Shown one piece after another: positions 1-41,143 of a stretch of 41,143 bases of DNA. A program made the position numbers and the translations under genes. The notes beneath the pieces were generated by a model that saw nothing but the letters and a program-made list of their open reading frames with translations, made no database searches and was not told the DNA's origin. Source of the DNA: Gammaproteobacteria bacterium (lineage in GTDB: Bacteria; Pseudomonadota; Gammaproteobacteria; Xanthomonadales; Wenzhouxiangellaceae); the NCBI GenBank assembly GCA_003565625.1, contig PXBD01000013.1:1-41143 (forward strand), given 5' to 3'. Each line of letters begins with the position of its first letter. The first letter of the stretch is position 1.

Positions 1-89
1 AGCAGCGAATTCTTCAGGGCATAGACGAAATGAATGCGGCTCCAGTGATCATGCGCTGGAAGAAGTGTGATCTTGAGCTTGCTCCTTAG
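1..89 (+). CDS. 3' end of an unidentified gene (partial)
   Basis: An open frame enters from the left edge and stops with TAG at 87-89. The visible tail reads ...ILQGIDEMNAAPVIMRWKK and then CDLELAP. It looks more protein-like than the other two frames, one of which stops at once. Too little is visible to name a family. It lies upstream of the AbiE pair in the same direction, separated by about 180 AT-rich bases, so it probably belongs to the same integrated element. Confidence 0.35.
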   Translation, partial: QRILQGIDEMNAAPVIMRWKKCDLELAP

Positions 90-231
90 TAAACGTTTTG
101 ATGAATCGTTATACTAGGCCGAGATCAAGAATGGTCTCTTCGTAGGTCGCAAGCGCATTCCCACCGATTCTCTCCTGTTACTGTGGAAAATAGTCATATT
201 GTCTATTTTGGGTAGATTATAACCCGGTTAG

Positions 232-258
232 CTACAGAATATTCGCCAGGTTCTGTAG
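232..258 (+). promoter_or_regulatory. Inverted repeat upstream of abiEi, candidate AbiEi operator
   Basis: CTACAGAA (232-239) and TTCTGTAG (251-258) form a perfect 8-base inverted repeat around an 11-base spacer. It ends 12 bases before the abiEi ATG, in an AT-rich stretch containing TATAAC at 218-223. Characterised AbiEi antitoxins repress their own operon by binding inverted repeats in the promoter. Calling this the operator is inference from position and symmetry. Confidence 0.55.
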
Positions 259-270
259 ATAAATGCTAAC

Positions 271-1101
271 ATGTCCATCGTGAGTCGACATCGAAGACGA
301 AAAATACAGCATCTCCTGGAGGCCGTGCCACCCGCCTATATCGTGGACTCAGGATGGCTGCGGGCACAAGGCATTGGGCGGCGGTCCGCTCATGCCTATG
401 CCCAGAGCGGCTGGCTGGAACACCTTGCTCACGGCCTTTACCGCCGACCGGTTCCGTCCGGCAGCGAGTCGGACCGATTGGATTGGCAGACCTGCGTTCT
501 CTCCATGCAGCACATCATGGGTTACCGGCTCCATGTCGGAGGGATGACGTCGCTGCGTCTGCAGGGGTTCGGGCATTTCGTCGCCACCGGGAGACAGGAG
601 ACCGTCCTGCTCTACGGGGAGAAAATGCCGGGGTGGTTATCCAAAATCCCGGTTGATGCTGTCATCGAAACCCGAAAGTCTTCCTTGTTCTCAGATTCGC
701 AGCTTGGCCTGGTGGCAGATGAGTTTTCCACTGGTCCCGCCTGGGGCTGGCGGCTGCGGATTTCCGGGCTGGAGCGGGCCATCCTGGAAGCACTGGATGA
801 ACTGCCGGAGCAGGAAAGCTTCGAGCATCTAGACCAGGTCTTCGAGTCGCTTGGCACCCTGCGGCCAAAGCTGCTGGCTCAGCTGCTCCACGACTGCAGG
901 AAGATCAAGGTGAGGCGCCTGTTTTTTGTATTTGCCGACCGTCATGGACATGCCTGGCGGCGCCAGCTCAGTTCCGATGCGGTTGACCTGGGCCGCGGTG
1001 ACCGCGTCTTCGTCAAGGGTGGCCGGATCCACCCCCGCTACCGGATCATGGTCCCGGAAGCCTTCGCCAAACCCAGCCCAGAGAATGGACATGGTGGGTG
1101 A
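271..1101 (+). CDS. abiEi: AbiEi-family antitoxin / transcriptional repressor (type IV TA)
   Basis: This 276-residue protein resembles the AbiEi_3 group of type IV antitoxins. Residues 1-65 look like a winged-helix DNA-binding domain (RRRKIQHLLEAVPP, then GWLRAQGIGRRSAHAYAQSG). The C-terminal half carries the family block LERAILEALDELPEQESFE, then KVRRLFFVFADRHGHAW and a VKGGRIHPRYRIMVPE ending. AbiEi antitoxins counteract the AbiEii toxin without stable protein contact and repress their own promoter. The next gene starts inside its last codons, so the two are co-translated, as in known AbiE operons. No clear Shine-Dalgarno precedes the ATG. An inverted repeat directly upstream is a likely autoregulatory site. 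The nearby tRNA scar suggests it arrived by transfer. Family call is firm from pattern; activity is inferred. Confidence 0.87.
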   Translation: MSIVSRHRRRKIQHLLEAVPPAYIVDSGWLRAQGIGRRSAHAYAQSGWLEHLAHGLYRRPVPSGSESDRLDWQTCVLSMQHIMGYRLHVGGMTSLRLQGFGHFVATGRQETVLLYGEKMPGWLSKIPVDAVIETRKSSLFSDSQLGLVADEFSTGPAWGWRLRISGLERAILEALDELPEQESFEHLDQVFESLGTLRPKLLAQLLHDCRKIKVRRLFFVFADRHGHAWRRQLSSDAVDLGRGDRVFVKGGRIHPRYRIMVPEAFAKPSPENGHGG

Positions 1102-2011
1102 AGCCTATGTGCGGCAGGTGGCCCTGCTGGTTCGGATCCTTCCGATCATTGCGCGGGAGCCGGTGTTTGCCCTGAAAGGCGGAACCGCGATCAATCTCTT
1201 TCTGCGCGACCTCCCCAGGCTGTCCGTCGATATTGATCTGACCTATCTGCCGATCAAGGATCGAGCCTCAAGCCTTGGGGAGATTGACGAGGTCTTTGAG
1301 CGGATTGCTGGCGAGGTAAAGCGCCAGATTCCGGGTGTGGCTGTGCAGCGGCCTTCGCCCCAAACCGGGGTCGAAACGCGTTTGCTGATTCAGCAGGGCG
1401 GTTCGGTGGTCAAGGTGGAGACTTCTCCAGTCGCCCGCGGCGTCGTCCATGAGCCAAGCCGGCTGGAGGCCTCCGAGGCGGTCCAGGCCCAGTTTGGATT
1501 TGTGGAAGTTCAAGCGGTTTCCTTCGAGGATCTGTTCGCCGGCAAGATGGTGGCTGCTCTGGACCGCCAGCATCCGCGGGACTTGTACGACATTAAGCTG
1601 TTATTCGAGACTGAGGGGCTCACCGAGGCGCTGTTTCGGACATTCCTTGTCTACGCGGCCTCGTCGAGCCGTCCACTGCACGAGTTGCTGGCTCCAAATC
1701 TGAAAGACATGGAGCAGGTTTACGCTCGCGAATTCGTCGGCATGACGCGATCGCCGGTGGAGCTGGAGGATCTACACCGTGCGCGGACGCGGCTGCTCCG
1801 AGAGATCCATGGCCGAATGGATGAATCTGCCGCGCGGTTTCTTCTTTCGGTCCACGATGCCAAATCGGCATTTGAGCTGCTGAATCTGCCGCAGGCTGCC
1901 GCCTTGCCCGCGATTCGCTGGAAGAGCCAAAACCTCCAGCGCCTACTCTGGGAAAATCCCGAAAAGCACGCGGCCCAACGCGACCTGCTCAGCCGCTCTA
2001 TTCAGGCCTAG
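1085..2011 (+). CDS. abiEii: AbiEii-family nucleotidyltransferase toxin
   Basis: Nucleotidyltransferase-fold toxin of the AbiEii/MenT group. The core motif is present: KGGTAINLF with G32-G33-T34, then LSVDIDLTYLP with the metal-binding pair D49 and D51. A later RDLYDIKLLF segment is also typical of the family. Related toxins block growth by transferring nucleotides to RNA, often tRNA acceptor ends, and the pair can give abortive phage resistance. The start is taken as ATG 1085, which overlaps the antitoxin stop by 17 bases; ATG 1091 is an equal alternative. An open frame extends further upstream but is only a shadow of abiEi. At 308 residues it is of normal length and no key residue is missing, so it should be active. 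The target in this organism cannot be read from sequence. Confidence 0.87.
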   Translation: MDMVGEAYVRQVALLVRILPIIAREPVFALKGGTAINLFLRDLPRLSVDIDLTYLPIKDRASSLGEIDEVFERIAGEVKRQIPGVAVQRPSPQTGVETRLLIQQGGSVVKVETSPVARGVVHEPSRLEASEAVQAQFGFVEVQAVSFEDLFAGKMVAALDRQHPRDLYDIKLLFETEGLTEALFRTFLVYAASSSRPLHELLAPNLKDMEQVYAREFVGMTRSPVELEDLHRARTRLLREIHGRMDESAARFLLSVHDAKSAFELLNLPQAAALPAIRWKSQNLQRLLWENPEKHAAQRDLLSRSIQA

Positions 2012-2356
2012 CCCTCGAGATGAGGTTGCGTGGGCTTGCCCGGATCGGGGGGGGCGCGAGATCCGTCCGTGCGATCAGCAGTCGCTGGTTGATGAGCGAT
2101 TCACCATGCCCGCTGGCTGATTTTGACCCGGGAGAGAAAATTTTCGGCTCAGATTTGGTGGTCTGGCTTACTATTCAGATTACAGACATAATAGAAGGGC
2201 TGACGCTAGGACTTCCTCAGGTTTTGGCGGCGAGAACGGCCGATTGCCACGAAAACCAGACACCATATAGATATCGGAGTACTGTAAATACAGGGCTTTA
2301 TACGGCATTCTATGGCGATTCCAGACAAAAAGTGAAAATTGAGCTTATTTGCCTCA
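2012..2356. other. AT-richer stretch without convincing genes
   Basis: Between abiEii and the tRNA fragment no open frame resembles a known protein. The base composition is more AT-rich than the chromosomal genes to the right, especially from 2140 on. A run of eight G lies near 2047-2054, and a short inverted repeat CTGTA-AA-TACAG lies near 2282-2293. This fits the non-coding edge of an integrated element next to its attachment site. Confidence 0.5.
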
Positions 2357-2358
2357 CC

Positions 2359-2408
2359 CCGCCTTGGTAATGCGTGGGTCGGGAGTTCGAATCTCTCCAG
2401 CGGCACCT
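2359..2408 (+). repeat. tRNA-Thr(GGT) 3' fragment, probable att site
   Basis: The stretch reads as the 3' half of a tRNA. It has an anticodon loop TTGGTAA (2364-2370, anticodon GGT), a variable loop GGGTC, a T-arm GGGAG-TTCGAAT-CTCTC (2381-2397), an acceptor 3' strand CAGCGGC and A-CC. The base after CC is T, so CCA is not encoded here. The anticodon stem pairs at only three of five positions, and no D-arm or 5' acceptor strand (expected GCCGCTG) lies upstream. It is therefore not an intact tRNA but the 3' copy left when an integrase recombines into a tRNA gene. Its orientation puts the element, including AbiE, on the left side, with the intact tRNA expected beyond the window. Confidence 0.75.
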
Positions 2409-2466
2409 TCTGCCTGCTCTGGCAACGTCAGAGTCTGCACCGTGGTCTCCCCGATGGCCCCGGCCC

Positions 2467-4278
2467 TTACTCCAGCCCGAATTCGCGTCGAAGGTTCGCC
2501 TCGGCCTCGTCGATCGCGGCCAGCAGCTCTGCTCGGTGGGCTTCCCGGGACCAGAATTCTTCGAGTTTCAGGATCAGGTATTCGGCGCCGACGCCGACGA
2601 GCAAGCCACCGATGGCACCGCCAACAACCGCACCCACCGCGGTGCCAATGCCCGGCATCACTGAACCGAGGGTGCCGCCAATCACTCCGCCCAAGGCCCC
2701 GCCGCTGCCGGCCGAACCTGCCCGCACGGTGGTCAGCCGGAAGATGGCGTTGGCAGCGGTTCTGAGTGTCCCGCGGGATGCGGCCCGCAGCAGTACCTGG
2801 CGGGTTGCCGCTGCAGCCACAACACCGGAGATGCCGGTGGTGGCGGCGGTTACGCCCAGCCGCTGTTCTATGCTGGTCAGGCCTTGATGAACCGGCACGC
2901 TCAGAAGCCTCTCTGTTTCAGCGCTGCCCACGACGCTCACCGCTTCCTCGTCACGAACCTCCACGCGCCGGGCTTGCAGAAGAGCCTGGGCCTGCTCGCG
3001 AAACTGCGCCACGTCCGCGGCGCGCTGGTCCAGGGCCGAGGCGAACTCGCGCTCGAACGGCGCAAAAGGCTCTCCGGCGCTCAGTGATGCCGCAAGTCGT
3101 TCGGCCAGGAAGGCTTCAAAGTCGCCCGTCAACAGCCTGGCAAGCCGCGTCCACTCACCGGGCAGGCTGTAGTACCAGTCCAGGTAGTGGTCCACATTCG
3201 CCCGCATGCCGGAAAACCCCGCGCTTAGCGCCGCGTCAACCGGTCCAAGAACCTCGTGCTGGTCGGCCAGCAGGGTTGCTGCCAGTTGGCTGATTGCATC
3301 AATGGTCCCGACCGAGTGGTACTGATCACCAACCTTCTCCACCATCTGGACCAGGCTGGCTTCGGGTGGCGAGCGGTCAGGACGCCCCTCGAGCGAGGTC
3401 TCCAGGACACCCACGAGGGGCAGGTAAATGAAAAACCCCCCGATGGTTGCCGTGGCGCTGGTCAGGGCAATTTTCTTTGACGTCAGCGGGGCCATATTTT
3501 CCTTCGAAAGGCTGGGCTGGAGCATGCGCGAGTATTCCCGGCCGGGCAGGGCGAACGCGGCAACAGAAAAACAAACGGCCAGATACAGCGGAAAGCGAAG
3601 CAGGCCGGAAAGAGGCACGACAAGCCAGCTCATCCAGCCTGGATGGTCGATTAGTCGGCCCAGCGCATACTGCTCCAGCCCCGACCACAGGCTGCCCCAG
3701 TCCAACGCCAGGCCGACCAGGGCGCTGGTTCCCAGCCAGTCGCCTCGTTCGCGCAAGGCAGCAATTGTCTCGCCAAGTTTCGGCTCAATGGGAAACGCGC
3801 CGGCAGCGAACCGAACCACCGGATCGACCAGGCTCATCAGCAGCGCAGTGGCAAGCGCGATCACCAGCAGCGACTGCCCGTGTCGATACACCGGGTTGAA
3901 CTGCTTCGACAGGCCGGCCCCGAACAGGGCGCGCAACGACACAACGACAACAACGCAGGCGGTAACCAGGGTCAGATCCAGCCATCCGGCAACCGACAGC
4001 CGGACGCACAGCAGCGCGGCGGTGACAAACGCCAGGACCAACCCGATGGCCAGACGCAGCCAGGCACCGGACAGCAAGCGCACCACCAACGAGTCGGCGG
4101 ACCACATCGTCAGCCAGTGAGCGCGGCGCAGGGTTGCCAGGTAGGTGCCGAACACACCGGCAGGCAGAGCCAGCGCCAGAAAGAACGCCGCCGGCCACAG
4201 CGGGCCTTGCGAGTCTGGAAGTGCTGCACCAACCAGGGCGATCACAACCAGATAGCCGACAATGAGCCATATCCGCAT
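2467..4278 (-). CDS. Multi-pass membrane protein of unknown function with glycine-zipper C-terminus
   Basis: I do not recognise this 603-residue protein. The N-terminal 260 residues hold about six hydrophobic segments (first MRIWLIVGYLVVIALVGAAL). Residues 260-480 look soluble and partly helical or coiled (FREQAQALLQARRVEVRDEE). A Gly/Ala-rich hydrophobic block follows (GGVIGGTLGSVMPGIGTAVG, then AVVGGAIGGLLVGVGAEYLI), then a charged amphipathic tail. Glycine zippers of this kind pack membrane helices and occur in pore-forming or membrane-inserting proteins. The start is set at ATG 4278 because AGGAGA sits six bases upstream; a TTG 18 bases further out has no such site. It is the first gene beyond the tRNA scar and has no clear operon partner, so it may be chromosomal or element-associated. 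Confidence 0.7.
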   Translation of the reverse strand: MRIWLIVGYLVVIALVGAALPDSQGPLWPAAFFLALALPAGVFGTYLATLRRAHWLTMWSADSLVVRLLSGAWLRLAIGLVLAFVTAALLCVRLSVAGWLDLTLVTACVVVVVSLRALFGAGLSKQFNPVYRHGQSLLVIALATALLMSLVDPVVRFAAGAFPIEPKLGETIAALRERGDWLGTSALVGLALDWGSLWSGLEQYALGRLIDHPGWMSWLVVPLSGLLRFPLYLAVCFSVAAFALPGREYSRMLQPSLSKENMAPLTSKKIALTSATATIGGFFIYLPLVGVLETSLEGRPDRSPPEASLVQMVEKVGDQYHSVGTIDAISQLAATLLADQHEVLGPVDAALSAGFSGMRANVDHYLDWYYSLPGEWTRLARLLTGDFEAFLAERLAASLSAGEPFAPFEREFASALDQRAADVAQFREQAQALLQARRVEVRDEEAVSVVGSAETERLLSVPVHQGLTSIEQRLGVTAATTGISGVVAAAATRQVLLRAASRGTLRTAANAIFRLTTVRAGSAGSGGALGGVIGGTLGSVMPGIGTAVGAVVGGAIGGLLVGVGAEYLILKLEEFWSREAHRAELLAAIDEAEANLRREFGLE

Positions 4279-4443
4279 CAGCGTTCTCCTGCCCAAAGCA
4301 TACCGGCTCCGAAAACAATTGGATAGAGACGCCGCAGCGTCGTTTTCGGCGCCAGCAAGGTGGCATGCAAATGCGGCTCTGGCAAAGCGGGCAGGGCGCA
4401 GGCACCGTACAACTCAATACGGCGCGCTGACGAGCGGGTCGGC

Positions 4444-5190
4444 CTACTCCTCGGCCAGCCCGGCGTCGTTGACGGTCCAGCCGGCCTCGTCGATCAGTGC
4501 CTGGCGGGCGGAGCGCGCAGCGGCGCTGTGGGAGACGCCTTCGGCACCCAGGGTGACATCGGGATGCAGATCTCGTGCCGCCCACCCGATCAACAGCGCG
4601 TCGTAGTTGGCCGTGGAAAGCCCGGAGCCGTTGAACATTTCTTCCATTTCGAAGACACCGCTGACGTCCCAGGCGCCAAGGTCCTGGTCGAAGGAGGCGG
4701 CATTGAGGAAGGGGGCGTCCATGCGGTTGACGTTGGAAACATCCCAGCCGCTGATGTCCTGGTTGAATGCGGTGGCTTCTTCGAACGTGCCCAGCAGGCT
4801 CTCGACATTGGAGACATCCCATCCCCCGATATCCTGGTTGAACGCATCGGCCGCGGCAAACATTTCGGCCATGTTGGTGACGCTGGACACGTCCCAGTTG
4901 CCGATGTCCTCGTCGAAGTCGTTTTCGAACCAGAACAGGTGGTTCATGTCGGTGATGCCGCTGGTGCAGGTGGTGGCGGCATTGTCGGCGGTGATGTCTT
5001 CGGCGCTGCGCCGGGTATAGACCGTGCCGTTCACTTCACCGGACTCACCCACTTCCGCAGCGTCACACAACACGGTCACGCCATTGTCAGCGAGTTCGAA
5101 AGAGGGGTTGTCTTGCGCATGGGCCGGGATGGAAGCGGCCAGCGCCGACAGTGTCTCCGCACCCAGTGTGCTCCTGGGGGAAATCATCAT
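4444..5190 (-). CDS. DUF285/BspA-like repeat protein, secreted
   Basis: A 248-residue protein with four tandem repeats of about 25 residues, each built on FNQDIGGWDVSNV and a following M..MF (for example DEDIGNWDVSSVTNMAEMF). This is the DUF285 or BspA-like leucine-rich-like repeat found on many bacterial surfaces. The segment GVTVLCDAAEVGESGEVNG before the repeats is the usual mature N-terminus of the proteobacterial versions. A signal-peptidase-like AHA-QD site lies near residue 26, but the part before it (MMISPRSTLGAETLSALAAS) is a poor signal peptide: short, with Glu in the hydrophobic stretch. ATG 5190 or 5187 may start it; TTG 5196 is less likely. No Shine-Dalgarno is visible. The real N-terminus may be damaged or mis-assembled. 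Surface or adhesion role is inferred from the family only. Confidence 0.75.
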   Translation of the reverse strand: MMISPRSTLGAETLSALAASIPAHAQDNPSFELADNGVTVLCDAAEVGESGEVNGTVYTRRSAEDITADNAATTCTSGITDMNHLFWFENDFDEDIGNWDVSSVTNMAEMFAAADAFNQDIGGWDVSNVESLLGTFEEATAFNQDISGWDVSNVNRMDAPFLNAASFDQDLGAWDVSGVFEMEEMFNGSGLSTANYDALLIGWAARDLHPDVTLGAEGVSHSAAARSARQALIDEAGWTVNDAGLAEE

Positions 5191-5236
5191 AACCAATTGA
5201 ATCGATAAGTAAATTCGGCGCGGAGTTTACTAGATA

Positions 5237-5262
5237 GAAAAGGCGCATGCAATGCAAGCGCC
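5237..5262 (-). terminator. Rho-independent terminator of the aldolase gene
   Basis: Read on the minus strand, GGCGC (5262-5258) pairs with GCGCC (5246-5242) across a loop that can extend the stem, and TTTTC follows directly. It begins about 20 bases after the aldolase stop and lies between that gene and the BspA-like gene, which therefore likely has its own promoter. Confidence 0.65.
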
Positions 5263-5282
5263 CTCTAGAGGCCTACGCGCCG

Positions 5283-6176
5283 CTATGTCTTCGATGCCTG
5301 GTAGATGCTCTCGATGGAGGCGTCCAGGGTGGCGTCGAAATCCTCGTCGCTTTGCTGGGCCGAGAGCCCTTCGGTGAGGGCGCGGGAGAAGCTTGCCACC
5401 ATGTTGTGCTGGCGCGCCAGGCGCTCGTTGGCTTCGTCGCGCGCGTAGCCGCCCGACAGTGCCACGACCTTCAGCACCCGGGGGTGGGCAATGCAGTCGG
5501 CATACAGGTTGTCCTGTTCCGGGAGGGTCAGCTTGAGCATGACCATTTCACCCTCGGGCAGTGCGTCGAGCTCTGCCATGATCGCTGCTTTCAGCAGGTC
5601 TTCGGCCTTTGCTTTGTCCGGGCAGTGAATGTCCACCTCGGGCTCGATGATCGGCACCAGCCCGGCGGCGACGATCTGCCGGCCGATTTCGAACTGTTGC
5701 TTGACCACGGCGTTGATACCCGCGGGATCGGCCTGCTTGATGACCGAGCGCATCTTGGTGCCGTAGATGCCCTTGGACTTCGCTTTTGCCAGCAGGGCGT
5801 CGAGGTCGGGCATGGCTTTCATCAGTTGGGCGCCGTTGGCTTCGTCGGCCAGGCCTTTGTCGACCTTGAGGATCGGCACGACGTTCTTGACCTCCCACAG
5901 GTAGTCTGCGGTGGACTGGCCCTCGATCTCCCGATCCATGGTGTTTTCGAACAGGATGGCGGCGAGAATCCGGTCGCCGTTGAACGAAGGACTGGTGATG
6001 ATCCGGGTCCGCATCTCGTGGATAAGGTCCATCATTTCTTCGTCGTTGCTGTAGGCGGTCTCGGGGACGCCGTACAGCCCAAGCGCCTTGGGCGTGCTGC
6101 CGCCGCTTTGGTCCAGCGCGGCGATGAAACCGGCCTCAGTCTGGAATTTTTTCTTCTGCTGTTCGGTCTTGCTCAT
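5283..6176 (-). CDS. fda: Class I fructose-bisphosphate aldolase
   Basis: Cleaves fructose 1,6-bisphosphate to glyceraldehyde 3-phosphate and dihydroxyacetone phosphate through a Schiff base, in glycolysis and gluconeogenesis. The 297-residue protein matches the short bacterial class I type seen in Staphylococcus: GFIAALDQSGGSTPKAL near the N-terminus, MRTRIITSPSF, then TMDREIEG, LVPIIEPEVDIH and LSGGYARDEAN. The Schiff-base lysine is K215 in MVMLKLTLP. Start at ATG 6176 is favoured by GAGGGTG eight bases upstream; a frame extension to 6215 lacks support. TTGACG at 6237-6232 is a possible -35 element. A hairpin terminator follows. It is divergent from the transglycosylase gene. PPDK in the same window fits a reversible glycolytic/gluconeogenic design. 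Confidence 0.95.
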   Translation of the reverse strand: MSKTEQQKKKFQTEAGFIAALDQSGGSTPKALGLYGVPETAYSNDEEMMDLIHEMRTRIITSPSFNGDRILAAILFENTMDREIEGQSTADYLWEVKNVVPILKVDKGLADEANGAQLMKAMPDLDALLAKAKSKGIYGTKMRSVIKQADPAGINAVVKQQFEIGRQIVAAGLVPIIEPEVDIHCPDKAKAEDLLKAAIMAELDALPEGEMVMLKLTLPEQDNLYADCIAHPRVLKVVALSGGYARDEANERLARQHNMVASFSRALTEGLSAQQSDEDFDATLDASIESIYQASKT

Positions 6177-6325
6177 GGTGTCACCCTCGCTGGCGATGAA
6201 TTGGAAAGCCTTCATTGTCGCGGATTTTGCCCGTCAAGGCGAGCGCGGTTCGAGAAGCCTCGAGTTGGCGCCTACATGCAGTAGCATGAGGGCCCGACAT
6301 TGGCCCAGGGCGCGCGCAACAGTTC

Positions 6326-7537
6326 ATGAACCCAATTCCAGGCTCCGGTGGTGGATCCGGATTACTTTTCATTTTGGCAATGGTCGGCGTGGTGGCCGTC
6401 CATGCAGACCAGGCCCCACGCGAGTTTGACGCCTGCCTGGAGGAGTTTGCGGCGGCCGCTCGCGCGCAGGGCATTCCCGGTGAGCTGGCCGACGAGGTTC
6501 TCGCCGGGCTCAAGTTCCAGCCGCGGGTCATCGAACTCGATCGCGCCCAGCCGGAATTTCAGCAGACTTTCGCGGCCTATCTGCGCGGGCGGGTCTCCCG
6601 CCGGCGGGTTGAACAAGGCCGCAGTCTTCTGATCCGCCACCGTGAACTGCTCGATGGCCTGGCGCGCGAATACGGTGTTCCGGGACACTACCTCGTTGCC
6701 TTGTGGGGCATGGAGTCGGACTTCGGCGGTTATACCGGTCGCATGCCGACGCTGGACTCGCTCGCCACCCTGGCCTGCGACGGGCGCCGCAGCGCGTTTT
6801 TCCGGGACGAACTGATAACCGCGCTGCGCCTGATCGAGCGCGAGTCGCTGGAGCCGGCAGCCATGCGTGGTTCCTGGGCCGGCGCCATGGGGCAGACCCA
6901 GTTCATGCCTTCAACCTTCTACGCCCACGCTGTGGATGGCGACGGGGATGGCCGCATTGATCTGTGGCGGAGTCCGGCCGATGCCCTGGCTTCCGGCGCC
7001 AACCTGTTGCAAAGCCTGGGTTGGAAGCGCGGCGAGCGTTGGGGGCGTGAGGTCAGCCTCGGGGACGATTTCGCGTTCGAAAAAAGCGGCATGGGACAGC
7101 CGCGGCCGCTGGCCGAATGGGCCGAGCTGGGCGTGCGTCGGGCCGATGGAGCAGCCTTGCCCCTGGCCGACATGAGCGCCCGCCTGCTGCTGCCAATGGG
7201 CCATGCCGGTCCGGCGTTCCTGGTCTACGACAACTTCGATGTTTTGCTGGGTTGGAACCGCTCGAGCTCGTTTGCCATTGCGGTGGGGCACCTGGCCGAT
7301 CGCATTGCCGGGGCCGGCACGCTGTATGCGCAGTTGCCTGAGCGGGATGTGGCGATGGCCACCGCGGAGATGGCCGATCTGCAGCGAAGGCTCGCCGATC
7401 TGGGCTATGAGCCGGGCCCGCCCGATGGCATTCTGGGTCCGGCCACCCGCGCAGCCCTGCGCGCGTTCCAGCTCGACAACAGCCTCATTGCCGACGGCTA
7501 TCCCGACGAGCGCACCCGCGCTGCTCTGACCCGGTAA
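6326..7537 (+). CDS. Lytic murein transglycosylase, MltB-like with peptidoglycan-binding domain
   Basis: Periplasmic enzyme that cuts peptidoglycan between MurNAc and GlcNAc and forms anhydro-MurNAc ends. Residues 1-28 form a signal peptide (GLLFILAMVGVVAVHA). The SLT_2 catalytic domain spans about residues 35-330. The catalytic acid is E130 in ALWGMESDFGGYTG. GSWAGAMGQTQFMPSTFY and the calcium-binding EF-hand-like loop DGDGDGRIDLW (from about residue 204) are hallmarks of MltB. A PG_binding_1 domain ends the protein (LQRRLADLGYEPGPPDGILG, then ATRAALRAFQ). The 403-residue length is normal for MltB homologues that carry the extra binding domain. No lipobox is seen, so it is probably soluble rather than a lipoprotein. 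It is divergent from the aldolase gene and monocistronic as far as can be seen. Confidence 0.93.
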   Translation: MNPIPGSGGGSGLLFILAMVGVVAVHADQAPREFDACLEEFAAAARAQGIPGELADEVLAGLKFQPRVIELDRAQPEFQQTFAAYLRGRVSRRRVEQGRSLLIRHRELLDGLAREYGVPGHYLVALWGMESDFGGYTGRMPTLDSLATLACDGRRSAFFRDELITALRLIERESLEPAAMRGSWAGAMGQTQFMPSTFYAHAVDGDGDGRIDLWRSPADALASGANLLQSLGWKRGERWGREVSLGDDFAFEKSGMGQPRPLAEWAELGVRRADGAALPLADMSARLLLPMGHAGPAFLVYDNFDVLLGWNRSSSFAIAVGHLADRIAGAGTLYAQLPERDVAMATAEMADLQRRLADLGYEPGPPDGILGPATRAALRAFQLDNSLIADGYPDERTRAALTR

Positions 7538-7587
7538 ATTGCCTGTGCCCAAAGGCTGCTTCCACGGCGCGCACACCGGCGCCGGAC

Positions 7588-7593
7588 TATGCT
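7588..7593 (+). promoter_or_regulatory. -10-like box just before an ATG (leaderless start?)
   Basis: TATGCT ends six bases before ATG 7600. Transcription would then begin at or next to the start codon. No Shine-Dalgarno precedes the gene. No convincing -35 box is seen. The same spacing occurs before jetA. Confidence 0.35.
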
Positions 7594-7599
7594 GGCACC

Positions 7600-8419
7600 A
7601 TGATCAACGACCCTCGCATTGCTGGTCTGGCCCGGCTGTTTTCGGCATCGCTACGGCCGCCACCGGGAGCAGGCAGAATCGCGCTGGCGGTGGCTATGGG
7701 CGTGGTCACCCACGCGGTGTTTGCGGTGGCCGTGCTGGCCATGATTGGCGCGATGTTTTTTGGCATGAGCGAGAGCTTCGGCCAGGTGCCATGGCCGTGG
7801 GCGGTGCTGGCCAATGCCGTGCTGATCTTGCAGTTTCCGCTGGCCCACTCGTTTTTCTCACCGGCACCGGCGGACGCTGGCTGACCCGACTGATCCCCGG
7901 TCGGCACGGTAAAACGCTGGCCACGACAACCTATGCGCTGATTGCCTCAATCCAGCTGGCCGCGCTGTTTTTGCTGTGGACACCTTCGGGCATCGTCTGG
8001 TGGCGCGCCGAGGGGCTGTGTTCTGGTTGATCTGTTCGGCCTATGCCGCTTCCTGGCTGTTGCTGATCAAGGCCAGTTTCGACGCCGGTGCCGAAGTGCA
8101 GTCCGGGGCCCTGGGCTGGATGTCGCTGCTGGGCCGGATCAGGCCACGCTTCCCCGACATGCCCACGCTGGGGCTGTTCCGGGTTATCCGCCAGCCGATC
8201 TATGTGGCTTTTGCGCTCACTCTGTGGACGGTGCCGGTGTGGACGCCGGACCAGCTGGCCCTGGCGGTCAGCTACACCATGTACTGCCTGCTCGCTCCGC
8301 GCCTGAAAGAGCGTCGCTTTGCCGCTCGCTATGGAGAACGCTTCGAGCGCTATCGCAACACGGTGCCCTACGTCATACCCAAAGCCCGCCCTGCGCCGGG
8401 ACACTCAGACACGGAGTAA
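7600..8419 (+). pseudogene. Membrane methyltransferase-family protein, broken by two -1 frameshifts
   Basis: The protein is readable only across three frames: 7600 to about 7856, about 7857 to 8012, and about 8013 to 8419. Joined, it gives about 270 residues with five or more hydrophobic helices and the C-terminal block RVIRQPIYVAFALTLW ... RLKERRFAARYGERFERYR. That block is typical of isoprenylcysteine-carboxyl-methyltransferase-like and NnrU-like membrane methyltransferases, whose ending holds the SAM site. Adding one T to the T5 run at 7852-7856, and one G to the G4 run at 8012-8015, restores a continuous frame. Both lesions are single-base losses in homopolymers, so assembly error is as likely as true decay. 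Otherwise the sequence is well preserved. Substrate unknown. Confidence 0.7.
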
Positions 8420-8447
8420 TCTGGGCTCCCACCGGTTGGCGCACACC

Positions 8448-8453
8448 TATACT
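8448..8453 (+). promoter_or_regulatory. -10 box upstream of the S9 peptidase gene
   Basis: TATACT lies 28 bases before ATG 8482, which would give a 5' leader of about 20 bases. A clear -35 at normal spacing is not seen. Confidence 0.35.
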
Positions 8454-8481
8454 GGATGAATTACCGAACCGGATTGTGACC

Positions 8482-10512
8482 ATGACTTCGATCGATCGCT
8501 TATTGGCCGGCGTGTTGCTGTTGGTTGTTGCCGCGGCAGCTGCGGCGGATTCCTCGCGTCCTCTCTTGCCGGAGGATTACTACGATTTCCAGTTTGTCTC
8601 CGACCCGCGCATCTCGCCCAATGGGTCGCAGGTGGCCCTGGTGCGGGCCGTGGTCAGCGAAGACCGGCGCAAGCGCGAATCGGCAATCTGGATGGTGCCT
8701 TTTGATGGCTCCAGCCCGCCGCGAGCCTTCACTTCGGGTACCTCCGATCGCATGCCGCGCTTTTCTCCGGATGGCTCGCGACTGGCATTGGTCCGAACCG
8801 ATCAGGGTCAGGCCCAGCTGTATTTGATGCCGGTGGACGGCGGTGAGGCACGCGCCATCACCGAATTGCGCCAGGGCAGCATCAACGACCACGCCTGGCT
8901 GGCCGATGGCCAGTCGATTCTCCTGACCCTGACGATCGACCCGGCCGTGGAAGACCCGACCGCCGAGCCGGAAGAAGAAGACCAGCCTGAACCGGATTTG
9001 CGGGTCTTTTCTCGCCAGGTCTACAAGACCGAGTCAGCCGGTTATCTGGATGAGCGCCGTCGGACCCTCTGGCGCCTGGAGGTCGATAGCGGTCGCCTCG
9101 AGCGGCTGGCAGCCGATCCGGAATGGAACGTCTACGGCGTCGCAACCTCGCCCCAGGGCACTCGCGTCGCCTTCCATGCCGACTTCAGCGGCAGCGAGCT
9201 GGACGGCGGCTTTCGCCAGGATTTGCAGCTGCTTGAACTGGAGTCCGGGAAGATCCAGACCCTCGAGACCCCAACCGGCCGAGTCGCGGCGCCGGTTTTC
9301 TCCCCCGACGGTGGGCACATTGCCTTTACCCATCAAAGCGAGCGTTATGCACCGGTGACCGTGCAGGTGATTGATCTGGCCACCGGCGAGGTCGAGAAAC
9401 TGCACGATGGCATGCTTTTGAGTGCCACCAGCCTGATCTGGCCGCAAGGCTACGAGCGACCGTTGATCCGGGCTGACTTGCGTGCCAGTCGACCGGTGCT
9501 GGAACTGCAAGAAGACGGTACAACCCACGTACTGGTTGGTGCTGGCGCCAGCGTCCAGGGCATCGATTTCGCTGCCAACGGCAACCGGGTCTGGACAGAA
9601 AGCAGCGAAACCCGTCTCGATGAGGTCTGGGCCCGGCAGGCCGGCGATGACCATCGTCACCGACGCCTGAGCGCGTTCAATGACAAGTTGCTGAGCAATC
9701 GATATACGACCACGCTGACCCGTTTCGTGTTCGAAAGCGACGGCATCGAGCTCGATGGTTTCCTGGTCAAGCCGCTGGGTTTTGCCGCATCTGCCGAAGG
9801 GCAAGGCTGGCCCCTGGTCCTCAATATCAAGGGTGGTCCGGGCGGGATGTGGGGTCATCAGTGGATGCATGAGTTCCAGATGATGGCCGGCGCCGGCTAC
9901 GCGGTGTTGTTCACCAACTATCGGGGTTCGACCGGCTATGGCCGTGATTTCCAGTCGGCCGTGCGGCTTGACTATGGCGGGGTCGATTACCGCGACAACA
10001 TGGCCTTGCTCGATGCTGCCCTGGAGCGATTTGACTGGATAGATCCGCAGCGCCTGTTTGTGACCGGCGGCAGCCATGGCGGTTTCCTGACCAACTGGAT
10101 CATCACCCGAACCGATCGCTTTGCGGCCGCGGTGACCCAGCGCAGCGTATCCAACTGGATATCAGAGGCGGGCACCCAGTCTTTCCCGCCGGCCAGCATG
10201 AACGTCGAGTTTGGCGGTTCACTATGGGACAACTTCGAGTTGTACTGGGACCGCTCGCCGCTGCAGTTTGCCGACCGGGTCACTACACCAACCCTGATCA
10301 TCCACAGCACGGATGATCGCATCACCCCCATCGGTCAGGGACAAGAGTGGTTCTTTGCGTTGCTCAACAATAACGTGGACACCGAACTGGCGATGTTTGA
10401 AGGCGAGGGGCACGGTTTGTCCCGCGGCGGCACGCCGGTCAACCTGGTCAAGCGCCTGGAGTTGATCCTGGAATGGTTTGAGCGCTCCAGCCCGGAAGGT
10501 GTCGAGAACTGA
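8482..10512 (+). CDS. S9 family prolyl oligopeptidase-type peptidase (S9C/acylaminoacyl-peptidase-like), secreted
   Basis: Serine peptidase of 676 residues. A signal peptide (DRLLAGVLLLVVAAAAAADS) sends it to the periplasm. A WD40/beta-propeller domain covers about residues 30-400, with repeats of the type PRFSPDGSRLALVR and APVFSPDGGHIAFTH. The alpha/beta hydrolase domain follows from about residue 410: NIKGGPGGMWG (oxyanion region), NYRGSTGYG, nucleophile S531 in GGSHGGF, probable D612 in HSTDDRITP and H644 in EGHGLSRGG. The triad is complete. Such enzymes trim oligopeptides, and many copies occur in protein-degrading marine bacteria. Start ATG 8482 is chosen because the hydrophobic signal begins there; the frame stays open upstream over the broken methyltransferase gene. 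Exact specificity cannot be read. Confidence 0.93.
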   Translation: MTSIDRLLAGVLLLVVAAAAAADSSRPLLPEDYYDFQFVSDPRISPNGSQVALVRAVVSEDRRKRESAIWMVPFDGSSPPRAFTSGTSDRMPRFSPDGSRLALVRTDQGQAQLYLMPVDGGEARAITELRQGSINDHAWLADGQSILLTLTIDPAVEDPTAEPEEEDQPEPDLRVFSRQVYKTESAGYLDERRRTLWRLEVDSGRLERLAADPEWNVYGVATSPQGTRVAFHADFSGSELDGGFRQDLQLLELESGKIQTLETPTGRVAAPVFSPDGGHIAFTHQSERYAPVTVQVIDLATGEVEKLHDGMLLSATSLIWPQGYERPLIRADLRASRPVLELQEDGTTHVLVGAGASVQGIDFAANGNRVWTESSETRLDEVWARQAGDDHRHRRLSAFNDKLLSNRYTTTLTRFVFESDGIELDGFLVKPLGFAASAEGQGWPLVLNIKGGPGGMWGHQWMHEFQMMAGAGYAVLFTNYRGSTGYGRDFQSAVRLDYGGVDYRDNMALLDAALERFDWIDPQRLFVTGGSHGGFLTNWIITRTDRFAAAVTQRSVSNWISEAGTQSFPPASMNVEFGGSLWDNFELYWDRSPLQFADRVTTPTLIIHSTDDRITPIGQGQEWFFALLNNNVDTELAMFEGEGHGLSRGGTPVNLVKRLELILEWFERSSPEGVEN

Positions 10513-10601
10513 CTGGAACTGTGCTGAATATTTCATTGTTTTGGGTTGCATTCTTCTGAGGTTTCGGTAGTCTTCTTCACGGACTGACTGAAATTGAGAT
10601 T

Positions 10602-12641
10602 GTGATCACAGTGCAGACCAAAGGTCTTGTTTGGTTTTTTGCCCGCTGTCTTGCCGGCGGGCTGTGCGCTGTTTTGCTGGGGTTTGGGGCTGCAGCGCTT
10701 GCCGAAGATCAGTCTTCGGGGCAGCGCGCGTCAGCAGCAGCCGGCCTTGTGGCTGCTGCCGAGGCAGATTCGCCAATATCTCGGCAGGAACTGGAGCGCC
10801 TGGTTGCGCAGGCCAGTCGCGAAGCCATTGAGCAGCGGGAACGCCGAATCCTGCTGCAGCGCTGGCTGCTGGTTGGAGCGCTGCTCGTGATCATGGGCTT
10901 TGCCCTGGCCTACTGGAGCCGTGCCCGCGTGCTGAAAGAACTGGAGCGTGCGTATTTCGAAGCCCGCAAGCTGAAAATCGCCGTTGACCAGAGCCCGGCC
11001 AGTATCGTCATCACCGACTGCGATGGCACCATTGAATACGTCAACCAGACCTGCATCCGAAAGACCGGGTACAGCCGGGAAGAACTGGTCGGGCAGAACC
11101 CCAGGACGATGCAGTCGGGCAGTACGCCCAAAGAGGTCTACACCGATCTGTGGGCGACGATCAAGGCCGGCCGGACCTGGCAGGGCCGCCTGGTCAACCG
11201 CCGCAAGGACGGCAGCGAGTTCGTGGAGTGGGTGTTGATCAACCCGGTGCTTGACGAGACCGATCAGCCCATCCGGTTCATAGCGGTCAAGGAAGACATC
11301 ACCGAGCGTGAGGAGCTTGATGAGCGCCTGCAGTCGCTGGAACGCTTCGATGCCTTGACCGGTCTGGCCAATCGCTTTGCCTTTTTCGAGGTCCTGGAGG
11401 AACGACTTGGCCAGGTCTCTCCCGGCCAGAGCCGCCAGCCATTGGCGCTGATCAACATTGACCGCTTCCATGCCTTCAACACGGTTCACGGCCATGAAAC
11501 CGGAGATCGTCTGCTGCGGCACATGGCGCGGCGGCTGGCCGAGCAGGCGCCGGAAGATGCTGTTGTCGCCCGGCTCGGCCCGGACGAGTTTGCGGTGTTG
11601 CCGCCCATGGAGGCTGCTGGTGACAGCACCGTGATCGGTCGCCAGGAGTTGATTTGGATTCAGCGCATCCAGCGCGCTCTGCGCGAGGGGTTTGTGCTGG
11701 ACTCGCGCACGCTCGCAACCAGTGCGTCCATCGGTATTGCGTTTTGTGATCGCAGGTGCTCGGAGCTCGAGCGATGCCGCCCGGGAGAGTTCATGCGCAT
11801 GGCCGACTCCGCCCTGCGCGAGGCCAAGGCCAGGGGCGGCGGGCAGATCGCCTTTTTTGACGCCGAAGCCTCGGTGCAGGCCCGCGAGGCGCTTCGCCTG
11901 GAGCAGGATCTGGCCGAGGCAATCGAGCGCGATGAGTTGCATCTGGCCCTGCAGGCCCAGGTGCGGCCCGATGGCGGGCTGGTTGGCGCCGAAGTCTTGC
12001 TGCGCTGGCGTCACGGTACCCTTGGTGATATTCCACCGGCCCGATTCATCCCGTTGGCAGAGGACAGCGGCCAGATCATTCCAGTCGGCTTCTGGGTGCT
12101 GCAGCAGGCGCTGGGCGTGCTGGAATGCCTGCAGAAAAAAAAACCGGCGCTGACGTTGAGCGTCAACATCAGCGCGATGCAAATTCGTCGTACGGATTTT
12201 GTTGCCGGCGTAGAGCGCCTGCTCAGGCAGGCCGACGTTCAGCCCTCTGGATTGATTCTGGAAATCACCGAGAGTGTGTTCATGGAAGATCCTGAGCTGG
12301 CCCGGGTCCGGCTCGAGGCGCTTCGAGCACTGGGGGTGGGTATATCCATCGATGATTTCGGAACCGGTTATTCGTCGCTGTCTTACCTCAAGCGCCTGCC
12401 GGTCACCGAGTTGAAGATCGATCAGTCGTTCATTTCAGGGCTGCCGGACGATGCGGCTGATGCGGCACTTGTCAACATCATTATCGCCGCAGCCGGGCAG
12501 CTGCGGCTGCAGGTCGTGGCCGAGGGGATCGAGACCGCCGATCAGGCTCGATATTTCGAAAGGCATGCCGATGTTGCCCTGCAAGGCTATTTCTACAACC
12601 GCCCCCAGCCCGTCGCGGAATGGCGCAAGCAGTGGCTGTAA
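10602..12641 (+). CDS. Membrane PAS-GGDEF-EAL cyclic-di-GMP protein
   Basis: A 679-residue protein starting at GTG 10602. A signal-like or membrane segment lies at residues 9-34, a periplasmic stretch with a short helix follows, and a transmembrane helix lies near residues 88-106 (WLLVGALLVIMGFALAYW). A PAS domain lies at about 120-240 (DCDGTIEYVNQTCIRKTGYS). The GGDEF domain (about 245-415) carries GPDEF at 326-330 instead of GGDEF, so cyclase activity is probably lost. The EAL domain (about 425-675) keeps E464 (as EVL), the NISAMQ Asn, EITES, DDFGTGYSSL (D584, D585), LKIDQSFI, EGIET and QGYFYNRP, so it should hydrolyse c-di-GMP. It likely acts as a sensory phosphodiesterase with the degenerate GGDEF as a regulatory GTP site. 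It stands alone, convergent with the methyltransferase gene. Confidence 0.93.
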   Translation: MITVQTKGLVWFFARCLAGGLCAVLLGFGAAALAEDQSSGQRASAAAGLVAAAEADSPISRQELERLVAQASREAIEQRERRILLQRWLLVGALLVIMGFALAYWSRARVLKELERAYFEARKLKIAVDQSPASIVITDCDGTIEYVNQTCIRKTGYSREELVGQNPRTMQSGSTPKEVYTDLWATIKAGRTWQGRLVNRRKDGSEFVEWVLINPVLDETDQPIRFIAVKEDITEREELDERLQSLERFDALTGLANRFAFFEVLEERLGQVSPGQSRQPLALINIDRFHAFNTVHGHETGDRLLRHMARRLAEQAPEDAVVARLGPDEFAVLPPMEAAGDSTVIGRQELIWIQRIQRALREGFVLDSRTLATSASIGIAFCDRRCSELERCRPGEFMRMADSALREAKARGGGQIAFFDAEASVQAREALRLEQDLAEAIERDELHLALQAQVRPDGGLVGAEVLLRWRHGTLGDIPPARFIPLAEDSGQIIPVGFWVLQQALGVLECLQKKKPALTLSVNISAMQIRRTDFVAGVERLLRQADVQPSGLILEITESVFMEDPELARVRLEALRALGVGISIDDFGTGYSSLSYLKRLPVTELKIDQSFISGLPDDAADAALVNIIIAAAGQLRLQVVAEGIETADQARYFERHADVALQGYFYNRPQPVAEWRKQWL

Positions 12642-12656
12642 CCCGTCCGGAAAAGA

Positions 12657-13262
12657 TCAGTTTTTCTGAAATGTAGCCATTTGGGTGGGCGAGCCGAACT
12701 CGATATCCCCCTCGCCAATCCCGCGAAAGCCCACGCGGTAGCCATGCCGTCCGGCGACGCCGCGGCACCATTTCCGAAAGCGCGCCCGCGGCCATTCGAA
12801 GCGATGGTCCGGGTCGCGCTTTTCGCCCGGGGCCATACCGAGGACGGTGTTGTACTCGCCGTTGGGTGTGGTCAGGATGACGCAGTCGAGGCGATAGGCC
12901 TTGAACACGGTCTGCTCCATGCGCGAGAGATCGCGCGGGTCGAGGTGCTCGATGGTTTCGACCAGGGCCGCGGCCTGGTAACCGCTGCAGCTCGGATGCG
13001 GTTCGGTCCACGAGCCGTGGAGCAGTTGGACGCGCCCGTTGGACCTGCCATGGGCTGAAAGCACTTCGCTGCGCACCACTTGCAGTGCCGTGGCCGAGGC
13101 ATCCATGGCCAGGATGCGCTCGAATTGTGGCGCGGCCAGCAGCAGGCTCAGTAGTGCGCCGGAACCACAGCCCAGATCCATGACGCGTGATGCGCCGCTG
13201 GCAAGCAGCGCATCGCGGACCGTTTCCAGGCGCTGCTGGTGCAAGGCCGTCAGCATGGTCAT
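12657..13262 (-). CDS. Stand-alone Hen1-like RNA 2'-O-methyltransferase domain protein
   Basis: A 201-residue SAM methyltransferase. Motif I is VMDLGCGSG (residues 28-35). The ETIEHL motif gives E102, E105 and H106, and DHRFEW gives H153. This ExxEH...H set matches the metal-binding residues of Hen1, which methylates the 2'-OH at RNA 3' ends. ILTTPNGEYN is also typical of Hen1. Bacterial Hen1 usually carries an N-terminal ligase-like domain and sits beside Pnkp in an RNA repair operon; here both are absent. ATG 13262 is chosen as start, 14 bases after the flavoprotein stop, so the two are likely co-transcribed. No Shine-Dalgarno is seen. RNA-end methylation is inferred from the motifs; a small-molecule or other RNA substrate is possible. 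Confidence 0.78.
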   Translation of the reverse strand: MTMLTALHQQRLETVRDALLASGASRVMDLGCGSGALLSLLLAAPQFERILAMDASATALQVVRSEVLSAHGRSNGRVQLLHGSWTEPHPSCSGYQAAALVETIEHLDPRDLSRMEQTVFKAYRLDCVILTTPNGEYNTVLGMAPGEKRDPDHRFEWPRARFRKWCRGVAGRHGYRVGFRGIGEGDIEFGSPTQMATFQKN

Positions 13263-13276
13263 GGTGCTATGCCGTT

Positions 13277-14824
13277 TTACCCACCGTATGTATTCAGGAC
13301 GGCGATGGCGGCATTGCGCCCGGGAATGCCGCTGACTGCTCCGCCGCGTCGGGCCGACGACCCGCAGATCCACTCGTTGGCTTGTCCGGTTTCCACGCCG
13401 TAGCCGCCGACTTCGGCTTCATCTTCGGCAAAAAACCAGGACAGCCCCTTGTGGAAAATGTTGCCGCGTGGCAGCCCGAGTTCTGCTTCCAGGTCGACCG
13501 GGCTTTTTGCTTCCAGGCACGGCCCGCCCCGGCGGTCCAGGGCCAGGCAGGTTTCCAGCGGGGTGTCCAGGTAACGGTTCAGCCCCTTGAGCACGTTGGC
13601 CACCACGGTTTGCTTGGCGCCCACGTTGTCGTCGACAAACAAGCCGTACGACAGATCCAGGCCGAAATAGGTCAGCGTGTGATAGCCCTCGTGGCGCAGT
13701 CCGGCGGAGAGAATGCTCGGGTCGGTGAGGGTATGGCAGTAGATTTCGCCGGCCGGCGTGTCGGGGAGCTGGCCGCGCTGTGCACTCTGCCAGGCGGCTT
13801 CGAGCTGGGCGTAGCCTTCATCGATGTGCAGGGTGCCGGCAAAGGCCTGTTCGGGCGTGACCTGCGGGTCAAGGGGTTGTGGAAGACGCTGCAACAGCAT
13901 GTTGATCTTGAACGATGTGCCTTCGTCGACGCCGGACGGGTCGGGCTGGCGGCGAGACGGCGGGGTGGCGTTCCAGAGCAGGTGCCTGGTGGTAATGTCC
14001 TGCTCGGTTTCGTCCTGCCGGAACCACACGCGATGGCCGCCGGGCTCGGCTTCGGTGTCGACCACTTCGGCGTTGAGTTGCCATTGCGCGCCGGCCTGTC
14101 GAGCGCATTCGCCCAGCTGCCGGGTCAGCTCGCCCATGCCGCCCTCGGGCACGCGCCAGTCGCCGGTCCGGTTGCCGATGACGTGGTACAGAAAGGTCCG
14201 GTTCTGGAGCAGGGAAGCGTCATGGGCACCGGCATTGGCGCCGATCTTGGCGTCGGTCAACACGATGCCGCGCAGCAGATCGCTGGCCAGGTGGGTTTCG
14301 ATCAACTCGCCGATCGGCCGTTCGACAAACTCCTGCCACAACTCTGGCCGGCCGGCGTCGCGAAAGATCTGCTCCCATTCGGACCGGGATTTCAGCGGCT
14401 CGAGCAGGCTATCCCAGACGATCTCGGCAACGGCTCGCTGCTTTTCCATCAGCGCCTGGTAGCCACGCCACTCGCCGGGGGCGAGCGCGCTGATCTGGCG
14501 CCGGCTGCGTTCGGGGTCTTCGTTGCTGATCAACAAGCCCTGGCCGTTGCCGTGCGGCGTGTACGAAGCGATCTGGCGGTCGAGCAGGCGCAGGTTCAGG
14601 CCCAGTTCGCGGATCAGGCGGTCGGGAAACAGGCTGACCAGGTAGGAGTAGCGTGAAAGCCGGGCATCAAAGTCCGGGAACAGGCGCTGCGAGACGCTGG
14701 CTCCACCCAGGGCTTGGTTCTTTTCCAGAATCAGCACGCGCTTGCCGGCGCGGGCCAGGTAGCAGGCAGCAACCAGTCCGTTATGACCGCCGCCGACGAT
14801 GACGGCATCGTATCGGGTGCTCAT
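13277..14824 (-). CDS. FAD-dependent oxidoreductase, PYROXD2/phytoene-desaturase-like
   Basis: A 515-residue flavoprotein. The Rossmann FAD site is at the N-terminus (DAVIVGGGHNGLVAACYLAR, GGGHNG at 11-16), followed by LILEKNQALGGAS. The C-terminus has the matching FAD contact region (WICGSSARRGGAVSGIPG). The architecture and length fit the PYROXD2 branch of the phytoene desaturase/amine oxidase superfamily rather than CrtI itself, since no carotenoid genes lie nearby. Start ATG 14824 was selected because the FAD motif begins at residue 8; the open frame runs more than 1.7 kb further upstream only as the antisense of ptrB. It is divergent from ptrB and precedes the Hen1-like gene by 14 bases. 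Substrate unknown. Confidence 0.9.
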   Translation of the reverse strand: MSTRYDAVIVGGGHNGLVAACYLARAGKRVLILEKNQALGGASVSQRLFPDFDARLSRYSYLVSLFPDRLIRELGLNLRLLDRQIASYTPHGNGQGLLISNEDPERSRRQISALAPGEWRGYQALMEKQRAVAEIVWDSLLEPLKSRSEWEQIFRDAGRPELWQEFVERPIGELIETHLASDLLRGIVLTDAKIGANAGAHDASLLQNRTFLYHVIGNRTGDWRVPEGGMGELTRQLGECARQAGAQWQLNAEVVDTEAEPGGHRVWFRQDETEQDITTRHLLWNATPPSRRQPDPSGVDEGTSFKINMLLQRLPQPLDPQVTPEQAFAGTLHIDEGYAQLEAAWQSAQRGQLPDTPAGEIYCHTLTDPSILSAGLRHEGYHTLTYFGLDLSYGLFVDDNVGAKQTVVANVLKGLNRYLDTPLETCLALDRRGGPCLEAKSPVDLEAELGLPRGNIFHKGLSWFFAEDEAEVGGYGVETGQANEWICGSSARRGGAVSGIPGRNAAIAVLNTYGG

Positions 14825-14880
14825 GCCCGGCAGTAGACCCGATCCTGGGTTTTCTGTCCAGTGTCTTGGCGCCACATCCG

Positions 14881-14886
14881 TATACT
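14881..14886 (+). promoter_or_regulatory. -10 box upstream of ptrB
   Basis: TATACT lies 58 bases before ATG 14945, in the 120-base divergent gap. No strong -35 is seen at 16-18 bases. Confidence 0.3.
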
Positions 14887-14944
14887 GCTCACCCGCATCG
14901 CCAGCCAGCACGCTGGCCGACGTATTCACCCAGCAGAGAAGGCA

Positions 14945-17092
14945 ATGTCTGATACCCGTTCCGTGAACTCCGACCTGATTGAGCGCGCCCTGCGCCTGAC
15001 CCCGCCTGCGATTGAGGCCCGGCCCGTAACCATCGAGCAGTTGGGACACGCGCGCGTCGACCCTTATGCCTGGCTCCGTGACGACAACTGGCAGCAGGTG
15101 ATGCGCGAGCCGTCCGTGCTGCGCGCCGACATCCGCGCCGCGCTCGAGGCCGAGAACGCCCACTACAACGAAGTCATGGCGCCGCTGGCAGACCTGGAGG
15201 AGCAGATCTTTGCCGAGATGCGCGGGCGCATCAAGGAAGACGACAGCTCGGTGCCGACCCGCGATCGCGAGTGGTTCTATTACTCGCGCTTTCGCGAAGG
15301 CGGTCAGTACCCAATTTTCGCGCGCCGCCCGGCCGACGAACACGGCGAAATCTGCGGCGAGGAAATCATTTTGTTCGACGGTGATGCCGAGGCCGAGGAA
15401 CACGACTATTTCCGGCTGGCGGAGTTTGAGCACAGCCCGGATCAGCGCTTCGCGGCCTGGGCGGTGGATACCCGGGGCTCGGAGTACTACACCATCCATA
15501 TCCGCGACCTGGCCACCGGCAAGGATATCGCCACCCTCACCGACGAAGGCTACGGCTCGCTGGTCTGGGCCAATGACTCGCGCACCGTCTACTGGGTCTG
15601 GCGCGACGCCAGTGCCCGACCCAAGCGGGTCTATCGCCAGGCGATGGATTCCGACACGCCGGAACGGGTTTACGAGGAGGCCGACGATGGTTTTTTCTTG
15701 AGCGTCGATCGCAGCGAGGGCGATACCTGGATTCTGATCGAAAGCGGTGACCACACCACCAGCGAGATTCGCTTGTACGACGCCGGTGATCCGCACGCGC
15801 AGGCGGTGCTCGTGGCCGAGCGCGAAACCGGCGTGGAGTATGGCCTCAGCGAGACCGGCGCGGGCATGTTCGTGCTGACCAACCAGGATGGTGCGGTGGA
15901 TTTCAAGGTCATGCGCGCACCGGTCGCCGACCCGCGTCGCGAGAACTGGGAGGGCTTCATTGACCACCGTCCGGGCGTGTACCTGACCGACCTGATCGGC
16001 TTCAAAAACTGGCTGGTGCGCATGGAGCGCTCGCGCGCCCTGCCGCGCATGATCGTACGCAACCTGGAAAGCGGCCAGGAGTACGCGATCGATTTTGACG
16101 AGGAGGCCTACGCGCTGGGCATGAGCGGCGGCTACGAATTTGCCACCGACCAGCTGCGCTTCAGCTACCAGAGCCCGGCCACGCCCAGCCAGACCTGGGA
16201 CTTCGACATGGCCACGCGCGAGCGCAGGCTGCGCAAGGAGCAGGAGATTCCGTCCGGCCATGACCCGGCCGCCTACACCGTGCGCCGCCTCGAGATCCGC
16301 GCGCGCGACGGCGCCGGGATACCGGTGACCCTGTTGCAGCGCAAGGACACGCCCGTCGATGGCTCGGCACCCCTGATGCTGTACGGTTATGGCGCCTACG
16401 GGATTGCCATGCCGGCGACGTTTTCCATCACCAACCTGTCGCTGGTCGACCGCGGCATGATCTTTGCCATTGCCCACGTCCGCGGCGGTACCGACAACGG
16501 CTACCCGTGGTACCTGGACGGCAAGCTCGAGCACAAGCACAACACTTTCAACGACTTTGTCGACGCCGGGCGCGGCCTGGTCGACGCCGGCTATACCCGC
16601 GCCGGGCGCATCGTCGCCTTCGGTGGATCAGCCGGCGGCCTGCTGGCGGGTGCTGCCATGAACCAGGCCCCCGAATTGTTTGCCGGGGTTATTGGCGCGG
16701 TGCCGTTCGTGGACGTACTCAACACCATTTCCGATCCGGGTCTGCCGCTGACACCGCCGGAATGGAACGAGTGGGGCAACCCGATCAGCGACCCGGAGGC
16801 CTATGACTGGATCCAGTCCTATAGCCCGTATGACCAGGTCAGTGCCAAGGCCTATCCCCATCTGCTGGCCACGGCGGGGCTGACCGACCCGCGCGTGACC
16901 TACTGGGAGCCGGCCAAGTGGGTTGCGCGCGTGCGCGACCAGCGCAGCGACCGCGGCCTGACGCTGCTGCGCACCAACATGGGCGCCGGCCACGGCGGTG
17001 CGTCCGGCCGCTTCGACTCCCTGCGCGAGCGCGCCCAGGACTACACCTTCGCCTTGCTGGTGTCCGGCCTGGCCGATGCCGAGCCGGACTGA
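14945..17092 (+). CDS. ptrB: Oligopeptidase B (S9A prolyl oligopeptidase family)
   Basis: A 715-residue cytoplasmic serine peptidase without signal peptide. It cleaves short peptides after basic residues. The N-terminal block HARVDPYAWLRDDNW is typical. A beta-propeller occupies about residues 80-430. The catalytic domain shows LMLYGYGAYGIAMPATF, then AIAHVRGGTDNGYPWYLDGK, nucleophile S562 in AFGGSAGGLLAGAA, D648 in ATAGLTDPRVTYWEPAKW and H683 in GAGHGGASGRFD. The string VIGAVPFVDVLNT and the following TISDPGLPLT are strongly conserved in oligopeptidase B. Start ATG 14945 has GAGAAGG at a good distance. It is slightly longer than the E. coli enzyme. It converges with the next gene, leaving six bases. 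Confidence 0.95.
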   Translation: MSDTRSVNSDLIERALRLTPPAIEARPVTIEQLGHARVDPYAWLRDDNWQQVMREPSVLRADIRAALEAENAHYNEVMAPLADLEEQIFAEMRGRIKEDDSSVPTRDREWFYYSRFREGGQYPIFARRPADEHGEICGEEIILFDGDAEAEEHDYFRLAEFEHSPDQRFAAWAVDTRGSEYYTIHIRDLATGKDIATLTDEGYGSLVWANDSRTVYWVWRDASARPKRVYRQAMDSDTPERVYEEADDGFFLSVDRSEGDTWILIESGDHTTSEIRLYDAGDPHAQAVLVAERETGVEYGLSETGAGMFVLTNQDGAVDFKVMRAPVADPRRENWEGFIDHRPGVYLTDLIGFKNWLVRMERSRALPRMIVRNLESGQEYAIDFDEEAYALGMSGGYEFATDQLRFSYQSPATPSQTWDFDMATRERRLRKEQEIPSGHDPAAYTVRRLEIRARDGAGIPVTLLQRKDTPVDGSAPLMLYGYGAYGIAMPATFSITNLSLVDRGMIFAIAHVRGGTDNGYPWYLDGKLEHKHNTFNDFVDAGRGLVDAGYTRAGRIVAFGGSAGGLLAGAAMNQAPELFAGVIGAVPFVDVLNTISDPGLPLTPPEWNEWGNPISDPEAYDWIQSYSPYDQVSAKAYPHLLATAGLTDPRVTYWEPAKWVARVRDQRSDRGLTLLRTNMGAGHGGASGRFDSLRERAQDYTFALLVSGLADAEPD

Positions 17093-17098
17093 GCCGGT

Positions 17099-18565
17099 TC
17101 ATCTTCGCGTCGGCACCCGGTCCAGAAGCATTTCGGCGCTGAATTCGCCCTCGAGCGCGAACACCTGCGTGTCTTGCCCATCGCGGCTCAGCAGGCGGCC
17201 GTACAGCTCGATTGAGCCGCGTACCTGGTCATCATCGATGAAGGTCAAGTCAATCTCGCCGCGCTCGGCCATGCCGGCGAAGCGCAGATGGACCATGCCA
17301 TCAGGATCGACGTTGGCTACGACTACGTGGGCAACCATGTCGCCGGCGGCGGGCGAGTCTTCGGAGGCATCGAGGCTGTCATCGGCGACAACGGCAAGCC
17401 GGGTCGGCTCGTCCGGTCGTCCCTCTTCGACGCGCATCATGGCAATGCAGGCGACAGAATCCATTTCCTCGTCAAAAGCCTCGACGGCGACCATGAATCC
17501 CTGGCCGAAAAAGTCATCGTCCTCGAAGCCGGAAAGGGCTTGACCGCGCACGGCGCCTTCAATCGGTCCGGTCATGCTGCCCTGGAAAGGCGGGCCTTCG
17601 GCCAGCAACTGGGTCAGCCCGACCAGGTCGTCGGAATCCAGTCGCTGGCAGAGCCCGACGCGGGAATTCGTGGTCAGGGCCGTGCCGAGAAATATCGCAT
17701 CACCTGCATCCAGCCTTGCCAGGCTTTTGATCTCTGATCCATCGAAAGCCTCCGCATCGATGGAGAAATCGGCCACCGCCAGCGCGATCTGAGCGCCCAG
17801 GTTCCGGGCAAGATCCTCGTCCTCGCGCATCGGGTCATTGGCGCCCTCATTGAACGCAGCTCGATGCTGCGTGCCGACAGAATACAGAGCGGTTTCGGTT
17901 GCTGCGATCATTCCTGTTGATTCGAACGCTTCGATCAGGCGTTCCTGGGCGATCCCGGCGCTGCCGCTGGGCAGTTCCGATGCGAATGCGACCAGGACGT
18001 GGCGATTGATCTGGAAAGGCACCGGTGAGAACGGACGATCTGGCCAGACCCAGACCGTTCCGTAGCGCATTGACGTGGAGTCGTGCCACTGGTCGTTGCG
18101 CCGGCTGCTGAGGTCGCTGAGAACGGCAAGGGAGTAGCCGTGGGCCAGGTGGCCGTCGATCTCGCGGGTCTCGTCGGTGGGATAGACGCGGACCTGGATA
18201 TCTCTCAGGCGGTGTTCCCGGTCGCGTGCATCTGTATAGGCCAGCGGCAGTGCGGCCCTCGTTTCCTGAAATACCGGAACCAGTGCATCCAGGCGGCGGT
18301 CGACCTGGTGAGGCTGGTGATCCAGATGCGGTCCGGTGTAGACGGGCTCAAAGCCGGTCAGGCGGGTCTGCTGGTCGGGCTCGGGCGGCTCGATGACGGT
18401 CAGATCCGGCCCCTCGTGCACCGTCCAGCCAACGGCCGCGCCGCCGAGCGTGATGTCGAGGCGGTACTGGCTATGCCTGTCATCGGCGTCGGCGAAAGCG
18501 GAGCCGACGACGACGGTACACAGGCTCAATATCAGAAGGGTGAGGGTGCGGCTTGCAGGGGTCAT
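17099..18565 (-). CDS. Secreted protein of unknown function
   Basis: A 488-residue protein not recognised. It begins with a clear signal peptide (RTLTLLILSLCTVVVGSAFA, cleavage near residue 26). The mature part is acidic, without further membrane segments, and has no repeat or catalytic motif that I can identify. AAGGA seven bases before ATG 18565 supports the start. It begins 37 bases after the OmpA-like gene in the same direction, so the two probably form an operon and work in the envelope. The OmpA-like partner would anchor to peptidoglycan; whether this protein binds it is unknown. Confidence 0.75.
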   Translation of the reverse strand: MTPASRTLTLLILSLCTVVVGSAFADADDRHSQYRLDITLGGAAVGWTVHEGPDLTVIEPPEPDQQTRLTGFEPVYTGPHLDHQPHQVDRRLDALVPVFQETRAALPLAYTDARDREHRLRDIQVRVYPTDETREIDGHLAHGYSLAVLSDLSSRRNDQWHDSTSMRYGTVWVWPDRPFSPVPFQINRHVLVAFASELPSGSAGIAQERLIEAFESTGMIAATETALYSVGTQHRAAFNEGANDPMREDEDLARNLGAQIALAVADFSIDAEAFDGSEIKSLARLDAGDAIFLGTALTTNSRVGLCQRLDSDDLVGLTQLLAEGPPFQGSMTGPIEGAVRGQALSGFEDDDFFGQGFMVAVEAFDEEMDSVACIAMMRVEEGRPDEPTRLAVVADDSLDASEDSPAAGDMVAHVVVANVDPDGMVHLRFAGMAERGEIDLTFIDDDQVRGSIELYGRLLSRDGQDTQVFALEGEFSAEMLLDRVPTRR

Positions 18566-18602
18566 GGGTTCGTCCTTTGATCAACGTGATGCCGGGCTGA
18601 GT

Positions 18603-19613
18603 TCAGGGCCGAATCTCGACCAGCTCGACCCGGCGATTGCGGGCGCGGCCCTCTTCGCTGCGGTTGGAGGCGATCGGGGCCATCATGCCGGCTCCGGCTG
18701 AATTCAGGCGGGCGCGGTCGATGCCGTGTTCGCGCACGAGGTAGTCGACCACTGCGGTGGCGCGCGCCATAGACAGGCGCAGGTTGTAGTCGAAGTCGCC
18801 GACGTCATCGGTATGACGGACCACCAGCAGGCCCAGCTCGCTGCGATCTTCCAGCAGGCTGGCGATGGTTGCCAGGCTGTCGGACGACTCGGGCAGGATG
18901 TCGTCGGAGTCGAATGCGAACAGGATGTCCTGGATGGCAACCCGCCCTTCGCTGATCAGGCCCTGTTCCATTTCGCCCGCCGTCAACGGCTGGTGATCCA
19001 TGCCAACCTGCATTTCTTCTTCGGTTACCACGGTCACGGCGTATTCGACCCGGCTGGGCCGCCCGGCGAGGATGTAGGTTGCGACCGCGACATACACCGG
19101 TTCTTCGCCGTGGCGGGCCAGCAGGTAATACACCGGGTCGCGTCGGCCCAGGCTGGCGGTGCTGGTGTAGTCGCCGCGGTAGTCGGCCCCGATCATGAAG
19201 TTGCGAACCCGAACATTGCCTGGGGTGCCGCTGGACAGCAACTCGGCGCCAGCGCCGGCAAACACCATTTCGAATCCTGCCTCGGGCAGCGTCTGTTCAA
19301 AACTGCGATGCACGCGCAGCGCGCTGGTCTCCGCTTCCTCGAAGCGGTAGCGCAGCTGCAGCCACTCGCCTTCAAGCACGAGGGTATCTGTATGTTCACG
19401 TTCCGGGTGATCCCAGGGGCCGGCCGGAAGGGTGACGCTGCGAAACTCATTGGTTTCCATGGAACCAATGTATGAGCCGGCAATACGCGGAACGAGTGGG
19501 TGATCGCCCGTACCCTCGGCATCCTGGGCAAGCCCCGGCGGGCTGGCAAGAGCCAATAACAGAGCAGCGGCGACAATGACGAGGTAGAGGGGAAAGGGAG
19601 TAGGCAGAGTCAT
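18603..19613 (-). CDS. OmpA-family peptidoglycan-binding protein
   Basis: A 336-residue envelope protein. Signal peptide is LYLVIVAAALLLALASPPGLA. The middle region (about 40-215) has no named domain. The C-terminal OmpA-like domain begins near residue 222 (ILFAFDSDDILPESSDSL) and contains VVRHTDDVGDFDYNLRLSMA, RATAVVDYL and the closing GRARNRRVELVEI, which form the diaminopimelate-binding surface. In place of the usual outer-membrane barrel the N-terminal part looks soluble. ATG 19613 is preferred over ATG 19637 because AGAGGA sits six bases before it. It is the first gene of a likely two-gene unit with the secreted protein downstream. Confidence 0.88.
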   Translation of the reverse strand: MTLPTPFPLYLVIVAAALLLALASPPGLAQDAEGTGDHPLVPRIAGSYIGSMETNEFRSVTLPAGPWDHPEREHTDTLVLEGEWLQLRYRFEEAETSALRVHRSFEQTLPEAGFEMVFAGAGAELLSSGTPGNVRVRNFMIGADYRGDYTSTASLGRRDPVYYLLARHGEEPVYVAVATYILAGRPSRVEYAVTVVTEEEMQVGMDHQPLTAGEMEQGLISEGRVAIQDILFAFDSDDILPESSDSLATIASLLEDRSELGLLVVRHTDDVGDFDYNLRLSMARATAVVDYLVREHGIDRARLNSAGAGMMAPIASNRSEEGRARNRRVELVEIRP

Positions 19614-19734
19614 CAAATCCTCTTGTTCAGTGGTCATTCCCCCCTCATGCTACGAAAACCACGCTCGTTTTTCCGGAAATCGCCGACATTCGGGGGTTGA
19701 AGCTCCGGTTCTGGCTGAGTCGGGCCGTGGCGCG

Positions 19735-20625
19735 TCAGGTTTCGGCCCGGATGGCGGCAATGCGGGCATCCTTTTCCTGCCATCGTTCGGCCACCCAGTG
19801 GTGCATGAACGAACGGAAGGCCGGGTCGTTGGCATAGTCGCCTTGCCATAGCGCCGGGTCCAGCGGGCGGTGCTGGATGTCGACGATCACCCTGGCAACC
19901 TGCCCGCTGATCAACTCCCAGAATCCTGGTATGGATTGGCCCGGATACACGATGGTGACATCGAGTAGGGCATCCAGCTCTTGCCCCAACACAGCCAGAG
20001 TAAAGGCAAGACCGCCGGATTTCGGCCGCAGCAGGTGCCGATAGGGCGACTGCTGTTGCGCATGCTTTTCGGGCGTGAAGCGCGTGCCCTCCAGGTAGTT
20101 GACGATGGTCACCGGCAGATCGCGGAATTTCTCGCAGGCCCGGCGGGTGATTTCCAGATCCTTGCCTTTTTTCTCAGGATGCCGGGCCAGATAGGCCTTG
20201 CTGTAGCGTTTCATGAACGGATAATCCAGCGCCCAGAATGCCAGCCCGAGCAGCGGCACCCAGATCAGCTCTTTTTTGAGAAAAAACTTGAAATAAGGTG
20301 TTTTGCGGTTGAGCGCCTGCACCAGCGCCGGAATGTCAACCCAGCTCTGGTGGTTGCTGATGACCAGGTAGGAGGTGTCTTTCCGCAGGCCTTGAACGCC
20401 GCGAATGTCCCACTGGGTGGGCAGCAGCCACGCAAACAAGGCCTTGCTGATCTCCGCCCAGGTCTCGGCAACCCACATCACGGCCCGCGCGCACTCGGCT
20501 TTGGGCCGCTGGCCTGGCAGCAGCAGCCGGAGCAGGGCCAGCAACAGCATCGGTCCGATCAGCACCAGGGTGTTGATCAGCATCAGGAGCATCAATGCAA
20601 TGGCGGTAATGGCTCTGCGCATCAT
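19735..20625 (-). CDS. Lysophospholipid acyltransferase, YihG-like
   Basis: Membrane acyltransferase of the PlsC superfamily, 296 residues. A hydrophobic segment near residues 7-36 anchors it. The HX4D catalytic motif is NHQSWVD (H92, D97), and the acceptor-binding motif is EGTR (179-182) in VNYLEGTRFTPEKH. KKELIWVPLLGLAFWALDYP and FMKRY are characteristic of the YihG/AGPAT-like branch that acylates lysophosphatidic acid or related lipids. Two ATG codons (20625, 20622) are possible starts; neither has a Shine-Dalgarno. It is divergent from jetA and likely unrelated to the defence operon. Confidence 0.9.
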   Translation of the reverse strand: MMRRAITAIALMLLMLINTLVLIGPMLLLALLRLLLPGQRPKAECARAVMWVAETWAEISKALFAWLLPTQWDIRGVQGLRKDTSYLVISNHQSWVDIPALVQALNRKTPYFKFFLKKELIWVPLLGLAFWALDYPFMKRYSKAYLARHPEKKGKDLEITRRACEKFRDLPVTIVNYLEGTRFTPEKHAQQQSPYRHLLRPKSGGLAFTLAVLGQELDALLDVTIVYPGQSIPGFWELISGQVARVIVDIQHRPLDPALWQGDYANDPAFRSFMHHWVAERWQEKDARIAAIRAET

Positions 20626-20707
20626 GACGGTGTTGTGCAGTGAGAAACGCCTTCATCATACGAATCCCGGCCACTATTCTGCCACCGGCACGGGGCAATT
20701 CCGCCGC

Positions 20708-20713
20708 TACAAT
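20708..20713 (+). promoter_or_regulatory. -10 box of jetA, placed for a leaderless transcript
   Basis: TACAAT ends six bases before the jetA ATG at 20720, so RNA would start at or beside the start codon. No Shine-Dalgarno precedes jetA. A -35 match is weak. Inference only. Confidence 0.4.
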
Positions 20714-20719
20714 GAGCCC

Positions 20720-22156
20720 ATGGACTTTGACACGCTGCGCGCTCTGCGCGACGCCCATGGCGGCTGGCGCCTGTTGCTGGCCGACCATGCGCCGATGATT
20801 GTCAGCTTTTTCCATCGCTGTTTCATCGAGTCCAACGTGCGCGCGATGGCAGAGGGGGAACTGGTCAGCCGGCTTGAAGATCATCTGGCCGGTATCCGCG
20901 AGGTGCACGGCGAAGATACCTACCCGCGTTCGGCGCTGGCTTATCTGAAGGACTGGGCCGAGGATCGCCGGGCCTGGGTTCGACGCTACTACGTGGCCGA
21001 CAGCGACGAGGCCCATTACGACTTGACTCCGGCGGCCGAAGGCGCCATTCGCTGGCTGGCCGGCCTGGAGCAGCCGCGTTTTGTCGGCGCCGAGTCGCGC
21101 CTGCTGACGGTATTTGATCTGCTCCAGCAGATCGTGCGCGGCACCGAGACCGACCCGGCCGCACGCATTGCCGAGCTGGAGGGTCGGCGCGGTGCCATTG
21201 ATGCTGAAATCGAGCGTATCCGGGCCGGCGAGTTGTCCTTGATGGACGACACCCGGCTCAAGGAGCGTTTCCTGCAGATGGCCGATACGGCGCGGGCGCT
21301 GCTGGCCGATTTTCGCCAGGTCGAGCATAATTTCCGTCAGCTGGATCGTCAGGTTCGCGAGCGTATTACCTGGTTCGACGGCGGCAAGGGAGAGGTGCTG
21401 GAGGAAGTGTTCGGTGAGCAGGATGCCATTTCCGATTCCGACCAGGGTCGCAGCTTCCGCGCGTTCTGGGATTTTCTGATGTCGCCGGCGCGGCAGGAAG
21501 AACTCAGTGCCCTGCTGGAGCGGATCTTCGAGCTCGAGGCGGTCATCGACCTCAAGCCCGATCGCCGCCTCAAACGCCTCCACTACGACTGGCTGGAAGC
21601 CGGCGAGGTCACCCAACGGACGGTCGCGCGCTTGTCCGAGCAGTTGCGGCGTTTTCTCGATGACCAGGCCTGGCTGGAAAACCGGCGCATCATGGAGTTG
21701 ATCCGCAACCTGGAGCGCAAGGCTGTGGCTGCGCGGGCAGAGCCGCCTCGCCAGCTCGGCATGGCGCTGGATTTACCGATCCCGGAGCTGAACCTGGTCA
21801 TGGATCGACCGCTGTTCAAGCCGCCGCTGCGCCCGGATATCACCGCGAATGTCACCCTGGCCGACGACCAGCTAATTGATGCCGACGCGCTGTTCGAGCA
21901 GGTCCATGTCGATCGCCTGGCCCTGGAATCCGGTATCCGGCGGGCGCTGCAGGAACGCGACCAGATCAGTCTGGCCGAGCTGGTCAAGCTGCGCCCCCTT
22001 GAGCAGGGACTGGCCGAGCTGGTCACTTATCTCGCCATTGCGGCCGAGAGCGAAGGAGGTCTGATTGATGACCACCAATGCCAGACCCTGTCCTGGATCC
22101 AGGCCGGCGGTCGCCGGCGCGAAGCACGTGTGCCTCTGGTAGTCTTCTCGCGATGA
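20720..22156 (+). CDS. jetA: Wadjet JetA, DUF3375 kleisin-like subunit
   Basis: A 478-residue DUF3375 protein. It has the family N-terminus (FDTLRALRDAHGGWRLLLAD, then FFHRCFIESNVRAM), the FVGAESRLLTVFDLLQQIV block, DPAARIAELEGRRGAIDAEI, DFRQVEHNFRQLDRQVRERI and DSDQGRSFRAFWDFLMSPAR. JetA is the MukF-like kleisin that bridges the SMC heads and holds JetB. Together JetABC extrude DNA loops and JetD cuts small circular DNA, which protects against plasmids. The start ATG 20720 coincides with the family start; the open frame upstream is antisense to the acyltransferase gene. It is the first gene of the operon and overlaps jetB by ATGA. Full length, no defect seen. Confidence 0.93.
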   Translation: MDFDTLRALRDAHGGWRLLLADHAPMIVSFFHRCFIESNVRAMAEGELVSRLEDHLAGIREVHGEDTYPRSALAYLKDWAEDRRAWVRRYYVADSDEAHYDLTPAAEGAIRWLAGLEQPRFVGAESRLLTVFDLLQQIVRGTETDPAARIAELEGRRGAIDAEIERIRAGELSLMDDTRLKERFLQMADTARALLADFRQVEHNFRQLDRQVRERITWFDGGKGEVLEEVFGEQDAISDSDQGRSFRAFWDFLMSPARQEELSALLERIFELEAVIDLKPDRRLKRLHYDWLEAGEVTQRTVARLSEQLRRFLDDQAWLENRRIMELIRNLERKAVAARAEPPRQLGMALDLPIPELNLVMDRPLFKPPLRPDITANVTLADDQLIDADALFEQVHVDRLALESGIRRALQERDQISLAELVKLRPLEQGLAELVTYLAIAAESEGGLIDDHQCQTLSWIQAGGRRREARVPLVVFSR

Positions 22157-22737
22157 TCGAGCCGTCCCCTGATCCCCGTCTTTCGCTGCCGCTGATTGCG
22201 CTGTTCAAGGGTGTGATGTATGCCGATCAGGGCCGCGAAAACTGGCAGCACCTGGTCGAGAGCCAGGCCGCCATTCGCGACTACGTAGCGGTTCTCGGCC
22301 TGGAGCTGATCGTGGACGAAGCCGAGGGCTATGCTTTCCTGCGCCAGCGCCCGGCCGAGGAGGACCAGGATGAACTGCCCCGGTTGATGGCGCGTCGCCA
22401 GTTGAGTTCCCCGGTCAGCCTGTTGCTGGCGCTGCTGCGCAAAAAGCTGGCCGAGCATGATGCCGGTGGAGCCGAACTGCGCCTGGTGCTCTCGCGGGCC
22501 GACATTGCCGACCTGGTGCGCCTGTTCCTGCCGGACTCGGCCAACGAGGCCAAGTTGCTGGACCGGGTTGGCATGGACATCAACAAGGCGGTCGAGATGG
22601 GGTTCCTGCGCAAGCTCAGAGGTCAGGAGGATCAGTACGAGGTTCGGCGCATACTGAAGGCTTATGTCGACGCCCAGTGGCTGGCCGAATTCGACAAGCG
22701 CCTGGGTGACTATGCCGCCCACCAGGCCGGGGACTGA
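22153..22737 (+). CDS. jetB: Wadjet JetB, DUF4194 MukE-like subunit
   Basis: A 194-residue DUF4194 protein whose ATG overlaps the jetA stop in ATGA, so it is translationally coupled. Segments such as PLIALFKGVMYADQGRENWQ, GYAFLRQRP, RRQLSSPVSLLLALLRKKL and VGMDINKAVEMGFLRKL fit the MukE/MksE-like winged-helix dimer that binds the kleisin. An open frame from 22078 is an artefact of overlap with jetA. Its job is to bind JetA and DNA and regulate the SMC motor. jetC begins four bases after its stop. Confidence 0.92.
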   Translation: MIEPSPDPRLSLPLIALFKGVMYADQGRENWQHLVESQAAIRDYVAVLGLELIVDEAEGYAFLRQRPAEEDQDELPRLMARRQLSSPVSLLLALLRKKLAEHDAGGAELRLVLSRADIADLVRLFLPDSANEAKLLDRVGMDINKAVEMGFLRKLRGQEDQYEVRRILKAYVDAQWLAEFDKRLGDYAAHQAGD

Positions 22738-22741
22738 CCGG

Positions 22742-25700
22742 ATGGAGGGACTTGCGCTCGATTTCGCCCCCGACGATACCCGCGCCGGCTATCGCCTGCA
22801 CCGGATCGAGTTGCTCAACTGGGGTACGTTCGACCGCCAGGCCTGGCGCCTGAATCCGGATGGCGCCAACTGCCTGGTGACCGGTGATATCGGCTCCGGC
22901 AAGTCCACCGTGGTCGATGCCATTACTACCCTGCTGGTGCCGGCGCAGCGCATCACCTACAACAAGGCTGCCGGAGCCGAGGCCCGCGAGCGCAGCCTGC
23001 GTTCCTACGTGCTGGGCCATTACAAGTCCGAGCGCGGTGAAGGCGGGCTTTCGGCCCGGCCGGTGGCTCTGCGCGACCACAACAGCTACAGCGTGATCCT
23101 CGGCCACTTCTACAACCAGGGCTTCGATCGCCATGTCACCCTGGCCCAGGTGTTCTGGATCAGCGACCATCGTGGCCAGCCCGACCGCTTCTACCTTGTG
23201 GCCGACCGGCCGCTGACCATCCACGAGCACTTCTCGGGTTTCGGTAGCGACCTGAATGATTTGCGCAAGCGATTGCGCGCACTGGATCACGTCGAGCTGC
23301 ATACGGCCTTCCCGGCTTATGGCGCCAGCCTGCGGCGCAAACTGGGCATTGCCAGTGACCAGGCGCTGGAGTTGTTCAACCAGACCGTGTCGATGAAATC
23401 GGTCGGCAATCTGACCGAGTTCGTGCGCGAGCACATGCTGCAGGCGGCCGAGACCGAGCAGCGCATCAGCGAGTTGATCCGTCATTTCGACGACCTCAAC
23501 CGGGCCCATGAAGCCGTTCTACAGGCGCGCGATCAGATCCAGGCGCTCACGCCGATCGTCGCCGATGCCGATGAGTACGCCGAACGCAGCCAACAGACGA
23601 CAGCATTACGCGGCTGCCGCGACGCCCTGGCTGCCTGGTTTGCCAGCCTCAAGATCGAGTTGCTCGATCGCCGGCTGCAAGACCTGGCCGGTGAACAAGC
23701 TCGACTTACCGATCGCTTCGAGGCACTCAAGCGCACCCGGGTCGAGCAGCGCCGGCAGCGCGATGCACTGGGCCAGGCCATTGCCGCCAATGGCGGCGAC
23801 CGGCTCGAGCGTCTGCGCGAGGAAATCGAACGCTGTCGGGCCGAAAAGGGCGAGCGCCGGCGCGAAGCCGGACGCTACCGCGAACTCGCGGCCAGCCTGG
23901 ATTTGCCGGACGCGACCGATGCCGATATCTTCCGGGACAACCGCACTGCGCTGGCAGGTCTGAGCGAGCAGACTCAGGCCCGCCAGGCCGAGGCCCAAAA
24001 CGAGCGCACGGATCAAACCGTGGCCATTCGGGATTTGCGCACCCAGCATGCAGAGCTTGACGCCGAACTGGATTCGCTGAAAGCCCGCCGCTCCAACCTG
24101 CCTTCAGCCATGCTGACGCTGCGCGAGAAACTCTGCCAGGCATTGAACCTGGCGCCGGAGGATCTGCCTTTTGCCGGGGAATTGATCCAGGTGCGGGATG
24201 AGGAACGCGACTGGGAAGGTGCGATCGAGCGCTTGCTGCACAATTTTGCCTTGTCGTTGCTGGTGCCGGATGCCCACTATCGGGCCGTGGCCGAATGGGT
24301 AGACAACACGAGGCTGCGCGGCAGGCTGGTGTATTACCGCGTACGCGAGGCACGCGCGGCCAGTCTGGACAGAGCCCAGCCCGATGCCTTGAGCCGCAAG
24401 CTGGCCATCCGCACCGACAGCGGCCACTATGCCTGGCTGGAGCAGGAGTTGACCCGGCGCTTTGATCATGTCTGCTGCAGCAATATGGATCGGTTTCGCC
24501 GGGAAACCCGCGCCATCACGCGGGCCGGCCAGATCAAGACCGGTGGCGTGCGCCACGAAAAAGATGACCGCCACGCCATCGACGATCGCACCCGCTATGT
24601 CCTCGGCTGGAGTAACGAAGACAAGATCCGAGCGCTGAGTGAGCAGCGCGCCCAGCTTGAAAAACGCATCCAGATCGTGGCCGATGGCATCGCCAGGCTC
24701 GATGACGAGCTCAAGGACCTGGGAGCCCGCCTCGGCGATCTCAGTCGACTCGATATGTTCGAGGAGTACCAGCGCCTGAACTGGCAGGAAATGAGCTCGC
24801 GCATCACCGAGCTGGAGGCCGAAGAACGCGCCCTGCGCGAGGATTCGGACATTCTGAAAACCCTGCGTGCCAGTCTCGATGAGCTCGAACAGGCCAGTGA
24901 GCAAACCGAGTCCGAGCTTGAGCATCGCCAGAAGTTGTTGAACACCGCCGAAGAGCGTGCCCGCAGCGCGTGCGAAGAGCGGCTCGAGGCGGAAATGGTG
25001 GTCCAGGAAATCGATGAACCCGGCCGCGCGCAGTGGTTTGCGCGCCTGGCGGAGTTGCGCGCGCAGGCGCTGGACCAGCAGCCCATCCACCTGAACGGGA
25101 TCGATGCGCGCCAGCGCGAGTTCCGCGCCTGGCTGACCGCGCGAATCGATGCCGAGGACAAGGCCCTCGGCCGGCTGAATGATCGCATCATCCAGGCAAT
25201 GCAGAAATTCCGGCATCGCTGGCCGCAGGCCGCGCGCGAAGCCGATGCCAGCGTGGCCGCAGCGGCCGAATACCGGCGTCTGCTCGATAGCCTCACCAGC
25301 GATGATCTGCCGCGTTTTGAAAAACGCTTCAAGGATTTGCTCAACGAGAATACGATCCGCGAGGTGGCCGGATTCCAGGCCTTGCTGCACCGCGAGCGCG
25401 AACAGATTCGCGAGCGCATCGAGACCATCAACCGCTCCCTGCACGAGATTGACTACGAGAAGGGCCGCTATATCCGGCTGCTGGCCGAAACCGCACCGGA
25501 TGTCGACATCCGCGAGTTCCAGCACAAGCTGCGGGCCTGCACGGAGGGCGCCGTGACCGGCTCGGAAGACGCCCAGTACTCTGAGCAGAAGTTTTTGCAG
25601 GTACGCGACATCATCGATCGTTTCCGCGGGCGCGAAGGTGCGTCCGAGATGGACCGCCGCTGGACGCGCAAGGTTACCGACGTGCGCAACTGGTTCGTGT

Positions 25701-26131
25701 TCTCGGCCTCAGAGCGCTGGCGCGAAGACGATCGTGAGCACGAGCACTACGCCGATTCCGGCGGCAAGTCGGGCGGGCAGAAGGAAAAGCTGGCCTACAC
25801 CGTGCTGGCCGCCAGCCTGGCCTACCAGTTTGGCCTGGAGTGGGGCGAGAAGCGCTCGCGTTCGTTTCGTTTCGTGGTCATTGATGAGGCCTTCGGGCGT
25901 GGCTCGGATGAGTCGGCCCGCTACGGGTTGGAACTGTTTGGCCGGCTCAACCTGCAATTGCTGATTGTCACCCCGCTGCAGAAAATCCACATCATCGAGC
26001 CGTTCGTGGCCAGCGTCGGCTTTGTCCACAATCCCGACGGTATGCAGTCGATGCTGCGCAATCTCTCGATCGAGGACTACCGCGCCGAGCGCGACGCGCG
26101 CCAGGGGCTGCACGCCGCCCCAACCGGGTAG
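22742..26131 (+). CDS. jetC: Wadjet JetC, SMC/MukB-like ATPase
   Basis: A 1129-residue SMC-type ATPase, the motor of Wadjet. The N-terminal head has LLNWGTFDRQ and Walker A GDIGSGKS (48-55). Long Glu/Arg/Gln-rich coiled coils occupy about 240-480 and 640-940 around a hinge-like middle (about 480-620, DLPFAGELIQVRDEERDWEG). The C-terminal head has the signature SGGKSGGQKEK (1006-1016) and Walker B FVVIDEAF with D1048 and E1049, followed by GRGSDESARYGLELFGRL. All ATPase residues are present. It is shorter than MukB, as usual for JetC. ATG 22742 lies four bases after jetB. Homologues extrude DNA loops and recognise small circles by failing to expand them. Confidence 0.94.
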   Translation: MEGLALDFAPDDTRAGYRLHRIELLNWGTFDRQAWRLNPDGANCLVTGDIGSGKSTVVDAITTLLVPAQRITYNKAAGAEARERSLRSYVLGHYKSERGEGGLSARPVALRDHNSYSVILGHFYNQGFDRHVTLAQVFWISDHRGQPDRFYLVADRPLTIHEHFSGFGSDLNDLRKRLRALDHVELHTAFPAYGASLRRKLGIASDQALELFNQTVSMKSVGNLTEFVREHMLQAAETEQRISELIRHFDDLNRAHEAVLQARDQIQALTPIVADADEYAERSQQTTALRGCRDALAAWFASLKIELLDRRLQDLAGEQARLTDRFEALKRTRVEQRRQRDALGQAIAANGGDRLERLREEIERCRAEKGERRREAGRYRELAASLDLPDATDADIFRDNRTALAGLSEQTQARQAEAQNERTDQTVAIRDLRTQHAELDAELDSLKARRSNLPSAMLTLREKLCQALNLAPEDLPFAGELIQVRDEERDWEGAIERLLHNFALSLLVPDAHYRAVAEWVDNTRLRGRLVYYRVREARAASLDRAQPDALSRKLAIRTDSGHYAWLEQELTRRFDHVCCSNMDRFRRETRAITRAGQIKTGGVRHEKDDRHAIDDRTRYVLGWSNEDKIRALSEQRAQLEKRIQIVADGIARLDDELKDLGARLGDLSRLDMFEEYQRLNWQEMSSRITELEAEERALREDSDILKTLRASLDELEQASEQTESELEHRQKLLNTAEERARSACEERLEAEMVVQEIDEPGRAQWFARLAELRAQALDQQPIHLNGIDARQREFRAWLTARIDAEDKALGRLNDRIIQAMQKFRHRWPQAAREADASVAAAAEYRRLLDSLTSDDLPRFEKRFKDLLNENTIREVAGFQALLHREREQIRERIETINRSLHEIDYEKGRYIRLLAETAPDVDIREFQHKLRACTEGAVTGSEDAQYSEQKFLQVRDIIDRFRGREGASEMDRRWTRKVTDVRNWFVFSASERWREDDREHEHYADSGGKSGGQKEKLAYTVLAASLAYQFGLEWGEKRSRSFRFVVIDEAFGRGSDESARYGLELFGRLNLQLLIVTPLQKIHIIEPFVASVGFVHNPDGMQSMLRNLSIEDYRAERDARQGLHAAPTG

Positions 26132-26142
26132 GCAAACCAGCC

Positions 26143-27354
26143 ATGGTCGAAAAGCACTGGTCACGACCACAGGATTTCGTCGCCCAGTTGCGCAAGCTCT
26201 GGGACTCCGGTCGCCTGCTGGCTGATCGCCTGGATGGCGAGCAGGCCTTGTTTCCGTTTCCATTGCGCCTGCGCAAGGCCGGCTCGCGCGATCTCAGCGA
26301 TCATTTCGACGCTGTGCGCGATTGGGTCGCCGAGTTGATCGAGCATTCGCGCGATCGGCGGGGCTACGGCTATAGCATTGAGTGGCGCGAGGTCAACCAC
26401 CGCACGCGCGGAGCCAACCGTCTGCCGAAAGCCATTGTCGTACCAAGCGCGGAAGATGCGCTGCGGCTGATCGGCAAGACGGCCCCGGCGCGCCGCTTTG
26501 ATCAGCTGGCCACTGCGTTGCTGGCTGAGTTCCCGGCCTTGCGCGCCTGGCTGGCCAGGCGTCCGCTGGAAGCACTGAACCGCGCTGACGAGTGGCCGCG
26601 ATTGAGCGCCATCCTGCGCCATTTTCTTGCCTCCCCGCGCCCCGGGGTGTACCTGCGCCAGCTCGATATTCCGGGGGTGGATACCAAGTTCATCGAGACC
26701 CGGCGGGGGCTGATTGGCGAGCTGCTGGATGCGGTCTTGCCGGCCTCGGCGATTGATCCCGCGGCTGTGGGGGCGGCCGCCTTCAACCGGCGCTATGGCC
26801 TGGCCAGCCGGCCGGTCATGGTGCGGTTTCGCATTCTGGATCCGGCGCTGGCGCTTCGTGGGGTCACGGACTTGTCCGTGCCGGTCGAGGAATTCGCGCA
26901 GCTGGAATTGTCGGTTGAGCAGGTCTTTATCACCGAAAACGAGATCAACGGCCTGGCGTTTCCGAATCATCCGCGCTCCATGGTGGTCTTCGGTCTGGGT
27001 TACGGCCTGGATCGCCTGGCCAATATCGACTGGCTGGCGGCTGCGCGCTGCTGGTACTGGGGCGACATCGACACCCACGGTTTTGCCATCCTCAACCGTT
27101 TGCGGGCCTACCTGCCTGCCGTGCGGTCTTTTCTGATGGATCGCGCGACCCTTGATGCCCACCGTGAAATGTGGGGCCGAGAACCCGAGGATCGGCGCTT
27201 CCGCGGCGCGCTCGGCCGCCTCGAGGAGCCGGAGCAGGCGCTGTACCAGGCTTTGCGCGATGATGTGCTCTCGCCGTGCCTGCGCCTGGAGCAGGAACGC
27301 ATTCGCTACCTCTGGCTGGAGGAGTTTCTCGGCGGCCTGCAATCCGGCGGCTGA
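26143..27354 (+). CDS. jetD: Wadjet JetD, Toprim nuclease (DUF3322-DUF2220)
   Basis: A 403-residue protein and the cleaving subunit of Wadjet. The N-terminal DUF3322 part has YSIEWREVNHRTRGANRLP. The C-terminal DUF2220 part is a Toprim fold related to the topoisomerase VI A subunit: E265 in VFITENEINGLAFP, then the DxD pair D308 and D310 in CWYWGDIDTHGFAILNRL. These residues bind the metal for double-strand cleavage. The motif YLRQLDIPGVDTKFIE fits the family too. It starts 11 bases after jetC in the same direction, completing the type I order A-B-C-D. It ends six bases from the convergent SNF2 helicase gene. No lesion is seen, so the system should be functional. Confidence 0.94.
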   Translation: MVEKHWSRPQDFVAQLRKLWDSGRLLADRLDGEQALFPFPLRLRKAGSRDLSDHFDAVRDWVAELIEHSRDRRGYGYSIEWREVNHRTRGANRLPKAIVVPSAEDALRLIGKTAPARRFDQLATALLAEFPALRAWLARRPLEALNRADEWPRLSAILRHFLASPRPGVYLRQLDIPGVDTKFIETRRGLIGELLDAVLPASAIDPAAVGAAAFNRRYGLASRPVMVRFRILDPALALRGVTDLSVPVEEFAQLELSVEQVFITENEINGLAFPNHPRSMVVFGLGYGLDRLANIDWLAAARCWYWGDIDTHGFAILNRLRAYLPAVRSFLMDRATLDAHREMWGREPEDRRFRGALGRLEEPEQALYQALRDDVLSPCLRLEQERIRYLWLEEFLGGLQSGG

Positions 27355-27360
27355 TCGTTC

Positions 27361-30300
27361 TCAGACCGCCTCGAGCAGAGCAGACACGGTGGCCTCGTCG
27401 ATGGGTGGCTGGTCCTGAGCACGCCCCTGGCCGTGGACCTGGTCGGCCAGGCGTTGCTTGCGCTCCTGCAGCGCCAGAATCTTTTCTTCCACCGTACCTT
27501 CGGCCACCAGCTTGTAGACGAATACCGGCTTGTCCTGGCCAATGCGGTGGGCCCGGTCGGTGGCCTGATGTTCGACCGCCGGATTCCACCACGGATCGTA
27601 GTGGATCACGCTATCGGCCTCGGTCAGGTTCAGCCCGACGCCGCCGGCCTTGAGGCTGATCAGGAACAGGTTGGCTTGACCGGAACGAAAGCGCTCGATG
27701 GCCTGCTCGCGCTTGCGGGTCTGGCCGGTCAACTTGGTGTAGGTGATGCCACGCCGGCTGACTTCGCTCTCGATCAACCCCAGCATGGTGGTGAACTGGG
27801 AAAACAGCAGCACGCGGCGGCCCTCGTCGATCAGTTCGGGGAGCAGGTCGAACAGCATCTCGAACTTGGCTGATCCCGCGGCCGTGGTGCCCCGCGTGCC
27901 GGCCGGCAGCAGGCGCGGGTCGCAGCACACCTGGCGCAGCTTGAGCAGGGCTTCCAGGACGATGATGTGGCTGCGCGCCAGGCCGCGATTGGCAATGGAC
28001 TGGCGGACCTTCTTTTCCATGGTCAGGCGCACGCTTTCATACAGCATGGCCTGTTTTTCGCCCAGGGCAACCGTCCGCAGCACCTCCGTTTTGGGCGGCA
28101 ATTCGCTGGCGACGAGGTCTTTGGTCCGGCGCAGGAGAAACGGCGCCGTGCGGCGGGTCAGGCGCTGCAGTTTCTCGCCGTCGCCGTGTTCCTCGATGGG
28201 GGGGCGGTATTGACGCCGAAATTCCTGGTGGTCGCCGAGGAAGCCCGGCATCAGAAAATCAAACTGGGCCCACAACTCGCTCAGGTGATTTTCCATCGGC
28301 GTGCCGGTCAGGCACAGGCGATGCGCGGCCCGCAGGCGGCGCGCCACGTGGGCTGCCTGCGCCTTTGGGTTCTTGATTTGCTGGGCTTCATCAAGGATCA
28401 GGTAGTGCCATTGCTGTTTGAGCAGCACATGGCGGTCGCGCGGCAGCAACGGGTAGGTGGTCAGCACCAGGTCGGCCTGGCCAATCTGCTCGAAGCGTTC
28501 GAAGCGCTCCGGGCCCTGCAGTACCAGCACCTTCAGTCGGGGAGTGAACTTTTCGGCCTCGCGCTGCCAGTTGCTCATCAGACTGGTCGGCGCCACGAGC
28601 AGACAGGGCTGGCGCATGCGCCCGGCGCGTTTTTCCACCGCCAGATGGGCCAACGCCTGGATGGTCTTGCCCAGCCCCATGTCGTCGGCGAGGATGCCGC
28701 CAAAGTCATGACTGCGCAGGAACTGCAGCCAGTTCACGCCATGTTGCTGATAGTCGCGCAGTTGTCCCTTGAAGGTGGTGGGCAGCTTGACGACAGGCAG
28801 TCCGGAAAAATCCCGCAGACGGGCGGCCAGTTTGCGCAACGAGGTGGCCCCCTGGATGGGAATCCCGTCCAGATCGTTCAGGCGGCCGAGATCAGGTCGC
28901 GGCAGCTCCAGGCTATCACCGTTGATCTGGTCGAATAATTCGATAATGGTGGTCAGGATCGGCTCGATGCGTTCACGGGGAACGGCCACGAAGTGACCCT
29001 GGCCGGCGTTGAGGTACAGCGTGGGCGGCAGTTCCCCGGGCTGGTAGTGATGCAGCAGCTCGCTGACCAGCGGCAACAACGGCATGATCCAGCCCTCAAA
29101 CTCCAAATCAAAGCGCAGGCTGAACCAGTTGTTGTCGGACTCTTCGACTTCGCCCTGGATGCCGCTGGCCCGGCTGACTGTCACGCCCTGGGCCTCGAGA
29201 CGTTCGATCTGCCAGCCTGCCTGCTCCAGCTGTGGGGCCTGCTCGTCGAGCCACTGGAACCAGGCATCGCGCAGGGCGACATCCTGCAGCCAGCCCGGCT
29301 GGATGTACTGGTCGGTGCGTCCGTGCAGCGGTACCAGACCATGGGCCTGGAGCTGTTGCAGGGCGGCCGTCTCGGCCGCCGGGTCGCGCTGAATACGGAC
29401 CACGCCGGCCTCGTCTTCGCGCACCACGACCATTTCTCCACCCGGATCGAAGCGTTCTTCACCGTAGACAAAGCCGGGGTTGGCCGTTGCCAGCTGCGGC
29501 ACGCGCGGATCAAAATCAATCCGGAGCAGCGGCACCGGCGGCGTTGCAATCTCGCGCTGCTCGATCGGGATCGGGCCCGGCAGGCCGGGCAGTTTCAGGG
29601 CCAGGGCGCGCGCCACGGCCGGCGCCCGGGCCACCGGGATGGCCGGTGCCGTCCGCAGCGCACGCACGCTGGCCGGATCCATCGCGTCCGGACACTCGAC
29701 CGAACCGACCAGGCGCTGATCCACATCCAGGTAGGTCGGCGGGTCAAGATCGAGCAGCTGACCGCCTTGTTCGATCGACAGGTCGCATCGGAAAACCTTC
29801 TCGCTGCGTACCCAGTTCACCCGCAGCTGGCGGGAAGGGCCGAGGCCAAGCGCCTGATCGCGATGGCCGGACCAAAAGCAACGGCCGGTTGCGACCATGC
29901 GCGCAAGCGCCAGGCCACCGCTGGCGCCGCTCAGTTGGTGGCCGCCGTAGACCCCGGGCATGCGGGCCCGGATCAGGGCCAGGATCTCTTCGTCTTCGCT
30001 GGTCTGGTAGGCGGGTCGAATGCGCGGATTGGTCAGGTTGGCCGGGATGGTTGGCCGGCCCGAGTTCCAGCCGCCGTCCGATCGCGGTTTGGCAACGACG
30101 AACTCCGCTTCCAGCACGCCGGGATTGCGCGAACTGGCTGAGAGCAGGTAGAGCAGGGCTTCTTTCCCGTCTCCACCCGGCTCGCCTGTCGGCGCTGACA
30201 GTTCGCCCAACCAGCGATCGACAGGGTCGCGACCGGTTGCCGGCCGACCCGCAACCAGGCGCTGCCATTCCAGCGTCACCGCCACAACATGCTTGCAGTT

Positions 30301-30573
30301 GAACCCGACCGGGCAGTCACAGCCGCCCAGCAGCATCGGGCCTTGGTAGCCACTGCCAAAAGTGATTTCCTGTTCGTAGGGTTCGGGGTCGCTGCCCTGG
30401 CAGCGCCCGAGAATGGTCAGATCGCCTTTTTCATCGATGATGTCGACAATCTCGGCCCGGCCTTCGCGAAAGTAGGCTGAGCCCCGCTGCCAGGCGCCGG
30501 AGTCGACTTCCCGTTCCAGCCACTGCGGTGACCACTGTTTTGTTCGGCGACGATGGCGAGCTTTTTTTGCCAC
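27361..30573 (-). CDS. SWIM zinc-finger SNF2 helicase (DEAD/H, Swi2/Snf2 family)
   Basis: A 1070-residue ATPase that translocates on double-stranded DNA. A SWIM zinc finger lies near the N-terminus (CDCPVGFNCKH, residues 85-95). A large middle region (about 110-580) has no named domain. The SNF2 motor starts with LRDYQQHGVNWLQFL and GGILADDMGLGKTIQALAHL (Walker A K636), then LILDEAQQIKNP (DEAQ 728-731), LCLTGTPMENHLSELW, LLFSQFTTMLG and ATDRAHRIGQ. All helicase motifs are present. GTG 30573 is chosen as start because the basic AKKARHRRRTKQWSPQWL segment fits; TTG 30621 is an alternative. Such helicases are common in bacterial chromosomes and sometimes sit in defence islands. Here it converges on jetD. 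Confidence 0.92.
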   Translation of the reverse strand: MAKKARHRRRTKQWSPQWLEREVDSGAWQRGSAYFREGRAEIVDIIDEKGDLTILGRCQGSDPEPYEQEITFGSGYQGPMLLGGCDCPVGFNCKHVVAVTLEWQRLVAGRPATGRDPVDRWLGELSAPTGEPGGDGKEALLYLLSASSRNPGVLEAEFVVAKPRSDGGWNSGRPTIPANLTNPRIRPAYQTSEDEEILALIRARMPGVYGGHQLSGASGGLALARMVATGRCFWSGHRDQALGLGPSRQLRVNWVRSEKVFRCDLSIEQGGQLLDLDPPTYLDVDQRLVGSVECPDAMDPASVRALRTAPAIPVARAPAVARALALKLPGLPGPIPIEQREIATPPVPLLRIDFDPRVPQLATANPGFVYGEERFDPGGEMVVVREDEAGVVRIQRDPAAETAALQQLQAHGLVPLHGRTDQYIQPGWLQDVALRDAWFQWLDEQAPQLEQAGWQIERLEAQGVTVSRASGIQGEVEESDNNWFSLRFDLEFEGWIMPLLPLVSELLHHYQPGELPPTLYLNAGQGHFVAVPRERIEPILTTIIELFDQINGDSLELPRPDLGRLNDLDGIPIQGATSLRKLAARLRDFSGLPVVKLPTTFKGQLRDYQQHGVNWLQFLRSHDFGGILADDMGLGKTIQALAHLAVEKRAGRMRQPCLLVAPTSLMSNWQREAEKFTPRLKVLVLQGPERFERFEQIGQADLVLTTYPLLPRDRHVLLKQQWHYLILDEAQQIKNPKAQAAHVARRLRAAHRLCLTGTPMENHLSELWAQFDFLMPGFLGDHQEFRRQYRPPIEEHGDGEKLQRLTRRTAPFLLRRTKDLVASELPPKTEVLRTVALGEKQAMLYESVRLTMEKKVRQSIANRGLARSHIIVLEALLKLRQVCCDPRLLPAGTRGTTAAGSAKFEMLFDLLPELIDEGRRVLLFSQFTTMLGLIESEVSRRGITYTKLTGQTRKREQAIERFRSGQANLFLISLKAGGVGLNLTEADSVIHYDPWWNPAVEHQATDRAHRIGQDKPVFVYKLVAEGTVEEKILALQERKQRLADQVHGQGRAQDQPPIDEATVSALLEAV

Positions 30574-30638
30574 GATGGCGAGACAAGTGCAGTAGGGTAG
30601 TGCCTTATTGTCGCAGCCCAAGGGGGTGGATCAAGTCC

Positions 30639-32069
30639 ATGGACAACAACGATTCGACGAAGCCAGAAGAATACCTCGAGAATTTCACCTTTGATGAGTT
30701 GAAAATCGGCCAGCAGGCCGGTCTTTCGCGCACCCTGTCGAAGGAAGACATCGATCTTTTCGGAGTCATGTCGGGCGACGTCAACCCGGCCCATTTCGAT
30801 GCCGTCTACGCCAACAGCACGGTGTTTGAGGGCATCATCGGCCACGGCATGTGGCCCGGCGCCCTGATTTCGGCCGTGCTTGGCACCGCTTTGCCGGGCC
30901 CGGGCACCATTTATCTTAGCCAGGATCTGCGCTTCCGCGGGCCGGTGCGGATTGGCGATACCGTTGATGTGCGCGTCACCGTGCGTGAAAAGCGCTCCGA
31001 CAAGCCGATCGTGACCCTGGGGTGCGAGTGTCGCAACGACTTGGGTGAGCTGTTGGTCAGCGGCACGGCGGTGGTGCTGGCCCCGACCGAAAAAGTCCGT
31101 CAGAAACGAGCCGAACTGCCCGAGGTGCACTTTCGCTACCACGACCGCTACCGCGAACTGATCGACTCCTGCGCCGGCATGGAGCCGCTGCGCACCGGGA
31201 TTGTGCACCCGGTCAAGCCCCAGAGCATCCGCGCCATTTTCCAGGCGGTGGACGAAAACATCATCATTCCGGTGCTGGTGGGCCCGGCCGCGCGCATTCA
31301 GGCCGCTGCCGAGCAAGCCGAGGTGGATATCTCGGGCTATGAAGTGATCGATACCGAGCACTCGCATGCGGCGGCCGCCGAGGCCGTTCGCCTGGCCGCC
31401 AGCGGCCGCCTGCAGGCGCTGATGAAAGGGGCGCTGCACACCGATGAATTGCTTTCTGCCCTGGTCTCCTCGGCCGGCGGGCTGCGCACCGAGCGCCGGA
31501 TCAGCCATGCCTACGTCATGGACGTGCCCAACTATCACAAACCGCTGATCATCACTGATGCGGCGATGAATATCCCCCCCAGCCTGGACGTCAAGGCCGA
31601 TATCTGCCGCAACGCGATCGACCTGTGGCACACCGCCTGCGGGGACGGCGAGCAGCGTCCGAAAGTGGCCTTGCTGTCGGCGGTCGAGACGGTCAACGGA
31701 CGGATGCAGTCGACCCTTGATGCAGCAGCCCTGTGCAAGATGGCCGACCGCGGCCAGATCGAGCATGCCGTGCTCGACGGCCCGCTCGGTCTGGATGCCG
31801 CGATCAGCCGCCAGTCGGCCGACAACAAGGGGATCGACTCCAAGGTGGCCGGTGATGCCGATATTCTGGTTGCCCCCGATATCGAGGCCGGCAACATGAT
31901 CGCCAAGCAGCTGACCTTTCTCGGCAACAGCGACGCGGCCGGGCTGGTCCTGGGTGCGCGCGTGCCGGTCATTCTGACCAGTCGCTCGGACAACTTGCGG
32001 ACCCGGCTGATGTCGTGTGCCCTGGCACTGCGCGTGGCTACCGCACGCACGACCGGTTCCCCGCCGTGA
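30639..32069 (+). CDS. MaoC hydratase-phosphate acetyl/butyryltransferase fusion
   Basis: A 476-residue bifunctional protein. The N-terminal MaoC/hotdog part (about 15-150) has LFGVMSGDVNPAHFDAVYA, the catalytic Asp/His hydratase motif, then GHGMWPGALISAVLG. The C-terminal PTA/PTB part (about 165-470) has HPVKPQSIRAIFQAVDE, LMKGALHTDELLSALV, VMDVPNYHKPLIITDAAMN and DILVAPDIEAGNM. It can hydrate enoyl-CoA and convert acyl-CoA plus phosphate to acyl-phosphate. The downstream kinase overlaps by GTGA and would make ATP and free acid. Start ATG 30639 is preferred over earlier frame extension; a G-rich AGGGGGTGGA lies upstream. Whether acetyl-, propionyl- or butyryl-CoA is used is not readable. Confidence 0.93.
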   Translation: MDNNDSTKPEEYLENFTFDELKIGQQAGLSRTLSKEDIDLFGVMSGDVNPAHFDAVYANSTVFEGIIGHGMWPGALISAVLGTALPGPGTIYLSQDLRFRGPVRIGDTVDVRVTVREKRSDKPIVTLGCECRNDLGELLVSGTAVVLAPTEKVRQKRAELPEVHFRYHDRYRELIDSCAGMEPLRTGIVHPVKPQSIRAIFQAVDENIIIPVLVGPAARIQAAAEQAEVDISGYEVIDTEHSHAAAAEAVRLAASGRLQALMKGALHTDELLSALVSSAGGLRTERRISHAYVMDVPNYHKPLIITDAAMNIPPSLDVKADICRNAIDLWHTACGDGEQRPKVALLSAVETVNGRMQSTLDAAALCKMADRGQIEHAVLDGPLGLDAAISRQSADNKGIDSKVAGDADILVAPDIEAGNMIAKQLTFLGNSDAAGLVLGARVPVILTSRSDNLRTRLMSCALALRVATARTTGSPP

Positions 32070-33190
32070 GCGCGGTCCCGGCCGTGGTGGTGCTCAATGT
32101 GGGCTCCTCCAGCGTCAAGTTTCGCGTCCTCGGCGCCGAAACTGCCCTGCCGGTGCTGCTGGATGGTCGGGTCACCGGGATCGGCTCCCGGCCTGAGCTG
32201 AAGCTGGACGATCAAAAGCCGCGCGCCCTGGATGAGTCGACGGATCAGACCGCGGCGATTGAGCTGGTGCTGGACCAGGTCCAGTCCGAGGATCGGCGCT
32301 GGAGGCTGGTGGCGGCGGGTCATCGCATTGTTCATGGCGGTGAAGAGTTTCGCCAGCCGGTGAGACTGGATGCTGGCTGCCTCGAGCGGCTGGAGCGCTA
32401 TACGCCCCTGGCGCCGCTGCACCAGCGCCACAACCTGGCCGCGGTTCGAGTCCTGGCCGGCCGCGAACCCGATTTGCCGCAGGTAGGCTGTTTCGATACC
32501 GCTTTTCACGCCGACCATGACGCTGTGACCCACAGCTATGCCCTGCCGGATCAGCTCCGTGCGGCGGGGATTCGCCGTTATGGTTTTCATGGTCTTTCCT
32601 ACGAGTGGATTGCGCAGTTGCTGGCGCGCGAGCCCGGCGGCGGCCCGCGGCGGGTGGTGGCGGCACACCTGGGCAACGGGGCCAGCCTGTGCGCAATGCA
32701 GCGCGGGCAAAGCGTGGACACCACCATGGGCATGACGGCACTGGAGGGGCTGCCGATGGGCACGCGCTGCGGCGCGCTGGATCCGGGCGCAGTGATCTAC
32801 ATGCTGCGCAATTGCGGCCTGTCGGTCGACGAGGCAGAGCAAGTGCTGCACGACGAGTCGGGTCTGAAGGGTCTGTCGGGTGGTGTTTCGGAGATGTCCG
32901 CGCTGCTTGCCAGCGACAGTTCCCGGGCGGAGCTGGCGGTGCGCTACTTCGTGCTGCGCACGGCCCAGAAGATTGCCGAGATGATGGTGTCGATCGGTGG
33001 CATGGATTGTCTGGTCTTTACCGGCGGCATTGGTGAACATGCCGGGCCGGTGCGCGAGCGTATCGTCGAACGTCTGGCGTTTTTGCCGGATTTCGACGTG
33101 CGCGTGATTCCCGCTGACGAGGAACGCATGATTGCCGCCCATACGCTGCGATTTGTGCAAACGGCAGGCAACCGGGGGCGTGCAATTTGA
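32066..33190 (+). CDS. ackA: Acetate/propionate kinase
   Basis: A 374-residue member of the acetate/propionate/butyrate kinase family, making ATP from acyl-phosphate. Motifs are VVVLNVGSSSVKFRV (phosphate loop), GHRIVHGGE, CFDTAFHA, RRYGFHGLSYEWI, AHLGNGASLCAM, TALEGLPMGTRCGALDPG and LVFTGGIGEHAG. GTG 32066 is chosen because it overlaps the stop of the upstream gene in GTGA and puts the phosphate loop close to the N-terminus; a GTG at 32015 is possible but lies within the upstream coding sequence. Translational coupling implies equal output of both enzymes. The ppdK gene follows after 32 bases, possibly in the same transcript. The acyl group is not determined by the motifs. Confidence 0.92.
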   Translation: MSAVPAVVVLNVGSSSVKFRVLGAETALPVLLDGRVTGIGSRPELKLDDQKPRALDESTDQTAAIELVLDQVQSEDRRWRLVAAGHRIVHGGEEFRQPVRLDAGCLERLERYTPLAPLHQRHNLAAVRVLAGREPDLPQVGCFDTAFHADHDAVTHSYALPDQLRAAGIRRYGFHGLSYEWIAQLLAREPGGGPRRVVAAHLGNGASLCAMQRGQSVDTTMGMTALEGLPMGTRCGALDPGAVIYMLRNCGLSVDEAEQVLHDESGLKGLSGGVSEMSALLASDSSRAELAVRYFVLRTAQKIAEMMVSIGGMDCLVFTGGIGEHAGPVRERIVERLAFLPDFDVRVIPADEERMIAAHTLRFVQTAGNRGRAI

Positions 33191-33222
33191 TATTCTGAAA
33201 CTTGGACAAACTGGAACCGGGC

Positions 33223-35970
33223 ATGATGACTTCTCGCTGGATGTACTCGTTTGAAGAGGGTGACGGCCATAACAAGGCGCTGTTGGGGGGCAAGGGTGCA
33301 AATCTGTGCGAAATGACCCAGATCGGGATCAATGTGCCGCCCGGCTTTGTGGTAACCACCGAGGCCTGCACCGCCTACCTCGAAGATCCTGAAAAAAAAC
33401 TCCCCGACGGGTTGATGGAACAGGCACGCGCCGAGATGGCGGCGCTGGAAAAACGCACCGGCAAAGGCTTTGGCGATGCGGAACACCCGCTGCTGGTTTC
33501 GGTGCGCTCCGGCTCGGCGCTGTCGATGCCGGGCATGATGGACACCATTCTCAACCTCGGTCTCAATGCGCAAACCCTGGAGGGATTGATTCGCCAGACC
33601 GGTAACGCTCGCTTTGCCTACGACGCCTATCGTCGCTTCATCCAGCTGTTCGGCAAGGTTGCGCTGGGGGTATCCGATGAGTTGTTCGACCATGAATTCG
33701 ACCAGATCAAGGAACGGTTCGGGGTGCGGGCTGATCTGGATTTGACCGCCGAGGCCCTGTCCGAAATCAGCCAGCGCTTCCTGGAGGTGGTGGCCAGTCA
33801 GACCGGACGCGCGTTCCCGTCGGATCCCTACGAGCAGTTGGAGTTGGCGATCCGGGCCGTGTTCCAGTCCTGGACGGGACGACGGGCAGTCGATTACCGG
33901 CGCGAATTCGGGATTCGGCCGGAGCAGGCCAGCGGCACTGCCGCCAATATCTGCACCATGGTGTTCGGCAACATGGGCAACGACAGCGCCACCGGGGTGG
34001 GCTTTACCCGGAATCCGGGCGACGGCGAAAACCAGCTCTACGGGGAATACCTGGTCAACGCCCAGGGCGAAGACGTGGTCGCCGGTATTCGCACCCCGCG
34101 ACCCATCGTTGAGCTCGAACGGGAAATGCCCGACAACTACGCCGAACTGCTCGCCTTGCGCGAGCGCCTGGAACAGCATTACAAGGAAGTGCAGGATTTC
34201 GAGTTCACCATCGAACGCGGCACCTTGTATTGCCTGCAAACTCGCAACGGCAAGATGAATGCTGCCGCCATGGTGCGCACGTCGGTGGAAATGCACGAAG
34301 AAGGACTGATTACCCGTGACCAGGCCCTGGCTCGTGTTCAGCCCGCGCAGCTCGAACAGATGCTGTTTCCCGGCCTCGACCCGACCCATACAGCCAAGCC
34401 GGTCGCTACTGGTCTGCCCGCCTCGCCGGGCGCTGCCAGTGGCCAGGTTGTTTTTGACGCCGACCGGGCCGTGGAACTGGGTCAGCAAGGCTTGCCGATC
34501 CTGTTGTTGCGCGAAGAAACCAAGCCTGAAGACATTCACGGTTTTTTTGCCGCGCGCGGCATTCTTACCAGCCGCGGCGGCAAGACTTCGCATGCGGCCG
34601 TGGTGGCCCGCGGCATGGGCAAACCCTGCGTTGCCGGAGCCGAAGGCATCAGCGTCAATGTCGTCACCCGAACGGCGATGGTCGGACCCCACTCCATCAG
34701 CGAGGGCGATATTCTGACGATTGACGGCAGCAATGGGGACGTCTACCTCGGCGAGGTGCCGACCGTAGAACCGGAATTCACCGATAGCCTCACGACCCTG
34801 CTGGAATGGGCCGACGCGCGTGCCCGACTCAAGGTGCGCGCCAACGCCGATACCCCCGACGACGCTGAACGGGCGCTGCGCTATGGCGCCACCGGCATCG
34901 GGCTGTGCCGGACCGAGCGCATGTTCAACGCCGCCGATCGCCTGCCGATCGTGGTCGACATGATCGTGGCCGAAACCTCGGAAGAACGGGCCGAGGCACT
35001 GGAACGGCTGCTGCCCATTCAGCGCGCGGATTTCGCCGGCCTGTTCCGGGCCATGGCACCGCGTCCGGTCACCATTCGGCTGCTCGATCCACCCATCCAT
35101 GAGTTTCTTCCCGAGGAGCGCCAGCTCGAAGAAGAAATCAACCGCCTGCATGACCTGCGTGGTGCCGTGCGCGGCATGGAAATACTGGCCGAGACCAGTC
35201 GTCTGGGGGCCGAGGCTTCCGTTTCGTCCGGTCTTCAGGAACTGGGCAGTACGCGGCTTCTGGACGCCGCGTTGGCTCGCAAGGAACTGGTGCTGGCCAA
35301 GGTGCGTGCCCTGCATGAGGTCAATCCCATGCTCGGCCACCGCGGCGTGAGGTTGGGCATCACTTTTCCGGAGATCTACCGCATGCAGGTTCGGGCGGTG
35401 CTGGAGGCGGTCGTGGAGTGCCTCAAGGATGGCGTGGAAATCGACCCCGAGATCATGGTGCCGCAGGTCTGCACGGTCCAGGAGCTGATGCTGGTTCGGA
35501 CCCAGCTCGAAGAGGTACGGGCCGAGGTGGAAGCCGAGCACGGCATCGAAGTGCCGTGCCGCTTCGGGTCGATGATCGAGGTCGTTCGGGCCTGCCTGCG
35601 CGCCGAGAGCATGGCCGAGGTGGCCGAGTTCTTCTCGTTTGGCACCAACGATCTGACCCAGGCGGTGTTTTCGTTCTCGCGCGAGGATGCCGAGAACAAG
35701 TTTCTGCCGATGTACAACGAGCGCGGCATCCTCCGGGACAACCCGTTCGAGGTGCTCGATATCAAGGGCGCCGGTCGACTGATGTCGCTTTCGGTGGAAT
35801 GGGGCCGGTCTACCCGGCCTGACCTGCACGTCGGCATCTGCGGCGAGCACGGCGGTCACCCGGAGTCCATCCGCTTCTGCCACAGCATCGGGCTGGATTA
35901 CGTGTCCTGCTCGGCACCGCGGGTACCGATCGCCCGCCTGGCCGCGGCCCAGGCGGCGCTGGAGGACTGA
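33223..35970 (+). CDS. ppdK: Pyruvate, phosphate dikinase
   Basis: A 915-residue enzyme interconverting pyruvate, ATP and phosphate with PEP, AMP and pyrophosphate. The ATP-grasp domain begins with LLGGKGANLCEM and includes SVRSGSALSMPGMMDTILNL. The swivelling phosphohistidine domain has H457 in GGKTSHAAVVARGMGKPC. The C-terminal PEP/pyruvate barrel has GIGLCRTERMF, MLGHRGVRLGI, PCRFGSMIEVVRAC, FSFGTNDLTQAVFSFSR and catalytic C873 in VGICGEHGGHPE. ATG 33223 is selected; a TTG seven codons earlier is weaker. It follows ackA in the same direction, linking acyl-phosphate ATP formation with PEP metabolism. It ends seven bases from convergent dapA. Somewhat longer than the usual 870-890 residues. 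Confidence 0.95.
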   Translation: MMTSRWMYSFEEGDGHNKALLGGKGANLCEMTQIGINVPPGFVVTTEACTAYLEDPEKKLPDGLMEQARAEMAALEKRTGKGFGDAEHPLLVSVRSGSALSMPGMMDTILNLGLNAQTLEGLIRQTGNARFAYDAYRRFIQLFGKVALGVSDELFDHEFDQIKERFGVRADLDLTAEALSEISQRFLEVVASQTGRAFPSDPYEQLELAIRAVFQSWTGRRAVDYRREFGIRPEQASGTAANICTMVFGNMGNDSATGVGFTRNPGDGENQLYGEYLVNAQGEDVVAGIRTPRPIVELEREMPDNYAELLALRERLEQHYKEVQDFEFTIERGTLYCLQTRNGKMNAAAMVRTSVEMHEEGLITRDQALARVQPAQLEQMLFPGLDPTHTAKPVATGLPASPGAASGQVVFDADRAVELGQQGLPILLLREETKPEDIHGFFAARGILTSRGGKTSHAAVVARGMGKPCVAGAEGISVNVVTRTAMVGPHSISEGDILTIDGSNGDVYLGEVPTVEPEFTDSLTTLLEWADARARLKVRANADTPDDAERALRYGATGIGLCRTERMFNAADRLPIVVDMIVAETSEERAEALERLLPIQRADFAGLFRAMAPRPVTIRLLDPPIHEFLPEERQLEEEINRLHDLRGAVRGMEILAETSRLGAEASVSSGLQELGSTRLLDAALARKELVLAKVRALHEVNPMLGHRGVRLGITFPEIYRMQVRAVLEAVVECLKDGVEIDPEIMVPQVCTVQELMLVRTQLEEVRAEVEAEHGIEVPCRFGSMIEVVRACLRAESMAEVAEFFSFGTNDLTQAVFSFSREDAENKFLPMYNERGILRDNPFEVLDIKGAGRLMSLSVEWGRSTRPDLHVGICGEHGGHPESIRFCHSIGLDYVSCSAPRVPIARLAAAQAALED

Positions 35971-35977
35971 AAAACGG

Positions 35978-36874
35978 TCAGTTGACGAGGCCGGTCTCGC
36001 GCAGCACCCGCTCCAGACGCTGCTGGCTGGCCGGGCTCAGGGGCGCCAGTGGGCTGCGCACGCCGCCCACCGGTATGCTGCACAGGTTCATGGCCGCCTT
36101 GATCGGCACCGGGTTGGTTTCGATGAACGTCGCCTGGAAGACCGGCAGCAGCTCGAAGTAGATTTCGCGGGCGGCGGCAAAGTCGCCGGAGCGAGCGGCG
36201 TTGACCATCGCCACCATTCGTTCCGGCACCAGGTTGGACGCCACCGAGACCACCCCATGGCCGCCGATGGCCATCAGCGGCAGGGTCAGGGCATCGTCGC
36301 CGGAAACCACGTAGAAGGGCTGGTCAGCAGCGCGGGCGATGCGCTGCAGCACTTCGGCCATCTGGCCGAGATCGCCGGAGGCTTCCTTGACCGCGACCAC
36401 GGAGGGGATGTTGGCGATTTCGGCCAGGGTTTCGTTCTCGACGTTGACTGCGGTGCGGCCCTTGATGTTGTAGACCATGATCGGCAGATCGCAGGCCTGG
36501 CTGATGTCGGTGAAATAACGCACCAGCCCGGTCTGGCTGGGCTTGTTGTAGTAGGGCGTGACGATCAGGGCGCCGTCGGCGCCGGATTTCTGCGCCTCTA
36601 GCGTGGTCCGGATGGCCTGCTGGGTGTTGTTCGACCCGGTCCCGGCCCAGACCTGTATCCGCCCGGCCGCTTTTTCTACCGTGTAGCGAATGACCCCGTC
36701 ATGCTCGGCGTTGAACATGGTCGGTGATTCGCCGGTGGTCCCCATCGGCATCACCCCGGTGACCCCGGCAGCCACCTGGCGCTCGATGATCTCACCAAGG
36801 ACTTCGTAATTGATCTCGCCGGCCTCGTCCAGGGGCGTGACCAGGGCAGTGTAGACGCCTTGAACCTGCAGCAT
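35978..36874 (-). CDS. dapA: 4-Hydroxy-tetrahydrodipicolinate synthase
   Basis: A 298-residue aldolase-family enzyme that condenses pyruvate with aspartate semialdehyde in lysine and diaminopimelate synthesis. It has PMGTTGESPTMF, VTPYYNKPSQTGL with the catalytic Tyr, and VVAVKEASGDLGQ with the Schiff-base Lys. One unusual point: the segment normally reading YNVPxRT is YNIKGRT, with Lys in place of Pro; the conserved Arg is kept. ATG 36874 is preceded by AGGA in GGAACAGGA. The frame is open further upstream without sense. It is divergent from the lipoprotein operon. The Pro change and lone setting leave a small chance that it is a related N-acetylneuraminate lyase-type aldolase. Confidence 0.92.
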   Translation of the reverse strand: MLQVQGVYTALVTPLDEAGEINYEVLGEIIERQVAAGVTGVMPMGTTGESPTMFNAEHDGVIRYTVEKAAGRIQVWAGTGSNNTQQAIRTTLEAQKSGADGALIVTPYYNKPSQTGLVRYFTDISQACDLPIMVYNIKGRTAVNVENETLAEIANIPSVVAVKEASGDLGQMAEVLQRIARAADQPFYVVSGDDALTLPLMAIGGHGVVSVASNLVPERMVAMVNAARSGDFAAAREIYFELLPVFQATFIETNPVPIKAAMNLCSIPVGGVRSPLAPLSPASQQRLERVLRETGLVN

Positions 36875-37039
36875 TCCTGTTCCATCGTTTTTGGGATTCA
36901 ACCCGTAACGATACTCGCCGTGGCGATCTCCGGGAAGAAAATCGGCAATCTTTTTTTCCGGCCTACCAACCTGGTGCCCGATGTCTTCTGATAGGCCCAA
37001 TCCGCGTACTACTCGATCAGGAGACCGCGTCGCGGACCT

Positions 37040-37057
37040 GCGTTCCTTCCGGAACGC
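37040..37057 (+). promoter_or_regulatory. Perfect hairpin in the 5' leader region of the lipoprotein operon
   Basis: GCGTTCC (37040-37046) pairs perfectly with GGAACGC (37051-37057) over the loop TTCC, 28 bases before ATG 37086. It lies in the dapA/lipoprotein divergent gap. It could be an RNA leader hairpin or a protein-binding palindrome. No T run follows, so it is not a terminator. Confidence 0.45.
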
Positions 37058-37085
37058 TTCAAACGCCACAGCATGGAGACGGCCA

Positions 37086-38918
37086 ATGAACGAAACGGGC
37101 AAGTTGATAACACGATTGCTTGCACCCATCGCGCTGCTTGCGCTGGTCGCCTGTGGCGGCCCGGCCGACCCCGATGATCCCGACCGCATGGCCCGCCAGG
37201 CGCCACCCGAGCACAATCCCGAAGCGACGTTCCGGGGTCGGACCGCGCTGGAATACGCCCAGCGCCTGGAAGATCGCAGCCTGCAGCAACAGTTGTCCGC
37301 GCTCGACGCCCTCGGGGGCATGGGCGTGGACGGCCTGCCCGCGCGCGCGGCGGTTCGTGCCCTCATCGAGGACATCGACTCACTCAACCTGGAACCGGTA
37401 GCGGCCGATACCCTGGCACTGCGCGCGCTGGCCGCGCTGGCGGCCATGCAGGCACCGGAGGCCGCCGCGCTCATCCGTCAGCGCATGGTCGACCCCGACT
37501 TCAGCGCGCGCGAGCGCAATTACGGCCGGCTCATCGAACTGGCCCTGGACATCGGCGTTACCGATGAAACCCTCACCGGCGATGTCCTGCCGCTGGCCGA
37601 AACGGCACCCGCTCACGGCGGGGTGCTGCTCCGGACCGGCAATCTGCCGGTCTCTGCCAGGGAGGCGCTGGCCGAGCGACTTTTTGCGATCGACCACGAC
37701 CAGGCAACGGCGCGCTATTTTCTCGAGCACCTGGCCGGGTTCGATTTCCTCGATGAACCAGGGGCGCTGGAGTACCTGCGCGAACACATCGAGCTGGCAC
37801 GCGAGAACCAACGCGCTACGCATGCCACCCTGGTCGCGATCGGTTCGGAGGCGGCCCTGGACCTGGCCCTGGAGATCAACGAGTCCCGCTTTGTTGACGA
37901 TCCCAACCTGGTCGGGCGTTTCGCGGCCGCGCAAATGGGCGCTGACCGGGCGATGGAGCGCATGCTGGATGCCATCCGGCAGGCCGACAGCCCGGAAACC
38001 ATCGACGCAAGGATCAACGCGCTGGCGATCATTTCCCGCAACCTGATCCACGCGGCCAACAGCGACGAAGGCGGCGCGTTGACTCTGGATGCGGTCCATC
38101 AACTGCACATCGAAAGCCTGCAAACGCTGGTCGAGCACGGGCCGAGCGCCGACCACCGGATTGCCGGATCGCAGCGCCTGCTGCGCTTCGTGCAGACCAG
38201 CCGCGACCTGGATCTTTCCCCGGCACTGGATCCGGTATTCGACCTGGCCGGCAGCCCGGAGCAGACCTTCGAGACCCGGATGGCGGTTCAGCAGTTCATG
38301 AGCCGGACGTTTTCGACCCTGGCCTCGCGCGACCCGGACTACCTGTACGGGCGGGCCGTTGAGCTGTTATGGGCGGGCACCGACCCCGAAACCACCGATA
38401 TTCCGGCTGCCATGCTGGCCCACGCCCGGCGCTCGCCGGAGCAGGCCACAATCGTGATCGGGCACGTCCATGCCTCCATGGATGCACACCTGGACCAATG
38501 GACGGTCAACCCGGCGGCTGCCGCCGTGCTCAATGTCGCCGGCATTCGCCAACTCGACCGTCGTCCGGCCCGCGAACAGGGCTCGATCGTCATCGGCCAG
38601 CTGATTGCCAGCCCGGCCGCCGAACTGGAATACCTCGAGCCCCACCTCAGACGCAACATCAATGCCATCTCCGAGTTCAACAACAACACCGTTGCCGGCA
38701 TGGCCGGGCTGATCGGGCCGACCATCTTTGCCGAACATGAAGCCATGCATCGGCAATTCGAGGCCGAGGCTTTTGCGGGCATCCTGCAGGAGCGGCCCGG
38801 CTGGTTCCGGGACGAGCCCGAATCCGTCGCGGAATGGCAACGCTTCCTGGGCGAGGTGGTAGTCGCGGAGCAGGCCCATTTCAGCGCTTCGGCACGGATC
38901 GGGCTGGAGGCCCTGTAG
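37086..38918 (+). CDS. Large lipoprotein with helical (HEAT-like) repeats, unknown function
   Basis: A 610-residue protein with a lipoprotein signal: LITRLLAPIALLALVAC, lipid-carrying C23 followed by GG (no Asp at +2, so outer membrane is expected). The mature part is alpha-helical with HEAT/Armadillo-like spacing (LSALDALGGMGVDGLPARAA, LALRALAALAAMQAPEAAAL, ATLVAIGSEAALDLALEINE). No enzymatic motif is visible. Start ATG 37086 has GGAGA nine bases before it; the frame upstream to 36981 would bury the signal peptide. It is the first of three envelope genes in one direction. A scaffold role is a guess from the repeats. Confidence 0.78.
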   Translation: MNETGKLITRLLAPIALLALVACGGPADPDDPDRMARQAPPEHNPEATFRGRTALEYAQRLEDRSLQQQLSALDALGGMGVDGLPARAAVRALIEDIDSLNLEPVAADTLALRALAALAAMQAPEAAALIRQRMVDPDFSARERNYGRLIELALDIGVTDETLTGDVLPLAETAPAHGGVLLRTGNLPVSAREALAERLFAIDHDQATARYFLEHLAGFDFLDEPGALEYLREHIELARENQRATHATLVAIGSEAALDLALEINESRFVDDPNLVGRFAAAQMGADRAMERMLDAIRQADSPETIDARINALAIISRNLIHAANSDEGGALTLDAVHQLHIESLQTLVEHGPSADHRIAGSQRLLRFVQTSRDLDLSPALDPVFDLAGSPEQTFETRMAVQQFMSRTFSTLASRDPDYLYGRAVELLWAGTDPETTDIPAAMLAHARRSPEQATIVIGHVHASMDAHLDQWTVNPAAAAVLNVAGIRQLDRRPAREQGSIVIGQLIASPAAELEYLEPHLRRNINAISEFNNNTVAGMAGLIGPTIFAEHEAMHRQFEAEAFAGILQERPGWFRDEPESVAEWQRFLGEVVVAEQAHFSASARIGLEAL

Positions 38919-39054
38919 GCATGGCAACGCCGCTCGGTGAAACCATCGGGGGCCGGGCAGGGCCTGTGTCTTCGCCATTGGCCCGATTGCGTAGTTCTTG
39001 ACCAGGAATTCAGCAATTTGCGCTTTCTTTCACTTCCACGATGGAGAACAGGCC

Positions 39055-39405
39055 ATGAAAATTCACGGAATCGTTTTGTCCCTGGCAGCCGGGGTGCTGC
39101 TCAGCACCGCGGCCCTTGCCCAGCAAACCAGCGATCGCGGCGATCCCCTGCGCACTCCGGGTGCTGCCCAGCGCATGGCGCCGATGGAGCTGCAGCCGCA
39201 GACCTCGCTGCGGGAGTTTCCGAGCGGTATTTTTTTTCCGACCGACACGTTCAACGGGGGCCAGATTCAGAACCTGGAACGGGCCGGCATCGGCAACGTC
39301 GGCCAGTTGGTTCAGGCTGATCCGCCCCGGCTGGGCCGAATGCTCGGAATGAATCCGCGTGAGGTCGAAGCGGCCCAGCAAGACTTGAAGGCGAGCCTGC
39401 GATGA
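39055..39405 (+). CDS. Small periplasmic protein with helix-hairpin-helix-like C-terminus
   Basis: A 116-residue protein. Signal peptide MKIHGIVLSLAAGVLLSTAA with ALA-QQ cleavage after residue 22. The C-terminal 45 residues (IQNLERAGIGNVGQLVQADP, then PRLGRMLGMNPREVEAAQQD) resemble the tandem helix-hairpin-helix of DUF4332-like or Rad51-type helical modules. In an exported protein this may bind a partner protein rather than DNA. ATG 39055 has GGAGAA upstream. Its stop overlaps the next ATG (ATGA), so the two are coupled. Family not recognised with certainty. Confidence 0.75.
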   Translation: MKIHGIVLSLAAGVLLSTAALAQQTSDRGDPLRTPGAAQRMAPMELQPQTSLREFPSGIFFPTDTFNGGQIQNLERAGIGNVGQLVQADPPRLGRMLGMNPREVEAAQQDLKASLR

Positions 39406-39920
39406 TCTGGGATCTTGCGCGCCGTTGCTTGCTGCCCGCTTTCGTCAGCGCCGTCCTCGCGGTCTTTGTGCTGACCGCCTGCGGCGGCCCTGGCGGCGAT
39501 GATCCGGATGCCGAGCAGGGGGTGGCTGCCCGGATCACGACAACGGCAAACACCGGGTCGAGCCCGAGTTTGCCGGAGTACTTCCCGGAATCCATCCCGC
39601 TGCCTGATGAATACATCGTGTTGCGCAACGATTCACGCCAGTCCGGAGCCCATGGCACCGAGATCGGCCTGAATGTCGCGCTGCCGGGCAGTATCGATGA
39701 ATGGCTGGAGACCTATGGTGAAGCGCTCGAGCAGAGCTTCGAAGACGTGGAGCTGACCGAAGACCCCAGCAGCCGCTCGTGGCGCTTCAGCTTCCACGGC
39801 CAGGGTTTTGAAGTCGGCAATCTCTACCTGAACCGCAACCGCGGCTACCTGGACCGCGGCGACATCGATTCCAGCCACCTCCCGGTCATCCTGACCCTGG
39901 GGCTGACCGAGAAGCGGTGA
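39402..39920 (+). CDS. Small lipoprotein of unknown function
   Basis: A 172-residue protein beginning with a lipoprotein signal: LLPAFVSAVLAVFVLTAC, C27 followed by GGPGGDD. The mature part opens with a disordered Gly/Asp/Thr stretch and then has PEYFPESIPLPDEYIVLRND, typical of small lipoproteins with a two-layer alpha/beta fold (DEWLETYGEALEQSFEDVEL). Not assigned to a named family. It overlaps the preceding gene by ATGA. A hairpin 28 bases after its stop may end the transcript. Confidence 0.8.
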   Translation: MIWDLARRCLLPAFVSAVLAVFVLTACGGPGGDDPDAEQGVAARITTTANTGSSPSLPEYFPESIPLPDEYIVLRNDSRQSGAHGTEIGLNVALPGSIDEWLETYGEALEQSFEDVELTEDPSSRSWRFSFHGQGFEVGNLYLNRNRGYLDRGDIDSSHLPVILTLGLTEKR

Positions 39921-39948
39921 ACGAAGTGATTGCCACAACCATCGGCGA

Positions 39949-39967
39949 TCGTCCGCGCTGCGGGCGA
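39949..39967 (+). terminator. Hairpin after the lipoprotein operon (possible terminator)
   Basis: TCGTCCGC (39949-39956) pairs with GCGGGCGA (39960-39967) around GCT, with one G-U pair. No T run follows, so it would be an imperfect or Rho-assisted end, or only an RNA-stabilising structure. Confidence 0.35.
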
Positions 39968-40014
39968 TTGACCGGGTGCTGCGGTTTGCCTGTCGGGCTG
40001 GTCTTGTGGCCTGC

Positions 40015-40160
40015 TTAGCAGCTGATGTCCATTTCTATGACGTACATGCCTGCCAGTTCGCCATAGAGCTGGAATTGATAATATCCCGCGATGTCGCCAT
40101 TGTGCGCCAGTGCCACCGTGGTCTCTTCTTCTTCGGGATACAGGGACTGAACCCAATATG
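40015..40160 (-). pseudogene. Possible remnant of a minus-strand gene (3' end)
   Basis: On the minus strand one frame reads YWVQSLYPEEEETTVALAHN, then GDIAGYYQFQLYGELAGMY and VIEMDISC before TAA at 40017-40015. It looks like a genuine protein C-terminus and fills the otherwise empty gap between the lipoprotein operon and the next gene. Upstream the frame runs into the antisense of the GIDE-like gene and has no good ATG, so the 5' part seems lost. GTG near 40100 with AAGAGA upstream could start a 34-residue peptide. Family not recognised. A plus-strand open frame also crosses this gap, which lowers certainty. Confidence 0.3.
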
Positions 40161-40865
40161 CTGCTGACGATTCTCGGAGTACCGCTGGCTCTTTTCGGGC
40201 TGATCTTTGCCCTGGTGCATCTCTCGCACCGCCAGCGTGCCGTTGGTCGCGAGGTGATCACGCCGGCCACGGCGGTTGAAGCAAAGGATGTCTCGGTGGT
40301 CGGGATAGTCCGGCAGCTGGAAGAAACGGACACCTCACCGGTCACCGGCGACCCTGTGGTCTGGCTACGTGCTTTCAAGACGTTTCGGGGGTTCTTCCGT
40401 TCCAGCGGCGGCAACGCTTCCCACGTGCGACGGATTGGCAAGCACAACAGCCGTTTCGCGCTGGTCGACGAGCTCAACCCGGCTCAGTCTCTGGTCATTG
40501 ACAGCAAGCGCATTTCCGAGATCTGGATCCTGGTGGAAAACCGGCGCTATCGACCCGACGGGACGCCCCTGGCGTCCTCTGAGGACAAGCCCGGCGCACT
40601 GCAGGCCATCGGCAGATGGCTGCGATTTCACGTGATGGAAAAAGAGGGCGTCGAAGAACGTGCGATTCGGCCCGGTGACCGGCTCTGGGCCCATGGCCGC
40701 ATTCGTCAGCGCGACGGCGGGCTGGTGTTGTATGGTTTTTCTGCCTGGCTGGATGATCGTCCGCCAACCGACCGCGCTACCCACGCCGCCGATTTCGCCC
40801 GCTTTGGTGGTCTGGTTGGCGGTGCGGGTGCAATCATGACCTTGGTCGGCTGGCTGGTCTCCTGA
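40158..40865 (+). CDS. Two-TM membrane protein with GIDE/BAM-like domain
   Basis: A 235-residue protein with a transmembrane segment at residues 1-22 (MLLTILGVPLALFGLIFALV) and another at the C-terminus (FGGLVGGAGAIMTLVGWLVS). The middle resembles the GIDE (BAM) domain of MUL1-type proteins: VGIVRQLEETDTSPVTGDPV, then VWLRAF, a central strand-rich part and RPGDRLWAHGRIRQRDGGLV. Bacterial proteins of this layout lack the RING finger of the eukaryotic ligase, and their role is unknown. ATG 40158 was chosen because it opens directly on the first TM; an earlier in-frame start at 40110 would put polar residues before it. The GIDE match is by eye and moderate. Confidence 0.78.
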   Translation: MLLTILGVPLALFGLIFALVHLSHRQRAVGREVITPATAVEAKDVSVVGIVRQLEETDTSPVTGDPVVWLRAFKTFRGFFRSSGGNASHVRRIGKHNSRFALVDELNPAQSLVIDSKRISEIWILVENRRYRPDGTPLASSEDKPGALQAIGRWLRFHVMEKEGVEERAIRPGDRLWAHGRIRQRDGGLVLYGFSAWLDDRPPTDRATHAADFARFGGLVGGAGAIMTLVGWLVS

Positions 40866-41066
40866 GTCCGTGGGCAGCGGACGTCCAGTTCCCTGGTTCG
40901 CATTTCCCAGTAGCTGGCTCTGGGCGGTGAAAATGGTGTCCACAGCGGCCATGGCGGTGGCCAATAACAATGGTAAGCGGTGGTGCAGCGCATCGGAGTT
41001 CACGGCCATTTCGATAGCGGCGGGTGAAAACGTAGACATGCGTCTCATGGCCTCTTTAAAAAGTTT

Positions 41067-41143
41067 TCATCGGTTGGACAGGCGCACCTCCAGTGCTTGC
41101 CCCGGTGCAATATCCACCGCTTGGCGGTGCTCGCCTTCGCTGG
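41067..41143 (-). CDS. 3' end of a gene entering from the right (partial)
   Basis: On the minus strand the frame SEGEHRQAVDIAPGQALEVR then LSNR ends in TGA at 41069-41067. The alternation of hydrophobic and polar residues suggests the last beta-strands of a secreted or envelope domain. Too short to name. An ATG at 41048 with AAAGAGG before it follows 18 bases downstream. Confidence 0.4.
   Translation of the reverse strand, partial: SEGEHRQAVDIAPGQALEVRLSNR

Follow-up and report, generated by a model that had tools for sequence, protein, structure and literature searches.

A probable complete type I Wadjet operon in a Wenzhouxiangella-like genome, and toxin-antitoxin cassettes at the jetC-jetD border of its relatives

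The stretch of DNA analysed here, referred to as the window, comprises 41,143 nucleotides and is the whole of contig C1 of a bacterial genome assembly (2.8 Mb, 95 contigs, 89.5% complete) whose host we infer to belong to the genus Wenzhouxiangella. An earlier note had described four of its genes as a complete type I Wadjet operon, and this locus raises the questions of whether the operon is intact and of that type, what it might do in its host and how it compares with the operons of its relatives.

Four intact genes were found on the + strand, in the order jetA-jetB-jetC-jetD, between positions 20720 and 27354 of the window. The first, jetA (20720-22156), codes for a DUF3375 kleisin-like subunit of 478 amino acids, jetB (22153-22737) for a DUF4194/MukE-like KITE subunit of 194, jetC (22742-26131) for an SMC/MukB-like ATPase of 1129 and jetD (26143-27354) for a Toprim nuclease of 403. 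The order DUF3375, DUF4194, SMC ATPase, Toprim nuclease given in the earlier note was recovered with all four reading frames on this strand, and their coordinates return the same gaps of -4, 4 and 11 bases, the start ATG of jetB overlapping the jetA stop by 4 bases. The last gap, the jetC-jetD border (26132-26142, 11 bases), is the site of a toxin-antitoxin cassette in some relatives. A second Wadjet copy in the same genome was considered and discarded: the only other DUF3375 match, on contig C66, reached 18.4 bits, below the cut-off, over 46 of 474 positions and was taken as chance, and the searches with JetC and JetD returned one match each.

The products were compared with protein family models and with proteins of solved structure. 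JetA matched Pfam DUF3375 at 515.8 bits, the PADLOC model JetA1 (PDLC00457) at 693.4 bits along positions 1-478 of the 480 in the profile, and the solved JetA 8q72 (E 7.6e-23). For JetB, the matches were Pfam DUF4194 (154.7 bits) and MksE (64.2 bits), PADLOC JetB1 (288.3 bits) and, weakly, the solved JetB 8dk1 (E 5.2e-4). JetC matched AAA_29 and SbcC_Walker_B of Pfam at 84.7 bits each, PADLOC JetC1 (PDLC00512) at 1597.5 bits along profile positions 6-1121 of 1123 and the solved JetC 8dk2 (E 1.7e-69), and JetD matched JetD_C (197 bits) and DUF3322 (194.8 bits) of Pfam, PADLOC JetD1 (481 bits) and the solved MksG 8b7f and JetD 7til and 8q72. As judged from the sequences, the Pfam matches of all four proteins exceed chance by far. 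NCBIfam added two weak ATPase matches for JetC, below the cut-off, and gave no match for JetA, JetB or JetD. The subunits are homologous by sequence to those of the solved JetABCD proteins (8dk1-3, 8as8, 8q72, 7til) and of Corynebacterium glutamicum MksBEFG, the source of MksG 8b7f. Both are distant from the window by score, JetB reaching only the E value given above.

With respect to type, JetC scored 1597 bits against JetC1 versus 22.5 at best against JetC2, and JetD 481 against JetD1 versus 18.7 against JetD3, whereas JetA and JetB matched only type I models in PADLOC at E 0.001; models of type II and III Wadjet stayed at or below 22.5 bits for all four proteins. JetC also matched LmuB, the SMC-like protein of Lamassu (43.9 bits in PADLOC). 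Four adjacent genes on one strand, with their best scores against type I models, place the operon by these comparisons in type I Wadjet. The profile matches cover almost the whole of each model within one uninterrupted reading frame, so the given sequence is free of hidden frameshifts.

The Walker A, signature, Walker B and Toprim acidic residues that the note had listed were all located. In JetC, they lie at residues 48 (GDIGSGKST), 1006 (SGGKSGGQ) and 1045 (VVIDEAFG), and in JetD at 264 (TENE, with E265) and 307 (GDID, with D308 and D310), together with E383 and E385. To follow these positions among relatives, a search of genome contigs yielded 130 stretches with a JetC relative, 80 of which were kept as loci, and the window was aligned with loci from this set, one tblastn piece per locus (81 rows for JetC and 75 for JetD). 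Among the rows with a letter at the position concerned, the Walker A lysine did not vary (78 of 78), nor did the Walker B DE (80 of 80), and the signature differed only in its first position, which is S or A (80 of 80). In JetD, E265, D308 and D310 were likewise constant (73 of 73 such rows), as were E383 and E385 (71 of 71). When JetD was aligned with MksG 8b7f, counting by hand, E265, D308, E383 and E385 fell opposite E236, D279, E349 and E351, with the same spacing of 43 residues between the first two in both proteins. PMC10123090 reports that the nuclease activity of MksG is drastically impaired in E236A and D279A mutants; it also proposes Y258 as the active-site tyrosine and gives it as absent from the JetD of another system. 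In the same hand-counted alignment, JetD Y287 is opposite Y258.

All four jet genes are under purifying selection, with dN/dS of 0.10-0.17 for jetA, jetB and jetC and 0.14-0.18 for jetD (two relatives per gene), values that are rough, since dS is already fairly high (0.64-1.06). The earlier description as a complete type I Wadjet operon agrees with gene content, order, spacing, type I profiles, catalytic residues and selection, and we put the probability that the window operon is a complete type I Wadjet (JetABCD or MksBEFG-type) system at about 95%.

A different reading would make it a condensin of MksBEF type whose main task is chromosome organisation and whose JetD is idle or regulatory. 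The match of JetB to Pfam MksE (64 bits) is in its favour, as is the relatedness of Pseudomonas aeruginosa MksBEF, which acts on the chromosome according to PMC10586767. However, jetD is intact, has retained the acidic residues of its active site and evolves under purifying selection, and its position 11 bases downstream of jetC sets the operon apart from the nuclease-less chromosomal MksBEF, which has no JetD/MksG gene. The distribution in the genus is also patchy, JetA being found in 13 of 30 genomes with the own genome included (8 of the 15 good ones), a pattern that in our view suits defence better than maintenance of the chromosome. A chromosomal condensin is, on balance, highly improbable.

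As for the other subunits, JetC and JetD were each found in 10 of the 30 genomes of the genus, and the contig breaks off within jetA or jetB in the three with JetA only (G008, G011 and G014). A broken jetD suspected in G024, from a single TAA in the search table, was dismissed, the stop falling at aligned residue 400 of 403, where we take it for the natural terminus. Among 369 genomes drawn from the class, the own genome being one of them, relatives of JetC were present in 38 and of JetD in 32 (E 1e-20), and 17 plasmid records in PLSDB matched JetC, all at less than 60% identity. All four jet genes were held by 65 of the 80 kept loci, always in the order ABCD and on one strand, the other 15 being without one or two of them by this search. 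In one Myxococcus sp. locus (L072:11361-19360), jetA, jetB and jetC were present, and a tblastn search of the following 8 kb at E 1e-8 detected no match to the window JetD.

By analogy with its family, a type I Wadjet operon of this kind would be expected to restrict plasmids in its host. Motor activity, sensing of size and shape, and cleavage are carried over here from published work on other members, in which JetABC is a loop-extruding SMC motor, and the JetD nuclease becomes active once a small circle has been extruded completely and the two motors have met (PMC10586767). In the window system, JetC dimers with the kleisin JetA and the KITE protein JetB would make up an ATP-hydrolysing SMC motor that works by DNA loop extrusion. 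If the substrate is a small circle, the complex's two motors would meet once the whole molecule had been extruded, and their meeting would release JetD, a dimeric Toprim endonuclease, to cut it. Plasmids below about 50-100 kb would therefore be lost, while the chromosome and linear DNA would escape. One difference from the published systems concerns JetB, for which an IFDR motif is placed at the N-terminus in the same review (PMC10586767). This motif was not seen in the window JetB when its full sequence and alignment columns 1-29 were inspected by eye, and the contact between JetB and JetD may therefore differ from the published one.

The spacing of the genes suggests that jetABCD are co-transcribed. 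The expected place of a promoter, by position only, is the region of 94 bases (20626-20719) that separates jetA from a divergent acyltransferase gene (19735-20625, - strand). A scan of 20400-27600 found no sigma-70-like site where 1.1 were expected by chance, a result that says little as a single consensus was used. That null result and the neighbours, one divergent and one convergent gene, would suit a silent copy, intact in sequence and without expression; against it stand the absence of internal stops and the dN/dS of 0.10-0.18 across all four genes, and we hold silence to be very unlikely.

The window locus is one more intact member of a well-studied plasmid-defence family, and in itself an ordinary, standard type I Wadjet. 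What sets it apart from some of its relatives lies at the jetC-jetD border. The nearest named full operon, that of Wenzhouxiangella limi (G001), has the same four genes in the same order and strand, with identities to the window of 85% for JetC, 86% for JetA and 78% for JetD. In W. limi, 798 bases lie between the aligned ends of jetC and jetD, in contrast to 11 in the window, and they hold an antisense cassette of FitAB type. No publication naming both Wenzhouxiangella and Wadjet was found in the literature search.

Such a cassette, with a PIN-domain toxin and a FitA-like ribbon-helix-helix antitoxin (Pfam matches on L017, L019, L021 and L101), was seen antisense in the border in four genomes. 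Ten genomes of the genus have an assembled jetC-jetD border, and both cassette genes are present in four of them (G001, G024, G015 and G020; L134:12261-12952, L135:12190-12863, L137:11213-11884 and L143:7969-8624, the first on the same contig as L017). Three (G017, G005 and G006; L139, L141 and L142) retain just a remnant, derived from the second half of the PIN gene, and three have no cassette, with 11 bases in the window and 107 and 32 between aligned ends in G018 and G023 (the corresponding loci being L130 and L136). Pairwise identities among the four nested PIN proteins are 67-87%, and G024 and G015 are the closest pair in the PIN protein as in the antitoxin, JetC and JetD. A further copy of this PIN family (64-67% identity) lies on contig C54 of G014, which is without jet genes; the remaining full-length PIN relatives in the genus do not exceed 50% identity to the W. 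limi protein.

In the JetC tree, the window was sister to W. limi, which has the cassette (support 97/99), and G018, without it, was sister to G020, with it (100/99). The JetA and JetD trees grouped the window with W. limi and with G005, which has a remnant, at weaker support (93/93 and 83/80) and with no settled order among the three. All five outgroup operons in the trees are without the FitAB-type cassette, one of them (L022) having a different pair. These placements of the window favour loss over a cassette never present, a hint that its lineage once had the cassette and lost it. Operons may also have gained the cassette repeatedly or exchanged it with one another. As a tentative reading, to which we give slightly less than even odds, type I Wadjet operons would be recurrent docking sites for toxin-antitoxin pairs: an antisense FitAB-type cassette, ancestral in the genus, would have occupied the jetC-jetD border, where it may have penalised operon loss, and would later have decayed in several lineages, the window being a cured form in which a clean loss restored the tight spacing. 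If cassettes do repeatedly enter and leave Wadjet operons, the genus offers natural forms with and without one, which would suit a test of whether the toxin-antitoxin pair guards the operon against loss. Publications on toxin-antitoxin inserts in Wadjet operons were not found by title or abstract opening, in a search whose partial coverage makes this no proof of novelty; the observation appears new to us. A HicA fused to an SMC protein is reported in PMC10865869.

Across the kept loci, inserts of at least 200 bases were found at 12 of 74 jetC-jetD borders, 7 of 71 jetA-jetB borders and 3 of 75 jetB-jetC borders. Their frequency at jetC-jetD differed from that at jetB-jetC (p 0.015) and not from that at jetA-jetB (p 0.33), and four of the 12 jetC-jetD cases came from one genus, the own one (L016 = G006, L017 = W. 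limi, L019 = G020 and L021 = G015), so a preference for this border was dropped and is not claimed. Eight jetC-jetD inserts lie outside the genus, five of them scanned with Pfam and three (L030, L035 and L063) outside that scan. Four of the five look toxin-antitoxin-like: a nucleotidyltransferase-HEPN pair (L022:6371-7113), a PIN toxin with a partner lacking a Pfam match (L037:3418-4166), a TumE-like toxin with an HTH protein (L074:11505-12168), and an insert that splits the end of jetC and combines a MazE-like antitoxin, a PIN toxin and an HsdR-like piece (L080:11376-12104). The fifth (L068:11479-13404), with an AAA ATPase and a DUF4276 protein, is not a toxin-antitoxin pair by its Pfam matches. 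Four wide borders were also fetched from the class draw; the one in G395 (the L037 record) has the PIN gene, and nothing related to the W. limi pair was present in G038 (the L035 record), G315 and G278, whose open frames were viewed by eye. Among jetC-jetD inserts, toxin-antitoxin pairs are thus frequent, but not the rule.

The surroundings of the operon in the window were also analysed. The SNF2-type helicase gene beyond jetD (27361-30621, - strand) was rejected as a fifth operon gene, being convergent with jetD. Closer copies of this helicase occur in G018 (75%), G024 (72%), G014 (68%) and also G017, there in pieces of 55-83%. The gene lies next to jetD in the window and in G018, is about 3.1 Mb away in G024, beside AbiE-like genes, and in G017 was absent from the 9.4 kb fetched beyond jetD; in G014, jetD is not assembled. 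Its PADLOC matches to DpdE and ZorD, of up to 755 bits, are read as a resemblance of helicase domains. Ten window proteins were scanned with PADLOC, and the only other match was a ZorB-like one to an OmpA-domain protein (18603-19637). Orthologues of the acyltransferase, 73-79% identical, exist in six other genomes, and their surroundings (stretches of 3.9-12 kb) did not establish an empty insertion site, the only matches there to the other window proteins used as queries being to 6326-7537 (82%, L125) and to a GGDEF-domain protein (36%, L128). Pfam also identified an AbiEi/AbiEii type IV toxin-antitoxin pair at the window's left end (271-2011), and a gene row at 30528-35970 comprises a protein with MaoC and phosphate acetyl/butaryl transferase domains (30528-32069), a member of the acetate kinase family (32015-33190) and a PEP-utilising enzyme (33202-35970).
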